Origin: a virus
Length of the DNA stretch: 64,000 bases
IMG/VR virus record: IMGVR_UViG_3300025012_000045
Span: 36,075-100,074 of that record
Direction: 5' to 3' (one strand)
Shown: positions 1-64,000 of the stretch, piece after piece
How the letters are laid out: every line of letters begins with the position of its first letter
Position numbering within the stretch: the stretch's first letter is position 1
Notes under the pieces: model-generated
Seen by the model: only the letters and a program-made list of their open reading frames with translations
Database searches by the model: none
What the model was told of the DNA's origin: nothing
Position numbers and translations under genes: made by a program

Positions 1-71
1 ACATTGGTTACACTTGAACCGTGAGGATTAAGTTTTGTTGAATCTTGTTGTATTTGTGAACCGTGTGGCAT
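1..71 (-). CDS. Partial CDS, N-terminus of a probable late protein
   Basis: An ATG on the minus strand at 71 opens a frame that runs off the left edge. The 23 visible residues begin MPHGSQIQQDST and repeat a PHGS motif. A TATTTATA late-type motif lies just upstream, as for the tape-measure-like gene at 4234, so a virion protein is likely. The product cannot be identified from so little sequence. Confidence 0.55.
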   Translation of the reverse strand, partial: MPHGSQIQQDSTKLNPHGSSVTN

Positions 72-85
72 TAAAAGTATTTTTA

Positions 86-93
86 TATAAATA
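86..93 (-). promoter_or_regulatory. Late-type promoter motif TATTTATA
   Basis: On the minus strand this reads ATATTTATATAA, 14 nt upstream of the ATG at 71. It matches the motif found before most virion genes in the window. Confidence 0.5.
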
Positions 94-94
94 T

Positions 95-125
95 TTGTTT
101 TTTTAATTTATTTTACTTATCTTTG
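95..125 (+). promoter_or_regulatory. Host-type (-33/-7) promoter
   Basis: TTG at 95-97, a 20-nt spacer, then TATCTTTG at 118-125. This is the Bacteroidota consensus TTG / TAnnTTTG. It is the first of two tandem promoters upstream of the gene at 271. Confidence 0.65.
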
Positions 126-193
126 TATTATTAAAATGTAAAACATGGAATCAAAAAGAAAATGGTATAAAAATAAAAAAAATCACTTGGGGC

Positions 194-224
194 TTGACTT
201 TGTCATTTATTATGTTTATCTTTG
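194..224 (+). promoter_or_regulatory. Host-type (-33/-7) promoter
   Basis: TTGAC at 194, a 20-nt spacer, then TATCTTTG at 217-224. Transcription would start near 230, so the gene downstream should start at ATG 271 rather than at the in-frame ATG 145 upstream of this promoter. Confidence 0.7.
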
Positions 225-270
225 TATTTTAAAATTAAATAATTTATTAACTAAAACAAAAAATAATAAA

Positions 271-543
271 ATGACAGCAACAATCAAAAGAGTGCCAAAA
301 GAAACAAAATTGGCAAGAATTATTGGAAAAAATCTTCCAGATGATGTTCTCACATATTTGAGAAAGAACCCTAAACAAGTTTACACAAACTTTAGAAGGG
401 GGACTTCCATATTTGGAAGAAGAACACCTGATGTTTCTCCAGTAACAGTAAAGAGGGTTTTAAAGGATAGAAAAACTATCCGTAAAGAGTGGGAATCTCT
501 TTATACCCCAACACAACTTAGAACGTTTTCACTTTATAATTAA
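271..543 (+). CDS. Small conserved phage protein with RKNPxQVY motif
   Basis: A 90-residue basic protein starting MTATIKRVPKETK. The frame is open further upstream, but ATG 271 is chosen because it follows the promoter at 194-224 and sits in an AATAATAAAATG context. It contains RKNPKQVYTNFR and FGRR. A paralog at 27229-27660 has RKNPHQVYKNYK and FGR in the same order, followed by a similar W..LY...QL ending. Function unknown; the basic, short form suggests nucleic-acid contact, which is only inference. Confidence 0.65.
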   Translation: MTATIKRVPKETKLARIIGKNLPDDVLTYLRKNPKQVYTNFRRGTSIFGRRTPDVSPVTVKRVLKDRKTIRKEWESLYTPTQLRTFSLYN

Positions 544-576
544 TTTTTTAAGTTTCATGGTTTTTAAGTTGGTTAG

Positions 577-612
577 ACCCCCACTCTTTAATTAGTTTGG
601 GGGTTTAATTTT
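577..612 (+). terminator. Rho-independent terminator
   Basis: ACCCCC (577-582) pairs with GGGGGT (599-604), extended by ACT/AGT, followed by TTAATTTTTT. It ends the transcript of the gene at 271-543. Confidence 0.7.
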
Positions 613-627
613 TTATTAATAGAATAT

Positions 628-658
628 TTGGAAATGTGATTTATTTTACTTATCTTTG
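628..658 (+). promoter_or_regulatory. Host-type (-33/-7) promoter
   Basis: TTG at 628-630, 20-nt spacer, TATCTTTG at 651-658. The spacer shares the GAAATGT...TTATTTTACT sequence of the other early promoters. It drives the small-gene operon from 687. Confidence 0.75.
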
Positions 659-686
659 TAATTAATTAACTAAAAACACAAAAAAT

Positions 687-860
687 ATGAAAACAATACA
701 AATTTCAACAGTGGAAAATATTCTTCTTAATATGCAAGGAGGATTATTACCAAAAGATTTAACAAAAAAAGAAATTAATCTTTTAAAAAAAGAGTATGGT
801 GAAAATTGGTTTGAAGAATTGGGATATAATGAACCAGAATATAAAAAACCAAAATATTAG
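687..860 (+). CDS. Small protein, unknown
   Basis: 57 residues, start MKTIQISTVENILL, ATG in an AAAAATATG context about 29 nt after the promoter -7 box. It ends with a charged, proline-containing tail (NEPEYKKPKY). It is the first gene of a compact operon continuing to 1850. No family recognised. Confidence 0.65.
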   Translation: MKTIQISTVENILLNMQGGLLPKDLTKKEINLLKKEYGENWFEELGYNEPEYKKPKY

Positions 861-868
861 ATAACACT

Positions 869-1171
869 ATGAAATGGATATTATTTATCTTATCAATAAT
901 TATTTTTGGAAGTTTATTATCACTTTACCAATCATTTATTATATTGGAGATTTCAAGGTATTTTTCCATTGGTTTTATCTCACAATTCACAATTTTTCAA
1001 ATTTTTGCTATTTTATGTTTAATTAATATAATAAATTACAAACATAAAGATAAAGAAACAAAACCATTTACTGGGCAAGTTCAAATGGCCATTAAAGACC
1101 TTACTGAAAAATTTATAAATCTTTCAGTAGGTTGGCTAATTATATATGTGATATCATTAATAATATTATAA
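869..1171 (+). CDS. Small membrane protein, three predicted TM segments
   Basis: 100 residues with hydrophobic stretches near residues 3-25, 30-52 and 83-100, and a charged loop (KHKDKETK) between the second and third. It lies 8 nt after the preceding gene in the same operon. A role in the host envelope during early infection is possible but not shown. No family recognised. Confidence 0.7.
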   Translation: MKWILFILSIIIFGSLLSLYQSFIILEISRYFSIGFISQFTIFQIFAILCLINIINYKHKDKETKPFTGQVQMAIKDLTEKFINLSVGWLIIYVISLIIL

Positions 1172-1174
1172 AAA

Positions 1175-1486
1175 ATGAAAGAGTTTTACTATACATATTC
1201 GAGAAAACATAAATTATCTGTGGTAGGATATGTCAATAAAAAAGAAAATAACTTCCAAATTGGAATTTCCAAATGTTCAGATAAAGATGAATATAATAAA
1301 AAATTTGGTAGAGAGATAGCAAAAGGAAGATCAATAAAAAATCCTTTTTCAATATTTAGTTTGGATAATAAAGAACAACCTGAACTTCTTCAAATACTTT
1401 TTGATACAAGGGATACAATAATTGGAAAATCTGATAAATATATTGAAACATGGAAAAAATATAAACTTTTAAGTAAAATAATATGA
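1175..1486 (+). CDS. Hypothetical protein
   Basis: 103 residues, start MKEFYYTYSRKHKLS, 3 nt after the membrane protein gene and overlapping the next gene by ATGA. Mixed charged and aromatic composition, soluble. No recognised domain. Confidence 0.65.
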   Translation: MKEFYYTYSRKHKLSVVGYVNKKENNFQIGISKCSDKDEYNKKFGREIAKGRSIKNPFSIFSLDNKEQPELLQILFDTRDTIIGKSDKYIETWKKYKLLSKII

Positions 1487-1767
1487 AATTATTAGATAAA
1501 ATAAAAAAATTAAAAGAGGGGGGTTTAATTACAGAAAAGGAATATAATGAGATTAAACAAACCCTTAAAAATCAAGGTCTTCAGGATTTAACAAAAAATG
1601 ATTCTTATAATGTTGATAATCATGAACTACCAGAACAAGGGAAATTAACAAATCACGAACAAAAAATAATTAATAAATATAAAGATAAAGGAATTGATTT
1701 TACAAATCTTGTATTAATCTTAAATCAATTTGAAAAAGAATACAAGGAAAAATATAATAAGAAATGA
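1483..1767 (+). CDS. SHOCT-like domain protein
   Basis: 94 residues. The N-terminus (LLDKIKKLKEGGLITEKEYN) matches the SHOCT pattern, a short helical pair with L..L...G.IT..E in which a Gly-Ile-Thr turn links two helices. The C-terminal half is hydrophilic and coiled-coil-like. SHOCT domains are oligomerisation modules without catalysis. A second SHOCT-like protein lies at 5936-6313. Confidence 0.65.
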   Translation: MKLLDKIKKLKEGGLITEKEYNEIKQTLKNQGLQDLTKNDSYNVDNHELPEQGKLTNHEQKIINKYKDKGIDFTNLVLILNQFEKEYKEKYNKK

Positions 1768-1850
1768 AAATAATTCTTTGGATAATTGTTTTTATTTTGA
1801 TTATAGTTCTGTTATTTGGACGTGATGATGATTTCATGGGTTATTCTTAA
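1764..1850 (+). CDS. 28-residue single-pass membrane peptide
   Basis: The ATG overlaps the stop of the preceding gene (ATGA). The peptide is almost entirely one hydrophobic helix (residues 2-18) followed by GRDDDFMGYS. Tight coupling to the upstream gene supports translation. Function unknown. Confidence 0.5.
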   Translation: MKIILWIIVFILIIVLLFGRDDDFMGYS

Positions 1851-1861
1851 CCTACTAACCT

Positions 1862-4234
1862 TTATTTATTATAATAAACTCTTTCAAATTGAACTTCTGC
1901 AACGGTAGATGCTGTTTTTTTACCAACTACAGTTGAATCCATCTCCGCAGTAAAATCTATATTTAATGCAACATTTTTATCCTTAAATTCAACCTGAAGA
2001 GGTCTTGAACCAAATAATTCACCCAAACCACCAAAAGCACTTGCTGCAATTGCCATATTTCTTAATGATTCTGCAGTTTGTCTTATTTCTTTTAATTTAC
2101 TTGAATCTATTGCATTTACTGATGTTTTAATTGTATCAAAACCCTTACCAATATTTGGAATGTTTGCCTCAGATAATGTTTTCATTGCACCCCCAACAAC
2201 CCATAACGAAGCACCCATCGCTGCCAGACCAGCAACTCCAGCACCAAATATAAGAGCACCAATTCCACCAGTCGCAGTGAATGTTAAACCCAAACCATAA
2301 ATTGCAGATGTTAATCCTAAAATTGCAGTACCAGCAATTCCCAATGTTTCCCAACTTATACCTTCAAATTGTTGTAATGCTAAACCAACTAATGATAATC
2401 CGCCGGCAGCAATAGAAAGTATTGCTGCCCCTTTAACTATTCCACCAAAACCAATTCCACCAAATAAATTTCCAATAATGCCACCTTTAGGCATACCTTT
2501 TGACATTGCTGAAAATTTACCCATATTCTTACCCATTATACTCATTTGTAAATTCATTTTTCCCAAAGAGATTAAAGAACTTAATATTGTTCCTCCAAAC
2601 ATTGTAAATGCACCCATTGCAACAGTACCAAACATAATAAATCCTTTACCTAAACCACTAACACCTTCTGTTACTTTTTGAATCCAATTTGTTACTTTAT
2701 TTAATCCACTTAATAATGGTAAAAATGCACTTTTTATTGTGTTTGTTAAATTAATCCAAACCGCTTGAAAATCTTGGGTATCTTTTGCCCTTTGTTCTAT
2801 TGATACTCCAGCAGATTTAAATGAATCAAGTTCTGTTTTTGATATTTTACGAATATCTATTGCTCTTTTTGGATTGAACGGATCAACAATTTCAAATATT
2901 TTTAAATCTTTATTCCACTCAGCCTGACCTTCAATTAAATTTTTATATTCTTTATTTGTTCTAGCAAATCCAGGAATACTTTTTTGCATAATATTAATTT
3001 GTGCTGTTCTTCTGGCTTGCTCTGCAAGTTTTTCAATAGGAATTGATGTTGCTTCTGAAATTATTTTTAATCTATCAAATCCAGTGCTAAGAATCTCAAA
3101 TTCTCCTTCTTTATTTAAAATAGAAATATCTTTTGTCATTTCTTTTATCATTTCGGCAAACTGTTTAGGAGAATTCCTTGCAGCAAAAAGAAGCTTAAAT
3201 GGATCAGCAACAGCACTTGCGGCACCACCTGCAAGACGAAGTTGGGCTGAAAGTTCTACGACTGATCCAAGATATCTTCCTTTTTCCATTGAGCTTAAAG
3301 TATCAGAAACATCCATTTTAAATTTGGTTGAAAATACAACAAGTTCAGATAATTCTTTTATTCCTCTTTTAAAATGAAATTTTGATAATGCTGAAAAATT
3401 ATTTGATATTGATTTTAAAATTTTATCAGCATTTAATGCCATTCTTTCTGAAGTATTTAATACATTTTCTATTTCTTTATTTGCTCCCATTGCATTAACG
3501 CCAATTTCAGAAAATTTTGCAGCCAATCTTCCAGCCTCAACATTCCCAAGAGACGTTCCAGCTGCGAGTTCTGCAATAAATTTTTGAGACTGCTGTGTCA
3601 TTAATCTGGCACGGCCACTTTCATCCGCATAAGAGGTTATCATTTCAGTAATATCTTTAAGTCCCTTTCCTAAATTTCGAACTTCAAAGGTGGTATTAGC
3701 AACAGATTCCTGTAATATTTTTGATTTTTGACCTGATATTGCAAGTTGAAGATTTGTTTGTTTTACTGCTTTTTGTTGTTCAATTAAATGACTTAATATA
3801 TATTTTACTGAAAGTTCTTTTTCTATATCAAGACCAGATAATTCTTTAGTTACTAACCACATAGAATTTAATCCAGCCCCAATTAACTTTCCTAATGTTA
3901 CTTGTTTACTTAAAGAAGATAATCTTGTATTATCATACCGTATAAGATATGATACAGTATCAAGTTCTTTCTCTAAATTTTCTAATTTTTTAGTTTGAGT
4001 TTTTAATTCTTTACCTTTTAATCCTTTTAATTTTTCTTGTTGTTTATTTGCTTGTTCGTTTAATGACACCCATAACTTTTGTTGTATATTAATTTGTTCA
4101 TTTAATTTAGATATATTTTTTTGAGTGTTAAAATATTGATTTAAATTCATAGCAATATCTTTTGAATATTCATTTTCTTGTTTTAATAAATCAAGTTTTA
4201 TTTTTAACTCCCTTATATTTTTTTCATCTGCCAT
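1862..4234 (-). CDS. Tail tape-measure-like / large virion protein
   Basis: 790 residues. The first ~120 residues are strongly coiled-coil (KLKGKELKTQTKKLENLEKE). The middle is long and helical. Residues around 520-700 form a Gly/Ala-rich series of hydrophobic helices (GIAGTAILGLTSAIYGLGL). The tail is short and soluble. This coiled-coil plus hydrophobic-repeat layout is typical of tape-measure or related tail-lumen proteins. It is short for a tape measure in a large phage, so it may be a paralog or a baseplate-associated coiled-coil protein. A TATTTATA motif lies 20 nt upstream. Confidence 0.55.
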   Translation of the reverse strand: MADEKNIRELKIKLDLLKQENEYSKDIAMNLNQYFNTQKNISKLNEQINIQQKLWVSLNEQANKQQEKLKGLKGKELKTQTKKLENLEKELDTVSYLIRYDNTRLSSLSKQVTLGKLIGAGLNSMWLVTKELSGLDIEKELSVKYILSHLIEQQKAVKQTNLQLAISGQKSKILQESVANTTFEVRNLGKGLKDITEMITSYADESGRARLMTQQSQKFIAELAAGTSLGNVEAGRLAAKFSEIGVNAMGANKEIENVLNTSERMALNADKILKSISNNFSALSKFHFKRGIKELSELVVFSTKFKMDVSDTLSSMEKGRYLGSVVELSAQLRLAGGAASAVADPFKLLFAARNSPKQFAEMIKEMTKDISILNKEGEFEILSTGFDRLKIISEATSIPIEKLAEQARRTAQINIMQKSIPGFARTNKEYKNLIEGQAEWNKDLKIFEIVDPFNPKRAIDIRKISKTELDSFKSAGVSIEQRAKDTQDFQAVWINLTNTIKSAFLPLLSGLNKVTNWIQKVTEGVSGLGKGFIMFGTVAMGAFTMFGGTILSSLISLGKMNLQMSIMGKNMGKFSAMSKGMPKGGIIGNLFGGIGFGGIVKGAAILSIAAGGLSLVGLALQQFEGISWETLGIAGTAILGLTSAIYGLGLTFTATGGIGALIFGAGVAGLAAMGASLWVVGGAMKTLSEANIPNIGKGFDTIKTSVNAIDSSKLKEIRQTAESLRNMAIAASAFGGLGELFGSRPLQVEFKDKNVALNIDFTAEMDSTVVGKKTASTVAEVQFERVYYNK

Positions 4235-4253
4235 AATATAAAACTATTTTTTA

Positions 4254-4261
4254 TATAAATA
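4254..4261 (-). promoter_or_regulatory. Late-type promoter motif TATTTATA
   Basis: On the minus strand this reads AATATTTATATAA, 20 nt upstream of the ATG at 4234 of the tape-measure-like gene. Confidence 0.55.
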
Positions 4262-4310
4262 TTTTGTTAAATTTTTTTTATAAAAATTGGTTTTTTTCTA
4301 TTTTACGATA

Positions 4311-4318
4311 TATTTATA
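4311..4318 (+). promoter_or_regulatory. Late-type promoter motif TATTTATA
   Basis: GATATATTTATAAT lies 37 nt before the RHH gene at 4355. It is back-to-back with the minus-strand motif at 4254, making a divergent promoter region. Confidence 0.5.
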
Positions 4319-4354
4319 ATATACAGTTAAATAACTATAAAAACATATATTAAG

Positions 4355-4528
4355 ATGAATAAATATAAAACAAAGAAAAGAATTAATTTAACAATTGATA
4401 AAGAAATATGGAAAATATTTAATATATTATCAGAAGAAAAATCAATTAACAAGAGTAAATTTTTTCAAAATTGTTGTAAAATATTTATTGAAAAAAATAA
4501 GAACTATGATATTAACAAAAAAAGTTGA
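4355..4528 (+). CDS. Ribbon-helix-helix DNA-binding protein
   Basis: 57 residues. KRINLTIDKEIWKIFNILS followed by SINKSKFFQNCCKIFIEK is the MetJ/Arc/CopG layout: a short basic beta strand, a helix, a turn and a second helix. It overlaps the next gene by 23 nt in another frame, so the two are translationally linked. It is probably a repressor or DNA-targeting partner of the nuclease downstream (inference). Confidence 0.65.
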   Translation: MNKYKTKKRINLTIDKEIWKIFNILSEEKSINKSKFFQNCCKIFIEKNKNYDINKKS

Positions 4529-5939
4529 AGTAAAAATTAATAATAGTGCAATAAATTATTATAAAAATTTAGGATATAATGTTAAAACGGGGCAAGTAAT
4601 TACCATTCCAATCAAACATTTATCAAAAGGCAGTAATATAAAAATAAAAGTACAATGCCAAGAATGTGATAAAATAAACACAACTGGATATAGTAGTTAT
4701 AACAGACAGATTAAAAAACATGGATATTATACTTGTAAAGGCATATGTAGTACAAAAAAAATTATAAAAACGAGTCTTGAAAAATATGGAACAAAAAATC
4801 CAGCGCAATCTGACAAAGTTAAAAATATAACAAAAAAAAATAATATGAAAAAATACAATGTTGAATATATAATGCAAATAGATGAATTTAAAAATAAAAT
4901 GATTAATACAATGTTTAATAGATATGGGGTTAGTAGTTTTACACAAACAGAAGAATATATTATAAAAACCAATGAAACTAATATGAAAAAATATGGAGTA
5001 CCTTGGTCACTTCAATCTGAAAATAATAAAACAAAATCTAAACAGACTAAAAAAGAACTGTATGGCAATGAAAATTATAATAATCCAGAAAAAAGAGATC
5101 AAACAAATATAGAAAGATATGGAGTAAATACCCCATTACAAAATAAAGATATTAAAAATAAAATAGAAATTTCTAATATAAAAAAATATGGTTCCAAATA
5201 TCCAATAACCACGCCAGAAATCAAACAAAAATCAAAAAATACACTATTTAAAAATTTTGGCGTTAAAAATACTTGGGATTCAAAAGAAATTAGTGATAAA
5301 GGAAGAAAAACTAAAAAAGAACTGTATGGGGATGAAAATTATAATAATCCAGAAAAAATATCAAAAACACTTCTTAATAAAACAGAAGAAGAAAAACAAA
5401 TATCAGTAAAAAAAAGAAAAAAAACTAAAGAAAAATTATATGGAGATCCTAACTATAGTAACAGAAAGCAATCAGAAAAAACTTGTTTAAAAAAATATGG
5501 AGTAAAAAATGTGTCTCAAGATATAATAATATATAAAAAAATATTATCTAAATTATTTACAACAAAAAATTACATTTTACCCTCTGGCAAAATTGTTAAA
5601 ATTCAAGGATATGAAAACATAGCATTAGATTTATTGTTAAAAATTTATAATGAAAATGTTCTGGTAGTTGAAGATAAAAAAATTGAAGATATTATAGGAA
5701 AAATATATTATATAAAAGAAAACAATAAAAAAGGAAGATATTTTCCAGACATTTATATTATTTCAGAAAATAAAATAATTGAAGTTAAAAGTGATTATAT
5801 TTTTAAACTTGATAAAAATAATAATTTATTAAAAAAACAAAAATGTTTGGAAATGGGAATAAATTTTGAATTTATGATTTTTAATGGTAAAAAACAACTA
5901 TTAACTGAACAAGAGGTTAATAGTTTAATTAATACTTAA
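4506..5939 (+). CDS. PD-(D/E)xK homing-type endonuclease with KYG repeats
   Basis: 477 residues from ATG 4506. The frame is open upstream, but that stretch overlaps the RHH gene. The N-terminus has a Cys pair (CQECDK) and further cysteines, a possible zinc site. Residues ~95-350 contain about ten copies of a KKYGVxxxxQ / KKELYGDENYNNPEK repeat, known from phage homing-type proteins. The C-terminus has YFPDIYIISENKIIEVKS, the D...ExK active-site pattern of the PD-(D/E)xK fold. It probably cuts DNA and spreads its own gene. The target is unknown. Confidence 0.7.
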   Translation: MILTKKVEVKINNSAINYYKNLGYNVKTGQVITIPIKHLSKGSNIKIKVQCQECDKINTTGYSSYNRQIKKHGYYTCKGICSTKKIIKTSLEKYGTKNPAQSDKVKNITKKNNMKKYNVEYIMQIDEFKNKMINTMFNRYGVSSFTQTEEYIIKTNETNMKKYGVPWSLQSENNKTKSKQTKKELYGNENYNNPEKRDQTNIERYGVNTPLQNKDIKNKIEISNIKKYGSKYPITTPEIKQKSKNTLFKNFGVKNTWDSKEISDKGRKTKKELYGDENYNNPEKISKTLLNKTEEEKQISVKKRKKTKEKLYGDPNYSNRKQSEKTCLKKYGVKNVSQDIIIYKKILSKLFTTKNYILPSGKIVKIQGYENIALDLLLKIYNENVLVVEDKKIEDIIGKIYYIKENNKKGRYFPDIYIISENKIIEVKSDYIFKLDKNNNLLKKQKCLEMGINFEFMIFNGKKQLLTEQEVNSLINT

Positions 5940-6313
5940 ATAGACAATTTTCTTCCCAACAATCTTTCAAGCCTTTTATCCCCCGCAGCCCTTCCTGTTA
6001 ATTCAGTAATTAAATCATCAACCACATCAGACATATTTTTATTTGATTGTTGGGATATTTTAGGACGATTTGCAATCTCATCAATAGTTGGGGCATCATC
6101 ATAATAATCAGGACCTTTTTCTGATTTTTCTTTTCTTATTGCTGATAGTTCTTTTGCATGATTTTCCATTTGAATATCCTCAGAATTCAAAATTTTTACA
6201 TTTTCATCAGAAGATTTCAATATTTCTTCTTTAAGACCGTCAAATTCCTGTTGGGTAATAACTTTATCCTTTAAAAGTTGTCCCAGCTCCGTTAATTGTT
6301 CAATTTTTTTCAT
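5936..6313 (-). CDS. SHOCT-like domain protein
   Basis: 125 residues. The N-terminus (LGQLLKDKVITQQEFDGLKE) has the SHOCT helix-G/K-VIT-helix pattern. The rest is acidic and probably disordered, with a basic C-terminal tail (KRLERLLGRKLSI). It converges on the nuclease gene with a 4-nt overlap. Its 5' leader is nearly identical to that of the CAP-domain gene at 7475-8086. Confidence 0.65.
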   Translation of the reverse strand: MKKIEQLTELGQLLKDKVITQQEFDGLKEEILKSSDENVKILNSEDIQMENHAKELSAIRKEKSEKGPDYYDDAPTIDEIANRPKISQQSNKNMSDVVDDLITELTGRAAGDKRLERLLGRKLSI

Positions 6314-6356
6314 TGTTTTTATGTTTTAATTATTAAATAAATATCATTTTATAGTA

Positions 6357-6387
6357 CAAAGGTAAGTAAAATAATTGACATTTCCAA
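6357..6387 (-). promoter_or_regulatory. Host-type (-33/-7) promoter with conserved leader
   Basis: Minus strand TTG (6385-6387), 20-nt spacer, TACCTTTG (6357-6364). The downstream leader contains GATATTTATTT, a late-motif variant, and is almost the same as the leader at 8087-8130, so early and late transcription may share it. Confidence 0.75.
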
Positions 6388-6419
6388 GTAAAAAGTGAAT
6401 TATTTTTAAAATAAATAGA

Positions 6420-6427
6420 TATTTATA
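6420..6427 (+). promoter_or_regulatory. Late-type promoter motif TATTTATA
   Basis: GATATTTATATAAG ends 7 nt before ATG 6435. If this is a -10-type element the transcript would be almost leaderless. Confidence 0.55.
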
Positions 6428-6434
6428 TAAGAAT

Positions 6435-7469
6435 ATGAATATTTTAACAAGAGACTATTTAAAGAAATTTCATAAATTATCAAATTATGATCTTTCAGGT
6501 GAAATTATAAAAGAAGAAAAGGAATTGCTTGAAGAAGGCTGGCTGGGAAGAATTGCTGGTCTTTTGGGTATTACCGTTGCCTCATTTAGTTCAGCAATAT
6601 CTCAAAAGGTGGATGTGCAACAATTATCAAATAAAGTTGATTCAGAAACATTAAATAAAATTGAAATGGCAATGAAAGATCCATCAGTTGAACAAAAACT
6701 CAATCAACTGGGTGTTCCTGATAATAATATTCAAAGAGTAATTAATAGATTAGAAAAAACAAGAAAAGTTAGTGGAGTTAAAGAAAAACAAGTTTTAAGT
6801 GATCAGGAATTAGTAAACTTATTAAAACGAGAGTGGAATTTAACTGGGGTACAAACTGATACAATAATTGATACTTTAAAAGTAATAGCACCAGATACCA
6901 CATCCTCTCAATACTTATTAAATTTTGGAGATTCTACATTTTTTGAAAGTGGTGGATATAATTTAAATAATCAAGAAATACAAAAAATAAATAATGTTGT
7001 TGATTTTATACAACAAGAAGGGAATGTTCTATTAAATATAACAATAGAAACTTCAACCGATAAACAAGGATTATCTATTAATTTACAAAATAAATTAGAA
7101 GATCTAGGTTATTCAAAAAATAATAATGGTCTTTCTCAAGCAAGAAATAATCAAATAAAACAAATATTAATTAAGCAAGGGATTAATGATAGTTTAATTG
7201 GACAGGTAATATTATCAGAACAAGGAACTCAAACAATTGATCAAAATGCAAGATATGTTAAGGTTAGATTTAATATTATTAATATTAAAAAAGATATAAC
7301 ATTTAAAGAGAAAGAAGAAATAAAAACAACATATAAAAATACTTATAATCTAATATATTTTTATGCCAAATCAAAACAAATAAAAGAAAAACCTAAAATT
7401 AAATTACCTTCTTGCAAAATAAAAATAAAATTGTTTAAAAAGGAAAGTTATTGCCCAGCATATCAATAA
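6435..7469 (+). CDS. Virion-associated protein with OmpA-like C-terminal region
   Basis: 344 residues. Residues ~30-55 (LEEGWLGRIAGLLG...FSSAISQ) form an amphipathic or hydrophobic segment. Residues ~165-280 follow the OmpA_C order: LNFGDSTFFESGGYNL, helix, a strand with TSTDKQG, the helix LSQARNNQIKQILIKQGI, then the final strand YVKVRFNI. OmpA-like domains bind peptidoglycan. The C-terminus is basic with cysteines. A late motif is directly upstream. Peptidoglycan binding by the particle or during lysis is inference. Confidence 0.5.
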   Translation: MNILTRDYLKKFHKLSNYDLSGEIIKEEKELLEEGWLGRIAGLLGITVASFSSAISQKVDVQQLSNKVDSETLNKIEMAMKDPSVEQKLNQLGVPDNNIQRVINRLEKTRKVSGVKEKQVLSDQELVNLLKREWNLTGVQTDTIIDTLKVIAPDTTSSQYLLNFGDSTFFESGGYNLNNQEIQKINNVVDFIQQEGNVLLNITIETSTDKQGLSINLQNKLEDLGYSKNNNGLSQARNNQIKQILIKQGINDSLIGQVILSEQGTQTIDQNARYVKVRFNIINIKKDITFKEKEEIKTTYKNTYNLIYFYAKSKQIKEKPKIKLPSCKIKIKLFKKESYCPAYQ

Positions 7470-7474
7470 AATTA

Positions 7475-8086
7475 TTAATTTTTATTAAAAACGTGCTCAG
7501 CATTATTTGTTGTTTTTTCACATATCCCATTAAATGTTGACCAATACATTTTAACTGATGAAGTAATTATTTTATTATTAAAATTTATTATGTATTTTTT
7601 TTCTATAATGCTACATGCGCCATATATTAGATTTTTATCTAATAAAAATTCATTATGTCCCCTTGAAGTTTTCCATCCATCCATAATTTTTTCTATAATA
7701 TAAAACATATCACGGATATTAGTATCATAAGTCCCAAAGTAAAAATTTTCACCCCAGCACATAATATCATTTTTATTTTTTACATATTTATTAAATCTAT
7801 CTTTTAATGTTTTCAATTGTAAAAAATTATCTTTTTGATTTTCTTTATGCCCAGCATATGCAATTATAGAATCTTTATCATCTATTATTGAATCGGTTTG
7901 TAGTGATAAATATGTTGAATGATGGACAGACATATTATATACTTCTTCGTTCCAAATAAGTTCATTTAGTCCATTTGATACTCTGTATTCATTAATTTTT
8001 TCAAATAATAGAGAATCATATTTGGTTTGTGAGAATAAATTAAACCAAATAAAAGTTAAAAATAATATCATTATAAGTTTTTTCAT
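7475..8086 (-). CDS. Exported CAP-domain (SCP/PR-1-like) protein
   Basis: 203 residues. Residues 1-20 are a clear signal peptide ending FSQ. The CAP fold shows in order: LLFEKINEYRVSNGLNELIW, the H of VHHSTYL, AGHKE, WGENFYFG and GWKTSRGHNEFLLD...YGACS. The paired His and Glu residues of the CAP cavity appear to be present. CAP proteins are secreted and often act on membranes or lipids. The gene has a host-type promoter and so is probably expressed early. A phage-borne exported CAP protein is unusual. Confidence 0.75.
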   Translation of the reverse strand: MKKLIMILFLTFIWFNLFSQTKYDSLLFEKINEYRVSNGLNELIWNEEVYNMSVHHSTYLSLQTDSIIDDKDSIIAYAGHKENQKDNFLQLKTLKDRFNKYVKNKNDIMCWGENFYFGTYDTNIRDMFYIIEKIMDGWKTSRGHNEFLLDKNLIYGACSIIEKKYIINFNNKIITSSVKMYWSTFNGICEKTTNNAEHVFNKN

Positions 8087-8129
8087 TGTTTTTATGTTTT
8101 AATTATCAAATAAATATCATTTCATAATA

Positions 8130-8160
8130 CAAAGGTAAGTATAATTTTTGACATATCCAA
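8130..8160 (-). promoter_or_regulatory. Host-type (-33/-7) promoter
   Basis: Minus strand TTG (8158-8160), 20-nt spacer, TACCTTTG (8130-8137). It drives the CAP-domain gene. Confidence 0.75.
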
Positions 8161-8161
8161 A

Positions 8162-8644
8162 TTATTTCAAAGAAAAATCAATTATATTAACTAATTCATT
8201 ATCTAGAAATTCTTTGTTTATAGTACCGTCAGATAATTTTTTAGATACCCTATCAAAAAATCCCCTTACTAAAGGTATTAATCCCTCAATGTTAATATTT
8301 TCTTTTGAAACTAATCCTTCTTTTTTAATCATTGCTATCTCTATCCATTTTTCAAAATTTTCTTCTTCTGGTTCTACTGGTCCAGTATATAATAAATCAA
8401 AGTAGATTTCTTTTTTTAATCTTTTGTTATTAGGCTTTGTTCTATATATATTTAATTGAAGTAGTTTTCCTACTATTTCTTTTTTCCAGTGATTTACATT
8501 TTCTTTTTCATGTGGAAAAGTTATAATATAAAATATATGATTCAAAATATCATCAGAAATATTATTTAAAAGAATTTCCAGTCTTTTCCTCTCAACTGCC
8601 AATTCAGTCATAAGAATTGATTCGTATATGGACATTAATTTCAT
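8162..8644 (-). CDS. Hypothetical protein
   Basis: 160 residues, start MKLMSIYESILM, mostly alpha-helical and charged, no signal peptide. It is the only gene behind the promoter at 8684-8714, since a new promoter for the next gene begins right after its stop. No domain recognised. Confidence 0.65.
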   Translation of the reverse strand: MKLMSIYESILMTELAVERKRLEILLNNISDDILNHIFYIITFPHEKENVNHWKKEIVGKLLQLNIYRTKPNNKRLKKEIYFDLLYTGPVEPEEENFEKWIEIAMIKKEGLVSKENINIEGLIPLVRGFFDRVSKKLSDGTINKEFLDNELVNIIDFSLK

Positions 8645-8683
8645 TTTCTTTAAATTTAATATTTTTAATTGTTAATTAGAATA

Positions 8684-8714
8684 CAAAGGTAAGTATAATT
8701 TTTGACATTTCCAA
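8684..8714 (-). promoter_or_regulatory. Host-type (-33/-7) promoter
   Basis: Minus strand TTG (8712-8714), 20-nt spacer, TACCTTTG (8684-8691). The sequence upstream (to about 8733) repeats that upstream of the promoters at 6357, 27895 and 63876. Confidence 0.75.
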
Positions 8715-8731
8715 ATATAAAGTGAATTATT

Positions 8732-9148
8732 TTAATAGTTAATTAATGTTTTCATTCTATTCAATTGTTCATATAAACCAGACCCATAATAAATTTTTTT
8801 ATTTATTTCTTCTAATATTTTTTTAAAATTAGTCCAATATTTTTTATCTTGTGGTTTAGATTTTTTTATTACTACTTCTAATTTTTCAATTAAACATTGA
8901 TTAATATCGTATTTATTACTTTCTTTCCAACACATATTATAAGCTTTTGTTTTTTCAAATTCTTTCATTTGAGCCGTATAAGTATCCTCACGAATTCCAA
9001 ACCTTTTTAAAATTTCTAGTATATCAGAATTATCTAATGTTTTTTTATCAAAATAAGTCCCACTCCCACCAAGTTCTCTTGATAATTTTTCTGCTGTACT
9101 TGCGGCTCTTATTAATGGCTCAAATTCATGTGGTTGTTTTTCTGGCAT
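8732..9148 (-). CDS. Hypothetical late protein
   Basis: 138 residues, start MPEKQPHEFEPLIRAAS, helical and charged. A TATTTATA motif 17 nt upstream suggests late expression and a virion or assembly role. No domain recognised. Confidence 0.6.
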   Translation of the reverse strand: MPEKQPHEFEPLIRAASTAEKLSRELGGSGTYFDKKTLDNSDILEILKRFGIREDTYTAQMKEFEKTKAYNMCWKESNKYDINQCLIEKLEVVIKKSKPQDKKYWTNFKKILEEINKKIYYGSGLYEQLNRMKTLINY

Positions 9149-9164
9149 CTTAAATATATTTTTA

Positions 9165-9172
9165 TATAAATA
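9165..9172 (-). promoter_or_regulatory. Late-type promoter motif TATTTATA
   Basis: Minus strand GATATTTATATAAA, 17 nt before the ATG at 9148. Confidence 0.55.
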
Positions 9173-9206
9173 TCACTTAAATATAAAAAATTAATTATTT
9201 TTGCTA

Positions 9207-9237
9207 TTGACTTTTTCAAATATTATGTTTATCTTTG
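9207..9237 (+). promoter_or_regulatory. Host-type (-33/-7) promoter
   Basis: TTGAC at 9207, 20-nt spacer, TATCTTTG at 9230-9237. The leader to ATG 9316 also holds a possible 10-codon ORF at 9270. Confidence 0.7.
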
Positions 9238-9315
9238 TATTATATATTAAAAAAATAAAGAACAATAAAATGAAATTTTTATTGCTATTCTATAATCTTT
9301 AGAATTAAATAAATT

Positions 9316-9555
9316 ATGAAAAATATATTAAATAAAATTGGAATGTTTTTGATCAAAAAACTTCATTTATTGTTAGTTATCACACATTTTAAAAAAGGGG
9401 AATTTATAACAGAAGAATCCATACAAATATTAAAAGAATGTGTATTAGACCTCAAAAAATGTAATCAAACATTAGACAGAATAGACAAGGGACTTGAAGA
9501 TTATGAAATGAAATTAATAGAGGACGATTTTAATAATAAAATAAACTACAATTAA
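9316..9555 (+). CDS. Small protein with VITHFKK segment
   Basis: 79 residues. The N-terminus is amphipathic (KIGMFLIKKLHLLLVITHFKK), the rest a helical, coiled-coil-like region. The VITHFKK segment and its DNA recur in the gene at 9808. Function unknown. Confidence 0.55.
   Translation: MKNILNKIGMFLIKKLHLLLVITHFKKGEFITEESIQILKECVLDLKKCNQTLDRIDKGLEDYEMKLIEDDFNNKINYN
9375..9396 (+). repeat. 22-bp direct repeat, copy 1
   Basis: Identical to 9837-9858. It contains the core GTTATCACACATTTTAA. A degenerate copy in inverted orientation lies at 13233-13250. Confidence 0.7.
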
Positions 9556-9557
9556 TA

Positions 9558-9725
9558 TTACCAAATATGTTCTCTTTTTAAACTACCCATTTTTTCTATT
9601 GACTTATTATGATAATCTCTTAATTTTTCAACACGTTCCTCAATTTTATTTAGTTTCTCACTTAATACTTTGACTTCTTTTTGAAGTTCCTGAACTATTT
9701 TATTGATATTGTTTTCCATAGACAT
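9558..9725 (-). CDS. Small coiled-coil protein
   Basis: 55 residues, start MSMENNINKIVQELQKE, with heptad leucines and valines (VKVLSEKLNKIEERVEKL). It is convergent with the gene at 9316. The sequence upstream has TAAATTTG on the minus strand, a possible -7 box with a poorly spaced TTG. Likely a small oligomeric protein. Confidence 0.55.
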   Translation of the reverse strand: MSMENNINKIVQELQKEVKVLSEKLNKIEERVEKLRDYHNKSIEKMGSLKREHIW

Positions 9726-9807
9726 TTTTGTTGGTGTTTACAAATTTACAACATTTTACTCTTTACAAAAATAAAAATTAGATTATATTTATAAAAAAAA
9801 TAAAATT

Positions 9808-10080
9808 ATGAAAAAAATAATTTACTTCTTTATACAAGTTATCACACATTTTAAAAAAACATTTCAGTATTTTGACAGACATTTTAAAAAAAGACGACAG
9901 AAAAGTGAATTTAGAAAAATGACATTAGACCATCTTGACACACTTAAAAGTTTACCAAAACAAAATAGAAAAGAATATTTAAAAAGATTGGATTATATGG
10001 AAAATACATTAGGATTTCTTGGACGAGATTTTGTAGCCAGAAAACGTTTCTTCAACAGACTTCAAAATTTCTTCAATTGA
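9808..10080 (+). CDS. Small basic protein
   Basis: 90 residues, very basic (HFKKRRQKSEFRK, RKRFFNRLQ), with an aromatic N-terminus that shares VITHFKK with the gene at 9316. Its 3' end overlaps the minus-strand gene at 10009 by 72 nt, so one of the two may be shorter or not expressed. Nucleic-acid binding is possible. Confidence 0.5.
   Translation: MKKIIYFFIQVITHFKKTFQYFDRHFKKRRQKSEFRKMTLDHLDTLKSLPKQNRKEYLKRLDYMENTLGFLGRDFVARKRFFNRLQNFFN
9837..9858 (+). repeat. 22-bp direct repeat, copy 2
   Basis: Identical to 9375-9396, in the same reading frame of a different small gene. Confidence 0.7.
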
Positions 10081-10380
10081 AATATAATCCATTAAAATTA
10101 TGTTTTGGAATTCATATAAGTTTTTAGGTTTTATTTGTTCTTCAAAACGTCTCATAACATCACCGTTACGTGAAGATAAAATATTATAATACATATCATC
10201 AGTTATGACTGTAAATTTATTAGGGTTGTTTCTTTTGACAATATCAAAAATTTTATATGAATATGTGTCAAAATTTTTATTTTCAAACAAATTTCTTAAC
10301 TCTTTGACTTGACTTTTATTAAAATATTTAATACCAAATAAAAAACGATATTGTTTACTTGATTTAATTTTGTTAAACAT
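10009..10380 (-). CDS. Hypothetical protein
   Basis: 123 residues, start MFNKIKSSKQYRFLFG, with normal amino-acid usage (FTVITDDMYYNILSSRNGDVMRRFEEQ). The C-terminal 24 codons overlap the opposing gene at 9808. It lies downstream of the XRE repressor gene on the same strand. No domain recognised. Confidence 0.6.
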   Translation of the reverse strand: MFNKIKSSKQYRFLFGIKYFNKSQVKELRNLFENKNFDTYSYKIFDIVKRNNPNKFTVITDDMYYNILSSRNGDVMRRFEEQIKPKNLYEFQNIILMDYISIEEILKSVEETFSGYKISSKKS

Positions 10381-10429
10381 ATTAAAAAAATTAAAGGGGT
10401 GTTTTATCCGATTAAACTACAGGGACATT

Positions 10430-10657
10430 TTATTCATTATCAAATTCATTAAAAAATTCCTCAAATGTAATATTCAAATATTTACAAATCAAATCCAATG
10501 TTATTATCCCAATATTTCTGTTTGCCAGTTCAATTCTTCCTATGTTTATTCCAGTATCAAAAAAAAATACTTCCTGTGTTATTTTTCTTTCCTCTCTTAA
10601 CTGTTTTATTCTCAAACCTATTTTCTTCAACAATATCTCATTTTTCCTCTTTCCCAT
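10430..10657 (-). CDS. XRE-family helix-turn-helix regulator
   Basis: 75 residues covering one HTH_3 domain: IGLRIKQLREERKITQE (helices 1-2), a recognition region around GINIGRIELANR, then LDLICKYLNITFEEFF (helices 4-5). The spacing is that of Cro/C1-type repressors. It is divergent from the gene at 10754, whose promoter (10712-10742) is a likely operator region. The canonical S..I...E signature is altered to GRIELANRN. Confidence 0.8.
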   Translation of the reverse strand: MGKRKNEILLKKIGLRIKQLREERKITQEVFFFDTGINIGRIELANRNIGIITLDLICKYLNITFEEFFNEFDNE

Positions 10658-10711
10658 GATAAAAAATTTGTGGGAAAGAACAGATTAAATAAAAAAATTA
10701 TTAAATACCAT

Positions 10712-10742
10712 TTGGTATTTTCAATAATTATGTTTTTCTTTG
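10712..10742 (+). promoter_or_regulatory. Host-type (-33/-7) promoter (variant)
   Basis: TTG at 10712, exact 20-nt spacer, TTTCTTTG at 10735-10742 (one mismatch to TAnnTTTG). It sets the start of the next gene at 10754. Confidence 0.55.
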
Positions 10743-10753
10743 TCGGTTTAAAA

Positions 10754-11191
10754 ATGAGAAAAAAAAGTCAAAATATATTTTTTCATATTATTTTTCCTTT
10801 ATTTGTTGGGGGAATGATATATATTCTGTTTCGTAATGAAAATCTATTAATGTTCAGATGGTTTGAATTTTGGGGACTAAATGATTTAATATTGAATATA
10901 AGAAGATTGGTTAATGGTATTCAATTATTTGAATGGGTTTTATATTCTTTACCAAATGGTTTATGGATTTATTCTTTAATATCATTTATGATAATATTAT
11001 GGAATAAGAAAATAAATTTGGATAATATTTTATGGTTTATTATAATAATATCATTGGGGATTTTTTGGGAAATATGTCAGGGAATTGAAATTATAAGTGG
11101 TACATTTGATTGGATTGATTTGATTTTTTGTTTTGTTTTATCCGTTATTTCTTTATTTCAAATTAAAATTATTAACCTTAAAAAAATATAA
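10754..11191 (+). CDS. Integral membrane protein, VanZ-like
   Basis: 145 residues from ATG 10754. The open frame extends upstream to a GTG, but that part contains the promoter. It has four to five hydrophobic segments. The C-terminal part (EICQGIEIISGTFDWIDLIF) has the E..Q...gtfD..D pattern seen in VanZ-like membrane proteins. The similarity is weak and function in a phage is unclear. It heads a run of predicted exported proteins. Confidence 0.55.
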   Translation: MRKKSQNIFFHIIFPLFVGGMIYILFRNENLLMFRWFEFWGLNDLILNIRRLVNGIQLFEWVLYSLPNGLWIYSLISFMIILWNKKINLDNILWFIIIISLGIFWEICQGIEIISGTFDWIDLIFCFVLSVISLFQIKIINLKKI

Positions 11192-11195
11192 AATT

Positions 11196-11459
11196 ATGAA
11201 AACAATAAAACATTTAATTTCGGTATTGATTATTGGGTTTTTTATTATTATAGGAGTAGGAAGTAATAATGATAATAATACAACCAAAACAGAGGAAAAA
11301 GAATATAATTATGTACAATGTTGTAAAAATTGTAAAGGTAAGGGTACTGTTAGAGAATTTAGTAACAAAACTTATGATTGGGTGTACAGTTCTTGTCCAA
11401 ATTGTAATGGTACGGGAGAAAATATTTATAAAGAAAAAGGTCAATGGAGATGTTTGTAA
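11196..11459 (+). CDS. Membrane-anchored/exported CxxCxGxG zinc-finger protein
   Basis: 87 residues. The N-terminal hydrophobic helix (HLISVLIIGFFIIIGVG) is a signal or anchor. Two DnaJ-type zinc motifs follow, CKNCKGKG and CPNCNGTG, half of the four in a DnaJ central domain. It lies 4 nt after the membrane protein gene. A tandem paralog follows at 11502 and a soluble relative is at 48568. Partner unknown. Confidence 0.75.
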   Translation: MKTIKHLISVLIIGFFIIIGVGSNNDNNTTKTEEKEYNYVQCCKNCKGKGTVREFSNKTYDWVYSSCPNCNGTGENIYKEKGQWRCL

Positions 11460-11501
11460 CTAGAAATTATAAATTCTCCTTTGTTATAAAATCTATAAAT
11501 T

Positions 11502-11762
11502 ATGAAAACAATAAGACACATTTTATCAGGGTTATCTATTATATTTTATATTTTTCTAGGATTTGGAAGTGATGATTCTACTTCATCAACTGATGAAACA
11601 AAAGATAACTCAACAAGAGAAAAAAAATCAACATGTTGTTGTCATTGTTATGGGTTGGGTAAAAGATTAAATGAAATAACAGGTGAATATGGAATATGTA
11701 ATTCTTGTGATGGAACTGGTAAAGATATATATAATGTAACTGGTAGATGTAATTGTAACTAG
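11502..11762 (+). CDS. Exported CxxCxGxG protein, tandem paralog
   Basis: 86 residues. Same design as 11196-11459: MKTIRHILSGLSI signal/anchor, a Ser/Thr/Asp linker, then CCCHCYGLG and CNSCDGTG. The N-terminal MKTI(K/R)H and the spacing between motifs are conserved, showing a recent tandem duplication. Confidence 0.75.
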   Translation: MKTIRHILSGLSIIFYIFLGFGSDDSTSSTDETKDNSTREKKSTCCCHCYGLGKRLNEITGEYGICNSCDGTGKDIYNVTGRCNCN

Positions 11763-11786
11763 TAAATATAATTATCATTAAAAATT

Positions 11787-12401
11787 ATGAAAAATTTATT
11801 TTTAATAGGATTTCTTATAATACAAATAATAAATACATATTCACAAACATATTCAGTGGAATATATTCGGTCTGAAACAACGAAATACTTGGAAAGATGT
11901 AAAGGAAGTATGTTATATCTTTATGGAGATAAAACTCCTTCTATGTGTAAAAACTCTCCTTACTGGGGTAAGAAAAAAATATACGAGCCAGAGATGATTG
12001 ACGAAACCACCTATTCAGGTAAAATGATCAGATATTTTGAGGGGACAAATAATATTTGTACAATTTCCTATTACTCAACTGGAAAAGAAACCAAAGATAT
12101 TTTATTTCATCCAGATGGGACGATTTATTCAATAATAAAATATCAATATGGGAAAAAAGAAGGGGAAGTAACTTTTGTTGACAGAAAAGGGAAAATAATA
12201 TTAATAGGTAACTATGAAAATGACGACCCTGTTGGTAATTGGTATACTCCTACTTGGTGGGATAATGGTTTTCCTATTACAAGTTCTTATGCCCGTAATC
12301 AATTTCCAGGTGCCATAGATGAAATGGTTCAAATAATACAATTTTATAAAAATAGTCATTATAGATTTATAGGTAATTTAGATATTCAAAATTGTGAATA
12401 A
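11787..12401 (+). CDS. Exported MORN-variant repeat protein
   Basis: 204 residues. The signal peptide ends TYSQ at about residue 20. Residues ~85-160 have the Bacteroidota MORN-variant pattern (YYSTGKETKDILFHPDG, YQYGKKEGEVTFVDRKGK, GNYENDDPVGNW). Such proteins are usually periplasmic or surface-exposed. Its 3' end overlaps the next gene by 8 nt. Confidence 0.7.
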   Translation: MKNLFLIGFLIIQIINTYSQTYSVEYIRSETTKYLERCKGSMLYLYGDKTPSMCKNSPYWGKKKIYEPEMIDETTYSGKMIRYFEGTNNICTISYYSTGKETKDILFHPDGTIYSIIKYQYGKKEGEVTFVDRKGKIILIGNYENDDPVGNWYTPTWWDNGFPITSSYARNQFPGAIDEMVQIIQFYKNSHYRFIGNLDIQNCE

Positions 12402-12711
12402 ATTATTTCTTTTCATCATTTTATTATTCTCGTTAAAATCAGACAGAATATTTATTAACACTGACTGTTCTTTCAAAGGTCATAAACTATACGGAAAAAT
12501 ACAATATGTTGACAAATTCCCTGACGTTAAAGTACAGGTAGTTGATAATTTTCCAGATTTAAAAGTACAAATAGTTGACAATTTCCCAGACAAGTGTGGA
12601 AAATGGAAGATTGTTAAAGAATTCCCAGACCTTAAAGTTCAAATTGTAAAATCTTTCCCAGATATTAAAATTCAGTATGTTGACAAATTTCCAGGGTTAA
12701 ACAAAAATTAA
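12394..12711 (+). CDS. Exported FPD-repeat protein
   Basis: 105 residues. A hydrophobic signal sequence (residues 3-14) is followed by about six copies of an 11-residue repeat of the form VQ-V-VD-FPDLK, for example KVQVVDNFPDLK. One insertion (KCGKWKIVKE) breaks the series. The repeats alternate beta-prone and turn residues, suggesting a small solenoid. No function known. Confidence 0.7.
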   Translation: MNKLFLFIILLFSLKSDRIFINTDCSFKGHKLYGKIQYVDKFPDVKVQVVDNFPDLKVQIVDNFPDKCGKWKIVKEFPDLKVQIVKSFPDIKIQYVDKFPGLNKN

Positions 12712-12715
12712 ATCT

Positions 12716-12991
12716 TTGTCTCTAAAAAAAGAACAAGTCAAAGAATTGTCTGAATTATTAACAGATGAGGATATTTTTATAGTTTTTATAAAACTTGTAG
12801 AATTTTTACAGTCAGAAATTAATGAGTTTATTGGTTCCAATAAAAATGAAATTGTTAAAGATTTTATGAACTCTAGTTTTGTTAAACATGATTATTCTGA
12901 AATATCAAATGAAAATAAAGAAGAAATTTTAAAATTGACCTATTATCACTTAAAACAATACTTTCTAAAAAAACTAGATAGAACAACTTAA
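12716..12991 (+). CDS. Hypothetical protein, probable TTG start
   Basis: 91 residues, helical and acidic (EQVKELSELLTDEDIFIVF). There is no ATG near the 5' end. TTG at 12716 is the best start, 4 nt after the preceding stop, suggesting translational coupling. It converges with the gene at 12974 (18-nt overlap). Confidence 0.45.
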   Translation: MSLKKEQVKELSELLTDEDIFIVFIKLVEFLQSEINEFIGSNKNEIVKDFMNSSFVKHDYSEISNENKEEILKLTYYHLKQYFLKKLDRTT

Positions 12992-13174
12992 TTTTTTCAA
13001 TCTATCATTAACGTCTTTAATTATCCAAGAAATTGTTAACATATCATAAAGTATTTTTGATTTTTCCATCTCACATTTGACACCTTTTGTTTTCCATAAA
13101 TAACATGGATGAACTAACATTTTTTCAATAGTATCAGTTTTACAATAATCTATTTTTGGTTTTTCATTTTTCAT
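12974..13174 (-). CDS. Small Cys-containing protein
   Basis: 66 residues with four cysteines (DYCKT, HPCYLW, VKCEME, LSCSI). No standard zinc motif. No domain recognised. Confidence 0.45.
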   Translation of the reverse strand: MKNEKPKIDYCKTDTIEKMLVHPCYLWKTKGVKCEMEKSKILYDMLTISWIIKDVNDRLKKLSCSI

Positions 13175-13232
13175 ACACCTATAAATATACAGACAAGGAA
13201 TTTTTTAATATTCTGACAATAACGGAGGACAT

Positions 13233-13363
13233 TAAAACGTGTGATAACAAAGGGTTTAAGAAATGGTTTAGGATTGTGTGTGAGGTTATTTTGAATTATT
13301 CACTTACTTTTGTGTTTATATGACAGTTTTGTAATTTTTTAAACCACCACTTCTCAAACCCTT
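13233..13363. repeat. Structured intergenic region with inverted repeats
   Basis: No gene is visible from 13175 to 13437. It holds TTAAAACGTGTGATAAC, a near-copy in reverse orientation of the 22-bp repeat at 9375/9837. It also has a long imperfect inverted repeat: AAGGGTTT.AGAA.TGGTTTA at 13250-13270 against 13340-13362. A TACTTTTG -7-like box (13305-13312) lies between the arms. A small RNA, an operator or an origin-type element are all possible. Confidence 0.4.
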
Positions 13364-13437
13364 AAAACGTTATTTTTTGTTAAATATTATTTACTTTTAT
13401 TATTTTATTAGTATTTTTGTATTAAATAAGTAATAAA

Positions 13438-13659
13438 ATGAAAAAAAATAAACAAACATTAAGTCAGAGAAGAAGAAAGGCAACAAAACAAAAGAAAAAA
13501 CATGATAAGGATTCTAAAAATAGGCCCAAAAGATTATTAAGTTTTAAAAGGGGACGAGCACAAATGGCATATACTTTCAATAAAAAAAGAATTGAGGAAA
13601 TTCAAAAGATTCTTAAAGAACAATCAGAAGGGAAAGAAAGTATTATTGAAAATAAATGA
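13438..13659 (+). CDS. Small highly basic protein
   Basis: 73 residues. The N-terminal half is Lys/Arg-rich (SQRRRKATKQKKKHDKDSK), the C-terminal half helical. ATG follows TAATAAA. A TATTTTTG box at 13412-13419 may be the promoter. The composition suggests DNA or RNA binding. Confidence 0.55.
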   Translation: MKKNKQTLSQRRRKATKQKKKHDKDSKNRPKRLLSFKRGRAQMAYTFNKKRIEEIQKILKEQSEGKESIIENK

Positions 13660-13697
13660 AAGGTCAATAAATAAATGATTTTTTTGAAATTAACTGA

Positions 13698-13705
13698 TAT
13701 TTATA
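13698..13705 (+). promoter_or_regulatory. Late-type promoter motif TATTTATA
   Basis: CTGATATTTATATAAAT, 46 nt before ATG 13752. Confidence 0.5.
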
Positions 13706-13751
13706 TAAATAAAATAATTATTTTTAATTAAAAATGAAAGGAGTAAAAATT

Positions 13752-14135
13752 ATGAAAAAACTGTTTAAAATATTTCTTGGTATTGTAATGTTTATGTTTG
13801 TTACAATACAAGTGAAAGGACAAGATTCAATAGTTGATAATAAATCAATTTCTAATCTTAATGGGGTAATTACTTCATTAAAAGAGTTAAACGATAATAA
13901 TTTAGTAAATATTATTAATACTTTAGAAAAATTATCTACTGAAACATTGGGAGTTTGTCAATTTCAAGAATTATCTTCAAGGGAAAAGGAAGAAGTTGTT
14001 TTTGTTATAGATAATGTTAATTTTACTTTGAGTAAAATTAATTATGGTTCCTATGATAGTGTTATTGTAAATTTGGAAGAAATATTAAAAGAATATAGCT
14101 CATATGGAAATTTGAAAAACAGTATTGTAAAATAA
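13752..14135 (+). CDS. Exported small protein
   Basis: 127 residues from ATG 13752 (AAAATTATG context). An in-frame ATG at 13734 would add six residues in front of the signal peptide. Signal peptide to about residue 22 (FMFVTIQVKGQ). The mature part is helical with one Cys. A strong terminator follows. The late motif suggests late expression. Unknown function. Confidence 0.6.
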   Translation: MKKLFKIFLGIVMFMFVTIQVKGQDSIVDNKSISNLNGVITSLKELNDNNLVNIINTLEKLSTETLGVCQFQELSSREKEEVVFVIDNVNFTLSKINYGSYDSVIVNLEEILKEYSSYGNLKNSIVK

Positions 14136-14164
14136 AGTATTGCGTCTCAGGGGTGAATGTTATC

Positions 14165-14197
14165 AAGGTTAGATATTAATTTATCTAACCTTTTTTT
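14165..14197 (+). terminator. Rho-independent terminator
   Basis: An 11-bp perfect stem AAGGTTAGATA / TATCTAACCTT (14165-14175 with 14182-14192), a 6-nt loop, and a T7 tail. It separates the exported-protein gene from the TnpB element. Confidence 0.85.
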
Positions 14198-14241
14198 ATG
14201 CGTTTTTTTGGGAAATAATTGGGTTTTTTTGATTTAATAGA

Positions 14242-14249
14242 TATTTATA
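14242..14249 (+). promoter_or_regulatory. Late-type promoter motif TATTTATA
   Basis: AGATATTTATAATATG, outside the left hairpin of the TnpB element. The ATG at 14252 opens only a 9-codon frame, so this promoter may originally have served the virion gene at 15609, now separated from it by the insertion. Confidence 0.45.
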
Positions 14250-14279
14250 ATATGAAAAATAATACATCAGTTAATTACT

Positions 14280-15600
14280 GACATATTCTTTTAATTAAGA
14301 ATACATATTATTAATAATGAAACTTGTAGAACGACATATTAGATTAAATGATAAAGCAATAAAAGATATTTGTTTTAAATCAGCTCGTCTTTATAATTTC
14401 TGCAATTATTATAAACGACAGGCATATTTTGGTAAAATAAGTAAATTCGGGGAATATGAATTATCAAAATTACTTGGTGAATTTAATCAGGAAGATTATA
14501 GAAATTTACCAGCACAAACATCACAACAAATAATAAAATTACTTTTTAAAAACTGGAAATCATATTTTAAAGCATTAAAAGAATATAAGAAGTATCCAAG
14601 TAAATTTAAAGGAAAACCCAAGCCACCAAAATATAAAAAGAAAGATGGATATTTTATTTGTATTTTTACCAATCAGCAAATAAAATTAAAAGATAAGAAT
14701 ATTCATTTTCCAAAACAAACAAATATTAAACCATTAAAAACTAAAGTAAATAATATACAACAAGTTAGGATAATTCCACAAGCAACTTGTTTTATAATAG
14801 AAATAATTTATAATAAAAAGGAGGTAAAACATGAAAACATAAAAGAAGAAAATATTTTAAGCATTGATCTGGGAGTAAATAATCTTATCACAGCAATAGA
14901 TAATGTCGGTAATTACCCTTTCATTATTAACGGTAAAGGATTAAAATCTATAAATCAATATTTTAATAAAAAGAAAGCTAAGCTAATGAGTTATGTTGGA
15001 GACAAAGGTACTTCAAACAAAATAAAAAAATTGACATTTGACAGAAATAATAAGATTGAAAATGCCCTACACCAGGTGAGCAGTTTTATACTTAAATACT
15101 GTTTAAAGAATAATATTGGGACAGTTATTATTGGCAAAAATGAACAATGGAAACAGAAAATAAATATTGGAACAAAAAACAATCAGAATTTTGTTTTTAT
15201 TCCCCATTCTAAACTTATTAATAAAATAAAATATAAGTTGGAACTAAATAATATTAAACTTATTGAGCAGGAAGAAAGTTATACAAGCAAATGCGATAAT
15301 CTAGTATTAGAACCAATACAAAAACAAAAAGTATATCTTGGCAAAAGAATAAAACGAGGCTTGTTTTTAAGCAGCATAGGTAAGGTAATAAATGCAGATG
15401 TTAATGGTGCAATTGGAATAATGTTAAAATCAAAAGTAATTCCTGAGTGTGAAAGATTTATTCAGAACATAAGGAATACGGGGTTGGGGTTTAATCCATA
15501 TAGAATTAATTCTATAAAATCATTTGAACTCAAATGTAATGTTTGATGTAAAAATGAATAACCTCTAACATGTTCTTTTTAATTAAAGAACACATATTAT
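14280..15600 (+). mobile_element. TnpB-only IS200/IS605-type element
   Basis: A tnpB gene flanked by related hairpin sequences. On the left, ATTCTT(ttaatt)AAGAAT (14285-14302) is followed by ACATATTAT. On the right, GTTCTTT(ttaatt)AAAGAAC (15572-15591) is followed by the same ACATATTAT. The flanks are about 80% alike over 35 nt. No tnpA is present, so the element is non-autonomous. Exact ends are not determined. IS605 ends carry subterminal palindromes, which fits. Confidence 0.5.
14317..15546 (+). CDS. tnpB: TnpB (IS605 OrfB) RNA-guided nuclease, rearranged RuvC site
   Basis: 409 residues, full length. The N-terminal helical domain includes LPAQTSQQIIKLLFKNWKSY, typical of OrfB. RuvC-I Asp is D184 in SIDLGVNN and RuvC-III Asp is D361 in INADVNGA. 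At the usual RuvC-II Glu position the sequence reads IIGKN (271-275) with no acid. A Glu pair precedes SYTSKC at 319-326, an alternative location reported for some TnpB branches. The zinc finger appears reduced to one Cys (SYTSKC). The guide RNA would come from the 3' end and right flank. Confidence 0.85.
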   Translation: MKLVERHIRLNDKAIKDICFKSARLYNFCNYYKRQAYFGKISKFGEYELSKLLGEFNQEDYRNLPAQTSQQIIKLLFKNWKSYFKALKEYKKYPSKFKGKPKPPKYKKKDGYFICIFTNQQIKLKDKNIHFPKQTNIKPLKTKVNNIQQVRIIPQATCFIIEIIYNKKEVKHENIKEENILSIDLGVNNLITAIDNVGNYPFIINGKGLKSINQYFNKKKAKLMSYVGDKGTSNKIKKLTFDRNNKIENALHQVSSFILKYCLKNNIGTVIIGKNEQWKQKINIGTKNNQNFVFIPHSKLINKIKYKLELNNIKLIEQEESYTSKCDNLVLEPIQKQKVYLGKRIKRGLFLSSIGKVINADVNGAIGIMLKSKVIPECERFIQNIRNTGLGFNPYRINSIKSFELKCNV

Positions 15601-15608
15601 AAATATAA

Positions 15609-16349
15609 ATGGGTTATATAACTAAAATAGATGCGGTCCGCCAACTTAAACAATTTTCCGGTACAACAATAGTTTTAAGTGGTTCCACTAATATTAAAGA
15701 AAATTTAACTGTTATTGGGAATTTCTCAGGTGGGACAATCTCTGGTGGGACATTATTTTCTGGATCATCAGATATAGATACATTATTTATTCATAAAGGA
15801 GTTTATGAGGATTTTTATATTGATGCTATTGGGTTTACTGAATTACAAAATAGTGGAGCAACCCAGAATTCTGAAGAATATACAGGAACATCATTAAATA
15901 CAGATAATTTGATTTCTGATTATTTTTCATTTACAGCCCAAACTAGGGACGAAGCAATACAGGCGAGATTAAAATTTCCAGATATCTGGGATTTGGGAAC
16001 AATAAAAGCTAAAATATATTGGGATACGGATGTTGGTTCAAGAGTAGGCGATGGAGTTACATGGGGAGTTAAGGGTGGGTCATTATCAAATAGTGATGTT
16101 TTAAGTGGAGAAACAATATATGGTACTGAAGTTAATGTTTCTGATACAATAATTAATCCAAAAACTTTACATATTTCATCTGCTAGTACAACAATAGCAA
16201 TAGGGGGGAATCCCATACTGAATGATCTTATTTATTTACAGGTAAGCAGAAAAGTAAATGATGGAAATGATATATCAACAAAAAGTGCAAAATTTCTGGG
16301 AATGTCTATACAATATAAACAAAAATTAACAGGAACAACTCAGTGGTAA
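15609..16349 (+). CDS. Virion fiber-like structural protein
   Basis: 246 residues. The N-terminus has a trimeric-fiber style (SGSTNIKENLTVIGNFSGGT). The C-terminal ~150 residues form a beta-rich domain (AKIYWDTDVGSRVGDGVTW, YLQVSRKVNDGND, FLGMSIQYK) of the kind seen in head or tail fibers. It starts directly after the right flank of the TnpB element and heads the virion cluster 15.6-25.8 kb. Confidence 0.6.
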   Translation: MGYITKIDAVRQLKQFSGTTIVLSGSTNIKENLTVIGNFSGGTISGGTLFSGSSDIDTLFIHKGVYEDFYIDAIGFTELQNSGATQNSEEYTGTSLNTDNLISDYFSFTAQTRDEAIQARLKFPDIWDLGTIKAKIYWDTDVGSRVGDGVTWGVKGGSLSNSDVLSGETIYGTEVNVSDTIINPKTLHISSASTTIAIGGNPILNDLIYLQVSRKVNDGNDISTKSAKFLGMSIQYKQKLTGTTQW

Positions 16350-16374
16350 AAAAAAATATAAATTAACTTAAATT

Positions 16375-17151
16375 ATGGCATTTACGGTAGCAAAAGGAAA
16401 ATCATTTAGCTTTAGATATAAAAACAATTACTCTTATTTATTTGATGGGGTTAATGAACGGATAAATATTAATTCTGTTAGAACTGCTCTAGCGGCAACA
16501 ACTGTAGGAACTTGGAGTTGTTGGGTTAAACTTGTTGATGCAACACCTGCGGACTTTAGTGTATTTATTTCATTTGCAAATGGGGATACAACAGATATGA
16601 TACAAATTTTAATTAATATTACTACTGGACTATTAAGAGTAATGGGTGTTAATAACGGAATAATTTTGTGGGATTTAAATACGGATGTTGCTCCATTTTC
16701 TGATAATGTTTGGGCGCACGTTGCAATAGTTCAAAATGGGGTTTCGCCCGTATTATATGTTAATGGGGTTGCCCCGGCTCAAACATTTAGTGTTACAACT
16801 GATAAAACAATATGGTTTAATAATTTGGTTTTAAATAATGGAAGAATCGGGGCCAGGTTTTGGGCTGCTGCGGCAGGCGATGGACAATATCCTTTTAACG
16901 GAAATATTGATGAGGTAGGATTTTGGAACACAAATTTAACCTCAACACAGATAAGTGAGATATACAATAATGGAAAACCAAAAAATTTATTAAAACATTC
17001 AGCAAACCAAAATTTGGTTTCTTATTTCGGAATGGGAGATAAAGATACATTTGACGGAACAAATTGGACCTTAATAGATAAAAAAGGAACAAATAATGGG
17101 ACAAGTGTAAATATGGAAGAAAGTGACCGTAAGCAAGACGTACCTGGTTAA
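16375..17151 (+). CDS. LamG/concanavalin-like adhesin, tail-fiber type
   Basis: 258 residues. Residues ~20-205 have the Laminin-G jelly-roll signature: YLFDGVNERI, TWSCWVKLVD, WAHVAIVQNGVSPVLYVNG, then IDEVGFWNTNLTSTQISEI and YNNGKP. The tail repeats LVSYFGMGD and NGTSVNM, normal for phage LamG adhesins. Probably a glycan-binding structural protein on the particle. Confidence 0.75.
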   Translation: MAFTVAKGKSFSFRYKNNYSYLFDGVNERININSVRTALAATTVGTWSCWVKLVDATPADFSVFISFANGDTTDMIQILINITTGLLRVMGVNNGIILWDLNTDVAPFSDNVWAHVAIVQNGVSPVLYVNGVAPAQTFSVTTDKTIWFNNLVLNNGRIGARFWAAAAGDGQYPFNGNIDEVGFWNTNLTSTQISEIYNNGKPKNLLKHSANQNLVSYFGMGDKDTFDGTNWTLIDKKGTNNGTSVNMEESDRKQDVPG

Positions 17152-17185
17152 AAATAATAATTTAATAAATAAGTTTTTTAGTTAA

Positions 17186-17193
17186 TATTTATA
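17186..17193 (+). promoter_or_regulatory. Late-type promoter motif TATTTATA
   Basis: TTAATATTTATATAAA, 16 nt before ATG 17210. Confidence 0.55.
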
Positions 17194-17209
17194 TAAAAAA
17201 ATAATATAA

Positions 17210-18505
17210 ATGAATAGTAAATTAGATTTTGAAGAATACTTTGATATTGAACTGGCAAATTCAGATGATTATGATAAAAATATTATTAATCGTACAACTC
17301 ATATTGAAGATGATTTGGCAATATATTTTGATACAAATGATTCAAGGTGCTTCTCAGGTTTTAATAGTAATAATTTAACAACTCTTCTTTCTTTAAGTGC
17401 CTGGACTGGTGCCAATATTACAAATAATTTTACTCTTTATGATGTAGGATTAACAGGTATTGATAATGGTAGATTTAAATCATTAACAGGAGAAACTTTA
17501 AATATTAATACAGTAGATACAAAAATTCAATTATTTCAAATTACAGGGAAAACAGGTTCCACATCTTATAATATAACATCAGCAACAACAAACGGATATA
17601 TATATATATCACTTTCAGGGGGTGGAGGTTTTCAAGGATTTTATAAATTAGCAGGATATGACCAGTATAATATTTTCCCAAATAGAACAGAACTTGGATG
17701 GTATGTAGAACAATGGATAAAATATTCTGGTGTTTCAAATAATACAAATTCTAATTTCTTTTTTTATATGGGAGCAAAACAAGAGAATAAATTTTGGAAT
17801 ATTTTCAGTGGCGAGACGGGCCTCACCACAACTTCTGGAATTTCTATAAGTCCTTCTGTAAGCGCCAATACAGATCTGGATTTAAATGGAAATTGTATTG
17901 GATTTAGGTTTTCTGGTTCATCTTTAGGTGTCCGTTGGCTAAGCGGTACAACCGATTGTAATAATAATATAACAGGAATCACAATGCAAGAATCATATTC
18001 AAAACATGGCATATTTGATAATTTTTCTGGAAATTCCGATTCAACAGATTGGATAAATATTGGAATAAGATTTAGAAGATATAATTTAATTGATGATTGT
18101 GCAATAAAAAGTGGAACAACCGCATATAAAGGAGATTTAACATTTTATTTAAATGCCAGGCCAATATATGAAGTTAAAAATTTTGAAGAACCAATATTTA
18201 AATCATTAAACACACATAAAACAAAACAGCAGGGTGTCCCATTTAATTTATCATGGGGTTTTGGAAGTATTGGTTTAAAGGAATCTCAAACTTTTTCTGG
18301 TCCAGATAATTCTGATTCTGGTTTAACAATATCAAATAATTTTGATGGAAATTTAACTGGCGGATTAAGTCAATTAAGATTTTATGTGAAACCCTTATCA
18401 TTAGATAAAATCATTCATAATTTTGAGTTAGAAAAATCAAGATATAATCGTAATGAGAATTTCGGGTCAAGAGTTGTGAGAATAAATCGGGGGATATCCA
18501 CATAA
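17210..18505 (+). CDS. Large beta-rich virion protein
   Basis: 431 residues, rich in Ser, Thr, Asn and Gly with alternating beta-strand patterns (LYDVGLTGIDNGRFKSLTGE, GGGGFQGFYKLAG). The C-terminal part (GLSQLRFYVKPLSLDKIIHNF) is a LamG-like ending. Its stop is immediately followed by the next ATG. Likely an adhesin or fiber component next to the LamG protein. Confidence 0.6.
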   Translation: MNSKLDFEEYFDIELANSDDYDKNIINRTTHIEDDLAIYFDTNDSRCFSGFNSNNLTTLLSLSAWTGANITNNFTLYDVGLTGIDNGRFKSLTGETLNINTVDTKIQLFQITGKTGSTSYNITSATTNGYIYISLSGGGGFQGFYKLAGYDQYNIFPNRTELGWYVEQWIKYSGVSNNTNSNFFFYMGAKQENKFWNIFSGETGLTTTSGISISPSVSANTDLDLNGNCIGFRFSGSSLGVRWLSGTTDCNNNITGITMQESYSKHGIFDNFSGNSDSTDWINIGIRFRRYNLIDDCAIKSGTTAYKGDLTFYLNARPIYEVKNFEEPIFKSLNTHKTKQQGVPFNLSWGFGSIGLKESQTFSGPDNSDSGLTISNNFDGNLTGGLSQLRFYVKPLSLDKIIHNFELEKSRYNRNENFGSRVVRINRGIST

Positions 18506-19207
18506 ATGGAAAATTTGAAAGAACAAATATCCAGAATGAAAGAATTGATTAATTATAATATTAATTATGGATATATAAATGAAGAAATGCAGATTTCTGA
18601 TGATTTTAATGAAGAAAATTTTATTTTAGAAAAAGAAAATAGAAGAGTTTATATAGATGTTGGAATTGATATACAAAATGAAAAAGAACATAAATCGTAC
18701 TTAATTGTACTTTTTACTAATAAGCAAGGGTTTGAAGAACTAATGTTTTATTTCATGGTTTTAGATAAGAATGATCGAGCAGTTCCTGGATTAGAAACTA
18801 TTTATGATAGAAAAATAGCAAATAAATATATTCCAGATGAATTAAAGGGAACTGGAAAACTTAAAGATAAAATAATAAAAATGACACAAAAATTATTAAA
18901 TATGGAAAATCCAGCAAGATTTATTGTTCAAACATATGAGGATTATAAAGATGAAAAACAATTAGATTGGCATCAGCCAATAATTGATTTATTATTAAAA
19001 AATGGATATATGCTAAAAAATAAAGGATTAACTTATGATAAAAAAAATTACTACTGGGAATTTGTTCAAGCAACTAAAGAAACATTACCAGAAGGATATG
19101 AGCCAATTAAATGGAAACCAAGAGATAAAGAATTTTATGATAATATTCGTGGGATATCGGAATCTATTGCCAAAAATATAAGAGAAAGAAATAAAAAAAT
19201 TATTTAA
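18506..19207 (+). CDS. RMKEL-peptide family protein A
   Basis: 233 residues. The N-terminus LKEQISRMKELINYNINYG is shared with a paralog at 59480-60178, and its core with several other proteins here. The body carries IDVGIDIQNEKEHKSY, YEDYKDEKQLDWHQPIIDL and a conserved ending YYWEFVQATKETLPEGYEP. A GNAT-like fold is conceivable from the alternating strands but not established. It abuts the upstream virion gene with no gap. Confidence 0.6.
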   Translation: MENLKEQISRMKELINYNINYGYINEEMQISDDFNEENFILEKENRRVYIDVGIDIQNEKEHKSYLIVLFTNKQGFEELMFYFMVLDKNDRAVPGLETIYDRKIANKYIPDELKGTGKLKDKIIKMTQKLLNMENPARFIVQTYEDYKDEKQLDWHQPIIDLLLKNGYMLKNKGLTYDKKNYYWEFVQATKETLPEGYEPIKWKPRDKEFYDNIRGISESIAKNIRERNKKII

Positions 19208-19216
19208 CAATAAAAA

Positions 19217-19507
19217 ATGAAAATAAGATTAACCGAAAGTCAATTAAGACAATTAATAGAGAATATTATTAAAGAGGAGGATAAAGAATTTTCAACTAAA
19301 TTACTAAGTATTGATCCAATAACTGGTGAAAGGTCTTGGGATGTAAAATATAAAACAAATTTAAATACTATATATAAAGATATTGATGATATTGTAAATA
19401 AAATAGAAAAATTGGTTGTTAAAAATAGAAATGATTTGGAAGCAAAAGAATTATTGAAAATATCCAAATTATTGAGAAATAAATTTTCAAGGTATATATT
19501 AAAATAA
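19217..19507 (+). CDS. LTESQL-motif small late protein
   Basis: 96 residues. The N-terminus is KIRLTESQLRQLIENIIKEE, a helix-forming tag that recurs in several late proteins of this cluster. The remainder is a charged helical hairpin. Likely a small virion or assembly protein. Confidence 0.6.
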   Translation: MKIRLTESQLRQLIENIIKEEDKEFSTKLLSIDPITGERSWDVKYKTNLNTIYKDIDDIVNKIEKLVVKNRNDLEAKELLKISKLLRNKFSRYILK

Positions 19508-19512
19508 AAATT

Positions 19513-19908
19513 ATGCTATTTACAATTAGAAAAAACAGTACATTACCAATACTTAGAATGAAAATAATTGAAGATTCCAATGTTGATTATAATAAATTTA
19601 TGACTATGTTAGAAAATAGTGCTATCACTTTTTCAATGAGAGATAAATTAACAGGAATTTATAAAATAGCCAATAAAAAAGGAAATATTGTTTTAAGGAA
19701 AAAAAGAGTTAATAATGCCCAACCAGATGAATATTATATTTATTATAAATGGGCAAAAAAAGATGTTGATAAAGCAGGTGTGTTCGAAGGACAGTTCTCA
19801 ATTGATTTTGTTGGTTCAGAAACCGGGAATTTGGTTGTACCAATAAATGAAGAATTAATAATTCATGTTTTAGATTCTTTTACTTTAACAACAGTTACAT
19901 CAGTTTAA
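19513..19908 (+). CDS. Virion structural protein, BppU-N-like
   Basis: 131 residues. The order LRKKRVNNAQPDEYYIYYKW, KKDVDKAGVFEGQFSIDFVG, GNLVVPINEELIIHVLD matches the beta-sandwich found at the N-terminus of phage baseplate/fiber proteins (D...G.y.g.F.i.f....g....P). It lies inside the late virion cluster. Confidence 0.6.
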   Translation: MLFTIRKNSTLPILRMKIIEDSNVDYNKFMTMLENSAITFSMRDKLTGIYKIANKKGNIVLRKKRVNNAQPDEYYIYYKWAKKDVDKAGVFEGQFSIDFVGSETGNLVVPINEELIIHVLDSFTLTTVTSV

Positions 19909-19946
19909 AAAAATGAAAAAATAAGTAATTTTTCTAATATTTAAAC

Positions 19947-19954
19947 TATTTATA
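19947..19954 (+). promoter_or_regulatory. Late-type promoter motif TATTTATA
   Basis: AAACTATTTATATAAAA, immediately before the stem-loop at 19962. Confidence 0.5.
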
Positions 19955-19961
19955 TAAAAAA

Positions 19962-19997
19962 ATCTTGTCCTAAATATAGTATATGAATGGGACAAAT
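19962..19997 (+). promoter_or_regulatory. Stem-loop element, copy 1 (ATCTTGTC...GACA)
   Basis: TTGTCC pairs with GGGACAA around a centre TAAATATAGTATATG. A related element with a different stem lies at 28991-29025. It lies in the leader of the gene at 20028. Confidence 0.45.
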
Positions 19998-20027
19998 AAA
20001 TAATTTAATAAAATTAAAAAATATATT

Positions 20028-20261
20028 ATGAGTAAAATTGAAGATATAGGTAATGAACAAAGACCTAAGAATACCAGTATTAATAAGGCGAATCAGAATA
20101 ATGAATATGATTCAAATAATCCTGATGCCATTTCAGATGGAGATGAACCAGGAAAAGGGTTAAATAATGGTCAAGCTGGTGGAAAAACCGACATTAAAAG
20201 AAGAGAGGAATTAAAGAAAATTAATTTATTTTCTGGTGCCAATGAGTATCCTCTAGCGTAA
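20028..20261 (+). CDS. Small disordered late protein
   Basis: 77 residues, hydrophilic, with Asn, Asp and Gly dominant (YDSNNPDAISDGDEPGKG) and a conserved-looking end GGKTDIKRREELKKINLF...YPLA. It lies between the late motif at 19947 and a terminator. Probably a minor virion component. Confidence 0.55.
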   Translation: MSKIEDIGNEQRPKNTSINKANQNNEYDSNNPDAISDGDEPGKGLNNGQAGGKTDIKRREELKKINLFSGANEYPLA

Positions 20262-20262
20262 T

Positions 20263-20312
20263 AATGTAACTTTAGTCAATTATTGAGATAAATTGACGTT
20301 TGTTACATTTTA
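20263..20312 (+). terminator. Terminator-like hairpin
   Basis: AATGTAAC (20263-20270) pairs with GTTACATT (20302-20309), and GTCAATT pairs with AATTGAC inside, followed by TTTAT. It directly follows the stop of the gene at 20028. Confidence 0.6.
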
Positions 20313-20326
20313 TAAATATTTAAAAA

Positions 20327-20728
20327 ATGATGCTATTAGAGGATATATTTAAGGAGATAATTACTGAAACGGTTGCTAGAGATAAAATAAATAGAGCAAT
20401 TGATGAACGTGATGTTGTAACTATATATTATAATGATCCTTCTGATGAGGTGTTAAATGGATATAGACGATGTGAAATTTGGTGCTATGGGCGTAATCAT
20501 TACAATAATGATGTTATTAGGGTATGGATATTACCAAAAAGTGTTTCAAAATCATACCCTCCAGGTAAACCATATGACCCGCTCACATTTAAACCTGGCT
20601 GGCGAATGATGAGGACTGACAGGATCAATAGTATTAGGCGCATAGGGTTGAAGATAAAACAACAAAGACCAAAATTTAATGCTCAAGATAAGGACATGCA
20701 AGTTGTATATAATTATATGAAAATATAA
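20327..20728 (+). CDS. WYL-like domain phage protein
   Basis: 133 residues. YYNDPSDEVLNGYRRCEIWCYGRNHYNNDVIRVW and PGWRMMRTDRINSIRRIG follow the WYL-like pattern common in phage virion clusters. WYL domains bind small ligands or nucleic acid. The N-terminus (LLEDIFKEIITE) resembles the helical tags of neighbouring late genes. The preceding sequence has TATAAATA at 20311, opposite in sense to the usual late motif. Confidence 0.6.
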   Translation: MMLLEDIFKEIITETVARDKINRAIDERDVVTIYYNDPSDEVLNGYRRCEIWCYGRNHYNNDVIRVWILPKSVSKSYPPGKPYDPLTFKPGWRMMRTDRINSIRRIGLKIKQQRPKFNAQDKDMQVVYNYMKI

Positions 20729-20740
20729 TATTTTTTTATT

Positions 20741-21556
20741 ATGGAAAAAACAAAAATATGTATTAAATGTAATATTGAGAAATCAGTAGAAGAGTTCTAT
20801 ATTGATAAAAAACTTAAAGATGGATATCGTAGTTATTGTAAGGTATGTGTAAAAGAAAGTAGTAAAAAATGGAAAGAAAATAATCCTGATAAAGTTAAAG
20901 AAATAAGTAAAAAAAGTAGTAAAAAATGGAAAGAAAATAATCCTGATAAAGTTAAAGAAAGTAAAAGAAAATATAGAGAAAATAATCCTGATAAAGTTAA
21001 AGAAAATAATAAAAAATGGAAAGAAAATAATCCTGATAAAGTTAAAGAAATAAGTAAAAAAAGTAGTAAAAAATGGAAAGAAAATAATCCTGAAAAAGTA
21101 AAAAAAATTAAAAAGATTTGGTATAAAAATAATCCTAAAAAAGTAAAAGAAAATCGTAAAAAATGGAAAGAAAATAATCCTGAAAAAGTAAAAGAAATAA
21201 ATAAAAATTACATTAAAGGAAGAAAGAAAATTGATATCAACTTTAAAATATTAATAAATTTAAGGAGTAGATTAATACACGCATTAAGGGGAAAACTTAA
21301 AGCTGATACTACAAAAAAATTACTGGGCTGTTCAATTGAAATATTAAAACTACATTTGGAAAATCAATTTGATGATAATATGAACTGGGAAAATTATGGA
21401 ATATATTGGGAGATTGATCATATTTTACCCTGCAGTTCGTTTGTTTTAACGGATGAAATAAATCAAGAAAAATGTTTTAATTGGGCAAACTTGCAACCAT
21501 TAACCGTTAAAGATAATAGAGAAAAAAGTGATAAATTAAATTGGAAGAAAATGTAA
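20741..21556 (+). CDS. HNH homing endonuclease with NNPDKVKE repeats
   Basis: 271 residues. The N-terminal zinc module CIKC...YCKVC (residues 7-34) is followed by about seven KKWKENNPDKVKE repeats (residues 38-150), basic and helical. The C-terminal HNH nuclease has WENYGIYWEIDHILPCSSF and NLQPLTVKDNREK. Repeat DNA at 20865-21200 is nearly identical copy to copy. Free-standing between late genes. Paralogs at 37037, 55067 and 60189. Confidence 0.85.
   Translation: MEKTKICIKCNIEKSVEEFYIDKKLKDGYRSYCKVCVKESSKKWKENNPDKVKEISKKSSKKWKENNPDKVKESKRKYRENNPDKVKENNKKWKENNPDKVKEISKKSSKKWKENNPEKVKKIKKIWYKNNPKKVKENRKKWKENNPEKVKEINKNYIKGRKKIDINFKILINLRSRLIHALRGKLKADTTKKLLGCSIEILKLHLENQFDDNMNWENYGIYWEIDHILPCSSFVLTDEINQEKCFNWANLQPLTVKDNREKSDKLNWKKM
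20865..21200 (+). repeat. In-gene tandem repeats
   Basis: About seven units of 36-48 bp built on AAATGGAAAGAAAATAATCC, encoding WKENNPDKVKE. The near-identity suggests recent expansion or slippage. Confidence 0.75.
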
Positions 21557-21626
21557 AATATAAAAAATATTTAAAAAATGAAGTAGTTGAAGAATATGAT
21601 AAAACAATAATTAAACAATAATAAAC

Positions 21627-21634
21627 TATTTATA
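21627..21634 (+). promoter_or_regulatory. Late-type promoter motif TATTTATA
   Basis: AAACTATTTATAAAG, 30 nt before ATG 21665. Confidence 0.5.
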
Positions 21635-21664
21635 AAGACAACAAAAATTAAAAAAAATTAAATT

Positions 21665-22198
21665 ATGGCAACAATACCAGTACCAATAGAACAATTAGCC
21701 CAAAGATTAAACATTGAAGCAATAAGAAAAATAACAGGAAAAGTAGAGAAAAAAGAAGTTAAAGATTTTAAAATAGATAATAAAACACTTTTAGAATCAA
21801 TAAGGACAAGAAGAAAACCAATGAATGCATCAATCACAAAAATGCCAATAGCATTTTATGAAAATATGATGCCATCATTATCAGAAGAAAGAGAGCCACC
21901 TCAAGATAAATTTGAAACCATGAGATTAATCAATGAAAGATTAAGTAATAAAACCTATCCAACATCAGAACCAATTAATAATTATAATGGAAACGGAAAC
22001 GGAAAACAACAACAATCTTTACCTATTTCAGAAGAAAGAATAAGAGAACTCATCAGAGAAGAAATATATAACGTATTAGAGAAAATAGTAAAAAAGGAAA
22101 ATGAAAATAGATTAAATGAAGAGACTATTCAAATAAGGGTGGGGGAATCGTTATTCAGTGGTAAATTAACACCATTAATTAAATTAAATAAAAAATAA
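21665..22198 (+). CDS. Late virion-cluster protein
   Basis: 177 residues. The N-terminal half is basic (IRTRRKPMNASITKM). An Asn/Gly/Gln linker (NYNGNGNGKQQQS) precedes a C-terminal helix ISEERIRELIREEIYNVLE similar to the LTESQL tag of the neighbours. The end is beta-prone (IQIRVGESLFSGKL). Likely a head or tail assembly component. Confidence 0.5.
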   Translation: MATIPVPIEQLAQRLNIEAIRKITGKVEKKEVKDFKIDNKTLLESIRTRRKPMNASITKMPIAFYENMMPSLSEEREPPQDKFETMRLINERLSNKTYPTSEPINNYNGNGNGKQQQSLPISEERIRELIREEIYNVLEKIVKKENENRLNEETIQIRVGESLFSGKLTPLIKLNKK

Positions 22199-22204
22199 AT
22201 AATT

Positions 22205-22606
22205 ATGAATATAGAAAATTTAAATCAAAAAATTGAAGAAGGAATTAAAAAACTGGTCAAAGAGAGGGCTAAATCAAAAAGTCAAAGGAAGTTATTTGCT
22301 TTGGCAAAATCAGTAAAATCTGGTGAAACACTAAGAAGTGAAGTATCAAAAGATGTATTGGATATTGCAGATAAAGTATCTGGAAAAGAAATTGATAAAT
22401 TTGCAAGTACAAAAGAAAAAGGATTACCAGAGAAAGTAAAAAAAGATAAAGTAGAAGAAACAAGTAATGACAATCTTGCACAGGCATATGGTGGAGACAG
22501 TAATTCTTGGCCATCTGGAACTGGGGAATGGAATAATTTAGAAGAAGAAAGTGAAATTCCAACATTAAATCTTGATGATGTTGATTTAACAGAAGATGAC
22601 AAATAA
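22205..22606 (+). CDS. DUF3008-like phage protein
   Basis: 133 residues. Residues 20-80 (AKSKSQRKLFALAKSVKSGE, then SGKEIDKFASTKEKGLPEKV) match the DUF3008 pattern (SKaQQr...A...kG...fA.TKh.GLP). The C-terminus is acidic and disordered. The family recurs in phage structural regions, function undefined. It overlaps the next gene by 11 nt. Confidence 0.7.
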   Translation: MNIENLNQKIEEGIKKLVKERAKSKSQRKLFALAKSVKSGETLRSEVSKDVLDIADKVSGKEIDKFASTKEKGLPEKVKKDKVEETSNDNLAQAYGGDSNSWPSGTGEWNNLEEESEIPTLNLDDVDLTEDDK

Positions 22607-23534
22607 AATTATAAAAATTAAAGAATCAGAACTAGTTCAATTATTAGTAGAAAGTTTAGGAGTTAATATTGATGTTGACATATTGTCAAAATTTTTAATA
22701 GATTATTTAAAAGATAAAAAATATGACCAACATATAATTAATAAGAATCAATTACTTGAACTAAATAAAGTTAATATAAATAAAATTATTATTGATTATA
22801 GTGATAAAAATCAGGTAGATTATTTTGATATTAAAAAATCAAGGAAAACAAATGATGGTGAAGTTCTTTATTTTCATTTTGACGATTTAAATCCTAATTC
22901 CATATATCATGAAATAAATCATGCATTGCAATTTTTTATTATGGGTAAAGAAAGAAATAAAGAACAATTAACATCAATAAAGGCATCAAGAATATCCAGA
23001 ATTTTTATTGATAAAAATAATGAAGTAATTAAAAGATTTTCTGATTTAATATATAAATCTACCGAGCAAGAAATTAATTCAGAGGTATCTGGTTTATATG
23101 GTGAACTAATAACACATCTTAGAAATAAAGGATGGAAAAAAGGTCAATTTAAAAATGATGAACATTTTAAATTAATATTTGAACAATATGTTAATAATAG
23201 TGAAGCATATAATATTGCATTAAATATGATTAATTATAATATTTTTGAAGAGTTTGATATTAAAAATTTAATAGGTATTGATGATTATGATAAAAGAGTT
23301 TATTTCACTATCATGCAAGATGTGATTAAATCAAAACCTTTTTATAGTGGAATATTAGATTTGTTTAGATTATTTAAAGAATTATTGACATATAAATATA
23401 ATCAAATGTTTAATGTGAATATTTTAACAGAAGAACAAGTTAATTCCTTAATGAAAAAATATCAATTATTTATTAATAAACAGGGAGAAAAATTAAAAAG
23501 AAAATTATTTAGACTATATTATTTATTTTTATAA
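22596..23534 (+). CDS. Predicted zinc-metallopeptidase-like protein with N-terminal helical tag
   Basis: 312 residues. The N-terminus IIKIKESELVQLLVESLG is the helical tag of this cluster. Residues ~104-110 read YHEINHA, an HExxH zinc signature, and a downstream STEQEINSEVSG could give a third ligand. The remainder is helical. A tagged, late-expressed protease could ride in the particle or act in maturation (inference). No prohead-protease similarity is seen. Confidence 0.5.
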   Translation: MTNKIIKIKESELVQLLVESLGVNIDVDILSKFLIDYLKDKKYDQHIINKNQLLELNKVNINKIIIDYSDKNQVDYFDIKKSRKTNDGEVLYFHFDDLNPNSIYHEINHALQFFIMGKERNKEQLTSIKASRISRIFIDKNNEVIKRFSDLIYKSTEQEINSEVSGLYGELITHLRNKGWKKGQFKNDEHFKLIFEQYVNNSEAYNIALNMINYNIFEEFDIKNLIGIDDYDKRVYFTIMQDVIKSKPFYSGILDLFRLFKELLTYKYNQMFNVNILTEEQVNSLMKKYQLFINKQGEKLKRKLFRLYYLFL

Positions 23535-23543
23535 TTTAACTGA

Positions 23544-23551
23544 TATTTATA
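23544..23551 (+). promoter_or_regulatory. Late-type promoter motif TATTTATA
   Basis: CTGATATTTATAATAAA, 12 nt before the mini-ORF at 23564. Confidence 0.5.
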
Positions 23552-23563
23552 ATAAAATAAATT

Positions 23564-23614
23564 ATGAAAAATAAAAAAATAATAAGATTAACAGAAAGTC
23601 AATTAAAATATTAG
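23564..23614 (+). CDS. 16-residue peptide, isolated LTESQL tag
   Basis: ATG in an AAATTATG context, peptide MKNKKIIRLTESQLKY then TAG, 3 nt before the next ATG. It is the helical tag with no body. It may be a leader peptide, or the remnant of a longer tagged gene truncated by an early stop. Confidence 0.4.
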   Translation: MKNKKIIRLTESQLKY

Positions 23615-23617
23615 ATA

Positions 23618-24967
23618 ATGAAAACTAAAGATAAAAAACAAATAATAAAAGAGGAAGCAAGTCCAAGATATTTACCACAATTATCAGCCCCATTCACAGA
23701 TATTGTTAATGGGTTGGAACAAGAAAATATTTCTTGGAGACCTGTAATTGTCAGAGTTGGACAACTTAAACCACTTCAAAATACGGTTGAAGTTTCAAAA
23801 ATGAAAGATATTTCTCAAGAATTTAAAAACGCTGGTGAATATAATATGGATCCCGTTTTCATTTCTAATGATGACTATATTTTGGACGGTCACCATCGGA
23901 CTGCTGGGCTTATTAATTCCCTTGGAAAAGATGCAAAAGTCAAATGTATAAGAATAGATTTGGATGAAAAAGAAGCAGTAAGAACAATGAATAAAATAGA
24001 GGACATATACGAATATAAACAAAAAAATAATAAAAATGTTAAAAGATTAAAAAAATCTGATTTGGAAGAATATGCAAAAAAAGTTATTGAGCAAAATTTG
24101 GAAGAAATTGATTTAAATGATGATGATACTATGAATCATGTTGATTTGTTAGATGAATATGTGGCTTATGCTGAAACCCATCATGAAGATGTAACTATTT
24201 ACAATTTTATTGATTTTACTGATAGAGAGTATCCAGATATAGATCCAAAAATAGTACGTCTGGCAATGAAAGATGTGGAAATAATAGAAAGAGAAAATGA
24301 AGATAATCTTGGAAGAATTTCTGAAAATGATTTGGAAGAAGGTCCAAGAACCCATTCTTCTTTAAGAACACAAAGATTGAAATCTCAACCGGAAAAACAA
24401 TATGCCAAATCACGCATAAGACCAGCAGAAAGAGATTTATCAGAAGAAAATATTGAACAAGAGAAAAATTATGTTGTAAGTGCATTTAATAGAAATACTA
24501 ATCAAAGAGAAATTTTAAATAATCCATCAACAAGAGAAGAAGCGGAGGGATTTAAAAGAGATTATGGAAAAATGGGAATGGGAAAGTATAGTGATTTTCA
24601 AGTTGAACCAAGAGCAGTTTATGATGCCAAAATGGAAAGGCATAGAGGATTTGAAGATTTTTATTCATTAAATGAAAAAGATATTTCAGAAGACAAAATT
24701 AATAAATATTTAAAATTAAAGGAGAAATATGATATAAAAGGTTTACCTTCTGAAGAACTTGATTTGAATGAGCAAGAAAGATTTATGGAAGAATTTAATT
24801 TAGGTGATAATGAAGATAATGTAAATAATCCTGGAAGAAGTGATGAAATAAATAAAAAAAATACTGTAAGATTGTCAGAAATACAATTAAAAGAAATAGT
24901 TGAAAAATTAAAAAAAGAGTATGCAACCCCATCAGTACCTATTGCTAATGAAATGCCTTCTATGTAA
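23618..24967 (+). CDS. ParB-like N-terminal domain protein
   Basis: 449 residues. Residues ~40-125 have the ParB/sulfiredoxin-like signature: VRVGQLKPLQNTVEVSKM, PVFISNDDYILDGHHRTAGL. The centre is acidic and helical. The C-terminus carries VRLSEIQLKEIVEKLKKEY, the same helical tag that is N-terminal in its neighbours. ParB-like domains bind or hydrolyse CTP or act as nucleases. Here it is in the late cluster and may be packaged or structural. Confidence 0.6.
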   Translation: MKTKDKKQIIKEEASPRYLPQLSAPFTDIVNGLEQENISWRPVIVRVGQLKPLQNTVEVSKMKDISQEFKNAGEYNMDPVFISNDDYILDGHHRTAGLINSLGKDAKVKCIRIDLDEKEAVRTMNKIEDIYEYKQKNNKNVKRLKKSDLEEYAKKVIEQNLEEIDLNDDDTMNHVDLLDEYVAYAETHHEDVTIYNFIDFTDREYPDIDPKIVRLAMKDVEIIERENEDNLGRISENDLEEGPRTHSSLRTQRLKSQPEKQYAKSRIRPAERDLSEENIEQEKNYVVSAFNRNTNQREILNNPSTREEAEGFKRDYGKMGMGKYSDFQVEPRAVYDAKMERHRGFEDFYSLNEKDISEDKINKYLKLKEKYDIKGLPSEELDLNEQERFMEEFNLGDNEDNVNNPGRSDEINKKNTVRLSEIQLKEIVEKLKKEYATPSVPIANEMPSM

Positions 24968-24973
24968 AACTAT

Positions 24974-25102
24974 ATGATTAAAAAAATAAAATATTTTATT
25001 ATTATATTTTTAATATTTTTATTTATTACTAATGGTTGTAGGGTAACTAAATCTGGATCTGGCCCAAAGTTCCCAGGGATTGAACAAAAAAATAAGTTTT
25101 AA
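24974..25102 (+). CDS. Small lipoprotein
   Basis: 42 residues. A hydrophobic signal (residues 6-18) leads to the lipobox ITNGC, then RVTKSGSGPKFPG. This is the usual Bacteroidota lipoprotein layout. It lies between late genes. Might act in lysis (spanin-like) or at the envelope. No partner seen. Confidence 0.6.
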   Translation: MIKKIKYFIIIFLIFLFITNGCRVTKSGSGPKFPGIEQKNKF

Positions 25103-25114
25103 GGCATTCATTAC

Positions 25115-25122
25115 TATTTATC
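25115..25122 (+). promoter_or_regulatory. Late-type promoter motif (variant TATTTATC)
   Basis: TTACTATTTATCATTATAA, 19 nt before ATG 25142. One mismatch from the consensus. Confidence 0.35.
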
Positions 25123-25141
25123 ATTATAAAAGAAATAGTAA

Positions 25142-25834
25142 ATGAAAAATTTATCCCAAAACTGGTTTTTTGATAGACCAATAGACCTTGAACATAAAAC
25201 TTATGTTCTTCTTGATTACCTTCAACAAGTTAATAAATTTTATGAACAAAATAAGTTATATCCATATTTAAAGGAACTTATTTTTCATTATAACAATATT
25301 AATATTTTTTTAAATAATAAAGAAAATTTTAAAAATAAACTTAAAAAAGATTTAATAGAATTTGATTTTGATAATTATTTTTTAAAATATTGTGATTTGG
25401 AAGATATTAATGAATTAAAAGAGGTTGATAATATTTTGAATTATTCTTTTTCAAAACTTAAAGATTATATAGATCAAGGAAAAGAAATTTATAATTTTAT
25501 TGAAAAAAATTTAATAATTGAACCTGTTGGTATTATCCCTATCAATAAACGAGAAGGTTATATACTTATAAAAAATGATAAAAATATTTATGTTTTTAAA
25601 TATGATAATTTTGTTTTGAGAGAAGATAAAGATAACACTATTATTATAAAAACCGAATTTTATAAAATGTTTAATATTAAAATATTTGAAAAGGTAAAAG
25701 AAAAATTGTTGGAGATAAATAAAGAATTACCAAATCCAATGGTTTTTGGGATTGAATCAAAAATTAAATTTCCTTTAATGGAAAGTGTCTTACCTATTGT
25801 GAAAAGAAGAATGTTTAAATTATTGGATATTTAA
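25142..25834 (+). CDS. Conserved-looking late protein, unknown
   Basis: 230 residues, start MKNLSQNWFFDRPIDLEHKT. The N-terminal half is helical (YVLLDYLQQVNKFYEQNKLY). The C-terminal half is alpha/beta (GYILIKNDKNIYVFKYDNF). It ends the plus-strand late cluster and converges with the RNA ligase gene. Not recognised. Confidence 0.6.
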   Translation: MKNLSQNWFFDRPIDLEHKTYVLLDYLQQVNKFYEQNKLYPYLKELIFHYNNINIFLNNKENFKNKLKKDLIEFDFDNYFLKYCDLEDINELKEVDNILNYSFSKLKDYIDQGKEIYNFIEKNLIIEPVGIIPINKREGYILIKNDKNIYVFKYDNFVLREDKDNTIIIKTEFYKMFNIKIFEKVKEKLLEINKELPNPMVFGIESKIKFPLMESVLPIVKRRMFKLLDI

Positions 25835-25855
25835 TTTTAAAAGTTAATAAGGGAA

Positions 25856-26860
25856 TTATTTTCTCGTATCATAATGTTTATTAATTATTTTAAACGATCC
25901 ATTTTTGTGTTTTATAACAACCCCTTCAAATGGTATTTCATCAATTTTTGTAATTACTGAAGAATAGTTTTCAATTAATTCTTTTGATAACATAACATTT
26001 TCTTTCAATAAAGGAACAATTTCAATGTCTAATTCCTTACAAACATCAATATAATAAAATTTTGATCCCTTATTTTCATATTTTTTTTCTTTTAAATTAT
26101 AAACAGAAAAACATGCAAAGGATTTTTGTAATTTTGAATGTGGGTTATATTCTCCTTTTTGTATTCCTTGTCCATAACATTCACCCCTTAATGCTAAACT
26201 AACCTTATGTTTTTCACAAAAATTGATTAATTTATCTTTTATTTTTGGAATGTGCAAAGTATAATTATTTATTGATTCTGGTTTAATTTCAAGATTTCTT
26301 CCACAAACACCAAAAACTTTATCGTCAAAATTATAATAAAATGTACAACTTGTTCCATCAATTTTTAATGTAACATCAACAATTTCTAAAAAAGGTATAT
26401 TTTCAATATTTTCGTAACGTTCTTCATCTGTTGGTCCAAGACCAAAAGGTAAATAACCTTTTGCTTGTAAATCTTGTGGTATTGGTGGTTCATATTTTAT
26501 AACTCCAAGTTCTTTTGAATAATCTTTCCCCATTTCTAAATTTGATGGTAATAAATCTTTAATTAAATCAAGAGGAACAATAATCCCTTCTGACCACTCA
26601 TTTCTTAATTTTATTGCCTTAACTCTTTTGGGGGAATATTTTTTATATGTTTCAGCCCATTTGGAATCCGGTAAAATTGTATCTGGCTGAATAAATATAA
26701 TTTCATTTCCAGATTTATATTGTTCTTTTGGAATGATACATTGAAATCCAAGAACAGTTGCAATTTCCAATTTATCAGCATTTGGATGCTCTGATATTTT
26801 TTGAATTAGCTCAAGAGATGATAATTTTTTCATATTTAAATAATTATTTAAATTAGTCAT
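25856..26860 (-). CDS. RNA ligase, DraRnl/Rnl5-like with N-terminal OB domain
   Basis: 334 residues. The N-terminal ~110 residues resemble an OB-type domain (HPNADKLEIATVLGFQCIIP). Nucleotidyltransferase motifs follow: I KIDGTS (Lys nucleophile), III LALRGECYG, IV FEGVVIK, V FKIINK. It joins RNA ends with ATP, probably repairing tRNA or mRNA cut by host defences. An internal ATG at 26833 is an alternative start. It overlaps the membrane protein gene upstream by 8 nt. Confidence 0.85.
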   Translation of the reverse strand: MTNLNNYLNMKKLSSLELIQKISEHPNADKLEIATVLGFQCIIPKEQYKSGNEIIFIQPDTILPDSKWAETYKKYSPKRVKAIKLRNEWSEGIIVPLDLIKDLLPSNLEMGKDYSKELGVIKYEPPIPQDLQAKGYLPFGLGPTDEERYENIENIPFLEIVDVTLKIDGTSCTFYYNFDDKVFGVCGRNLEIKPESINNYTLHIPKIKDKLINFCEKHKVSLALRGECYGQGIQKGEYNPHSKLQKSFACFSVYNLKEKKYENKGSKFYYIDVCKELDIEIVPLLKENVMLSKELIENYSSVITKIDEIPFEGVVIKHKNGSFKIINKHYDTRK

Positions 26861-27083
26861 TAAAAAATATTTTAACTAAAATTACAAAACAAACAACAAT
26901 TAGAATAAGTTGAATTCCCATTAAAAAATATAATCCAAGACCCATTAAAATAAGTTCTTGCCAAAACCCCTCTGGTTGAAATAGTGTTCTTGTTAATAGA
27001 TATAACCACGTTGGGATAAATGTTAACCCTATAGTTAATAGAGCAGTTCCTATTTTAATTAAGAAATTTGTTATTTTTTTCAT
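26853..27083 (-). CDS. Two-TM membrane protein
   Basis: 76 residues with hydrophobic helices at about 8-30 and 43-72. It is translationally coupled to the RNA ligase. Unknown. Confidence 0.6.
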   Translation of the reverse strand: MKKITNFLIKIGTALLTIGLTFIPTWLYLLTRTLFQPEGFWQELILMGLGLYFLMGIQLILIVVCFVILVKIFFND

Positions 27084-27096
27084 TGTTTTTAATGTT

Positions 27097-27228
27097 TTAA
27101 GTTAATAAATTAATTTTTATTGTTTTAATTTCCTCAAATATTTTAAAAAATTCTTCTGGTTCTTGTAGGTCAAGATTTATTCCAAATGGAGTTCTTCTTA
27201 AATTTTCATATTTTATATGAATTAATAA
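27097..27228 (-). pseudogene. Coding-like in-frame extension beyond a stop codon
   Basis: Directly after the TAA of the gene at 27229 the same frame stays open for 43 codons. The amino acids look genuine (LRRTPFGINLDLQEPEEFF, then KIFEEIKTIKINLL). There is no ATG. It could be a remnant of a longer gene, a small gene with a non-ATG start, or stop readthrough. The direct repeat ATATGAAAAT at its junction hints at a small duplication. Confidence 0.35.
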
Positions 27229-27660
27229 TTAATTATTTTCATATTCAACTAATTGTTCTCTATCATATAGTTCTTTCCAAATTTTCATATTGGTATCAAT
27301 TCCCTGATATGTATTTGATACTATATTATGTCTGCCAAATACATATTTTTTCTTTTTATAATTTTTATAAACTTGATGTGGATTTTTTCTCATATATTTT
27401 GAAACTTTATTAGATAATTTATATTCAAATAAAATATTAAGTTTTTGTTCTTTATTTGTTAAATCTGGGACCAATTCAAATTTGTTTGAATGTATTTTAT
27501 TAAAATGAATTAATATTCTTTTTATGGAGGATAACAAATCATTGAAACTAAATTTATCTACATGGTCTTTTTGGTCTGGATAAAGTTTAATCATAAAATC
27601 AGATAATGATTGTTTATTGGTTAAATCAGGTATGTTAATTTTTGTTTTCATTTTATTCAT
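27229..27660 (-). CDS. RKNPxQVY-motif protein, paralog of the gene at 271
   Basis: 143 residues. The C-terminal half (RKNPHQVYKNYKKKKYVFGR, ending W.ELYDREQL) is homologous to the 271-543 protein. The N-terminal half is an additional helical domain. It overlaps the next upstream gene by 8 nt in an operon from the promoter at 27895. Function unknown. Confidence 0.65.
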   Translation of the reverse strand: MNKMKTKINIPDLTNKQSLSDFMIKLYPDQKDHVDKFSFNDLLSSIKRILIHFNKIHSNKFELVPDLTNKEQKLNILFEYKLSNKVSKYMRKNPHQVYKNYKKKKYVFGRHNIVSNTYQGIDTNMKIWKELYDREQLVEYENN

Positions 27661-27862
27661 CGTTAAATTTTATATTTTTAATTACTTTATCCCATTTTTT
27701 AAAAAAACTTTCTTCTTTAATGTTTTCTTTTGATTTCTTTTTAGATTTTGAATTGTTTTTATTTTTTCTGACTATTACCTTAGTAGATTTGAGTTTTTTA
27801 TTGATGAGCATTTTCAATTCAATAAGTTCTGCAATTGACATATTTTTGATTAAGTTTTCCAT
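27653..27862 (-). CDS. Small basic protein
   Basis: 69 residues with a helical N-terminus (MSIAELIELKMLINKKLK) and a Lys/Ser-rich linker (KNKNNSKSKKKSKEN). It is the first gene after the early promoter at 27895-27925. Confidence 0.6.
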   Translation of the reverse strand: MENLIKNMSIAELIELKMLINKKLKSTKVIVRKNKNNSKSKKKSKENIKEESFFKKWDKVIKNIKFNDE

Positions 27863-27894
27863 GATTTTTAAGGTTTTGACAGTTAATTATGACA

Positions 27895-27925
27895 CAAAGG
27901 TAAGTAAAATAATTGATATATCCAA
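27895..27925 (-). promoter_or_regulatory. Host-type (-33/-7) promoter
   Basis: Minus strand TTG (27923-27925), 20-nt spacer, TACCTTTG (27895-27902). The A/T-rich upstream sequence to 27950 matches that upstream of 6387, 8714 and 63906. Confidence 0.75.
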
Positions 27926-27977
27926 ATAAAAAATGAATTATTTTTAAAAAAATATTGGATTTTTTCTATTTAAGATA

Positions 27978-27985
27978 TATTTATA
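27978..27985 (+). promoter_or_regulatory. Late-type promoter motif TATTTATA
   Basis: AAGATATATTTATATCATA, 31 nt before ATG 28017, divergent from the early promoter at 27895. Confidence 0.5.
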
Positions 27986-28016
27986 TCATATAAGATAATA
28001 ATATATTGAATATTTG

Positions 28017-28817
28017 ATGAATAATTTTAAAAATTTGTATGAACAACTGGAGAGAATGGTTGATTTGATTAATTATAATAGTGGGGATTATATTGAAGAA
28101 GATAATGTTGCCATATTATATGAAGGATTAATAAGAACAGTTTCTTTAGGATTGGCAAAAGTAATGTTGAATAGATGGTATAAAACATATAATATCCCCG
28201 ATTATCATGGCGAAGCACTTCAATATAGAAATGTAAATATAAGACAAGACGATACTTTAAGTATGTACATATTAGATGTGGTGGGTGATAAAGAGAAGAT
28301 AGAAGATTTATTATCGTATATTAATAATTTAGGATATGAAGTTTCTTTAATTTTAACTAAAAAAATAAATGGTAATAAAAATGAAACAAAATTTACAAAA
28401 GATAATTTATATTCTTTTGCGGGCCAAAGTAATAATCTAGAATACATATATATTGTTTTGGAAGCAAAATTTGATTTAGAAATAGATGAAAAAGATTGGC
28501 CAGATAAGTTATATCATGTTACAAGACAAGATGTTTTACATAAAATAAAAAAAATAGGAATAACTCCACGAACAGAATCAAAAAAATCAACACATACAGA
28601 AAGAGTTTATTTTGCAAAAAATTATAATTCTGCTAAAATTATTTATCATCAATTTAAAAAAGATTATTCAAATCAGAAATTTGCCATATTAGAAATTAAT
28701 CCAAAATTGGTTAATTATTTAAGATTATTTGACGATCCAAATTTTAAAGGATATGGTTATTATGGGTTGGTGAATGTGCCACCGGATGCAATAAAAATAG
28801 TAAAAGAAAATATATGA
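28017..28817 (+). CDS. ADP-ribosyltransferase-like protein with RMKEL-type N-terminal peptide
   Basis: 266 residues from ATG 28017. The N-terminus FKNLYEQLERMVDLINYN is the shared peptide of the RMKEL family. The C-terminal ~105 residues look like an ART fold: KLYHVTRQDVLHKIKKIGI (His in YHxT near residue 166), RVYFAKNYNSAK (Tyr near 197), AILEINP (possible Glu). An H-Y-E type active site is plausible. It overlaps an RHH gene by ATGA. T4 packages the ART Alt behind a cleaved N-terminal peptide, an attractive parallel. Activity is inference. Confidence 0.55.
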   Translation: MNNFKNLYEQLERMVDLINYNSGDYIEEDNVAILYEGLIRTVSLGLAKVMLNRWYKTYNIPDYHGEALQYRNVNIRQDDTLSMYILDVVGDKEKIEDLLSYINNLGYEVSLILTKKINGNKNETKFTKDNLYSFAGQSNNLEYIYIVLEAKFDLEIDEKDWPDKLYHVTRQDVLHKIKKIGITPRTESKKSTHTERVYFAKNYNSAKIIYHQFKKDYSNQKFAILEINPKLVNYLRLFDDPNFKGYGYYGLVNVPPDAIKIVKENI

Positions 28818-28975
28818 AAAATACACAATTTAATTTTAAATTACCCATTGAGTTGTATGATTATTTAAAACATATTTCAGAGAAAGAGTTTACAAATATG
28901 ACCAGATATATAGTCCAACTTATTTTAGAAGATAAGAAAAAGAAAGTTAAAGATTTTATTGATTTAAATAAATAA
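28814..28975 (+). CDS. Ribbon-helix-helix protein
   Basis: 53 residues. FNFKLPIELYDYLKHIS, then FTNMTRYIVQLILEDKKKK: strand-helix-turn-helix with the N.TRYI..LI pattern of Arc/CopG proteins. The start codon overlaps the ART-like gene stop, a toxin-antitoxin-like arrangement, though phage repression alone would also explain it. Confidence 0.65.
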   Translation: MKNTQFNFKLPIELYDYLKHISEKEFTNMTRYIVQLILEDKKKKVKDFIDLNK

Positions 28976-28990
28976 TATAAAATATACATA

Positions 28991-29025
28991 ATCTTGTCGT
29001 AAATTTGGTATATATTTACGACAGA
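28991..29025 (+). promoter_or_regulatory. Stem-loop element, copy 2 (ATCTTGTC...GACA)
   Basis: TGTCGTAAAT (28995-29004) pairs perfectly with ATTTACGACA (29013-29022). It shares ATCTTGTC.TAAAT...GTATAT with 19962-19997 while the stem bases differ. It precedes the short gene at 29047. Confidence 0.5.
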
Positions 29026-29046
29026 AAATAACATAAAATAATAATT

Positions 29047-29181
29047 ATGATAAGACAAGAACAGGACAAAGAGAATGTTAAAAATATTGTTGCCAAAGAT
29101 AAAAAAGGTGAAAAATTAACATTTGCCGAGAGAAATATTTTAAATATTTTTAATAAAAGAAATAAAAAAAGAAGAAAATAA
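29047..29181 (+). CDS. Small basic protein
   Basis: 44 residues, start MIRQEQDKENVKNIV, ending NKRNKKRRK. AATTATG start context, preceded by the stem-loop. Unknown, likely nucleic-acid binding. Confidence 0.5.
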   Translation: MIRQEQDKENVKNIVAKDKKGEKLTFAERNILNIFNKRNKKRRK

Positions 29182-29225
29182 TTTTAATATTTACTTTTTT
29201 TAAAAATTAGTTATATTTAAAAAAT

Positions 29226-30467
29226 ATGGAAATACCAGAAACTACATTTATATATACTTTATCTGATCCAAGAAACAATAATGTAAGATATGTGGGTAAA
29301 ACAGATAGGATTAATAAAAGATTGTGGTATCATATAACACCCACTAAACTAAATAAAAATACTCATAAGAATAATTGGATCAAGAAATTATTAAAGGAGA
29401 ATATAAAACCAGATATTAAGGTTATTGATAAAGTTCCATATAAAGAATGGAAATATTGGGAAACATATTGGATTTCGCAAATGAAGTCATGGGGATTTAA
29501 TCTAACCAATTCAACCAGTGGGGGTGATGGTTTCGGGTCTGGGAAAGACAATCCGATGTATGGGAAGAAAAGACCAGACTTATTAGCAATGAATAAAAGC
29601 GATAATCATCCAGCCAAAGGGGCAAAAAGAAGTGATGAATATAAAGAAAATTTAAGTAAAGTACAATCTAAAATATTATTTAAACAATATACTATAGACG
29701 GTGAATTTATAAAACAATGGAAAGGATTTACTAGAAGTGGCCTGGAGTTAAACATATGTGGTAGTGACATTGCTAGATGTTGTTATGGGGAAAGAAAAAG
29801 CGCAGGAGGATTTCAATGGTGTCTTATTGGGGATGAAGATAAAATAATTGAAAATTATGATCCTATTTTGTATAAATTAAAAAAAGTTATTCAATATGAT
29901 TTAGAAGGAAGTTTCATAAAAGAATGGGATTCAATAATAGAAGCAAAGGAGAGATTAGGAAACCATGTTAATATTTGTGCTGTTGCATCTGGTAAGAGAG
30001 GAACTGCTGGTGGTTATCAATGGAGATATAAAGAAAATGATGATTTTTCTTTAAAAATAGAACCGATAAAATATAAAATAATTTCTAATAAAGCAAAACC
30101 AATAATACAGTATGATTTAAATGGCAATTTTATTAAAGAGTGGCCAAGTATAGAAAAGGCGCAAAAGGAACTTTATATTCATAGCAATTGCATCCGTGCA
30201 GTTTGTTATGGAAGATCTAAAACTATTGGCGGATTTATTTGGAAGTTTAAAGGGGATGAATTAAAATTAAAAGACCATGTAAACTTAAATTTTAAACCTA
30301 TAGTACAATATGATTTAAAAGGTAATAAAATTAAAGAATGGAATTCTATTAAAGAGGCAGCAAATAAATTTGATGTTAGTCATTCTTGTATTAGTACTGC
30401 TATAAGTGGATATAGAGGAAAAAAGAACGCTGCTGGATTTGTTTGGAAGTTTAAAAATAAAATTTAA
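29226..30467 (+). CDS. GIY-YIG homing endonuclease with NUMOD repeats
   Basis: 413 residues. The N-terminal ~95 residues are GIY-YIG (FIYTLSDPRNNNVRYVGKT, H of LWYHITP, E of WKYWETYWI). NPMYGKKRP is a NUMOD3-type DNA-binding segment. Four NUMOD1-type repeats follow, each with (I/K)QYDL.G.FIKEW.SI.EA and AGGF.W(K/R). It sits directly upstream of the intein-containing glycosyltransferase gene. Confidence 0.85.
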   Translation: MEIPETTFIYTLSDPRNNNVRYVGKTDRINKRLWYHITPTKLNKNTHKNNWIKKLLKENIKPDIKVIDKVPYKEWKYWETYWISQMKSWGFNLTNSTSGGDGFGSGKDNPMYGKKRPDLLAMNKSDNHPAKGAKRSDEYKENLSKVQSKILFKQYTIDGEFIKQWKGFTRSGLELNICGSDIARCCYGERKSAGGFQWCLIGDEDKIIENYDPILYKLKKVIQYDLEGSFIKEWDSIIEAKERLGNHVNICAVASGKRGTAGGYQWRYKENDDFSLKIEPIKYKIISNKAKPIIQYDLNGNFIKEWPSIEKAQKELYIHSNCIRAVCYGRSKTIGGFIWKFKGDELKLKDHVNLNFKPIVQYDLKGNKIKEWNSIKEAANKFDVSHSCISTAISGYRGKKNAAGFVWKFKNKI

Positions 30468-30471
30468 AAAT

Positions 30472-32834
30472 ATGAGTAAAAAAAATATAATGGTATTAAG
30501 GTCTGATAATTCGGGGGTTGGATTTTTTAGGTCGCTTCAACCGCATATAAATTTGGAAAAATTATACCCAGATGAGTTTCACTGCGAGATGTATACACCA
30601 AATGAAGTTAATTGGAATGATGATGATTTTCTAAAAAGATTTGATTTAATTCATTATCATAGAACAATGTGTGATTATGAACAAATGCCCCCATTACTAG
30701 ATAAATTAAAAAAAATGGGAACTCATTCAATAATGGATTTGGATGACTTTTTTTTTTTCCACACAGATTTCATCCAATCTATCACGTAATTAAAGAAAGT
30801 AAACTTGGAGAAAAGATATTAAATAATGTTAAATCGGCAGAATACGTAACAACCACAACTCCTATTTTTGCAGATTTAATTAAACCACATAATAAAAATG
30901 TTTTTGTTTTACCTAATACAATAGATCCGACTATGGATCAATTTATCCCTAAAAATATAGAAAGAGAAAAAGTTGCTGTTGGATATCTTGCAGGTTCATG
31001 CTTAGATGATCAAACCGAAATATTAACAGAAAATGGTTGGAAATTATTTGAGAATTTAGAAAAAGAAACAGAAAAAGTAGTAACACTAAATCCAGAAACT
31101 AATGAAATAGAGTATCATTTACCAAAAAGATATATTAAAGAAAAATATAACGGTAAATTACATTACATTGAAAACAAAAATGTATGTTATGCTGTTACTC
31201 CAAATCATAATATGTATGCTTCAATACATAAACCAGGATTAAATAATAATATGTCACATAAAAAATTAAATTTACAATTAATTAAGTCAGAAAATCTTTT
31301 TGGTAAGTATTTTCATTGTAAAAAAGATGCTATTTGGAAAGGTGAAGAAAAAGAATATTTTGTATTACCTAAAATTGAATATATTATGTCTAATGGAAAT
31401 AGTTCTAGAATTATTGTTTGTGAAGAAAGAAAATTTAAAATGGATGATTGGCTAAAATTTTTTGGTTTTTGGTTGGCCGAAGGGTGGATATCTAAAACTA
31501 AAAATTTATATCAAGTTGGTGTATCGCAAAAAAAAGATAATGATTATCTTAATATAATGAAAAAAATATTTAAAGAATTTGGATTTAATCCCCTATATAG
31601 TAACGATAAGATACAGTTAAGAGTAATAAATAAACAATTGTGGGCATATTTGAAACAATTTGGTGGAGCTAAGGAAAAATATATTCCAAAAGAAATATTA
31701 AAATTATCTACAAGGCAACTTAATATTTTATTAGATTGGTATATAAAGGGTGATGGGAATACATCAAGAGGTGATCAATATAAAAATAAATTTCAGAGAA
31801 AACATGCTTGGACGGTTTCAAAAAAATTGGCAGACGATTTAATGGAAATTTCACTAAAAACAGAAATTGCTGCATCTATTAAAAATAGAGGCAAAAGAAA
31901 TTCTAGAATGTCAGATGGGAGAGAGATTAGTGCAACTACAGATTGTTATACAATAAGTTTTTATTCACATCCACTAGATAGTAAGAAAAATAAATTAACC
32001 CCACCAATTAGACCTGAACACCAAAAAGAAATTAAATATAGTGGGTATGTTTATTGTGTTGAAGTTGATAATCATTTAATATATGTGAGAAGAAAAAATA
32101 GTAAAAATACTGAAATGGGACTTTGGGTGGGTAATTCCCATTTGATCGATGTAGAAGAAATAAGGGGACTATTTCAAAGACTAAGAGTTGATGATACTTT
32201 GAAAAATAAATTTCAAGTAGCTTTATGCGGATTCGATTTGAGGGGGACACATACGGATGTTGATACAAGAACAGGAGAAAAAAGAACAAGAAATATAGAA
32301 CCTAAAGAAACCAGCTGGTATCAATATGAACGCATTTTTACAGATGATTATAGAATGATTGAAGATAAAAAATATTTAGATTTTTTAATGAAATTTAAAA
32401 GAGAAGATTATCCAAATGAAGAAAATATGATTTATAGACGTGTCTGGACAAAGTTATTGAAAAAATATGCAACTAATTATAATTTAATGGATATTTCTCT
32501 TGCTCCCCTATCATTGAAAGGGAAAGAATTTAATTTAGCAAAAAGCCAGCTTAAATTAATTGAATCCTCTTTTCATAAGAAAGCTGTGATTTGCACATCT
32601 TATGCTCCAAAAATTGGTCCTTATGATATTGATGGGAGGCATGAAAAAAATTGTATATTAATTCCAGAGAGAAAAAATCATAAAGATTGGTTCAAATATG
32701 CAAAAAAACTAATTGAATCAAAAAATATGAGGGAGGACTTAGGAAATCAACTATATGAAGATTTTCATATAAAATATCATATAGATACTGATAGTAAATT
32801 AAGAAGAGAGTTTTATCTTTCAATTTTAAAATAA
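30472..32834 (+). CDS. Glycosyltransferase (GT4-like), frameshifted and intein-containing
   Basis: The N-terminal part (30472-30789) starts MSKKNIMVLRSDNSGVGFF and reaches DLDDFFFF at a T11 run (30748-30758), then stops. Reading one extra base there, or slipping back one, continues as PHRFHPIYHVIKESKLGEK through PNTIDPTMDQF and joins the 3' frame to 32834. The joined host protein continues GYLAGS / SHLIDVEEIRGLFQRL after removal of a 379-residue intein. LPNTIDP and GY.....H..D are GT4-like landmarks. It probably adds sugars to a glycan. Whether the frameshift is real, programmed or an assembly error is open. Confidence 0.65.
30748..30758 (+). repeat. T11 homopolymer at the frameshift site
   Basis: Eleven consecutive T within GAC-T11-CC. 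UUUUUUU is a slippery heptamer for -1 frameshifting and long T tracts also cause polymerase slippage. Either would restore the glycosyltransferase frame. Confidence 0.7.
30999..32135 (+). other. Intein with LAGLIDADG endonuclease (379 aa)
   Basis: It begins with Cys1 in block A (CLDDQTEILTENGWKLF) and has block B VTPNHNMYA. LAGLIDADG-type motifs are FFGFWLAEGWIS and LLDWYIKGDGNTS. Block F is GYVYCVEVDNHLIYVRR and block G ends GLWVGN, followed by Ser as first C-extein residue. The penultimate residue is Gly, not the usual His. The host residues on either side (GYLAGS and SHLIDVEE) join into a continuous glycosyltransferase motif. Confidence 0.85.
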
Positions 32835-32856
32835 AAATTATTTTTTCTTTCCGCTA

Positions 32857-32887
32857 TTGACAATTTAAATTATTTTATTTATTTTTG
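32857..32887 (+). promoter_or_regulatory. Host-type (-33/-7) promoter
   Basis: TTGAC at 32857, 20-nt spacer, TATTTTTG at 32880-32887. It begins the small-gene run 32.9-37 kb. Confidence 0.7.
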
Positions 32888-32928
32888 TTTTTGAATTATA
32901 TTATTAATATAAATTAAAATTAAATATT

Positions 32929-33177
32929 ATGAAAAAATTATTTTTTTTAATTATTATAGTTAGTTTATTGGGTTGTCAAAATAATGATATTATTATTGAT
33001 GATAACAACAATGTGAATTATGAAATAATCGATACGTTTCGTATTTCAAGGAATGGATTTGATTATATAATGGGATATGAATTAATAATAAAAATAGATT
33101 CTTCTTATTATTCTTGTTATTATGATGGAGAAAGAATAACAACGATTTATAAAAAATTGAATATAAAAGAATTATGA
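32929..33177 (+). CDS. Lipoprotein
   Basis: 82 residues. Signal LFFLIIIVSLLGC with the lipobox Cys at residue 16, then an Asp/Asn-rich linker and a small beta-rich domain (YELIIKIDSSYYSCYYDGE). It has an early promoter. A surface or superinfection role is possible. Confidence 0.7.
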   Translation: MKKLFFLIIIVSLLGCQNNDIIIDDNNNVNYEIIDTFRISRNGFDYIMGYELIIKIDSSYYSCYYDGERITTIYKKLNIKEL

Positions 33178-33587
33178 ATGAAAAAAAATTAAGAGAAAAA
33201 ATAATTAATGAATATTTAGAATGGGTTGACAATTATAATTGTAATGGTAGTGATTATGATAGTAATGATCTACAAACACAAGAATTTGATTTTAATAGAT
33301 TTTTAGATGATATTAAAAATATTAAAAATAATCCTTTATTATATGAATATATAAAACGACAATTTGTAAAAAATGGCTTTATTAATTTTAATATTGAAAG
33401 GTATGTTGTTAAAGTTCCTTATAACACATTAAGTAATGAATTAAAAACAGAAAAACATTATACCTACTTACCAAAAATACATAATAGTTTAATTGATGCT
33501 GAGAATTATGCAATAGATTTAAGTAAAAAAGATTATATTATGTTTGATCATATAAAATTTAATCCATACGTTATAGATATAATTTAA
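33174..33587 (+). CDS. Hypothetical protein
   Basis: 137 residues, coupled to the lipoprotein by ATGA. Acidic and aromatic with a conserved-looking middle (FDFNRFLDDIKNIKNN). No family recognised. Confidence 0.55.
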   Translation: MNEKKLREKIINEYLEWVDNYNCNGSDYDSNDLQTQEFDFNRFLDDIKNIKNNPLLYEYIKRQFVKNGFINFNIERYVVKVPYNTLSNELKTEKHYTYLPKIHNSLIDAENYAIDLSKKDYIMFDHIKFNPYVIDII

Positions 33588-33590
33588 ATT

Positions 33591-33792
33591 ATGAAAAAAA
33601 ATATAGAAGTATCTTACGAATTATTAAAAGAACTTAATAATATCCGATAATCTAAATTTAAATTATTTAAAAATTGATAAAATCATATTAAAAACTAATA
33701 ATGATATATTTGAAGTTACTATTAATAAAAAGAAAAAATATAAAATATCTGTTGAACAAATAATTTATAACTCTAAACAATTTAAAAAATGA
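33591..33792 (+). pseudogene. Frameshifted small gene
   Basis: ATG 33591 opens MKKNIEVSYELLKELNNI then a stop at 33650. The +1 frame continues from 33643 as SDNLNLNYLKIDKIILKTNN to TGA 33792, with coding-like composition. A one-base change near 33640 would fuse them into a ~67-residue protein. Decay, error or frameshifting are all possible. Confidence 0.45.
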
Positions 33793-33950
33793 AAGTAAAA
33801 GAAACATCATCAAAATATGGGGCTGTTATTATAAATTGTAATTGTATCCACGAATTTCAAGATAGAACATATGGAAAGGGAAAGCGTGTTGCATCCTTAT
33901 GTTCCAAGGGAAAAACTAAACGTTGTACTGTTTGTAATAAAGAACAATAA
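33789..33950 (+). CDS. Small Cys/His protein (zinc-binding likely)
   Basis: 53 residues. NCNCIHEFQDRTYGKGKRV, then RCTVCNKEQ. The C.C.H...YG.G.RV...C..C arrangement looks like a small zinc ribbon of the type often carried by phages. Confidence 0.65.
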   Translation: MKVKETSSKYGAVIINCNCIHEFQDRTYGKGKRVASLCSKGKTKRCTVCNKEQ

Positions 33951-33979
33951 AATAATTAATTTAAAAATATAATAAAATT

Positions 33980-34597
33980 ATGGCAAAGAAATTTTTAAAA
34001 CAATTCACATTATCAAAAGAAAATTTTGATAAAAATCTTGATAAATTTAAAGAAATTCAAGAAAAATATAAACCATTCACTGAAGAATTATTGGAATATT
34101 TAACTGAAAATGGTTTTTTTTCTTGTCCAGCAACCACAACATTAACATTATATAATTGTTTTGAGGGGGGGTTGATAGATCACATTTTAAGAGTTGGAAA
34201 GTATGCAACACAATTAAATAAATTATTGCCTGTTGATTTACAACAAGAAATTAGTTCAATCATAAAAGTTGTTTTTAATCATTCAATAGGTAAAGTTGGA
34301 CTATATGAGGATAATGATTCAAAATGGCATAAAGAAAATTTATCCCAATATTACAAATATAAAGAAAATCAAGAAGATGCTGCAATGAGAGTTAATGAAA
34401 AAAGTGCATATTTGGCTATGAATTATGGTGTGAAATTAACGGACTATGAATATCAGGCAACTTTAGGATGGGCCAAGCCAGATGAGGACAAACAGGCTAA
34501 ATTTTTCTCTGACCCGTTAACTATTATATTAAAACAAGCAATTCAATTATCAATATTGGAAGAACAATTGATTTTTAATAAATTTCAGAATGAATAA
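33980..34597 (+). CDS. HD-superfamily-like protein, degenerate metal site
   Basis: 205 residues. TTLTLYNCFEGGLIDHILRVGKYA contains the first His of an HD hydrolase (GGL..H...V). Where HD enzymes read HDxGK, this has NHSIGKVG, so the second signature is NHS rather than HD. It may be inactive or bind metal differently. It overlaps the next gene by 8 nt. Confidence 0.55.
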   Translation: MAKKFLKQFTLSKENFDKNLDKFKEIQEKYKPFTEELLEYLTENGFFSCPATTTLTLYNCFEGGLIDHILRVGKYATQLNKLLPVDLQQEISSIIKVVFNHSIGKVGLYEDNDSKWHKENLSQYYKYKENQEDAAMRVNEKSAYLAMNYGVKLTDYEYQATLGWAKPDEDKQAKFFSDPLTIILKQAIQLSILEEQLIFNKFQNE

Positions 34598-34970
34598 AAT
34601 TACATTTGAAGATAAATATGTGGATGAATTGATTGAGTTAAGGAAGAAAGCCAGAACAGATAAAGATTATAAGTTATCTGATGAAATCCGTGATTATCTG
34701 GATAGTAAATTAATTTTTATTTTTGATATACCTGATGGAGAACAAAATACTTGGTTTATGCCGGAAACATATTTTAAAAGAATGGAATGTGAGTATTTTA
34801 AAGATAAAGGAATAAGATTTGAAAATAAAAGAAAATATGTTGAATATAGAATTGAAGATGATAGAAAAACAGAAAAGAGTTTTGAATCCTGGCTATTTTC
34901 ACAATTTAAATCAATGGGATATTCTGATGAATATTCAAAAGATGCCATTAAAATAATTTGGTTAAAATAA
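34590..34970 (+). CDS. Protein with CysRS C-terminal-like segment
   Basis: 126 residues. ELRKKARTDKDYKLSDEIRD, then IFDIPDGEQNTW, resembles the extreme C-terminus of cysteinyl-tRNA synthetase (R..AR..KD...SD.IRD.L...gi...D...G..W). No catalytic domain is attached. The rest is charged, with YVEYRIED. It may bind tRNA (inference). Confidence 0.5.
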   Translation: MNKITFEDKYVDELIELRKKARTDKDYKLSDEIRDYLDSKLIFIFDIPDGEQNTWFMPETYFKRMECEYFKDKGIRFENKRKYVEYRIEDDRKTEKSFESWLFSQFKSMGYSDEYSKDAIKIIWLK

Positions 34971-34976
34971 ATAATT

Positions 34977-35114
34977 ATGGGAAAATCAAAAGAGTTATTC
35001 ATGGAACAAAGAGAAAATGAATTATTAGATGATGAAAAAGAACAAATTCCAATATTAAATATTGATGATATTGAAATTGAAGAAGATATAAAAGAAAATG
35101 GAAATAAAACTTAA
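34977..35114 (+). CDS. Small acidic protein
   Basis: 45 residues, start MGKSKELFMEQRENELL, strongly acidic (DDIEIEEDIKEN). AATTATG start. It overlaps the reading frame of no other gene except a possible upstream start of the next one. Unknown. Confidence 0.5.
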   Translation: MGKSKELFMEQRENELLDDEKEQIPILNIDDIEIEEDIKENGNKT

Positions 35115-35118
35115 AATT

Positions 35119-35253
35119 ATGAAAAAAGTAAATATAATCAAAATAGATTGCGGAACTTTGTCAATTAATAAGACAAAAAAATTATTAAAAAGAATCTCTT
35201 TTTCTAGTGATATTATAAAGAATCAGAAATGGATTCCGGTTAAATTAAAATGA
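35119..35253 (+). CDS. Small basic protein
   Basis: 44 residues from ATG 35119 (AAAATTATG). A further ATG at 35098 would overlap the previous gene. Basic, beta-prone (VNIIKIDCGTLSINKTK). Unknown. Confidence 0.5.
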   Translation: MKKVNIIKIDCGTLSINKTKKLLKRISFSSDIIKNQKWIPVKLK

Positions 35254-35281
35254 GCGATTTTAAAAAATAGAGAAAAATCAA

Positions 35282-35650
35282 ATGACATTTAAAGAATATC
35301 AGGAAAAATCAAAAGAAACTGCAATATATCTGGACAGATTAAAAAGTAAATATCCAGATTTGCCAAAAGAAATATATAAAATATTATCCTTATCTTATCT
35401 GGGAAATGGATTGGGTGAAGTTGGAGAAATTCAAGGAAAAATTAAAAAAATAATAAGAGATAATGGTGGTTCAATAACTAAAGATATGAAAAAAGAAATA
35501 TCTAAAGAATGTGGAGATTGCTTATGGTATTTAAGTCAATTAGCAACTGAGTTGGAATTAGATTTGGGGGAAATTGCAGGACAAAATTTAGAAAAATTAA
35601 ATTCAAGAAAACAAAGAAATGTTCTTGGTGGTTCTGGAGATAATAGATAA
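35282..35650 (+). CDS. mazG: MazG-like nucleotide pyrophosphohydrolase
   Basis: 122 residues. EYQEKSKETAIYLDRL, the metal-binding segment LGNGLGEVGEIQGKIKK, then EISKECGDCLWYLSQLATEL and the family ending NLEKLNSRKQRNVLGGSGDNR. The E..E...E..D ligand set appears complete. It hydrolyses NTPs or (p)ppGpp-type alarmones. Phage copies are thought to keep host metabolism active. Confidence 0.85.
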   Translation: MTFKEYQEKSKETAIYLDRLKSKYPDLPKEIYKILSLSYLGNGLGEVGEIQGKIKKIIRDNGGSITKDMKKEISKECGDCLWYLSQLATELELDLGEIAGQNLEKLNSRKQRNVLGGSGDNR

Positions 35651-35692
35651 AATGAAAATAATTATTAACCTAAAACTATAAAATTAAAAATT

Positions 35693-35935
35693 ATGGAAAA
35701 AAACACTAAAAAACTTTATAGGATAACTTTAAATGGTATGACTTTTAATAGTACAGGGACCAGATATGGAATAAGCTATGTGGTTGCCGATGATTCTGAT
35801 CAAGCATATAAAAAAGTTAAAAAATTTCTTGATGATAACGATATTGGGTTTTCAAACGAAAGAGGTCTTGATAAAATTGAGCTAATTGCTGAAGAGTATG
35901 AATATACCAATACACAATATATGTTATTTTTATAA
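35693..35935 (+). CDS. Conserved small protein, unknown
   Basis: 80 residues, compact alpha/beta (LYRITLNGMTFNSTG, SYVVADDSDQAYKKVKKFL). The pattern of a strand with A/S-DQAY resembles small phage proteins of unknown function. Single gene in the early-type run. Confidence 0.6.
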   Translation: MEKNTKKLYRITLNGMTFNSTGTRYGISYVVADDSDQAYKKVKKFLDDNDIGFSNERGLDKIELIAEEYEYTNTQYMLFL

Positions 35936-35959
35936 GAATTAACTTAAAATATTATATAA

Positions 35960-36226
35960 ATGACGTATAGAGGTAAAAATTATCATACCATTGAAGAATT
36001 AGAAGAAAGTATAGATGAGTTATTGGAAGAAAAATATTTAAGAAAACAAGATGATGAAAATAATAAAATATTATTAGATAAATTATCAGAGTTAATTAAA
36101 GAAATATATAATTCGTTTAAAGTAGAACTTGAAGATAAAGATAGTGATTTAAGTAAAGAGCGAATAATAAAAAATTTGATAAAATATATTGAAAATTTTT
36201 CAAGAGACAATAATTTTAGATTATGA
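35960..36226 (+). CDS. Small helical protein
   Basis: 88 residues, Glu/Lys-rich helices (TIEELEESIDELLEEKYLRK), coiled-coil propensity, overlapping the next gene by ATGA. Confidence 0.55.
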   Translation: MTYRGKNYHTIEELEESIDELLEEKYLRKQDDENNKILLDKLSELIKEIYNSFKVELEDKDSDLSKERIIKNLIKYIENFSRDNNFRL

Positions 36227-36471
36227 AAAATAAAGCAAAAAAATATACTTCCCCTTTAATTCAAAAAATACTAAAAAGTATCCCACTAAAAACTAGAGTA
36301 TTTACTATTCTTCAAATGGAAGATTATGATAACTGGGAAAACGGGGAATATAAAGGTAATAATAAAAGATTGATAAAATTAACTAAATGGATATTAGAAG
36401 ACGTATTTCAATGGATTAAAGATGGAAAATCCGGAGGGGAAGATATAGATTTAACTAAATATGAAAAATAA
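36223..36471 (+). CDS. Small protein, unknown
   Basis: 82 residues, basic N-terminus and conserved-looking WENGEYKGNNKRL / KWILEDVFQWIKDGK. It is coupled to the upstream gene. No family recognised. Confidence 0.55.
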   Translation: MKNKAKKYTSPLIQKILKSIPLKTRVFTILQMEDYDNWENGEYKGNNKRLIKLTKWILEDVFQWIKDGKSGGEDIDLTKYEK

Positions 36472-36479
36472 TCAAAAAA

Positions 36480-36668
36480 ATGAAAATATATAAAGGACAG
36501 AAATTAAAACCCATTCATGATGAAACTGATTGGGAAGATTCTATTGCAGAAGTTGTTAGATATTCTAAAAAACAAAATAAATGGTATATTTTTGAAGATG
36601 GTAATTTCGGTAGATGGTGCGATGAAAAAACAATATTAAAAGAATATATAGAAATAAATGAAAAATAA
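36480..36668 (+). CDS. Small protein, unknown
   Basis: 62 residues. Short beta-type fold suggested by KWYIFEDGNFGRWCDE. It follows the previous gene by 8 nt. Confidence 0.5.
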   Translation: MKIYKGQKLKPIHDETDWEDSIAEVVRYSKKQNKWYIFEDGNFGRWCDEKTILKEYIEINEK

Positions 36669-36675
36669 TAAAATT

Positions 36676-36834
36676 ATGGATAAAGAATCAATTGAACCAT
36701 TTCAAGATGTTAAATGTAAAAATTGTAATTGGGTGGGAAAAGAAAATGAATTAGAAGAATATACGTTTGATGATGATAGATATTCTGAATTTTATTGTCC
36801 AGAATGTGATACAAAATATAATTTTGATGAATAA
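36676..36834 (+). CDS. Zinc-ribbon small protein
   Basis: 52 residues. CKNCNWVGKENEL, then FYCPECDTKYNF, gives two CxxC pairs 30 residues apart. Overlaps the next gene by 8 nt. Confidence 0.6.
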   Translation: MDKESIEPFQDVKCKNCNWVGKENELEEYTFDDDRYSEFYCPECDTKYNFDE

Positions 36835-37000
36835 TAAAACAGGTAGAAAGAAATTACCAGATATTGAGAAAATGCCAAAAATAGGCATTTCTATTAGTAG
36901 AGAAAATTATGACCATCTTAAAAAAGAAGATGAATTACGTTCAAGAATTATTAATAGGTTATTAACAAAATATTTTAAAAATAAATATAAAAAAGTGTAA
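36827..37000 (+). CDS. Ribbon-helix-helix-like protein
   Basis: 57 residues from ATG 36827. Frame is open upstream, inside the zinc-ribbon gene. KIGISISRENYDHLKKE, then RSRIINRLLTKYFKNK, has the RHH strand-helix-helix order. Likely a small DNA-binding protein. Confidence 0.55.
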   Translation: MNNKTGRKKLPDIEKMPKIGISISRENYDHLKKEDELRSRIINRLLTKYFKNKYKKV

Positions 37001-37013
37001 CTTTTTCTTTTTT
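36990..37013 (+). terminator. Possible terminator
   Basis: AAAAAGT (36990-36996) and ACTTTTT (37000-37006) form a 7-bp A/T stem with a 3-nt loop, followed by CTTTTTT. It includes the stop codon of the RHH gene. Confidence 0.4.
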
Positions 37014-37036
37014 CTGACTATTTATATAGAAAAGAG
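37007..37036 (+). promoter_or_regulatory. Palindrome with late motif in loop (before HNH gene)
   Basis: CTTTTTTCT (37007-37015) pairs with AGAAAAGAG (37028-37036), one mismatch, around a 12-nt loop GACTATTTATAT that contains TATTTATA (37019-37026). The stem ends at the ATG of the HNH gene, so the RNA hairpin would cover the start region. Confidence 0.55.
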
Positions 37037-37750
37037 ATGAAAAAAATAAAATGGAATTATGAAACAGCAAAGAAAGAATCTTTAAAATATAAATCAAGAG
37101 GAGAATTTTATTATAATAAACAAGGAGCATATAAACGAGCGTTAATAAACGGATGGTTAAATGAGTTTTTTCCAAAAAAAATACCAGAAGGGTATGGAAA
37201 ATGTAGTAATAAGGATTGTCAGTGTCCAGTGAAGTTGATTTCTGAATTTTATACGTTTAAAAATAAGAATGGCAAAATAAAAAGAAGGTCAGAGTGTAAA
37301 ATATGTAGTAGGAAAAAAAGAACTGGAATACCAGAAGATCATAGAAAGTGTCTAATATGTAAAGAGATTAAATTGATAAGTGATTTTGATAGAAATAATG
37401 TAAAATGTAATAAATGTCATGAAAATAGTATTGATTATAGAATAATTGCTAATTTGAGGACAAGATTATGGCAGTTATTAAAAGAAAAAAACAAATGTGC
37501 AAGCACTATGGAGTTAATAGATTGTACTGTTGAATTTTTAAAACAATATTTGGAAAAATTTTTTTATGATGGTATGAGTTGGAAAAATTATGGAAAATAT
37601 TGGCATGTTGATCATATTATTCCTTGTATATCATTTGATTTAACTGATCCTGAACAACAAAAAAAATGTTTTCATTGGACAAATTTACAACCATTAACTG
37701 TGAAACATAATATGGAAAAAGGTTCAAAGTTGAATTGGAGTAAATCTTAA
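37037..37750 (+). CDS. HNH homing endonuclease
   Basis: 237 residues. The N-terminus has SRGEFYYNKQGAYKRALING, a phage DNA-binding segment. A cysteine-rich zinc region follows (CSNKDCQCP, CKICSRKK, CLICKE, CNKCHE). The HNH is WKNYGKYWHVDHIIPCISF with NLQPLTVKHN. It shares its C-terminal nuclease with 20741, 55067 and 60189 but not its N-terminal half. Confidence 0.8.
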   Translation: MKKIKWNYETAKKESLKYKSRGEFYYNKQGAYKRALINGWLNEFFPKKIPEGYGKCSNKDCQCPVKLISEFYTFKNKNGKIKRRSECKICSRKKRTGIPEDHRKCLICKEIKLISDFDRNNVKCNKCHENSIDYRIIANLRTRLWQLLKEKNKCASTMELIDCTVEFLKQYLEKFFYDGMSWKNYGKYWHVDHIIPCISFDLTDPEQQKKCFHWTNLQPLTVKHNMEKGSKLNWSKS

Positions 37751-37768
37751 TTAATTATATTTTAAAAT

Positions 37769-38539
37769 ATGAAAGATAATAAAATTAAAATTTTAACAAC
37801 AACATATAATAGCGGTAAATACTTTGATTTATGCATGAATTCAATATTATCTCAAAAATATAATAATTTTATATGGTGTATAATTGATGATTGTTCAATA
37901 GATAATACATTTGATAAAATACCTAATAAAAAAAATATTATTAAAATGAGAAATAATATTCATAATGGTGGAGCTTTGCCAAATCTTCATAATATGTATT
38001 TAAATTATTGTGAATCAGATGATATATCAATAGTATGCGATGGAGATGATTGGTTAGTAAATAAAAATGTTTTATCTTATATAAATGATTTTTATAATAA
38101 ATATAACTGCATGATGATGTATGGTCAATGTAGGTGGTATAATCCAGAATCTCAATTTAAAAGATTTGAAGAAAAGGGTTTGGCATATCCAATATCTCAA
38201 GAACAATTTAAAAATTTAAGAAATAGTTTAAGTTGGCCATTCTCTCATATAAGAACATTTAGAGCAAAAGCATATCATGAAATTGAAAAACAAGACCCTA
38301 ATTATGATTGTTTAAAAGATGAAAATGGGAAAATGTATACAATAGGCGCTGGTGATTTTGCTGTATTTCTTCCTGTTGCTGAAATTGTTGGATATGAAAA
38401 TATAAAATACAATGACAAAGTTTTATATGTCTATAACAGAGAAACTAAATTAAATGAAGATAAAGTTTATTCTTTTGATTTACAAACTAAAAATCATTTG
38501 GAAGTAAATTCTAAACCTAAATTCAAACAAATATTTTAA
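37769..38539 (+). CDS. Family 2-type glycosyltransferase
   Basis: 256 residues. GT-A fold: KILTTTYNSGKYFDLCMNSI, IIDDCSIDNTF, and the DxD region IVCDGDDWL. It transfers a nucleotide-sugar residue. It is part of the sugar-modification genes spread from 30 to 62 kb. Confidence 0.75.
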   Translation: MKDNKIKILTTTYNSGKYFDLCMNSILSQKYNNFIWCIIDDCSIDNTFDKIPNKKNIIKMRNNIHNGGALPNLHNMYLNYCESDDISIVCDGDDWLVNKNVLSYINDFYNKYNCMMMYGQCRWYNPESQFKRFEEKGLAYPISQEQFKNLRNSLSWPFSHIRTFRAKAYHEIEKQDPNYDCLKDENGKMYTIGAGDFAVFLPVAEIVGYENIKYNDKVLYVYNRETKLNEDKVYSFDLQTKNHLEVNSKPKFKQIF

Positions 38540-38541
38540 TT

Positions 38542-38919
38542 ATGAAAAAATCTAAAAATAAAAAAAGTGAATATAGTAATAAAAGGGGCCCAAATTGTAA
38601 ACAAATATTGTGTCCAGAAATTATAAAACAATATAACATTAATGCCGAAGAAGAATTGTTGAAAATTTTCTATTCAGAAATGAATGAATCAGAACAAGAT
38701 TTTTATAAAAGAATAAAAGATACGCTTAACATAGAATCCTTTATGAAAGCAACTAATAATAATTTAGAAATGTTGTTTAATTATATGTATTCACCAACAA
38801 TTGGAATTAGATTATCAAATATTGCTGTTGGTAAATTTATAAAAGATAATTATGATGATGATTTCTATTATAGACGAGAAGTGTTACGTTGTGAAGAATA
38901 TAAAAAACATAAAAATTAA
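38542..38919 (+). CDS. Hypothetical protein
   Basis: 125 residues, basic N-terminus (MKKSKNKKSEYSNKRG) and a helical body (EEELLKIFYSEMNESEQDF). It starts 2 nt after the glycosyltransferase stop. Not recognised. Confidence 0.55.
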   Translation: MKKSKNKKSEYSNKRGPNCKQILCPEIIKQYNINAEEELLKIFYSEMNESEQDFYKRIKDTLNIESFMKATNNNLEMLFNYMYSPTIGIRLSNIAVGKFIKDNYDDDFYYRREVLRCEEYKKHKN

Positions 38920-38932
38920 AAATGAAATAATT

Positions 38933-39175
38933 ATGGAAGAAAAAAAATGGTTTATATCAAAAGATAGTGAAACACGATGGGTTAAAGTTTTTATAAACAA
39001 AAATATTAAATGGGATCATTGTGGTACGCATTTAGTTGTTTCTATGGATAGTGATTTAAATGAGGCACATAAATTAAATGATGTAAGGGTAGAATCGATA
39101 GATATTAAAAACTTTTTTAATACTAAAGAAGAATCACAAATGGAAATAATAAGGCGTGAAAGATTTGAAAAATAA
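38933..39175 (+). CDS. Hypothetical protein
   Basis: 80 residues from ATG 38933 (AATTATG). The frame is open upstream but overlaps the previous gene. EKKWFISKDSETRWVKVFIN is beta-rich. Unknown. Confidence 0.5.
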   Translation: MEEKKWFISKDSETRWVKVFINKNIKWDHCGTHLVVSMDSDLNEAHKLNDVRVESIDIKNFFNTKEESQMEIIRRERFEK

Positions 39176-39188
39176 TTTATATAATGAA

Positions 39189-40403
39189 ATGAAAAAATTT
39201 AAAACCATAGAAGAAGAATTGTCCAGAATGAAAGAATTATCTGGCATGAAGGAAGATCAAAAATTAATTGATAAATCTGGATTTGCAAGAATAAATAGAA
39301 TGTTATGGGGAGGAGTTTCATCAATTAATTCTGTTGGAATATTAACAGCAGAAAATCCTCAAGGGCAACAGTTATCTCCAGAAGAAAATAATAAAAGAAT
39401 GAAAGATTTAAAAACTGCTTTAGGGACTTATGGGTTTATTGATGTTAGAGGAAAATTTAGGACTAAAGAAGGTAATAATTTAATTGAAAATTCTCTTATT
39501 ATTCCTAATTTACCTAAAGAAACATTACTCTGGTTACAAAAAAAATTTGAACAAGAATCTGTTATTTATGGAGAAAGAAAAGATAAAAATACATTTTTAT
39601 TTGAATATATTAAAAACGGTAATATTGAAGATAAACAAGAAGTCATTTTATCAAAGATGGAAGGTAATGAAGAATATTATTCATATTTACCAAAAACCAG
39701 TAAAAAAGATGGAGAAAAAATAAAATATGAAAGAAGTTTCAGAATACCATTTTTTGATAAAGTTGGTTATAGAAATCCCACAGGTCAAGGAACGTGGGAA
39801 ATAATTGAATATTATGGATTCCTGGGTATAAATTTAGATAATTTACCGAAAGATAATAAGGAAATTAATTTATTGTTAAATGAAATTAAAAAAAATGAGA
39901 AAGAATTGTTGATAGAAGGATTAATTCCAAAATATTATTGGGTAAGAAGAGGCATAATAAATAATTATATTAAAACAATAAAAGACATTATAGAACAAAT
40001 TAATAATAGTTATTTTATTGATATTGAGAATTTACCAAAGGGTAATGAAAAAGTATTAAACATATTAAAGGAAATAAGAGAAAATAAAAAAGAGTTAATT
40101 ATAAATAATTCACTTTCTGATGATTATATTGTTAGAAAATATAGAATAAAAGAATTAAAAAATGAATTGAAAGATTTGATTAAAGAAAATAAAATAGTTA
40201 AATTAACAGAAGAACAGTTGGAAGAAATAACAAAAGATCAAGAAGTATATAATTATTTTTTAACATATGATAAACCATTTATATATTCAAGCCCAGAAGT
40301 TCATTATAAAGAATCACTAAATAAGAGTAAAGAATTGTTTAATCATATTCCAAAAAATTTTAAAAAATTTTGTTTTGAGGAGTATGAAAGACAAAAAAAT
40401 TAA
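39189..40403 (+). CDS. DUF3293-like protein with RMKEL peptide, long form 1
   Basis: 404 residues. Start ATG 39189 is chosen by alignment with the paralog at 45600. N-terminal peptide KFKTIEEELSRMKELSGM. The core GILTAENPQGQQLSPEENNK, then LGTYGFIDVRGKFRTKEG, ENSLIIPNL and KKFEQESVIYG resembles the DUF3293 pattern. The C-terminal half is helical with the ending KPFIYSSPEVHY. It is ~80% identical to 45600-46820. Function unknown. Confidence 0.6.
   Translation: MKKFKTIEEELSRMKELSGMKEDQKLIDKSGFARINRMLWGGVSSINSVGILTAENPQGQQLSPEENNKRMKDLKTALGTYGFIDVRGKFRTKEGNNLIENSLIIPNLPKETLLWLQKKFEQESVIYGERKDKNTFLFEYIKNGNIEDKQEVILSKMEGNEEYYSYLPKTSKKDGEKIKYERSFRIPFFDKVGYRNPTGQGTWEIIEYYGFLGINLDNLPKDNKEINLLLNEIKKNEKELLIEGLIPKYYWVRRGIINNYIKTIKDIIEQINNSYFIDIENLPKGNEKVLNILKEIRENKKELIINNSLSDDYIVRKYRIKELKNELKDLIKENKIVKLTEEQLEEITKDQEVYNYFLTYDKPFIYSSPEVHYKESLNKSKELFNHIPKNFKKFCFEEYERQKN
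39280..39830 (+). repeat. Duplicated DNA, copy 1 (with 45700-46250)
   Basis: This stretch and 45700-46250 are nearly identical at the nucleotide level, including silent sites, showing a recent duplication or gene conversion between the two long DUF3293-like genes. The outer parts of the genes have diverged more. Confidence 0.7.
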
Positions 40404-40415
40404 ATTATTATAAAA

Positions 40416-40673
40416 ATGAAAGAAACAATAGAACAAAAAAAATATAGAATACTAAGAGTAAAATATGAAGAATTTATGAAAAATTATAAAAATGAACATG
40501 AATTGTGTCCTAACTGTGGTGCCAAAGAACATAGTAGTACTTTAGTTGGTTATGTATTTAATCATGATGAACCAGAAAAATATAGAGATTTAAATAGATG
40601 TCAATGTTTGAAATGTGGAAATATACATACGACTCATGAAAGAATAAAAAAAATATTAAATAATATAAATTAA
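40416..40673 (+). CDS. Zinc-ribbon protein
   Basis: 85 residues. CPNCGAKEHSSTLVGYVFN and CQCLKCGNIHTTHER give two CxxC knuckles about 30 residues apart, with a helical N-terminus. Role unknown. Confidence 0.65.
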   Translation: MKETIEQKKYRILRVKYEEFMKNYKNEHELCPNCGAKEHSSTLVGYVFNHDEPEKYRDLNRCQCLKCGNIHTTHERIKKILNNIN

Positions 40674-40700
40674 AAAATAATAAGAATTTTTTTAAGTGTT

Positions 40701-40736
40701 TTTTCTTTTTCTAACTATTTATATAGAAAAAGAAAA
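40701..40736 (+). promoter_or_regulatory. Perfect palindrome with late motif in loop
   Basis: TTTTCTTTTTCT (40701-40712) pairs perfectly with AGAAAAAGAAAA (40725-40736) around a 12-nt loop AACTATTTATAT carrying TATTTATA (40716-40723). It lies directly before ATG 40739. Same loop, different stem, as at 37007. Confidence 0.65.
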
Positions 40737-40738
40737 TT

Positions 40739-41587
40739 ATGAAAAACACAAAAGAAAAACAACAATGGGAAGAATTAAAAAATATTATACAAGAGAAGAA
40801 AGAAAAGAAGCCAAAAGAAGATGGAATAAAACTTACTATTGGAAAAACAAAGAAAAACTCGATAAACAATCAAGAGAAAGATATTGGAGAAATAAAAAAA
40901 ACAGAAGAAATAACGAAAGATAGATTATACCAAATATATAAAATAGAAAAGAAACAATTGAAAGAGATTGCTAGTTTTTTTAAAGTACCAATTTATACTA
41001 TTAGAAATAGATTAATAAAATATGATATAATACCTAATAAAACCTATACCCATGTCAAGCCAAGAATTGGAGATAAATTTAATAGATGGAAAGTTATAGA
41101 GTATTGTGGTTATGAGGACGGTAATGAATATTGTTTATGTGAATGTGATTGTGGGACCATTAAAAAGGTAGAAATATGGACATTAAAGCATGGAATAACA
41201 AAAAGTTGTGGATGTTATCATGCTGAAATATTAAAAAAAATTAACTGGACGGGGTATAAAGAAATAAGTGGAAAATATTGGGGTTCACTACAATCATCTG
41301 GTAGGCGTAAACGTTTAGAATTTAATATTAATATAAAATATTGTTGGGGGTTATATATAAAACAAGATAGAAAATGTGCTTTAAGTGGATTACCCATAGA
41401 ATTTGAAACATTAAAAAGACGAAAAAAAGATAAATTTATTGCCTCATTAGATAGAATCGACAGTAAAAAAGGATATATTGTTGGTAATGTTCAATGGGTC
41501 GTTAAAGAAATAAATTATATGAAAAGAATATTAACCGATGAAAAGTTTATATTTTTTTGTAAAAAAATAGCTAAAAATAATAAATAA
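40739..41587 (+). CDS. HNH endonuclease with CDCG/SCGC zinc region
   Basis: 282 residues if started at 40739. Residues ~55-90 include a helix-turn-helix (QLKEIASFFKVPIYTIRNRL). A zinc-binding core (CLCECDCGTIKKVEIW, SCGCYH) and an HNH-type end (CALSGLPIEF, ASLDRIDSKKGYIVGNVQWV) follow. The first ~55 residues are low-complexity and overlap a conserved small ORF in another frame (40765-40923), so the true start or a frameshift fusion is uncertain. Confidence 0.7.
   Translation: MKNTKEKQQWEELKNIIQEKKEKKPKEDGIKLTIGKTKKNSINNQEKDIGEIKKTEEITKDRLYQIYKIEKKQLKEIASFFKVPIYTIRNRLIKYDIIPNKTYTHVKPRIGDKFNRWKVIEYCGYEDGNEYCLCECDCGTIKKVEIWTLKHGITKSCGCYHAEILKKINWTGYKEISGKYWGSLQSSGRRKRLEFNINIKYCWGLYIKQDRKCALSGLPIEFETLKRRKKDKFIASLDRIDSKKGYIVGNVQWVVKEINYMKRILTDEKFIFFCKKIAKNNK
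40765..40923 (+). CDS. MGRxxKY small basic protein overlapping the HNH frame
   Basis: 52 residues, MGRIKKYYTREERKEAKRRW, ending RERYWRNKKNRRNNER. A homolog lies in the same place inside the HNH gene at 55067 (MGRKRKYFTEEEQLTAKRER). K/R and Y/F exchanges show that this frame, rather than the overlapping one, is kept at the protein level. It may be a separate DNA-binding peptide or the first exon-like part of a frameshifted endonuclease. Confidence 0.5.
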   Translation: MGRIKKYYTREERKEAKRRWNKTYYWKNKEKLDKQSRERYWRNKKNRRNNER

Positions 41588-41605
41588 AATAAAAGTAAAA
41601 TAATT

Positions 41606-42475
41606 ATGAAAAAAAATGTTAAATTAATAATATTCTCAAAGAATAGAGCATTACAATTATTTACTCTATTATCATCACTTGATAAAAACAGTACAATATT
41701 TAAAGATATTTATATTCTTTATAAATTTACAAATGAAGAATATAAACAAGGATATGATAAACTTAAAACTCAAACTTATGAAAATATTGACAAAGATAAA
41801 TCAATATATTTTTATGAAGAAAATGAAGAAGGGTTTAAATCTAACCTAAATGAACTACTTCAATTAAATAGAGAAAAATATGATCATATTTGTTTTATGG
41901 TTGATGACCAGATAATGTACCAGAAACTTGAAAATGAAAATGAAATATTTGACTTAATAACAGATGATGTTTTTTGTTTTTCTTTAAGATTGGGACTAAA
42001 TATTAAATATAGACATTTAACTGATAAATATTTTAATTTACTTAATTATGAGGAATCAGATAATGGAAAATTTATAAAATGGAATTGGAGAGAACAGGGA
42101 CAACAATCAGATTTTGGATATTTTTTTTCTGTTGATTCGCATATTTTTAAATATAAAGATATTGAGAAATTAATTAAACCGTTAAATTATAATAATCCAA
42201 ATACTTTTGAAGCATCAATGCATTTACAATATAATTTTCCAAAGAATTATATGTGTAGTTATAATAATTCAAAAACAGTTAGTTTACCTATTAACAGAGT
42301 GAATGATGTATTTTTAAATAGATTTGGGGTAAAAGTCAATATAACAGAAAAAGAATTAAATGATAGATTTTTAAATGGGGAAATAATTGATTATGAAAAT
42401 ATGCAATATGAAAATATTAATGCATGCCACGTTGAAATCCCTGTTTTATTTAAAAAAGAATTTGAACATGCATAA
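41606..42475 (+). CDS. Glycosyltransferase-like protein (GT-A type)
   Basis: 289 residues. KLIIFSKNRALQLFTLLSSL is the N-terminal strand-helix of a GT-A enzyme. DHICFMVDDQIMY supplies the acidic motif. GQQSDFGYFFSVDSHIF is a later conserved region. Likely acts on a host-surface or particle glycan. Confidence 0.6.
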   Translation: MKKNVKLIIFSKNRALQLFTLLSSLDKNSTIFKDIYILYKFTNEEYKQGYDKLKTQTYENIDKDKSIYFYEENEEGFKSNLNELLQLNREKYDHICFMVDDQIMYQKLENENEIFDLITDDVFCFSLRLGLNIKYRHLTDKYFNLLNYEESDNGKFIKWNWREQGQQSDFGYFFSVDSHIFKYKDIEKLIKPLNYNNPNTFEASMHLQYNFPKNYMCSYNNSKTVSLPINRVNDVFLNRFGVKVNITEKELNDRFLNGEIIDYENMQYENINACHVEIPVLFKKEFEHA

Positions 42476-42734
42476 TAAAAAAGTTGAAAAATATTGGCAA
42501 GATAATAAAGAAAAAATTTTAACACATTGGTTATTATATAAAAAATATGGTGATAGGGGTTTTTATGTAACATCAGAAAATATTGCTGAAATTGTTGATT
42601 TAATAGCTAACGGAGAAATTCATTTCAATGACTCAAAACTTTTATTAGAAGAATTAGATAAAGAAAGATTAAGAATAGTAAAATTTCATTATGATTGTAT
42701 AGAAAAATTATATCCAAATTTATATAAAAAATAA
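42468..42734 (+). CDS. Hypothetical protein
   Basis: 88 residues from ATG 42468, overlapping the glycosyltransferase by 8 nt. Helical (KVEKYWQDNKEKILTHWLLY). Its stop is followed immediately by the GTG of the methyltransferase. Confidence 0.5.
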   Translation: MHNKKVEKYWQDNKEKILTHWLLYKKYGDRGFYVTSENIAEIVDLIANGEIHFNDSKLLLEELDKERLRIVKFHYDCIEKLYPNLYKK

Positions 42735-43400
42735 GTGAGTAAAGAATATTATTATACAGAAAAAAGTCAAATTGGTAATTTATCTGAAATATATTTAGAT
42801 TATTTTGGATATAAAACAAATGGTTATTTTGTTGAAGTGGGTGGATATGACGGAACCCAATACAGCAATACATATGGTTTGGCTAAAGTTTGGTGGCACG
42901 GACTTATTTTTGAACCGCAACCTTATATTTTTGATACTTGTGTTAAAAATTATAAAAATTATCCAAATATAAAAATAGAAAAATGTTGTATTGGAAGTTA
43001 TGATGGAAATATTGATTTATATATTGGTGGCCCCTTAACTACCACTAGTAAAGAAATGGTTGAGGTATATAAGACATTAGATTTTTCAAAGGGATTATTC
43101 ATTGGTGATATTTATCCTGTTAAATCTACAATTTATAAATTAGATAATATGTTAGAAAAATATAATTGGCCCATTAGTTTTGATGTCCTTGTTATTGATA
43201 CTGAAGGAACAGAATTAGAAGTTTTAACAGGGTTTTCAATAGATAAATGGTTGCCAAGATTAGTGATAATAGAAATGGATATAAAAAATAAAAATGAATT
43301 TATCAGAATAAAAAGTGAAAAAATAAATGAAATTATGAAAGAAAATAAATATAAAAAAATTCATGAAGATTCAATTAATAGTATATTTGTTTTAAATTAA
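42735..43400 (+). CDS. FkbM-family methyltransferase
   Basis: 221 residues with a GTG start abutting the previous stop. SAM motif I is GYFVEVGGYDGTQYSNTYGL, followed by LIFEPQPYIF, VLVIDTEGTELEVLTGF and LVIIEMD. FkbM enzymes O-methylate sugars or related metabolites. It fits the neighbouring glycosyltransferases. Confidence 0.8.
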   Translation: MSKEYYYTEKSQIGNLSEIYLDYFGYKTNGYFVEVGGYDGTQYSNTYGLAKVWWHGLIFEPQPYIFDTCVKNYKNYPNIKIEKCCIGSYDGNIDLYIGGPLTTTSKEMVEVYKTLDFSKGLFIGDIYPVKSTIYKLDNMLEKYNWPISFDVLVIDTEGTELEVLTGFSIDKWLPRLVIIEMDIKNKNEFIRIKSEKINEIMKENKYKKIHEDSINSIFVLN

Positions 43401-43422
43401 AAAATAGATTAATTTATTTAAG

Positions 43423-44280
43423 ATGAAAAGAACACCATTAAAAATTTGTGATTCAGCATTCGCACACACTTTTACAAGTAGTTGGGATAATAAATCAAAA
43501 TATATTGAATGGGTTAGAGATTTTGATAAAAATGCAGATAATGATTTAATATTTTTTACAGATCAAAATATATTTAATTTTTATAACTACCGATCAAAAA
43601 TTAAAATTGGGTGGCTTATTGAGCCTGTCAGCGTAAACCCCTATTCTTATTCTTTTGTTCGAGAAAATTATCAAAAAGAAGGATTCTTCGATTATATATT
43701 AACTTATGATAAAGAATTAATAGAATTAAATAAAAATATTAATAGTGATATTTTCCAGTTTTTTTCTCATGGCGGTTCTTGGATAGAAGAAGAAGATTTT
43801 AAAATTTATGATAAAAATAAAATGGTATCGATAATTGCAAGCGGTAAAAACCAGACTAAAGGGCACCGCCTTAGACATAGCAGTATCGAATATTATAAAC
43901 AAAAACTTGATGTGATGGGTCATGGATACAGAAGTATTGAAAGTAAAAAAGAAGGTTTATGTGATTATAGATATTCTGTTATTATTGAGAATATAAAACA
44001 AAATGATTATTTTACAGAAAAATTAATTGATTGTTTATCAACAGGAACAGTTTCCATATATTGGGGAACTGAAAATATTGGAAATTATTTTGATGAAAGG
44101 GGAATAATTAAATTTGACAATATATCTGAATTGGGGTATATATTAGATAATATTGTATCAGAAAAGGACTATTTATCAAGAATGGATGCAATTAAACATA
44201 ATCTGGAAGAGTGCAAGAAATATAGAATCGCAGAAGATTATATATTTGAAAACTTTTTAGTTAAAAATAATTTAATATGA
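43423..44280 (+). CDS. Family 10-type (fucosyltransferase-like) glycosyltransferase
   Basis: 285 residues. The C-terminal part has the GT10 donor-site pattern: YRYSVIIENIKQNDYFTEKLIDCL, STGTVSIYWGTENIGNYF, GIIKFDNI. WLIEPVSVNP occurs in the N-terminal half. GT10 enzymes transfer fucose or similar deoxy-sugars from GDP. Here the donor could be a phage-made sugar (see 58363 and 61049). Confidence 0.75.
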   Translation: MKRTPLKICDSAFAHTFTSSWDNKSKYIEWVRDFDKNADNDLIFFTDQNIFNFYNYRSKIKIGWLIEPVSVNPYSYSFVRENYQKEGFFDYILTYDKELIELNKNINSDIFQFFSHGGSWIEEEDFKIYDKNKMVSIIASGKNQTKGHRLRHSSIEYYKQKLDVMGHGYRSIESKKEGLCDYRYSVIIENIKQNDYFTEKLIDCLSTGTVSIYWGTENIGNYFDERGIIKFDNISELGYILDNIVSEKDYLSRMDAIKHNLEECKKYRIAEDYIFENFLVKNNLI

Positions 44281-44495
44281 AAAATAAATGTGAACATTGT
44301 AATAGAAATGCAGATTATAAGGTGAGTTCATTTCATTCTACTTATGATTGTTTATTTAAACCAAATCAAAAAGACAGATTACCAACACCCGGTAAGGTTG
44401 AAATGGTAATAGGTTATTGTTGTGGTCATTGTTTGCCAGGGCCAAAAGAACCATATAAAACAGATTATTGTTATGTTTTTGTTGAAAAATTGTAG
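44277..44495 (+). CDS. Small Cys-rich protein
   Basis: 72 residues. CEHCNRNADYKV, YDCLFK, GYCCGHCLPG. Zinc-binding likely. ATGA-coupled to the glycosyltransferase. Confidence 0.6.
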   Translation: MKNKCEHCNRNADYKVSSFHSTYDCLFKPNQKDRLPTPGKVEMVIGYCCGHCLPGPKEPYKTDYCYVFVEKL

Positions 44496-44501
44496 TACCT
44501 A

Positions 44502-44532
44502 TTGACTATTTAAATTATTTTGTTTATTTTTG
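44502..44532 (+). promoter_or_regulatory. Host-type (-33/-7) promoter, near-leaderless
   Basis: TTGAC at 44502, 20-nt spacer, TATTTTTG at 44525-44532. ATG 44539 lies only 6 nt after the -7 box, so the mRNA should be leaderless or nearly so. Confidence 0.7.
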
Positions 44533-44538
44533 TATTAT

Positions 44539-45294
44539 ATGAAAGAACATAAAAGTTTTGAAGAATATGTTACTAGATTTAGAGAATTGGCAGGTCTTAA
44601 ACCTGATGATAACCCAATTGATTTTTTACCAAAACAAATTCCTGCTGAAGAATATTTAACAGAAGATAAAATAAAAGAGTTAAATGAAAGTAGTTTAACT
44701 AGAATACGACAACATATATTAAATCACGATATTACAACAATAAGTGCATGGAGAGATAAAAATGAAAATTGTGTAGAATATAGAGAAGGTGCAGAGAGAA
44801 ATAAAATTTTTACAAGAGAAGAAAAAAATGAAAGGAATTTGGAATTAAGTTCTGCATTATTGAAAAAGAGATATGGTGTTACATATATTAGAGGAATATC
44901 ACAAGAAGGAAAACAGATAGTTCAGGAAAATAGTTATCTCGTTGTTAATTTAAATAATGATGAAAAATTTATTGATAATGTAAAGAAATTGGGGCAATAT
45001 TATTGTCAGGATTCTGTACTAATAAAAGAAAAAAATAATGAAAATGCATATTTAATTGGAACAAATAATTTTCATAGATTGGGACTTAATAAAAAACAAA
45101 TATTAGGTAAATTTCATCCAGGAATAGAAAATGAACTCATGTCAAAAATACATGGAAGGCCATTTTATTTTGGTGAGAATGTAGATAGAGAGGGGCCAAT
45201 ACAATTTGAAATATATGATGAATTTAGTATTGGTGCAAGACAAGCAGTTACAAAAACATCAGAAAAAATTTTAAATGAAATATTTAAAAAATGA
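44539..45294 (+). CDS. RMKEL-family protein, short form 1
   Basis: 251 residues. N-terminal peptide HKSFEEYVTRFRELAGL. The core reads SSLTRIRQHILNHDITTISA, ENSYLVVNLNNDEKFIDNV, LGQYYCQDSVLIKE, AYLIGTNN and IHGRPFYF. It is a paralog of 46838-47524 and a distant relative of the long DUF3293-like pair (shared RI...L..H.i..isa, ENS.lv.nl, Q.SVLI). Behind an early promoter. Unknown function. Confidence 0.6.
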   Translation: MKEHKSFEEYVTRFRELAGLKPDDNPIDFLPKQIPAEEYLTEDKIKELNESSLTRIRQHILNHDITTISAWRDKNENCVEYREGAERNKIFTREEKNERNLELSSALLKKRYGVTYIRGISQEGKQIVQENSYLVVNLNNDEKFIDNVKKLGQYYCQDSVLIKEKNNENAYLIGTNNFHRLGLNKKQILGKFHPGIENELMSKIHGRPFYFGENVDREGPIQFEIYDEFSIGARQAVTKTSEKILNEIFKK

Positions 45295-45590
45295 AGAAAT
45301 ATAAAAGTTTTGAAGAATATGTTATTGATACTTTAAAATTGATAATTCCAATAACTACTGGATTTAAATCAAGTCAAATATCATATGTGTTTGATGGTAA
45401 GGTTAATTATTTTACATATTATAAAAATACTAATAAATTATGGATTAATTACAGAGAAATATATTGTGGATTTGTAGATGATCTTGGAATTTTTAGTATA
45501 GAGATATTTAGAAAAATAATAAGAAATAAAATAAAGGAATATTTAAAATTAAATAACAAAGTAAAAGTTTTAAGAAACTCAAATTTTTAA
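45291..45590 (+). CDS. Hypothetical protein with related N-terminal peptide
   Basis: 99 residues, ATGA-coupled to the previous gene. The N-terminus KKYKSFEEYVIDTLKLI copies the peptide of its neighbour, but the body (VFDGKVNYFTYYKNTNKLW) is unrelated. It shows the peptide attached to a new domain. Confidence 0.55.
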   Translation: MKKYKSFEEYVIDTLKLIIPITTGFKSSQISYVFDGKVNYFTYYKNTNKLWINYREIYCGFVDDLGIFSIEIFRKIIRNKIKEYLKLNNKVKVLRNSNF

Positions 45591-45599
45591 TAAATAAAA

Positions 45600-46820
45600 A
45601 TGAATAAATTTAAAACATTAAATGAAGAAATAGACAGAATAAAAGAATTATCTGGAATTGAGAAAAAAGAATCAACTCAATTAATTGATGAATCTGGATT
45701 TGCCAGAATAAATAGAATGTTATGGGGGGGAGTCCCATCAATTAATTCTGTTGGAATATTAACAGCAGAAAATCCCCAAGGGCAACAGTTATCTCCAGAA
45801 GAAAATAATAAAAGAATGAAAGATTTAAAAACTACTTTGGGGACTTATGGGTTTATTGATGTTAAGGGAAAATTTAGGACTAAAGAAGGTAATAATTTAA
45901 TTGAAAATTCTCTTATTATTCCTAATTTACCCAAAGAAACATTATTCTGGTTACAAAAAAAATTTGAACAAGAATCTGTTATTTATGGGAAAAGAAAAGA
46001 TAAAAATACATTTTTATTTGAATATATTAAAAACGGTAATACTGAAGATAAACAAGAGGTTATTTTATCAAAGATGGAAGGTAATGAAGAATATTATTCG
46101 TATTTACCAAAAACCAGTAAAAAAGATGGAGAAAAAATAAAATATGAAAGAAGTTTCAGAATACCATTTTTTGATAAAATTGGTTATAGAAAATCCACTA
46201 ATCAAGGAACGTGGGAAATAACTGAACATTATGGATTTTTAGATATGAATTTAGAAGATTTACCAAAAGACAATAAAGAAATAAATTTATTATTAAATGA
46301 AATTAAAAAAAATGAGAAAGAATTATTGATAGAAGGATTAATTTCAAAATATTATTGGGTAAGGAGAGGTATAATAAATGAATCTATTAAGATAATAAAA
46401 GAAATTTTGGATCAACTTGAAAATGGATTTATTAATATTGATATTGATAATTTACCAAAAGGTAATGAGGAAGTATTAATATTATTAAAAAATATAAGAG
46501 AAAATAAAAAAAGATTGATTGTAAATGATTCATTATCCAATGATTATATTGGAAAAAAACATGAAATAAATGAATCAATCAGAAGATTAAAAGAACTTAT
46601 AAAAGAAAATAAGATATTTAAATTAACAGAAGAACAATTGGAAGAAATAACAAAAGACCAGGAAATATATAATTATTTTTTGATAAATGATAAACCGTTT
46701 ATCCATGCAACTGCCGAACAACATTATAATCAATCAAAAGAAAAAAGTTTGGAATTATTCAATCACATACCAAAAAATTTTAAACAATTTTGTTTTGAAG
46801 AATATGAACGTAATAAATAA
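45600..46820 (+). CDS. DUF3293-like protein with RMKEL peptide, long form 2
   Basis: 406 residues, close paralog of 39189-40403. Peptide NKFKTLNEEIDRIKELSGI. The DUF3293-like core is nearly identical, including TAENPQGQQLSPEENNK. The C-terminal helical half is more diverged and ends KPFIHATAEQHYNQS. Unknown function. Confidence 0.6.
   Translation: MNKFKTLNEEIDRIKELSGIEKKESTQLIDESGFARINRMLWGGVPSINSVGILTAENPQGQQLSPEENNKRMKDLKTTLGTYGFIDVKGKFRTKEGNNLIENSLIIPNLPKETLFWLQKKFEQESVIYGKRKDKNTFLFEYIKNGNTEDKQEVILSKMEGNEEYYSYLPKTSKKDGEKIKYERSFRIPFFDKIGYRKSTNQGTWEITEHYGFLDMNLEDLPKDNKEINLLLNEIKKNEKELLIEGLISKYYWVRRGIINESIKIIKEILDQLENGFINIDIDNLPKGNEEVLILLKNIRENKKRLIVNDSLSNDYIGKKHEINESIRRLKELIKENKIFKLTEEQLEEITKDQEIYNYFLINDKPFIHATAEQHYNQSKEKSLELFNHIPKNFKQFCFEEYERNK
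45700..46250 (+). repeat. Duplicated DNA, copy 2 (with 39280-39830)
   Basis: Nearly identical nucleotide sequence to 39280-39830. See that entry. Confidence 0.7.
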
Positions 46821-46837
46821 TATGAAATTTTAAAAAA

Positions 46838-47524
46838 ATGAATAAATACAAAACATTAAATGAAGAAATAAATAGAATAAGAGAATTATCTGGATTAGAT
46901 ACAACTATTGAAGAAAGTTCACTTAGCAGAATATTTGAACATTTATCAAAACACGATATTGCCATGATGACAGCATTTAGAAAAGAAAATATAGACTGTC
47001 TTGATGAAGAAAAAAATACAAAAGGAATTATTACAAAAGAAGATAATTTAGTAAGAAATAAAAAATTACAAGTATCATTATTATCTTTAGATTATAGTGT
47101 TACTGCAATAGATGGTTCTGTAATAAAAAATTTTGGTAAAGAAAATGAAAGGGAATTTAAAGAAAATAGTTTTTTAGTTGTTAATTTATATGATGATGAA
47201 AAATTTATTAATAACATAATAAAACTTGGACAATATTTTTGTCAGGACAATGTTTTAATAAAAGAAAAGGAAAAAGAAAATGCTTATTTAATTGGAACTA
47301 ACAATTCAAACGGTCCAGGATTAAATCAAAGATATGATTTGGGAAAATATAAACCAGGAATAGAATCACAATTTATGTCAAAAATAAAAGGAAGACCGTT
47401 TTATTTTGAACAATATGATAATTTTAATATTGGGGCCAAACTTATAATAACTAATGAATCTAAAGAGATTTTAGAAGAGATAGAAAAATATAATATTAAT
47501 GATATAAAATTAAAAAAATTATGA
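46838..47524 (+). CDS. RMKEL-family protein, short form 2
   Basis: 228 residues. Peptide NKYKTLNEEINRIRELSGL, then SSLSRIFEHLSKHDIAMMTA, ENSFLVVNLYDDEKFINNI, LGQYFCQDNVLIKE, AYLIGTNN, IKGRPFYFEQY. Paralog of 44539-45294 (about 50% identical by eye). ATGA-coupled to the next gene. Confidence 0.6.
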   Translation: MNKYKTLNEEINRIRELSGLDTTIEESSLSRIFEHLSKHDIAMMTAFRKENIDCLDEEKNTKGIITKEDNLVRNKKLQVSLLSLDYSVTAIDGSVIKNFGKENEREFKENSFLVVNLYDDEKFINNIIKLGQYFCQDNVLIKEKEKENAYLIGTNNSNGPGLNQRYDLGKYKPGIESQFMSKIKGRPFYFEQYDNFNIGAKLIITNESKEILEEIEKYNINDIKLKKL

Positions 47525-47967
47525 AAAATAAAAAAATAGATGTTATTGAATTAACTGAATATCAACCTTCAGAATTTAATCCAAAACTCAAAGATTTTGA
47601 GATATTTGGAAAACACGGACTAATGAACGGAAGAATGCTTTCTGGGTCAAAATCAGGTTATCATGATAAGTACCCAGATCATTTAGTTATTTTTAATGCA
47701 AACATTGTTACAAAATCAAAGGGAAAAGTGATTTATGGTGATATTGATATTAATAAAGATATTGATACACTTAAAAAAATATCAGAAGAATTGGGAGAAC
47801 ATTTATATGTTTTATATGAAATGGATTGCAGGTTTGATACAGAGAAAGATGATATTAAAGAATTAATTAAAAATGCACTATGGTCAACAGATCCAGATTT
47901 TAAACCAAGTAGATTGGGTGAATATTGGACTTTTGATAAAAATGGAAAACCAAAAAGAAAAAAATAA
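47521..47967 (+). CDS. Conserved-looking hypothetical protein
   Basis: 148 residues. GLMNGRMLSGSKSGYHDKYP, DHLVIFNANIVTKSKGKVIY, GDIDINKDIDTLKKISEELG and LYVLYEMDCRFDTE look like a well-folded alpha/beta protein. It follows the short DUF3293-like paralog. Family function not known to me. Confidence 0.6.
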   Translation: MKNKKIDVIELTEYQPSEFNPKLKDFEIFGKHGLMNGRMLSGSKSGYHDKYPDHLVIFNANIVTKSKGKVIYGDIDINKDIDTLKKISEELGEHLYVLYEMDCRFDTEKDDIKELIKNALWSTDPDFKPSRLGEYWTFDKNGKPKRKK

Positions 47968-47972
47968 ATATT

Positions 47973-48176
47973 ATGAAAATACAGACAAAAATAATGGTAA
48001 GAGATGTTGGGCATCCAGATTATGAAATTCAATTGGAATTGGATTTCTTATATGTACCCCCACAACAAATTAGTAAAAGAGTAACATTCAATCTTGAAGG
48101 TAAAGAATTTGCATTTTATAATATGGAAGATGTTTTTACCATTCATGGTATTACAAGATATGTATATTTTAGATGA
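47973..48176 (+). CDS. Small beta-rich protein
   Basis: 67 residues, KIQTKIMVRDVGHPDYEIQL, with alternating hydrophobics throughout. Unknown. Confidence 0.5.
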   Translation: MKIQTKIMVRDVGHPDYEIQLELDFLYVPPQQISKRVTFNLEGKEFAFYNMEDVFTIHGITRYVYFR

Positions 48177-48229
48177 TAAATTGTATGAGATGGTTGAGAA
48201 TATTTAAGTTTTTAAATTAAATTTATCAG

Positions 48230-48547
48230 ATGAAAACAGAAACAATAATAATCGGGAAATTAACTTTGCAGATGTTAAAGGATATGGGCCCAGGTACTAT
48301 ATTTGCAAAAGGAGAAATATTAAATGAGGAATTGCCAACACCGATGGTATCACCATCTGAATATCCAAATTTAAAATTATGCTGGGTAGCAAAAAGAGGA
48401 GGATATTGGGATTGGACAATTTATATGGCTAAAGCAGAACAGGGATATGAATATGCTGAAACTAATGGAGACAAAACATATTCAGAAAATAATATACGTT
48501 TTCTTGTTCCTTGTGATGATGAAGCATTTAAAATGTTTAGAAAATAA
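48230..48547 (+). CDS. Hypothetical protein
   Basis: 105 residues. LTLQMLKDMGPGTIFAKGEI, KLCWVAKRGGYWDWTIYMAK. The GpGtiFa.G pattern is common in small phage proteins of unknown function. Confidence 0.55.
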   Translation: MKTETIIIGKLTLQMLKDMGPGTIFAKGEILNEELPTPMVSPSEYPNLKLCWVAKRGGYWDWTIYMAKAEQGYEYAETNGDKTYSENNIRFLVPCDDEAFKMFRK

Positions 48548-48567
48548 AATTATTAAAACCAAAACAA

Positions 48568-48870
48568 ATGTATCAAATAGTTGAAACTACGCATCAGCAG
48601 AAAATGACAATGTACATGAAATGTACAAAGAAAAAATTAGCAGAAATGTTGATTGCATGCAATGATGCATTAGATTTCCAAAATAAAAATAAAGAATTTC
48701 CAAATGAGCAATCCTATAAAACATTATCTGGATCATGTCATTGTTGCCCAGTATGTGATGGAAAAGGAATAGTTCCAAATGGATTTTATGCATCAGTATG
48801 TGGTTTTGGTACAACAACCTCAACTATCCCTGAAACATGCAGAAGTTGTAGTGGAAATGGATTTATTTAG
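48568..48870 (+). CDS. CxxCxGxG zinc-finger protein (soluble)
   Basis: 100 residues. A helical N-terminus is followed by CHCCPVCDGKG and CRSCSGNG, the DnaJ-type motifs seen in the exported pair at 11196 and 11502, without a signal sequence. Possibly an anti-regulator or chaperone-like binding protein. Confidence 0.65.
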   Translation: MYQIVETTHQQKMTMYMKCTKKKLAEMLIACNDALDFQNKNKEFPNEQSYKTLSGSCHCCPVCDGKGIVPNGFYASVCGFGTTTSTIPETCRSCSGNGFI

Positions 48871-48879
48871 GAATAAAAA

Positions 48880-49410
48880 ATGTTAAATAGAAAAATAATT
48901 TCAAGTAAAAAAGATTGGGGAACACCGTTAAAGTATGTCAATGCGGTTAAAGAAGTTTTTGACAATATAATAGAGTTGGACCCATGTTCCAATGAATATA
49001 GTATTGTTAATGCAAAAAAAGAAATACAACCACCAGAAAATGGTTTAGCTATTGATTGGGATTATAAAACAATATATGTTAATCCTCCGTATGGTAGAGA
49101 TAAAAATGTAAAGACAAATATTTCAGATTGGTTAAAAAAGTGTTCCGATAGTTATGAAAAATATAATAATGAGATATTGGCATTAATACCTGTATCAACA
49201 AATACAAAACATTGGAAAGAAAATATATTTAAAAGAGCAAATGGGATTTGTTTTTTAGAAGATACAAGATTGAAATTTTTAAATAAAGGAATAGAAGAAA
49301 AGAAAGGGGCACCGATATCATGTACAATGATTTATTGGGGGAATAATTATAATAAGTTTAAAGAGGTTTTTAGTAAATATGGGAAATGTTTTAAAATAAT
49401 ATTAAAATAA
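48880..49410 (+). CDS. Phage DNA N6-adenine methyltransferase (Dam family)
   Basis: 176 residues. KKDWGTPLKYVNAVKEVFDN, IELDPCSNEYSIVN, and catalytic motif IYVNPPYGR match the phage N-6-adenine methyltransferase family. LIPVSTNTKHW and CFLEDTRLKF follow in the usual order. Methylates phage DNA, probably against restriction. A second methylase follows at 50285. Confidence 0.85.
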   Translation: MLNRKIISSKKDWGTPLKYVNAVKEVFDNIIELDPCSNEYSIVNAKKEIQPPENGLAIDWDYKTIYVNPPYGRDKNVKTNISDWLKKCSDSYEKYNNEILALIPVSTNTKHWKENIFKRANGICFLEDTRLKFLNKGIEEKKGAPISCTMIYWGNNYNKFKEVFSKYGKCFKIILK

Positions 49411-49418
49411 TATTAAAA

Positions 49419-50297
49419 ATGTATCATTGTTGTACTCTTTCAGATTATAATTATCTTTTAAAGGGATTGGTTTTATATGATTCTTTAGAAAAATATACTA
49501 AAGAAGATTTTGTTTTATATTATTTTTGTCTTGATAATGAAACATATAATAAATTAAACGAATTAAATTTAAAACATATTATTCCAATAAATTTAAAAGA
49601 TTTAGAATATGATCATTTAGAATTACAAAACATTAAAAAACAAATAACATACCAAAATTATTGTTTTACTCTTTCTTCTTATTTTTGTTGGTATTTGTTA
49701 GAACATTGTATGTTACAAGATATATTATATATTGATAGTGACATAGTTTTTTATGATAGCTTAAAAAAGATATTTGATACTGTTAAGGATAAAAGTATAG
49801 GACTGATACGTCATCGTCATGTTTCCTATGGGCATTATGTGGGGTACTATAATGTAGGTATTATTTATTTTGATAATAAAGAAGGATTAAAATGCTGTGA
49901 ATTTTGGAAAGATTTAATGTTGAACCCCAACAATGAGTATTCAAAAGAATACGGAACTTGTGGGGACCAGAAATATTTGGAATTATTTGAAAAAAAATTT
50001 GATGGAGTTAAGATTATTGATGAAAATGGGATAGGATATTTTGCGCCATACAATCTAGATTTATATTCGTATGAAAATTTTTCAATAAATGATAAAAAAA
50101 TTATTTGGAATGGAAAAGAAGAAAAAATAATATTCAATCATTTTATTAAATTTAAACCAGATTTTGAAAATGATACCTATGTTCCAGTTGAAACATTGCA
50201 AGAATGGAATAAATTATCTAAAATTAAAGAGGTTGTTGAAATTTATAATGAATATTTTGAATTAAATAAAGAAATAAAAAATAGATGGTTGAACTGA
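49419..50297 (+). CDS. GT8-like glycosyltransferase
   Basis: 292 residues. CTLSDYNYLLKGLVLYDSL at the start, then ILYIDSDIVFYDSLKKIF (DxD), YYNVGIIYFDN and GDQKYLELF, the order expected of retaining GT-A enzymes. It overlaps the DNA methyltransferase by 13 nt. Confidence 0.75.
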   Translation: MYHCCTLSDYNYLLKGLVLYDSLEKYTKEDFVLYYFCLDNETYNKLNELNLKHIIPINLKDLEYDHLELQNIKKQITYQNYCFTLSSYFCWYLLEHCMLQDILYIDSDIVFYDSLKKIFDTVKDKSIGLIRHRHVSYGHYVGYYNVGIIYFDNKEGLKCCEFWKDLMLNPNNEYSKEYGTCGDQKYLELFEKKFDGVKIIDENGIGYFAPYNLDLYSYENFSINDKKIIWNGKEEKIIFNHFIKFKPDFENDTYVPVETLQEWNKLSKIKEVVEIYNEYFELNKEIKNRWLN

Positions 50298-51016
50298 ATA
50301 AAATATATCATGGAGATTGCCTTGATATTATGAAAAATATTCCAGATGATTATATAGATTTAATCACTGTAGATCCGCCATGGGGAGTCAATTTTTGCCA
50401 ATCCAGATTTTATAATGATGATAAACAAAATATTCTTAATATGCAAGAAATATGGCTAAAAGAAATGTATAGAGTTTTAAAAGATAATTGTCATTTATAT
50501 TTATTTACTCCAACTTTGGAAATTGATTCATGGGTATATAATATTAAAAAAATATTTAATTTTAAAAACGTGATTGCATCACAAGTTTTTGTAAACAACA
50601 GATACAATAAAGATAATTTCGGATGGGACCTGCAATTAATATTATATGCATCTAAAAATAAACCCAAAAGATTTAATCAGGTAGATTGGATACCTGCCAG
50701 TGATTCGTGGATTAAAGATAAAAGAAATATTAGTCCAAAGAAATGGACATATAAATATCCATCTTTTATTTCAAATAAAATAATAAGGTCAAATTATAAA
50801 AACGGTTCTGTTAGAAAAAGACAACATCCGAATGAAAAAAATCATGAATTAATTGAAAAATTTATTTTAATGAGTTCAAATAAAGGAGATATTGTTTTAG
50901 ATCCATTTGCTGGATGTTTTTCAACTTGTCTTGCTGCCAAAAATACAGGAAGAAATTATATTGGAATTGAATTAAATAAGGAATATTGTGAAATTGGAGA
51001 AAAAAGATTAAAATGA
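50285..51016 (+). CDS. Beta-class DNA N4/N6 methyltransferase
   Basis: 243 residues. Motif IV VDPPWGV precedes motif I LDPFAGCFSTCLAAK, so the order is beta-class. The N-terminus IYHGDCLDIMKNIPDDYIDL and GIELNKEYCEIGEKRL at the end are typical. DPPW favours adenine or cytosine-N4 methylation. No restriction partner adjoins, so a protective or regulatory role is likely. Confidence 0.85.
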   Translation: MVELNKIYHGDCLDIMKNIPDDYIDLITVDPPWGVNFCQSRFYNDDKQNILNMQEIWLKEMYRVLKDNCHLYLFTPTLEIDSWVYNIKKIFNFKNVIASQVFVNNRYNKDNFGWDLQLILYASKNKPKRFNQVDWIPASDSWIKDKRNISPKKWTYKYPSFISNKIIRSNYKNGSVRKRQHPNEKNHELIEKFILMSSNKGDIVLDPFAGCFSTCLAAKNTGRNYIGIELNKEYCEIGEKRLK

Positions 51017-51168
51017 AACAAAATTTGATTGAAAAAATTGAACGACAATTACTAACTATCTGGTGGGAAGTGGGTAGTAAAACTCACCAGTGCATCGTAG
51101 AGCGGATCATCTTTGAGCGGTTCAGAATAGATGGATGGGACATGGATATAGAAGTAAATTTAAATTAA
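51013..51168 (+). CDS. Small WW-containing protein 1
   Basis: 51 residues, NLIEKIERQLLTIWWEVGSK. ATGA-coupled to the methylase. Homolog of 51627-51788 (LIEKI..QL..IWW...S, ..DGW). Base composition is GC-richer than its surroundings between 51060 and 51140. Confidence 0.55.
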   Translation: MKQNLIEKIERQLLTIWWEVGSKTHQCIVERIIFERFRIDGWDMDIEVNLN

Positions 51169-51180
51169 AAATCAATAAAA

Positions 51181-51630
51181 ATGAAAACAATAACAGGTGA
51201 TTTAATAAAGCAAGCAAACGAGTTTGATATAATTGTTCATGGCTGCAATTGTTTTTGCACGATGGGTGCCGGTATTGCCAAACAAATTAAAGATAATTTT
51301 AATGAAGCACACTTGGTTGATATTCAAACTCAATATGGGGATAAAAACAAATTAGGAACAATAACTTATACAAAAAATACTAAACCGATAATTGTTAACG
51401 CATATTCCCAATATAAATATACAAGAGATGAGGTGGATGTTGATTATGAAGCAATAAGAAGCTGTATGAAAGAAATTAAAAATAAATTTAGTGGAAAGAA
51501 AATAGGTATGCCATTAATTGGGTGCGGTTTGGCCGGTGGGGCCTGGTCAATTATTAGTGAGATTATAGAAGAAGAATTAGAAAATGAAGATATAACAATT
51601 GTTAAATGGGATAAAAATACTAAGATTTGA
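51181..51630 (+). CDS. Macro domain (ADP-ribose-binding/hydrolase) protein
   Basis: 149 residues, the whole length of one macro domain. GDLIKQANEFDIIVHGCNCF, CTMGAGIAKQIK, then IGMPLIGCGLAGGAW. The N and G-rich loop that bind ADP-ribose are present. It resembles phage Appr-1''-p processing proteins that remove or bind ADP-ribose, and could counter host ADP-ribosylation or process products of the ART-like protein at 28017 (inference). Confidence 0.85.
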   Translation: MKTITGDLIKQANEFDIIVHGCNCFCTMGAGIAKQIKDNFNEAHLVDIQTQYGDKNKLGTITYTKNTKPIIVNAYSQYKYTRDEVDVDYEAIRSCMKEIKNKFSGKKIGMPLIGCGLAGGAWSIISEIIEEELENEDITIVKWDKNTKI

Positions 51631-51788
51631 TTGAAAAAATTAAAATACAATTACCAATTATTTGGTGGAAAACAGATAGCAATATATATGGCATTAAAAT
51701 AAAAGATTCATCAGGAAAAATACATTATTTTAACAAAGATGGTACTTATGATGGTTGGTCAAGAGATGTGAATATTAATGAGAATTAA
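51627..51788 (+). CDS. Small WW-containing protein 2 (TTG start)
   Basis: 53 residues. TTG at 51627 overlaps the macro gene stop. There is no room for an ATG because an in-frame stop lies at 51621. LIEKIKIQLPIIWWKTDSN and DGTYDGWSRD align with the small gene at 51013. The two copies flank the macro-domain gene. Confidence 0.5.
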   Translation: MIEKIKIQLPIIWWKTDSNIYGIKIKDSSGKIHYFNKDGTYDGWSRDVNINEN

Positions 51789-51804
51789 ATTATAAAATAT
51801 AAAA

Positions 51805-52626
51805 ATGAAAATATTAAAAAGTGAATATATGTCCTGGGGGAATGATCCAGATCTTGGAGAGAAACTTATTGGCCATGGGTTAATTAAGAATAAACATTTA
51901 CTATTTGAAGATTACTCTTACGTGTTCATTGCTCTTTCTCCCTTAATTAATAACCAAGGAATTTTTAAGACACAACAAATAATTGATGATATTTGTAAAG
52001 AAAATAACAATACAAAATTAATATTTGTTTGTCAGCATATATTTGTTGATAAAATAAACTGGCATAATAATATCGTATTTTCAACACATGTAATAAAAGA
52101 TAATAAAAATATTATTCCAATACCGCATTATAGTGCAACATATAATAAAGCATTAATAAAAGAAGAAAGAGATATATTATTTAGTTTTGTGGGTCATTCT
52201 GGAACACATCCAATAAGAGAATATTTTGTTAAAAAATATCCAGACAAATGTTTTTCAACAGAAGGAGAATGGATGAGTAAAAAATATAAGAATAAATATA
52301 TAGAATTGTTAGGAAAAAGTAAATTTAGTTTATGTATCCGTGGGACCGGTCCAAGTAGTCTCAGAATTTATGAAAGTTTATATATGGGGAGTGTACCTAT
52401 TATTATTTCAGACGATTTAGTATTACCTTTGAGTAATATATTTAATTGGGATAGGGTTTCTGTTAGAATTAATGAAAATGAAATTGATAATTTGGAAGAT
52501 ATTTTATTTACATATTCAGATGAAGAAGTGAAAGAAATGTCAAAATTGGGTCAAAATTTTTGGGAAGAATATTGTTCTGACGTAAACTTGTATAAAACAA
52601 TTATTGAAATTTTAAAGAATAAATAA
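51805..52626 (+). CDS. Exostosin-like (GT47) glycosyltransferase
   Basis: 273 residues. The C-terminal half has SKFSLCIRGTGPSSLRIYES, LYMGSVPIIISDDLVLPL and WDRVSVRI, the exostosin donor-site pattern. LFSFVGHSGTHPIRE is the linker region. Likely transfers a sugar within the phage's glycan pathway. Confidence 0.75.
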   Translation: MKILKSEYMSWGNDPDLGEKLIGHGLIKNKHLLFEDYSYVFIALSPLINNQGIFKTQQIIDDICKENNNTKLIFVCQHIFVDKINWHNNIVFSTHVIKDNKNIIPIPHYSATYNKALIKEERDILFSFVGHSGTHPIREYFVKKYPDKCFSTEGEWMSKKYKNKYIELLGKSKFSLCIRGTGPSSLRIYESLYMGSVPIIISDDLVLPLSNIFNWDRVSVRINENEIDNLEDILFTYSDEEVKEMSKLGQNFWEEYCSDVNLYKTIIEILKNK

Positions 52627-52793
52627 TGAATAAAAAAGAAATAAATTGGAATAAAATATTAACTCCTTTGGTTATTGACAAATTGACAATAGTTAGGAAC
52701 ACAATGAGATGGGAAGAATATAATATTGCCAGAGAGGTAACTAATAATTGGATGAAATTTATTAAAAGAAATTTTAAACCAAAAAATAAATAA
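52626..52793 (+). CDS. Small helical protein
   Basis: 55 residues, ATG overlapping the previous stop (TAATG). NWNKILTPLVIDKLTIVRNT, basic C-terminus. Unknown. Confidence 0.5.
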   Translation: MNKKEINWNKILTPLVIDKLTIVRNTMRWEEYNIAREVTNNWMKFIKRNFKPKNK

Positions 52794-52807
52794 TTACTAA
52801 GGGGGGA

Positions 52808-52838
52808 TTGATTATTTAGATTATTTTATTTATCTTTG
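52808..52838 (+). promoter_or_regulatory. Host-type (-33/-7) promoter
   Basis: TTG at 52808, 20-nt spacer, TATCTTTG at 52831-52838. It drives the gene at 52892; the leader holds a 4-codon ATG frame. Confidence 0.7.
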
Positions 52839-52891
52839 TGATTAATTAACTGAATTATTAACTATTTAAAAAATAAAAATATGAAAAAACA

Positions 52892-53740
52892 ATGAAAACA
52901 ACAGCATTTAAATCAGAATATACTGGAGAGTTATTTGAAACAAAAAAGGAATATAATCTTCATATAAAAAAGTATAAAATACAAAAAAAAGAAGCAGAGA
53001 AGCAAAATTTATTTATTTTAAAATCAAAAGAAATGAGACAAATGCCACGCTTAACCGCAGTTTCAATAGAAGATTTTAGAGAAAAAGCATTTAATATTAT
53101 AAACGTATTAAACGACAATAATCCAGATAAATTTTTAGGATTATTTATTGAGGCTAGGAATTTTGGTTGGGTAAGCGATACTCATTCTGCACCAATTGGT
53201 GGGGAACAAAATTTTTCACAAAATGATGATAAACCAAAAGGATATAATGGTTGGAATGGGCGAATAACTTTTATTCTTTCAGAAGAAAAAAATACAGGAG
53301 AAAATAGAAATAAAATTGAAAATCTTATACAAAGGTTTCCAGGAATAAATATTGGCTGTGGCGGATATGGAGGAAATGAATATGACGGAATAAAGGGATA
53401 TGTTCTTTCTTATGAACTCAGATTATATCTTGACGATTTTCCTATATTAAAATCAAAATATAAAAAATATTTGAAATTACAAGATAATTATCAGCAATGG
53501 AATGAAAAAGTTAATAAGTTGTTTGAAGAAAAAAATAATTCTGATGAGGAAATGATTTCATATAAAAATGTAGAATCTGAATTATCTGACCAATTTCATA
53601 AAATAGAAAATAAATTAAATAATATTAGTAAATCAATAAATTTACGGCAACAAACAAATAACCAGCAAATTTTATCTGATAATCCTTTTGCTGAACTCGG
53701 AGATCTGGAAGACCTAGAAATTAAATTAAAAATTAAATAA
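52892..53740 (+). CDS. Hypothetical early protein
   Basis: 282 residues. A zinc-finger-like opening (SEYTGELFETKKEYNLHIKK) but without cysteines. Centre FLGLFIEARNFGWVSDTHSA and GINIGCGGYGGNEYDGIKGY. The C-terminal 100 residues are coiled-coil and acidic. Unknown. Confidence 0.6.
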   Translation: MKTTAFKSEYTGELFETKKEYNLHIKKYKIQKKEAEKQNLFILKSKEMRQMPRLTAVSIEDFREKAFNIINVLNDNNPDKFLGLFIEARNFGWVSDTHSAPIGGEQNFSQNDDKPKGYNGWNGRITFILSEEKNTGENRNKIENLIQRFPGINIGCGGYGGNEYDGIKGYVLSYELRLYLDDFPILKSKYKKYLKLQDNYQQWNEKVNKLFEEKNNSDEEMISYKNVESELSDQFHKIENKLNNISKSINLRQQTNNQQILSDNPFAELGDLEDLEIKLKIK

Positions 53741-53741
53741 A

Positions 53742-54050
53742 ATGAAACTAAATTTAATCAGTACCAAAGAAATTTTGGAATTAGAAAAAGAAATCGGATA
53801 TGAATTAGAAGTGAATGAACGCCCAACACATTCGGGATTGAGTCGATACTATGTAAGTTTCAAAGAAGGTGAAAGTATGGAAGGTGGTTGTTTGGTGGGG
53901 TATTCTGGAAACGGAAATACCATTGATGAGGCATTACAAGATTATTGTAAAAAAATTAGTTGCCGAAGAATGGCATTTGGTGCTTGTACAAATAGCCGAA
54001 AAGAAATTTTATTTCCAAAATTGGTTCATACAAAATTGCTCAGTCAATAA
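53742..54050 (+). CDS. Hypothetical protein
   Basis: 102 residues. RPTHSGLSRYYVSFKEGESM, GYSGNGNTIDEALQDYCKKI. The TIDEAL.DYC segment resembles HicB-like or small phage recognition folds, not enough to assign. 1 nt after the previous gene. Confidence 0.55.
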   Translation: MKLNLISTKEILELEKEIGYELEVNERPTHSGLSRYYVSFKEGESMEGGCLVGYSGNGNTIDEALQDYCKKISCRRMAFGACTNSRKEILFPKLVHTKLLSQ

Positions 54051-54082
54051 TTGTGTGGTTGGGCTTGTTGTAATACAAAAAT

Positions 54083-54949
54083 ATGAAAAAAAATAAAAAA
54101 CAATCTTTATTTTACAATGACATGATTTCCATAATGAAAAAAATATTAAAGGATTTATATGAAAATACAGAATATTGGGGGAAATCAGAATATGGAGTTG
54201 AGGGAATAATTAAACCAATAACAAATCAAGATAATGAAGAATGGTCAAATTATAATTTTATAAATACAAATACTTCAACAATATGGAAAGTTATTGACCC
54301 ACATATGAAAGAATTATATGAAACTGGAAATTATAAGATAAATGGATGTTTGAATTTTCCTATTCCAAACAATAATAAAGGAATTGAAGAATTTAATGAA
54401 GATGAATATAATCCAAATAAGTATTGGTTTGAATTTATGTGGGAAATGAGAGAAGAATTATATGGATTAAATAGTAAAATAAAAGATGATATTATTTCAA
54501 CAATTAATATAACAAGAGGAAAGGGAAATAGATTGGAAAATTATCTTGTTAAATCATTAAATGATTCTGAAATTACAAATGATGCAGAAATATCGGGTGG
54601 TGCAGGAAACCCATCAGATTTTAAAGGAATTGATGTTACTTTTACTTTAAACGGACAAAGAAAAGAAGCACAAGTAAAATCTCTTATTGATATAAGTGAA
54701 ATTGAAAATGATTATTTGATTAAATCATTAATGTTAGATAAAATATATCCACAAGATATATTGATATTATCAAAAGAAATTGAACAAAATGAAATATATG
54801 AATTTTATATATTTAATAATCCAAAAGATGATATTAAAAACTTGGGAAATAACCAATATATGATTGATAAAACATATTTGTTATATGGGTTGAGATATGA
54901 TAATGGAAAAGTTCAACATAAAAAAATAAATAATTTAATATTAAATTAA
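54083..54949 (+). CDS. PD-(D/E)xK nuclease-fold-like protein
   Basis: 288 residues. Helical N-terminus. Residues ~150-200 contain GNRLENYLVKSLN, SDFKGIDVTFTLNGQRKEAQVKS, the E...D...QxK arrangement of PD-(D/E)xK nucleases. It could be a restriction-like or repair nuclease. Confidence 0.5.
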   Translation: MKKNKKQSLFYNDMISIMKKILKDLYENTEYWGKSEYGVEGIIKPITNQDNEEWSNYNFINTNTSTIWKVIDPHMKELYETGNYKINGCLNFPIPNNNKGIEEFNEDEYNPNKYWFEFMWEMREELYGLNSKIKDDIISTINITRGKGNRLENYLVKSLNDSEITNDAEISGGAGNPSDFKGIDVTFTLNGQRKEAQVKSLIDISEIENDYLIKSLMLDKIYPQDILILSKEIEQNEIYEFYIFNNPKDDIKNLGNNQYMIDKTYLLYGLRYDNGKVQHKKINNLILN

Positions 54950-55024
54950 ATGAATAACTTGAAAAAACAATTAACCAGTAAAAATTTATCAAAGATATTT
55001 GATAAGTATTTGAACTTTTTTTAA
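54950..55024 (+). pseudogene. Truncated copy of the gene at 55983
   Basis: 24 codons, MNNLKKQLTSKNLSKIFDKY then a T-rich end. The first 20 residues match the start of the 55983 protein (MKKNIKQLNSKNIKEIIDNY). The HNH gene lies between the truncated and intact copies, pointing to duplication or insertion at this site. Confidence 0.5.
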
Positions 55025-55032
55025 ACTTTTTT

Positions 55033-55066
55033 AATTTATCGACTATTTATATAGAAACGATAAATT
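55033..55066 (+). promoter_or_regulatory. Perfect palindrome with late motif in loop
   Basis: AATTTATCG (55033-55041) pairs perfectly with CGATAAATT (55058-55066) around a loop ACTATTTATATAGAAA carrying TATTTATA (55044-55051). The 3' arm ends at ATG 55067. Third case of the arrangement at 37007 and 40701. Confidence 0.65.
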
Positions 55067-56011
55067 ATGAAAGAAACAAATATTAAACAACAATGGGAAG
55101 AAAAAGAAAATACTTTACAGAAGAAGAACAACTCACAGCAAAGCGAGAAAGACAAATGCGGCATTATTGGAGAAATCAAAAACGACTTCAAAAAGAATCC
55201 AGAGAACGGTATTATAGAAAGAAAAAAGAAGATTTGCACTAAATGTAGAATTGAAAAATTATTATCAGAATTTAATAAACATTCTAGTACAAAAGATAAA
55301 CGGCAATCGCAATGCAAAAGTTGTACAAAGAAAAGTAGTAAAAATTGGAGAAAAAATAATCCTGATAAGGTAAAAGAAAATTATAAGAATCGGAAAGAAA
55401 ATGATCCAGAATATAATAAAAAATATTATTACAAAAATAAAGAAAAAGAAGTTAAAAGATCTTTAAAATGGCATAAAAATAATCCTGAAAAATCAAGAGA
55501 AAAAAGTAAAAAATGGCAAAATAATAATCCTGATAAGGTAAAAGAAATAAAAAAAAATTGGAGAAAAAATAACCCTGACAAGGTAAAAGAAGATAATAAG
55601 AATTGGAAAGAAAATAATAAAGATGCTATTTTAAAATATAATAATAATTATTTTAAACAGAGAAGAAAAACCGATCCATTATTTAAATTAAGTGGAAATA
55701 TAAGAACTATGTTACATAAGTGTTTAAAATTAACTAATACAAAAAAAGAAAATCATACATTTGAAATATTAGGATATACCCCTGAAAAATTAAAACTAAG
55801 ACTGGAAATGAATTTTACAGATAAAATGAATTGGGACAACTATGGAACATATTGGGAGATTGATCATAAATTACCAATTGATTATTTAATAAAAAAAGGA
55901 ATAACCGACCCAAAAATAATAAATGCTTTATTAAATTTGCAACCATTAACTTGTGAAAAAAATAGATCCAAAAAAAATAATTATGAAAAAAAATATAAAA
56001 CAATTAAATAG
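55067..56011 (+). CDS. HNH homing endonuclease with NNPDKVKE repeats
   Basis: 314 residues if started at 55067. From residue ~55: zinc module KICTKCRIEKLLSEF...SQCKSCTKK, repeats WRKNNPDKVKE (six or so), HNH WDNYGTYWEIDHKLPIDYL and LLNLQPLTCEKN. The first ~50 residues are low-complexity and overlap a conserved small frame (55093-55242). A start nearer the zinc module or a frameshift fusion is possible. Its 3' end overlaps the next gene by 29 nt. Confidence 0.75.
   Translation: MKETNIKQQWEEKENTLQKKNNSQQSEKDKCGIIGEIKNDFKKNPENGIIERKKKICTKCRIEKLLSEFNKHSSTKDKRQSQCKSCTKKSSKNWRKNNPDKVKENYKNRKENDPEYNKKYYYKNKEKEVKRSLKWHKNNPEKSREKSKKWQNNNPDKVKEIKKNWRKNNPDKVKEDNKNWKENNKDAILKYNNNYFKQRRKTDPLFKLSGNIRTMLHKCLKLTNTKKENHTFEILGYTPEKLKLRLEMNFTDKMNWDNYGTYWEIDHKLPIDYLIKKGITDPKIINALLNLQPLTCEKNRSKKNNYEKKYKTIK
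55093..55242 (+). CDS. MGRxxKY small basic protein overlapping the HNH frame
   Basis: 49 residues, MGRKRKYFTEEEQLTAKRER through RNQKRLQKESRERYYRKKKE. Homolog of the 40765 peptide (about 21 of 49 identical plus K/R and Y/F exchanges). It ends within the codons of the HNH zinc module. Confidence 0.5.
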   Translation: MGRKRKYFTEEEQLTAKRERQMRHYWRNQKRLQKESRERYYRKKKEDLH

Positions 56012-56252
56012 TAAAAATATAAAAGAAATAATTGATAACTATCCTACGAGGTACAAAGAGGGGTTTATGGGGGCAGAAATAAATTCTTTTTTGGAAGAAT
56101 ATAATCTTGATAAAGAAAAATTTTATGAAAAATTAGGTATAAATACTGTCATGGTTATTGGTGGCGAGACAATTACATATCATTGCGATATTTACATTGC
56201 GTTAAACTGTTTAATAGGGAATAGGGAAAAAAATATACATGAATGGGATTAA
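55983..56252 (+). CDS. Hypothetical protein
   Basis: 89 residues from ATG 55983 (AATTATG). KEGFMGAEINSFLEEYNLDK, VMVIGGETITYHCDIYIALN. Compact alpha/beta fold. A truncated copy of its start lies at 54950. Confidence 0.55.
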   Translation: MKKNIKQLNSKNIKEIIDNYPTRYKEGFMGAEINSFLEEYNLDKEKFYEKLGINTVMVIGGETITYHCDIYIALNCLIGNREKNIHEWD

Positions 56253-56264
56253 AATAATTAAAAA

Positions 56265-56651
56265 ATGAAATACACAGTTTTTAAAGAAGTTATTACAAAA
56301 CTTCAAGAAGTTAATGATAAATGTCATAAATTATATGACCTGGGTGTTGATTTAACAAATTCTATTGAAAACGATTATAATGAAATAATAACACATATTT
56401 TACGTGCCCATTATGGGGAATTTGGTGAAGATTATATTTCCTGGTGGTTATATGAAGATGTTAAAAAAGTTCTTTATAATGATAAGGGAAAAATAATTAA
56501 ACAGTTAAAAACCATTAAACAATTATGGGAATATGTTGAAGAATTAAGAAATTCAAAGGATTTTAAGGAATATGAGTTACCAAAGAAGATAACAGATGAA
56601 GAAAGAAATAATATTTTAAAAGAAATGTCTAAACAAATGTTTAAAAAATAA
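56265..56651 (+). CDS. Hypothetical protein
   Basis: 128 residues, helical. YTVFKEVITKLQEVNDKCHK, LRAHYGEFGEDYISWWLYED, IKQLWEYVEEL. The sequence looks like a conserved phage family of unknown function. Confidence 0.55.
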   Translation: MKYTVFKEVITKLQEVNDKCHKLYDLGVDLTNSIENDYNEIITHILRAHYGEFGEDYISWWLYEDVKKVLYNDKGKIIKQLKTIKQLWEYVEELRNSKDFKEYELPKKITDEERNNILKEMSKQMFKK

Positions 56652-56662
56652 AGAAAAAATGA

Positions 56663-56902
56663 TTGGCAAATATTTATAATTTATATGTTAAAAATAAAAA
56701 AATAAAAAACAATTTAAAAGATAGAATATATCCAGGGAATTCTGAATGGTATGAGTGGGTTATAGAGATAATGGAAAATGGTGGTACTTTGTGGGTTGCA
56801 GAAGCAAATATAAAATTAAATATAAGTAATGGCCAAATTTCTGGCGTTTGTAAAGGAAAAAATAATACTGCTGGGGGGTTTATTTGGAAATATAAAAAAT
56901 AG
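56663..56902 (+). pseudogene. NUMOD1-containing homing-endonuclease remnant
   Basis: 79 codons in a frame without ATG (TTG 56663). The nearby ATG 56659 in another frame stops after six codons. The C-terminal 45 residues (ENGGTLWVAEANIKLNISNG, KGKNNTAGGFIWKYKK) form one NUMOD1 repeat like those of the GIY-YIG protein at 29226. Nuclease domain missing. Confidence 0.5.
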
Positions 56903-56906
56903 AAAT

Positions 56907-57539
56907 ATGAGTGAAAAAATTAATAAGGATACCTGCTGGTATAATAAAAAATTTTTGTATAAAAAAATGAATGATTCCATAAAAAACCATCAACCATTGA
57001 TTGAAATAGAACATGGTAAAGTCCTTATAGAATTGATAAATATGATTGATAATTATGGTTTAAAATTTATTGATGTTGGAACTGGGGGTGCGCTATCTAA
57101 TACGATAGTTAAAAAATCAAAATTTTATGGTTGTGATTTATCTCATGTGATTGAAAATATAAGTAAACATAATTTTCCACACTTGGATTATATACCAGCA
57201 GATATTATAGAGGACGATTTATCATTTATCAAAGAATTTGATATTGTTTTATTAAATGCTATTATTGATATTATGGAATCTCCACTAGAAATCCTTGATA
57301 AGATTCTTAAAAATTGTAATAAATATGTTATAATTCACAGACAAGATATAACAAATATTCCTTTACTAGGGGGATTTATACTTACAAAACAGGAATCATA
57401 TGGTGGCTTTACATATCATACAATATTAGAAAGAATAAAATTTTTAGAGATAATTAAAAATAATAATTTTTCAATTATAAAAGAATTAAATTCTGGATTG
57501 GGATTATTAGATAATTATAGTTTTTTGTTAAAAAAATAA
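56907..57539 (+). CDS. SAM-dependent methyltransferase-like protein
   Basis: 210 residues from ATG 56907. The frame is open upstream through the NUMOD remnant. Motif I is LKFIDVGTGGALSNTIV, then FYGCDLSHVIENI, YIPADIIEDDLSFI, FDIVLLNAIIDIMESPLEIL. A Rossmann methyltransferase, probably on small molecules or sugars given its neighbours. Confidence 0.65.
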   Translation: MSEKINKDTCWYNKKFLYKKMNDSIKNHQPLIEIEHGKVLIELINMIDNYGLKFIDVGTGGALSNTIVKKSKFYGCDLSHVIENISKHNFPHLDYIPADIIEDDLSFIKEFDIVLLNAIIDIMESPLEILDKILKNCNKYVIIHRQDITNIPLLGGFILTKQESYGGFTYHTILERIKFLEIIKNNNFSIIKELNSGLGLLDNYSFLLKK

Positions 57540-57552
57540 TATAAAATGAAAA

Positions 57553-58140
57553 TTATTTAGATGGAATAAATAAAATTAAATTATTAGTTTCATATTTTCT
57601 ATTATCTTTAATTTTATTAATTTGGTTTAAAAAATTATCAATATTCATAGTACTTTTCATTTTATTACAAATACCACAACAAGGAACACAATTTTCTATT
57701 GTATATCCTTTATTATTATCTTTTCTGTCAATTCCATTATAAATGTATTTACTATGTTCTATCCCATGTGTCGTTTTAGAATGATTATGTTTTATGTTTG
57801 ATGGGCTTTCACCACAATAATAACAATTTGAAGATGTTAGTTTTTTAAATTTTTCTTCTGTGATACTAAATTTTAAATTTCTATTTTTGGCACTTTTTTT
57901 ATAATTATTTAATAATCGTCTAAACCCAACTGCCCCCTTTTTATGTTTAAGATATCTTAAACAACCACAGGATTTTGTGTGTTGATTTACCAAATCAACA
58001 CCAGATATGGTTTTGATAATACCACAATCGCATTGACATTCCCATATTGATTGATTATGTTTGTTACTATCTTCAATACTAGATAATACTGTTAGGCTCC
58101 CAAATTTTTGTCCTATTAAATTAAATCTATTATGCCCCAT
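57553..58140 (-). CDS. HNH endonuclease
   Basis: 195 residues. N-terminal zinc region FNLIGQKFGSLTVLS, WECQCDCGIIKTISG, SCGCLRYLK, then FRRLLNNYKKSAKNRNLKFS. The HNH has CYYCGESPSN, YNGIDRKDNNKGYTIENCVP and CCGICNKMK. Same architecture as 40739 but on the opposite strand, behind a structured ~150-nt leader. Confidence 0.85.
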   Translation of the reverse strand: MGHNRFNLIGQKFGSLTVLSSIEDSNKHNQSIWECQCDCGIIKTISGVDLVNQHTKSCGCLRYLKHKKGAVGFRRLLNNYKKSAKNRNLKFSITEEKFKKLTSSNCYYCGESPSNIKHNHSKTTHGIEHSKYIYNGIDRKDNNKGYTIENCVPCCGICNKMKSTMNIDNFLNQINKIKDNRKYETNNLILFIPSK

Positions 58141-58165
58141 AATTTTTATTTATTTATATTTTTAA

Positions 58166-58279
58166 AATAAAATCCCTCACATTTATTTTGAAGATTACAC
58201 AATGATAGTCATTGGAAAAGAATAAATGATATTGGGATTTTATTATGTTTATTTTTTAACTATCATATTATATAATCTT
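58166..58279. repeat. Intergenic interleaved inverted repeats (pseudoknot-like)
   Basis: The 222-nt gap 58141-58362 has no gene. AATAAAATCCC (58166) pairs with GGGATTTTATT (58234). ATGATAGT (58202) pairs with ACTATCAT (58259) and AAGATTA (58191) with TAATCTT (58273). The first pair crosses the other two. A minus-strand late motif at 58285 would put all of it in the leader of the HNH gene. Confidence 0.45.
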
Positions 58280-58284
58280 CATTA

Positions 58285-58292
58285 TATAAATA
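58285..58292 (-). promoter_or_regulatory. Late-type promoter motif TATTTATA
   Basis: Minus strand GTGATATTTATATAATG, 145 nt upstream of the HNH gene start at 58140. Confidence 0.45.
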
Positions 58293-58362
58293 TCACATTA
58301 AATAGCAAAAGACCATTTACTTTGAAGTAATTTTTATTATATTTACATATTAGTTGAAAATT

Positions 58363-59430
58363 ATGAAATTTATTGATTTACAAGCAGAATATGAGTATTT
58401 TAAAAAAGATATTGACAAAATTATATCAGAGGTATTAAATTCTGGTCAATATTTATTTGGAAAACAATTAGAACAATTAGAAATTAATTTTCCTAAATTA
58501 TTTGGTAAAAAATATGGAGTTGCTGTTAAAAATTGTACTGATGCCATAATTCTTGTTTTAAAAAGAATTTATAAACCAGGAATGCCAATAATCCTGCCAA
58601 ATTTTACTGCACATCCAGACGGGGTTGCTTGTAAAAATGTTACTTCAAATCTTTATTATGTTGATGTTGATTCTTCTTTTACCATTGACGTTAATAAGCT
58701 TCCTTCAGAAATTAAAAACGGAATTATTGTTCCAGTTCATTTGTTTGGGAATAATGCTAATTTATCTCTAATTGAAAAATATGCAAAAGAAAATAATCAT
58801 ATTATTATTGAGGATTGTGCCCAATCCACTGGATCAGGAAGTGGTTTAGATGGTGATTATTCTGTGTTTTCTTTTTATCCGACTAAACCCTTGAATTCGG
58901 CTGGTGATGGTGGAATGATTTTAACTGATAATAAGGAAGATATGGAATATTTCAAAAAAATAAGATTTTATGGTCAATATAATAATAAAGTAGAATTACA
59001 GGGGGGCGTGAATAGCAGAATGGATGAATTTCAATCAGCCATAATAAACGTAAAAATAAATAAATTTCAAAAATTAAATGATGTTAGAATATCTATTGCA
59101 AATAGATATAAAAAAATTGTAAAAGGGATGAAGATAAATGAATATGGGGTAGGACTTACAAGAAATCCAAAATGTGTTTATCATCAATTTCCTTTATTAT
59201 TTAATAATAGAGATAAAATTATTAAAGAATTAAATAAAAAAGAAATTCCTTTTATGATACATTATCCATATCATGTATCTGAAATGGAACCATTAAAAGG
59301 GAAATATAATAAAGTTGATTATAGAGTTAATGATAAAATTATTTCTTTACCATGTCATCCATTTTTAAAAGAGATAGAAATTCAACAAATAGAAGAGTTT
59401 TTGGAAGAATTTAAACAGTATGAGGTTTAA
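58363..59430 (+). CDS. DegT/DnrJ/EryC1-type sugar aminotransferase (FdtB-like)
   Basis: 355 residues from ATG 58363. MKFIDLQAEYEYFKKDIDKI start, AVKNCTDAIILVLK, VHLFGNNANLSLIEKYA, IIIEDCAQSTGS, and the PLP lysine region FSFYPTKPLNSAGDGGMI. SRMDEFQSAIINVK and YHQFPLLF follow in the usual order. It makes amino sugars on dTDP- or UDP-sugars with PLP. A ketoisomerase at 61049 suggests a 3-amino-3,6-dideoxyhexose. Confidence 0.85.
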   Translation: MKFIDLQAEYEYFKKDIDKIISEVLNSGQYLFGKQLEQLEINFPKLFGKKYGVAVKNCTDAIILVLKRIYKPGMPIILPNFTAHPDGVACKNVTSNLYYVDVDSSFTIDVNKLPSEIKNGIIVPVHLFGNNANLSLIEKYAKENNHIIIEDCAQSTGSGSGLDGDYSVFSFYPTKPLNSAGDGGMILTDNKEDMEYFKKIRFYGQYNNKVELQGGVNSRMDEFQSAIINVKINKFQKLNDVRISIANRYKKIVKGMKINEYGVGLTRNPKCVYHQFPLLFNNRDKIIKELNKKEIPFMIHYPYHVSEMEPLKGKYNKVDYRVNDKIISLPCHPFLKEIEIQQIEEFLEEFKQYEV

Positions 59431-59465
59431 TTTTGTGTTCCTTAAATTTTTTTAATAAAAATAGG

Positions 59466-59473
59466 TATTTATA
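59466..59473 (+). promoter_or_regulatory. Late-type promoter motif TATTTATA
   Basis: ATAGGTATTTATAATAGAA, 6 nt before ATG 59480. Confidence 0.5.
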
Positions 59474-59479
59474 ATAGAA

Positions 59480-60178
59480 ATGAAAGACCAAATATCCAGA
59501 ATGAAGGAATTAATAAATTATAATATTAATTATGGTTATATTAATGAAGAAATGATAACTTCTGATAATTTTAAAAATAATAATTTTATAAAACAAAAAG
59601 AAATTAGATCTGTTATATTAGAAGTTGGAATTGATCCAGAAAATGAAAAAGAATATAGAATAGTTTTAATATTATCTTTTACAAATAAAGGTGGGTATGA
59701 AGAACTTGTATTTGCCTTTTCATTATTAGATAAAGATAATCAGTTTGTAAAAGGAAAAGAAAGTATTTATAATAGAGAAGAAGTAAATAAATATTTACCA
59801 AAAGAATTACAAAAAAGTATTATTTTCTTTGGTAAACTAAAAGAAATGTTTAAAAAATTAATAACAATGGAAAAACCAATCAGATTCTTCATTGAAACAT
59901 ATGAAGATTATAAAAATGAAAAATTAATAAACGCATATGGGCCAATTATTGATTTAATATTGAAAAATGGATATATGTTAAAAGATAAAGGAATAACACA
60001 TGATAAAAAGAAATATTTCTGGGAATTTATTCAAGCAACCAAACAAACACTGCCAGAAGGATATGAACCATTTGATATTTCAAAAGTTAAAAAAGATGAC
60101 GCATATTGGCAACATAGAAAAGAACTTACAATGGAAGCAGTTAGACTGATGTTAGAGAGTGAGAAAAAAGTTATTTAA
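59480..60178 (+). CDS. RMKEL-peptide family protein A, second copy
   Basis: 232 residues, paralog of 18506-19207 throughout. Shared MK.QISRMKELINYNINYG, EVGIDPENEKEYR, FIETYEDYKNEKL and KKYFWEFIQATKQTLPEGYE. The late motif directly upstream points to late expression. The two copies are 41 kb apart. Unknown function, possibly a packaged protein. Confidence 0.6.
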   Translation: MKDQISRMKELINYNINYGYINEEMITSDNFKNNNFIKQKEIRSVILEVGIDPENEKEYRIVLILSFTNKGGYEELVFAFSLLDKDNQFVKGKESIYNREEVNKYLPKELQKSIIFFGKLKEMFKKLITMEKPIRFFIETYEDYKNEKLINAYGPIIDLILKNGYMLKDKGITHDKKKYFWEFIQATKQTLPEGYEPFDISKVKKDDAYWQHRKELTMEAVRLMLESEKKVI

Positions 60179-60188
60179 AATATATAAT

Positions 60189-60845
60189 ATGAAAAAACAA
60201 TGTACTAAATGTAAAATTGAGAAACCATTAAGTGAGTTTTATAAAAATAAAAAAATGAACTTAGGGGTTAGATCTTGGTGTAAAGATTGTCATAAAGAAA
60301 GTAATAAAAAATGGAGGTTAAATAATCCAGAGAAAGTTAAAGAAATTAAAAAAAATTATAGGTTAAATAATCCAGAGAAAGTTAAAGAAATTAAAAAAAA
60401 TTATAGGTTAAATAATCCAGATTATTATAAAAATTGGAAATTAAATAATCCAGATTATAAAAAAAATTATAAAAAAAATTATGATAAAGAAAGAAAGAAA
60501 ACTGATCCATTATTTAAACTTTCTTGTAAAATAAGAGAGATGATTCATAGAGTTTTAAAATTGAGCGGGGAAAAGAAAAATGATTGCTCAATTAAATTAA
60601 TTGGTTTTACCCAAAAACAATTAAAAGACCATCTTGAGAATAAATTTAAACCAGAAATGAACTGGGAAAATCATGGAACATATTGGGAAATTGATCATAT
60701 AGTCCCAGTGAGTTGGTTTATTGAAAACAGTATAAAAAATCCTAAAATAATAAACTCCCTAACAAATTTACAACCTCTAACAGTTGAAGAAAATGGACAG
60801 AAAGGCGATAAATGCATTAATCAATATTTTAATTTAAATATTTAA
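60189..60845 (+). CDS. HNH homing endonuclease with NNPEKVKE repeats
   Basis: 218 residues from ATG 60189. Zinc module QCTKCKIEKPLSEFYKN...WCKDCHKE, repeats WRLNNPEKVKEIKKNY (four), HNH WENHGTYWEIDHIVPVSWF and LTNLQPLTVEENGQK. Complete and without the overlapping N-terminal small frame seen at 55067, which helps place the real start of that gene. Confidence 0.85.
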   Translation: MKKQCTKCKIEKPLSEFYKNKKMNLGVRSWCKDCHKESNKKWRLNNPEKVKEIKKNYRLNNPEKVKEIKKNYRLNNPDYYKNWKLNNPDYKKNYKKNYDKERKKTDPLFKLSCKIREMIHRVLKLSGEKKNDCSIKLIGFTQKQLKDHLENKFKPEMNWENHGTYWEIDHIVPVSWFIENSIKNPKIINSLTNLQPLTVEENGQKGDKCINQYFNLNI

Positions 60846-60908
60846 ATAAAGCTTATAAAATTTTTTATATTTTAAGTTAAGTAATTCAAGTTAATTAATC
60901 ACAAAAAT

Positions 60909-61052
60909 ATGTATAATATTTGTAAAAATCAACCCTCTCCCGATGATTTTTTAAAAAATAATTAGGGGTTTACTGGGTATTGTAATAAAAACGGATATTC
61001 AATTTCAAAAAGATTAAGAGTTTTAATTAAAAAAGATATTGGAAAATTATGA
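60909..61052 (+). pseudogene. Small gene interrupted by an amber codon
   Basis: ATG 60909 reads MYNICKNQPSPDDFLKNN, then TAG (60963-60965), and the frame continues GFTGYCNKNGYSISKRLRVL to TGA, which overlaps the next ATG (ATGA). Coding character on both sides and coupling to the next gene suggest a nonsense mutation or amber readthrough. Confidence 0.5.
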
Positions 61053-61444
61053 TTGATGAACTTAAAAATATAACAGATAAAGATGGCTCATTAACCCCTA
61101 TTGAATTTAAAGATTTATCTTTTATTCCAAAAAGAATATTTTATGTTACCAATGTTCCAATAAATGAACTTAGGGGACAGCATGCTCATTTTGAAACCCA
61201 GCAATTATTAATATGTATTAAAGGGGTTATCGGAGTTAAATTACATGATGGCAACGCTTTAAAACAATATGTGATTAAAGAAGGTGAATCAATATTTGTT
61301 GATAAAATGATTTGGGATTCCCAATCGTTTTTAACAGGTAATGATATTTTATTGGTAATATGTAATACAGAATATGACAGAAAAGATTATATTGAAGATT
61401 TTGAAGAATTTAAAAAATTAAAAAATCAAATTTCCAATTCATAA
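61049..61444 (+). CDS. FdtA/QdtA-type sugar 3,4-ketoisomerase (cupin)
   Basis: 131 residues, one WxcM-like cupin. DGSLTPIEFKDLSFIPKRIF, the RGQHAH metal/substrate motif (ELRGQHAHFETQQLLICIKG), and the family end VICNTEYDRKDYIEDFEEF. It converts dTDP-4-keto-6-deoxyglucose to a 3-keto sugar for transamination by an FdtB-type enzyme such as 58363. The 3' end overlaps the phosphoesterase gene by 19 nt, convergent. Confidence 0.85.
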   Translation: MIDELKNITDKDGSLTPIEFKDLSFIPKRIFYVTNVPINELRGQHAHFETQQLLICIKGVIGVKLHDGNALKQYVIKEGESIFVDKMIWDSQSFLTGNDILLVICNTEYDRKDYIEDFEEFKKLKNQISNS

Positions 61445-62148
61445 AAATAAATTGAATCACCCTTATTATTTTCTTTATGTATTAAGCAATCGATATATGT
61501 TATGGAAGTACTATCATCCTTTTTAATAGTTTCAATATTTTCAATGTTAGTATGACCAACAATCTGATGATAATCTGGCAATGGATCTTTTGACGTTTCA
61601 TTTTTGTCTGCCCAGAGAATACCACCAACATCCATAATTCCTCCTCTTGATGAGCCAACGTCAAATAAAGATTGTTTATTATATTGGTATAATCCATTTA
61701 ATTGGTCAGCAATTGTTTCATTTTCTAAATCACACATAGATATTTGACGTTTTGCTGAATATTTATACCACTCTTCACTAATTCCAGCATGTGTCCATAG
61801 ATAGTTATCTATTTGATAAGCAACTTGAAATAAATTTTTATTTTTTCTGAATATGTCTTGAAAATCCCATAGCATTTCTGGTCTAAACCCAGAACATCTT
61901 TGATTTGGATTTCCACTGATATATTGTTGGTCATGATTACCGATTAATAAAATTACTTTATCCATATTATCCTTTTTAAATTGGATAATATCCAATAAAT
62001 TATGTTTCATAATAATATTGGAAACAGTAAAACTGTCAACATAATCCCCGATAAATATAATCTTATCGTAGTTATTTGGATTTATATTTTTCCAAATATC
62101 ACTACCATGAAGATCGCCACAAGTAATACTTTTAATTTTATTTTTCAT
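61426..62148 (-). CDS. Calcineurin-like metallophosphoesterase
   Basis: 240 residues from ATG 62148, just before the first motif (an ATG at 62178 adds ten residues). Motifs in order: GDLHG, GDYVD, GNHDQQY, THAGISEEW, GHTNIENIE. The dimetal site is complete. Phage members act as protein phosphatases or on dinucleotide polyphosphates. Substrate not predictable. Confidence 0.85.
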   Translation of the reverse strand: MKNKIKSITCGDLHGSDIWKNINPNNYDKIIFIGDYVDSFTVSNIIMKHNLLDIIQFKKDNMDKVILLIGNHDQQYISGNPNQRCSGFRPEMLWDFQDIFRKNKNLFQVAYQIDNYLWTHAGISEEWYKYSAKRQISMCDLENETIADQLNGLYQYNKQSLFDVGSSRGGIMDVGGILWADKNETSKDPLPDYHQIVGHTNIENIETIKKDDSTSITYIDCLIHKENNKGDSIYFYELEI

Positions 62149-62181
62149 ATTAATTTTTAATTTAACATTTATAAACAATAT

Positions 62182-62370
62182 TTATTCTTTTATTTCTTTG
62201 TAATGTTTTTTTAAACATAAATTACAAATTTCAATTTGTTCTGGTACGTCATCAATCCACATTGTAATAATTCCACTTGTATTATGTTTATTACAATGAC
62301 TACAATTTATTGTTCCCCATCCACCAACAATAACTTTTGGTTTATTGGATATTTGTTTTTCAGTTTTCAT
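62182..62370 (-). CDS. Zinc-ribbon small protein
   Basis: 62 residues. INCSHCNKHNTSG and EICNLCLKKHY give two CxxC pairs. Between the phosphoesterase and the GHKL protein in the same direction. Unknown. Confidence 0.6.
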   Translation of the reverse strand: MKTEKQISNKPKVIVGGWGTINCSHCNKHNTSGIITMWIDDVPEQIEICNLCLKKHYKEIKE

Positions 62371-62401
62371 AATTTTTAAGTTTTTAAATTATTTAATAAA
62401 A

Positions 62402-63838
62402 TTATAGTTTAAAAAATTCAGGTTCGTTTATTGCTTTTATTGTAAGTTTACTTCCAAGTTCTGTTAAACATTCATGATATGAATGTTCATAATGTAACCC
62501 CTCACTGTGCCCAAGTTCGTGTATGATAAGGTCCAACATTTCCTGTTTGATAATATCATTATTATCTGAATTCCATAAAGTTGAACTGATATGTGCAACA
62601 TTAAATCTTAATTGATTTGATTGATTATTATAATCAGCTCTTACTGTTGCATCTGGAGAATCATAGAATGAAACCTTAATATTCAGATTGAGTATTTCAT
62701 ACGCAACTTTTATAGAGAAATCAGCAATTCTTTTTTGTTTTTCATTGGGAGTTACAGATTTTCCTTCTGCTATTCCTGTTTTAAACATTGATGATGTGCT
62801 TACAAGTAAATCATCATTTTTAACTGTCAGCCATTCTTCTTTGCTCATTTCAGATCCATAAACAACATTGAAATTATTACTTATGGCTTCGTCCATGCTT
62901 CTTTTATCCATTGGATTTGCTATAAGAGATTTTTCTCCATATCTTTTTGTTATAACTTCTTTCCTTGTTTCTTTTTGTGCTCTATCAGATGTAAATCCAT
63001 CTCTGACCCATAGTGCACTACTTTGTTCTGGAGTTATTTCATTAATCATTTTGTTTAATACTTCACCATACAAAGTTTTTAAATATTTTGTATCTATTTT
63101 GTCTCTATCATTGGAAAGTGGTACTTTTTGTTGAACATCAATGGAATAATCACAATCTATTTCACAAACAGGAATGCCCATTTCATAAACATAAGGGCCA
63201 AGCAAACCTTTATGAATATGAACTTCAGTTTCTCTTGTAACTATTTTCATTTTATCATTTTCTTTTATTTCTGTTGGTAGTTTAGTAATAAAAGTTTTAT
63301 AAGGATTTCTGTATGGTAGTTTTACTTTATAATCTTCTGCGTTAACATTTATTTTAATATTTTGTGGAACTAAAATATCTAAACAGTAATCTCTACATTC
63401 ATTAAATTCATCTTTTGTCATATTTACAACAACATAAACTACACTTCCTTTTTCTCTCTTTTTTCTTAAAGTAGTTCTTTTCCCTTTTAACATATTAAAT
63501 TCTATACCACCAGTTGTGGTAACAATTCGTGCATAATCAACCAAACAAAGAACCTGTTTTTCCCCAAAGTTGAATCTTCCTCTTTTCTTAATATCGGTTC
63601 TTTTGTATGTATCTTTAAATAAAGTATATGCATCTGATAAATCTCTAAAACCAGTGGGGGAATCATCTTGAACAGTTATATGTGCCTTTCCATATTGATG
63701 AGACATATCAATATTACAAGTGGTGATATTTTCGTCCATTGCATTTTGTAGCAATTCACGAATAATAAACCACTTAGGTTTTCCTTCTTGTAATTGTCTT
63801 AATCCCTTTACATCAACTTCAAAAATTTGATTTTTCAT
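62402..63838 (-). CDS. GHKL ATPase fused to a HELGH zinc-peptidase-like tail (rIIA-like N-terminus)
   Basis: 478 residues. The N-terminus is a GHKL ATPase: IIRELLQNAMDENI (N-box), VQDDSPTGFRDLSD (G1), KRGRFNFGEKQVL (lid/G2). The C-terminus (residues ~435-465) is LIIHELGHSEGLHYEHSYHE, an HExxH zinc site with further His residues, preceded by a substrate-strand-like LRFNVAHIS. T4 rIIA also begins with a GHKL domain, but the peptidase end is distinct. Early-type promoter upstream. Probably ATP-dependent action against a host factor (inference). Confidence 0.7.
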   Translation of the reverse strand: MKNQIFEVDVKGLRQLQEGKPKWFIIRELLQNAMDENITTCNIDMSHQYGKAHITVQDDSPTGFRDLSDAYTLFKDTYKRTDIKKRGRFNFGEKQVLCLVDYARIVTTTGGIEFNMLKGKRTTLRKKREKGSVVYVVVNMTKDEFNECRDYCLDILVPQNIKINVNAEDYKVKLPYRNPYKTFITKLPTEIKENDKMKIVTRETEVHIHKGLLGPYVYEMGIPVCEIDCDYSIDVQQKVPLSNDRDKIDTKYLKTLYGEVLNKMINEITPEQSSALWVRDGFTSDRAQKETRKEVITKRYGEKSLIANPMDKRSMDEAISNNFNVVYGSEMSKEEWLTVKNDDLLVSTSSMFKTGIAEGKSVTPNEKQKRIADFSIKVAYEILNLNIKVSFYDSPDATVRADYNNQSNQLRFNVAHISSTLWNSDNNDIIKQEMLDLIIHELGHSEGLHYEHSYHECLTELGSKLTIKAINEPEFFKL

Positions 63839-63875
63839 GGTTGTAAATATTAGTTAATAATTTGATTTCACACTA

Positions 63876-63906
63876 CAAAAATAAGTAAAATAAATGACAT
63901 TTCCAA
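63876..63906 (-). promoter_or_regulatory. Host-type (-33/-7) promoter
   Basis: Minus strand TTG (63904-63906), 20-nt spacer, TATTTTTG (63876-63883). The upstream A/T-rich region to 63930 matches those of 6357, 8684 and 27895. Confidence 0.7.
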
Positions 63907-63924
63907 ATAAAAAATTAATTATTT

Positions 63925-64000
63925 TTAATCTACTGGTGAGAAAAAATCTGCATTATCAGATGCTTCACTTCTTAATAGATCAACATATTTTCTATCTTCA
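63925..64000 (-). CDS. Partial CDS, C-terminus
   Basis: A minus-strand frame enters from the right edge and ends at TAA (63925-63927). The 24 visible residues end RSEASDNADFFSPVD. Too short to identify. The early promoter for the GHKL gene overlaps the region just after its stop. Confidence 0.5.
   Translation of the reverse strand, partial: EDRKYVDLLRSEASDNADFFSPVD

Follow-up and report, generated by a model that had tools for sequence, protein, structure and literature searches.

An N- or C-terminal peptide on unrelated phage proteins that probably copies the tail of the prohead scaffold

A short peptide that recurs at the termini of otherwise unrelated proteins in this phage is most probably a head-targeting tag copying the extreme C-terminus of the gp22-like prohead scaffold of the same phage. 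Very likely the tag system functions like the capsid targeting sequence (CTS) of bacteriophage T4 without matching it in sequence, and we infer that the tagged proteins are packaged, cleaved, and injected. The first-pass annotation of this DNA had suggested a head-cargo system analogous to that of T4, a suggestion supported by the resemblance of the tag to the scaffold C-terminus, by the co-variation of tag and tail, and by a T4-type cleavage motif usually lying behind the tag.

Carriers of the peptide

The window, the 64,000-nucleotide stretch analyzed here, comprises positions 36075-100074 of a 100,074-base IMG/VR virus record, and the other 36 kb were read as segments L004 and L005. The genome is AT-rich (GC 24.8%), and its replication genes are of the T4-superfamily type by similarity to Flavobacterium phage immuto (NC_055915); the immuto-similar genes encode a UvsX-like recombinase, a DnaB-type helicase, an ssDNA-binding protein, an exonuclease, and ribonucleotide reductase. 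Comparison with immuto revealed no portal, protease, scaffold, or shell gene in the 100-kb fragment, and the S77 protease family had zero matches there; the scaffold comparison therefore rests on the scaffolds of relatives. Genes were taken from a simple open-reading-frame script, and certain start codons may be wrong. Shuffle tests used 20 replicates.

Eight proteins, designated here by first coordinate, had been listed as beginning with a peptide of the form F..L.EEI.RMKEL. Proteins 18506, 59480, 28017, 39189, 44539, 45600, and 46838 do carry this tag, termed type 1, with the leading F..L.EE part missing in 18506 and 59480, but 45291 lacks the R-M/I-K-E-L core (MKKYKSFEEYVIDTLKLII) and is at best a remnant. 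The genome-wide search for the peptide that the annotation had called for was run on the 100-kb record and yielded further copies (Table 1), among them one at the C-terminus of 8732-9148, the same end as in the scaffold. Paralogue pairs occur among the carriers (18506/59480, 39189/45600, and 44539/46838), and across the whole record the carriers fall into the 18506 family, with three copies, the pair formed by 28017 and its paralogue, the proteins of the SAM lyase family, and singletons. Three clearly distinct types of tagged body are present in the window, not the four or more first claimed, since both SAM lyase pairs match the same Pfam families (PF23780, DUF3293). Relatives of 18506 in G001 and G003 retain the tag.

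Table 1 Tags and tagged proteins in the window and in the remainder of the record (L004, L005)
Feature	Position	Strand	Remarks
Protein with C-terminal type-1 tag	8732..9148	-	ending in LYEQLNRMKTLINY / GSGLYEQLNRMKTLINY
Type-1 tag	18506..18589	+	MENLKEQISRMKELINYNINYGYINEEM; N-terminus of protein 18506-19207
Tagged protein	18506..19207	+	233 aa; family of unknown function, 3 paralogues in record
Type-2 tag	19217..19282	+	MKIRLTESQLRQLIENIIKEED; on 96-aa protein (gene 19217-19507), directly after tagged gene 18506
Protein with weak type-2-like N-terminus	22596..23534	+	zincin-like HExxH (YHEINHALQ)
Type-1 tag	28017..28103	+	MNNFKNLYEQLERMVDLINYNSGDYIEED
Tagged protein	28017..28817	+	266 aa; weak PHROG 5470 match (E 0.002)
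Type-1 tag	39189..39248	+	MKKFKTIEEELSRMKELSGM
Tagged protein	39189..40403	+	DUF3293 / S-AdoMet lyase-like domain and C-terminal extension
Type-1 tag	44539..44598	+	MKEHKSFEEYVTRFRELAGL
Tagged protein	44539..45294	+	S-adenosylmethionine lyase family
Degenerate start only	45291..45590	+	KSFEEYVIDTLKLI; without RMKEL core
Type-1 tag	45600..45659	+	MNKFKTLNEEIDRIKELSGI
Tagged protein	45600..46820	+	39189 paralogue; DUF3293 / S-AdoMet lyase-like
Type-1 tag	46838..46897	+	MNKYKTLNEEINRIRELSGL
Tagged protein	46838..47524	+	S-AdoMet lyase family; 44539 paralogue
Type-1 tag	59480..59554	+	MKDQISRMKELINYNINYGYINEEM
Tagged protein	59480..60178	+	18506 paralogue
Protein with N-terminal tag	L004:8166-8816	-	outside window
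Protein with N-terminal tag	L004:18506-19342	-	outside window; GTG start; 28017 paralogue
Protein with N-terminal tag	L005:3723-4061	-	outside window
Protein with weaker N-terminal tag	L005:2819-3670	-	outside window

The shared peptide is genuine and greatly exceeds chance expectation. A de novo comparison of 14-mers that ignored the motif found 34 similar pairs from non-homologous proteins at N-termini, whereas C-termini yielded 4 and internal draws 5, 5, and 10. The corresponding pairs in Microcystis phage Mel-JY01 numbered 10 at N-termini, 9 at C-termini, and 6 and 2 internally, so that N-terminal similarity is no general artefact. Across 15 genomes (649,830 residues), there were 18 matches to this lineage's two core patterns, all of them at protein termini. 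An early promoter ahead of the copies at 44.5 kb had been held against the cargo reading, but the site at 44517 has two mismatches and about 20 such matches are expected by chance; exact TTTG/TAnnTTTG sites number 10 against 6.6 expected, no clear excess over chance. The 44517 site is usable as evidence neither for nor against the cargo reading. A near-identical promoter-like element (TTTGGAAATGTCA..ATTNTACTTANCTTTG), resembling Bacteroidota promoters, is found in the window at 94 and 627 on the plus strand and at 6357, 8130, 8684, 27895, and 63876 on the minus strand.

Among the tagged bodies, PF23780 matched in four genes: 39189, 44539, 45600, and 46838. Against a curated cut-off of 28 bits, the translated proteins of 44539, 46838, and 45600 scored 37.2, 30.1, and 29.4, respectively, and 39189 scored 26.6 as a translated protein and 28.7 in the genome search. 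The predicted model of 44539 was moderate overall with a good core (pLDDT about 80), and its best PDB matches were the phage SAM lyases 6zm9 (E 9.4e-4) and 8bb1 (probability 1.00), with modest TM-scores. One glutamate and one glutamine are invariant in the family alignment and could correspond to the catalytic Glu69 and Gln104. SAM lyases counter restriction and BREX, and a related phage enzyme breaks down SAM-AMP, a type III CRISPR signal described in Bacteroides fragilis (PMC12255297).

One body had also been described as ART-like. A single weak match of 28017 to the RNA 2'-phosphotransferase/ART-like PHROG 5470 agrees with this, but its paralogue gave no such match, 28017 itself had none in Pfam or the PDB, and its AlphaFold model (pLDDT 44) was unusable. 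The 28017 pair might conceivably be ADP-ribosyltransferases. Inspection by eye indicated a macrodomain-looking protein at 51181-51630 (GDLIKQANEFDIIVHGCNCFCTMGAGIAKQI), of interest beside a possible ADP-ribosyltransferase. A small secreted-looking protein at 12394-12711 consists of repeats of the form (V/I)V..FPD(L/I)K(V/I)Q. Apparent inteins were seen by eye at 30406-32834, in or beside a glycosyltransferase-like gene, and in the terminase and portal of G001 (L103:8898-11750 and L103:12602-16549).

The tag and the scaffold tail

Close relatives possess a T4-type head cassette with an S77 prohead protease, a scaffold, and a gp23-like shell protein, and the protease was found in G001-G003, immuto, G004-G006, and G013. 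The IMG/VR search with the single protein 18506 gave no match; the search with the 18506-family alignment reached three loci, which are contigs of relatives and bear the S77 protease, and scanning IMG/VR with degenerate DNA versions of the tag returned just 1 and 2 loci, which were of little use. The gene order in G001 is protease, a 422-aa acidic protein, and the gp23-like shell protein. From its position and composition we call the 422-aa protein the putative gp22-like scaffold; the PHROG scan gave no match for it, and almost zero matches for scaffold and cargo proteins generally.

The product of the gene lying between those for the S77 protease and gp23 has the C-terminus QLENQIKRMKDLMNYSTNGK in both G001 and G003. 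The final residues of the scaffold in close relatives are QIKRMKDLMNY, as compared with QISRMKELINY in the cargo tag, and the C-terminal 14-mer of a relative's scaffold scored 47, 46, and 39 against N-termini from the present genome, the maximum among 20 shuffles being 28. The proteins encoded at the equivalent position in 78 further loci share a tail that is strongly conserved and in most cases reads ESKTYENPQFLRMKDLMSK, which indicates that the scaffold has the tag core as a terminal peptide throughout the clade.

Across the sequences compared, the tag and the scaffold tail differ in step between lineages. In immuto and its kin the scaffold tail reads RWQKLAGII and the starts of tagged proteins read RMQKLAGII. 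The immuto scaffold ends in SEQVSRWQKLAGIIK, and gp083 and gp230, two small proteins unrelated to each other, start with MKKQILSEQFRRMQKLAGIITES and MKKQILSEQFKRMQFLAGIITES, in which the short lead MKKQIL is followed by SEQFRRMQKLAGIITES and SEQFKRMQFLAGIITES. Against their own scaffold, gp083 and gp230 scored 48 and 41 (shuffle maximum 30), and against the scaffold of the other lineage both scored at most 18. Cross-lineage scores of these proteins and of those scoring 47, 46, and 39 above fell to chance level.

The pattern R[MW]Q.[LY]AG[IV] was matched 9 times in the 15 genomes, exclusively in four immuto-like ones, as four scaffold C-termini, four N-termini, and one second internal copy. In 80 immuto-like head loci (323,645 aa), a related pattern gave 66 matches, 60 of them no more than 10 residues from a C-terminus, which was almost always that of the scaffold, with 5 at the N-termini of other proteins and 1 internal. 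Four of these 5 N-terminal carriers, together with the C-terminal carrier L340:8234-8716, are encoded between protease and scaffold, a position that is no independent statistic since the loci were centred on the shell gene. Individual loci agree in detail, with RWQ in both scaffold and tag of L329 and LAGL in both for L360. The four SAM lyase-family tags of the present genome end in L(S/A)G(I/L/M), not LINY, and are closer to the scaffold of the other lineage, with scores of 30 and 27 against the immuto-type scaffold. This subtype may be derived from, or common to, the immuto lineage.

Other phages gave no such correspondence. The N-terminal tags of marine relatives (e.g., NEEIxRxKELMG) scored at shuffle level against their scaffold tail (ending in YENPQFLRMKDLMSK), and the 334-kb relative G014 has tags, none of which matched its own scaffold tail above shuffles. 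Mel-JY01, tested as a further case, has a conserved scaffold tail (VVERMKKLAGIVK) and no cargo tags. T4 was tried as a positive control and rejected, its CTS not matching the gp22 C-terminus: MKTYQEFIAEA and the MKTFKEFTSTT of IPI scored 10-18 against T4 gp22, gp67, gp68, gp21, gp23, and gp24. Without tail reuse in T4 and Mel-JY01, or a significant match in the marine group and G014, the reuse is lineage-specific.

Putative processing and alternative roles

In T4, gp21 cleaves after L/I-X-E (PMC9026906). The motif [LIVM]xE lies within 14 aa behind the core in 74% of 31 type-1 tags, versus 23% of 2,547 untagged proteins, and the probable propeptide end of the shell proteins displays the same motif (QIVSE|A, QLVTE|A, MLNE|S). 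Aligning the SAM lyase-family proteins places a candidate site directly before the catalytic domain: LNE|SSLTR in 44539, IEE|SSLSR in 46838, LAE|SSLSR in G001, and IDE|SGFARI in 45600, with 39189 as an exception (IDK|S, in which K replaces the E of the motif). For 28017 the candidate is ILYE|GLI, beyond the tag, and for its paralogue IYE|GLI. These motifs suggest that the tagged proteins are cut behind the tag.

Under the scaffold-tail reading, the tag would occupy the site that receives the scaffold tail, in the inner shell or the core lattice, during prohead assembly, and tagged proteins would thereby be incorporated into the prohead core. A gp21-type S77 protease would then cleave at [LIV]xE behind the tag, and the mature protein would stay inside the head with the DNA and be delivered at infection. 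Cargo of the SAM lyase family or possible ADP-ribosyltransferases would fit enzymes acting in the first minutes, in anti-restriction or host takeover.

The core also resembles a short amphipathic helix, and in immuto-like phages small tagged proteins adjoin the scaffold gene, as assembly factors could. The peptide might accordingly bind the scaffold or other tagged proteins in the cytoplasm during assembly, in a chaperone-like or regulatory role, and never enter the head. We consider this unlikely, as it leaves unexplained both the tagged SAM lyase-family enzymes and the excess of head-protease motifs behind the tag.

The peptide could also address proteins to another destination, such as a replication site, the membrane, or a host protease, with the scaffold having it for a separate reason. 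Consistent with that are the numerous type-2 tags (RLTESDLTRIVKRVIKEQ), whose tie to the head is weaker. Many proteins unrelated to one another have such tags (MKIRLTESQLRQLIENIIKEE here and MKKIIRLTESDLTRIVKRVIKEQ in marine relatives), in the great majority of cases at residues 4-7. These and other tag classes might form an additional type of address. Another destination nevertheless appears improbable, given that in all head loci read that have the type-1 peptide it terminates the scaffold and that type-2-like starts occur within head cassettes as well (immuto gp072, G004, G006, and L353). Still less probable is a short 5' coding module spreading between genes without a role at the protein level, whether as a shared start region, translation signal, or promoter-proximal cassette: near-identical starts in paralogous clusters (18506/59480; 28017/L004:18506-19342) and nearby mobile genes would suit it, but the peptide is also C-terminal (8732, the scaffolds, L340) and internal (G005), and it tracks the scaffold tail across lineages.

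Several further tag-like starts were recorded. The type-2 class, (L/I)TES.LxR(L/I)(I/V)...I(I/K)xE, was seen at 19217-19507 in the window, at L004:1550-2107 and 2365-2925, at L005:11057-11629 and 13508-14071, and in G018, G021, G023, and G026, with at least 9 proteins in the 296-kb G018. Paralogous zincin-like proteins (YHE(I/M)NHALQ) at 22596-23534 in the window, L005:11631-12527, and L100:9910-10872 have type-2-like starts. G014 has an N-terminal class of its own, KKRLFEVMxxxDxxYKxxxLNE (L213:6583, L215:14779, L218:16451, L218:17355, L223:18141, and L230:9575), one member being on a DUF3293-type protein. In immuto, MENFDLKKFLVENKL starts four dissimilar proteins (gp003, gp076, gp077, and gp092) and is also found in G005; gp069, in the head cassette, has a similar start (MENNFDIHKWQAKFLKES). 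A conserved proline-rich protein with a tag-like start (e.g., KKIIEEIKRHNSINRYIVEQ) is encoded at L005:2819-3670, L283:1759-2430, L234:13769-14425, L251:18741-19376, and L262:502-1260, and could be either a structural protein or one internal to the head.

We tentatively entertain a modular addressing across this clade of the T4 superfamily, in which several classes of short N-terminal tag, each ending near a head-protease motif (the scaffold-tail type 1, the LTESDLxRIVKRVIKE type 2, and others), would mark at least 10 unrelated proteins per genome as a sizeable and swappable arsenal for counter-defence and takeover that the head delivers, the tags co-evolving with the scaffold.

Implications and known systems

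In the literature collection searched, we found no prior description of these tags and no virion proteomics of immuto. If the scaffold-tail reading is true, head cargo could be read from sequence by seeking the last 15 residues of a scaffold at the ends of other proteins, many unannotated phage genes would become testable candidates for injected counter-defence or takeover factors, and which proteins a phage injects would be a directly testable question in cultured immuto. The peptide would also be a short natural means of loading proteins into T4-like heads.

The propeptides of T4 internal proteins (IPs) target the core, and IPs co-purify with gp22; IPI is anti-restriction and Alt is an ART (PMC9026906). 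The present system resembles the CTS of IPI-IPIII and Alt in having a short N-terminal peptide common to unrelated proteins, a T4-type core and S77 protease (in relatives), an L/I-x-E-like site behind the peptide, and an anti-restriction enzyme family among the putative cargo. It differs in that type 1 (R-M-K-x-L-I-N-Y) is a peptide other than MKTYQEFIAEA, in that the tag appears to be the scaffold's own C-terminal peptide, and in that it can also be C-terminal on cargo. The immuto type-3 start MENFDLKKFLVEN is nearer the T4 CTS, by eye only.

The predicted likeness of the tagged enzymes to the SAM lyases of T3 and Svi3-3 is drawn from the PF23780 matches and from 6zm9 and 8bb1 as best structural matches. 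The T3 SAMase is the first expressed protein, made on infection (PMC8406200). In contrast, the relatives described here are head-tagged, which suggests that they could be pre-packaged and active before transcription of any phage gene.

To our knowledge, no scaffold-tail tag has been reported for P1 DarA, DarB, and Hdf. Compared by description only, these resemble the present proteins as head-associated anti-restriction proteins, as far as the consulted portions of the sources describe them (PMC12810830, PMC9024508). The consulted portions of reports on the large myoviruses phiKZ and SPN3US describe many head-packaged, protease-processed, and ejected proteins, including inner-body and ejection proteins whose propeptides are cut by the prohead protease (PMC7411985, PMC10052503). 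No common peptide of scaffold origin is mentioned in those portions, this comparison being likewise by description only.

Encapsulin cargo-loading peptides and P22 scaffold-fusion cargo are comparable in that cargo reaches the inside of an HK97-fold shell by means of a short peptide or a segment of scaffold. The difference is that here natural phage cargo genes would themselves bear the copy of the scaffold's tail.

Follow-up and report, generated by a model that had tools for sequence, protein, structure and literature searches.

The window analysed here, a stretch of 64,000 nucleotides of an uncultured viral record (IMGVR_UViG_3300025012_000045, positions 36,075 to 100,074), contains three plus-strand hairpins, each with the motif TATTTATA in its loop and an HNH open reading frame (ORF) directly downstream. 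In the first hairpin (37007-37036), arms at 37007-37015 (CTTTTTTCT) and 37028-37036 (AGAAAAGAG) form 9 pairs, including one G-U, around the motif at 37019-37026 (MFE -9.5), and an ATG follows at 37037. The second (40701-40736) has 12 pairs between arms at 40701-40712 (TTTTCTTTTTCT) and 40725-40736 (AGAAAAAGAAAA), the motif at 40716-40723 and an MFE of -13.6, with the ATG at 40739. The third (55033-55066) pairs 9 bases of 55033-55041 (AATTTATCG) with 55058-55066 (CGATAAATT), holds the motif at 55044-55051 (MFE -14.5) and is followed by the ATG at 55067; its predicted fold continues through the start codon. Direct reading thus confirmed the hairpins with the motif in the loop that an earlier note on this DNA had placed at 37007, 40701 and 55033. 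The same note had described the stem sequences as unrelated, which is correct for stem 3 only; this stem is clearly different, whereas stems 1 and 2 are alike, both with a C-interrupted T-tract facing an A-tract. The 13-mer ACTATTTATATAG occurs three times in the 100,074-base record, always at the three HNH sites and never in reverse. The shorter ACTATTTATAT alone has four copies in the window, the fourth at 19945; there (19945-20030), an inverted repeat TTGTCC/GGACAA lies further downstream, around an ATG.

Judging from PHROG matches, a putative homing-family endonuclease is encoded directly 3' of each hairpin: an HNH/endonuclease VII-like protein of 237 aa at 37037-37750 (phrog_1035, E 1.1e-7), an HNH protein of 282 aa at 40739-41587 (phrog_3322, E 4.2e-19) and a second HNH/endonuclease VII-like protein of 314 aa at 55067-56011 (phrog_1035, E 6.1e-16), all on the plus strand. 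A Pfam search with the three proteins gave nothing at E<=0.01. Other homing-endonuclease-like genes, at 4506-5939, 20741-21556, 29226-30467, 57553-58140 and 60189-60845, lack a strong hairpin-enclosed TATTTATA.

Two of the three HNH ORFs also contain a conserved small ORF on the same strand but out of frame (52 aa at 40765-40923 and 49 aa at 55093-55242), and a third such case is found in locus L243 of a related phage (from 7779 downward). In all three, the small ORF (49-53 aa) begins 26 nt past the HNH ATG; site 1 is without it. This small basic ORF, of the pattern MGR.K(K/R)Y(Y/F)T..., was found at 50 loci in IMG/VR, mostly as a stand-alone gene of 47-61 aa, several copies of which have a TATTTAT-like motif just upstream, and the HNH parts differ among the HNH ORFs that host it. 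The promoter and hairpin might therefore serve the small ORF instead of the HNH ORF, as its presence at sites 2 and 3 and in L243 and the motif ahead of stand-alone copies would suggest; its absence at site 1 and the many endonucleases that have the hairpin but not the small ORF make this reading unlikely. Where the two overlap, reading of the translations revealed no further ATG ahead of the nuclease part, and either both frames would be translated or a frameshift would join them; counts by codon position did not discriminate between the frames. In locus L342, the small ORF overlaps a GIY-YIG ORF, the latter being open in the same relative frame.

Since the window DNA has only 25% GC, base composition weighs on any hairpin statistic. 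When the flanks were dinucleotide-shuffled 2000 times with the motif held fixed, RNAfold p values were 0.195, 0.027 and 0.0005 for sites 1, 2 and 3, respectively (combined, 0.00025). A stable hairpin covering or abutting the start in read-through RNA was thus found at sites 2 and 3, the former standing out moderately and the latter strongly, while site 1 alone is within chance. Shuffling of the arms gave p values of 0.023, 0.064 and 0.010 (dinucleotide) and of 0.004, 0.020 and 0.006 (mononucleotide) in the same order.

Close counterparts of these sites were scarce. Megablast with 20 kb of the window as the query found nothing in the phage collection, bare 14-mer scans returned mostly chance or coding matches, and single-protein scans yielded no relative with the first HNH protein and five distant ones with the third; the window stems could therefore be compared with L243 only, which differs from site 3 by one G-U change. 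No close relatives of sites 1 and 2 with compensatory changes were found.

The TATTTATA motif and the kinship of the phage

G001, a related record of 91 kb reached through locus L022, has TATTTATA ahead of its genes for the tail tube and the baseplate hub. In other IMG/VR records, ACTATTTATATAGAAA followed by an ATG precedes genes for the portal, the head maturation protease and a connector-type protein. The 13-mer ACTATTTATATAG was present once in each of 50 such records searched, which indicates a looser motif of which it is one variant. Within the window, the region from 28 to 59.4 kb is co-directional on the plus strand and includes several glycosyltransferase genes; here, an ORF of 70 aa or longer follows TATTTATA at the three HNH sites only, which fits late genes embedded in the units of other promoters. 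Taken together, the placement of the motif between the arms at all three sites and ahead of tail genes in a relative is compatible with a late promoter, as far as sequence can tell.

The nearest named relatives, for both the portal protein of locus L168 and the tail tube protein of G001, are T4-type phages of Flavobacterium, Microcystis and Rhodothermus. The phage group hence looks distantly related to T4, and the description of this phage in the earlier note as apparently unrelated needs to be amended accordingly. Its proposal of a different late motif is supported, with TATTTATA here versus TATAAATA in T4 segB and the I-Tev genes, and with TATTTATA or ACTATTTATATAGAAA before tail and head genes in relatives. 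In Flavobacterium phage immuto, TATTTA[TC] was found within 50 nt of 10 of 42 genes versus 8 of 42 on the opposite strand, no clear enrichment; the terL and portal genes of this phage carry it at -25 and -24, respectively.

Start hairpins and selection on pairing in other phages

Among 52 sites with TATTTATA before an ORF, from this record and the related one, we counted seven distinct hairpins in which 11 or more pairs enclose the motif and the MFE is -9 or lower. The genes behind them are four HNH genes, one TnpB gene, one unknown gene and one homing endonuclease gene (L245) whose product, which we take to be Vsr-like, matches DUF559 and homing endonuclease PHROGs. Because the L245 hairpin, formed by CCATTCCTTTTTGTTATA and TATAATAAAAAGGATTTATGG, was missed by an ungapped stem score, this score was dropped in favour of folding. 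The TnpB (OrfB/IS605) gene of a related phage begins in a hairpin around TATTTATA (L243, 2600-2680). The other fetched loci contributed L071 and L256, from two additional nuclease families whose stems are quite different.

A search for nuclease families in 47 phage records revealed many GIY-YIG and HNH starts inside such a hairpin (L434, -26.6; L435, -26.9; L440, -25.6; L455, -25.2; L432, -20.1; L439, -18.9; L441, -17.0), and others, L436, L449 and L450 among them, with the motif and no hairpin. Counting was confined to the 376 of 455 sites that have an in-frame stop upstream. Across all fetched loci, a z of -3 or lower was reached by 10 of 27 endonuclease clusters and by 6 of 201 others, a count that includes families chosen for their hairpins. 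With the latter left out, the family-search loci gave an enclosing hairpin at this threshold in 6 of the 18 motif-bearing endonuclease clusters compared to 1 of 24 non-nuclease clusters (p 0.018), and in 5 of 18 compared to 0 of 24 at z<=-4; a strong hairpin is missing from 12 of these 18 endonuclease clusters. Long hairpins around the motif were also seen before two non-nuclease genes, one near ACTATTTATATAG in L099/L269 (a 328 aa protein of unknown family) and one at 2860 in L339 (HPr-like by eye).

A further sample came from a GIY-YIG family related to T4 SegB, scanned with four proteins and restricted to the best 80 of 411 confirmed loci. Within these, 32 distinct starts have TATTTA[TC], and z was -2.5 or lower in 21 of them and -4 or lower in 15, the remaining 11 not reaching -2.5. 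When the motif was disregarded, z<=-3 was obtained at 39 of 69 distinct starts versus 8 of 116 neighbouring genes of the same loci, with median z values of -3.7 and -0.26, respectively (p 3e-20). Broken down by motif, the starts at this threshold numbered 22 of 34 for TATTTA[TC], 10 of 15 for the ATATATA-type, 5 of 14 for the TATAAATA-type and 2 of 6 for other motifs.

Searching related phages for compensatory changes, we found that the arms change together in endonuclease families. Exchange of the 5' hairpin halves among the 32 GIY-YIG members (best 80 of 411 loci) raised the mean energy from -17.73 to -10.67 kcal/mol, and none of 20000 permutations was as low. The result was the same (0/20000) for the 24 members left after removing similar upstream halves, where the own half was the best partner in 13. 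Across 27 endonuclease clusters, the values were -13.0 real versus -6.5 swapped (0/20000), as against -7.0 versus -6.3 (7/20000) in a control of 80 of the 201 non-nuclease clusters. Within the endoVII-HNH family taken by itself, 31 of 20000 permutations did as well as the real pairing. The alignment of this family (28 distinct rows of equal length, 38 bases; two rows of other length excluded) has 88.3% of 308 cells paired and 36 unpaired, compared with at most 57.5% paired when slid. A first permutation test of paired cells was mildly significant only (66/5000); double-change cells numbered 8 versus 3.8 in shuffled data (2/500), and the covariation score was 0.137 versus 0.104 (0/500). In the L071 family, one stem is common to seven members, and L350 has another stem. 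The selection on structure claimed in the earlier note is thus upheld in other endonuclease families, by half-swap, covariation and neighbour-gene excess; for the window stems, it can be judged against one relative, L243.

These controls bear on the simplest alternative, chance pairing, in which the T-tract upstream of the promoter and the A-rich leaders of AT-rich DNA would give weak T/A stems without any selection. T-runs do occur upstream of other promoter-like sites in the window, site 1 is in the range of the shuffles (p 0.195), site 2 is only moderate, and some non-nuclease genes have such hairpins (the 6 of 201 clusters mentioned above). Site 3 and many unrelated endonucleases, however, lie far beyond their shuffles, and together with the half-swap and neighbour-gene controls this leaves chance as a decidedly improbable explanation of the pattern.

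The strand on which selection acts can be approached through isolated mismatches within stems that were found without any credit for G.U. Here, G.U outnumbered A.C by 47 to 15 (p 3e-5, an optimistic value because related sequences were counted as independent, without a tree), with ratios of 27:4 in the GIY-YIG family and 14:10 in the endoVII-HNH family. As symmetry at the DNA level predicts equality, this excess points to selection on the coding-strand RNA. It is not what would be expected if the palindrome functioned as DNA, for instance as an operator or cruciform at the promoter through which the endonuclease represses itself. A precedent is available in I-TevI, which, according to PMC2988022, binds an operator overlapping its own late promoter; we regard a DNA-level function as highly improbable here, and operator binding could in any case coexist with an RNA switch.

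Another possibility is that the hairpin, with the promoter in its loop, acts as an intrinsic terminator for transcripts arriving from upstream, so that insulation would be transcriptional instead of translational. The stem of the L071 HNH family, GC-rich and followed by TTTTTT, has this appearance. On the other hand, no terminator-like site was detected at the three window sites, with 4 matches elsewhere in 36800-55300, and the 3' arm of the GIY-YIG and endoVII-HNH hairpins enters the coding sequence, which makes a terminator very unlikely. By eye, many endoVII-HNH members (L352-L418) have a terminator-like inverted repeat with a T-run some 20-50 bases ahead of the start, immediately 5' of the start hairpin.

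A proposed switch and its counterparts in known phages

Considering all of the above, the arrangement is very probably the mechanism of T4 I-TevI and SegB and of Aeh1 MobE, a late promoter inside a start-hiding hairpin, operating at free-standing homing endonucleases. In such a switch, TATTTATA, taken as the -10 element of a phage late promoter, would be placed within an RNA hairpin, with the 3' arm lying over or directly next to the endonuclease start. Read-through RNA from upstream genes would contain both arms, fold and hide the start; RNA from the late promoter would begin after the 5' arm, remain unfolded and be translated, and the nuclease would be made only from its own late promoter despite lying inside other transcription units. 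What we infer is the role of the motif as this phage's late promoter, the precise position of the RNA start, the exclusion of ribosomes and the late timing.

In read-through RNA, the predicted cost of opening positions -12 to +6 was 5.3, 6.5 and 13.0 kcal/mol at sites 1, 2 and 3, and it fell to about 0.1 kcal/mol in RNA modelled from 5 bases past the motif; in the model, the fold was lost in the late transcript lacking the 5' arm. For four further promoters in the window, the corresponding values were 2.6-7.1 kcal/mol in read-through RNA and 0.3-3.1 in the late-start model, so that the costs at sites 1 and 2 are within the range of one control. The T4-type logic suggested in the earlier note therefore gains support, at the level of sequence and modelling, from the motif before late-type genes, the half-swap results, the G.U excess and the modelled opening.

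The L245 endonuclease gene, with its hairpin, is flanked by genes for the tail tube and the baseplate hub, the former of which carries a TATTTATA of its own. The gain there cannot be a plain early/late switch, which raises the question of what the hairpin really protects, and dependence on the own promoter is a safer statement than an early/late switch.

The principle itself is already known. In T4 segB and I-TevI, I-TevII and I-TevIII, a late promoter lies within a start-hiding hairpin and the late RNA lacks the 5' arm (PMC2988022); PMC2988022 and PMC3014915 describe the same design for these four genes and for Aeh1 mobE, and, in the passages considered, report the switch for T-even phages and Aeh1 only. 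T4 segB, folded as a positive control, showed this design (-19.4 to -25.5), and GIY-YIG proteins of the L440 type are about 39% identical to T4 SegB. In contrast to segB and the I-Tev genes, the genes described here are HNH genes among glycosyltransferase-type genes, in a distant uncultured phage. The window also differs from the I-Tev intron endonucleases in that no Rfam family, introns included, matched within it at threshold. Aeh1 mobE, of an Aeromonas phage, is likewise a free-standing HNH homing endonuclease gene with a hairpin over its start; it is embedded in a ribonucleotide reductase gene and its promoter sequence differs from that of the window, where the HNH genes lie between other genes. 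PMC3014915 also lists the T4 genes e, soc and 49 as non-homing late genes with an inhibitory start hairpin. Gene 49 is endonuclease VII, to whose family two of the window genes were assigned. Each of these three is a single T4 host gene; the present record, by contrast, has 8 endonuclease VII-type matches, as expected of mobile copies. In the open-access literature, we found no description of the arrangement elsewhere.

What is new here is the breadth, plus the covariation and strand evidence. We lean towards the view that a start-hiding hairpin with a late promoter is a general licence, repeatedly acquired by free-standing homing endonucleases of many unrelated families and adjusted on each occasion to the late promoter in use by the phage concerned; the late motifs cited for such adjustment are TATTTATA here and, among relatives within one GIY-YIG family, the ATATATA-type and the TATAAATA-type. 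Arms that change together in many uncultured phages, with several late motifs and nuclease families, would imply strong and repeated selection on the timing of a selfish nuclease. Late promoter motifs, and hence late sigma specificity, would also become readable in uncultured phages from their sequence.

By eye, the sequences upstream of L526, L531, L536, L540-L542 and L568 resemble tRNA 3' ends, a setting like that of T4 segB, which sits inside the tRNA cluster.
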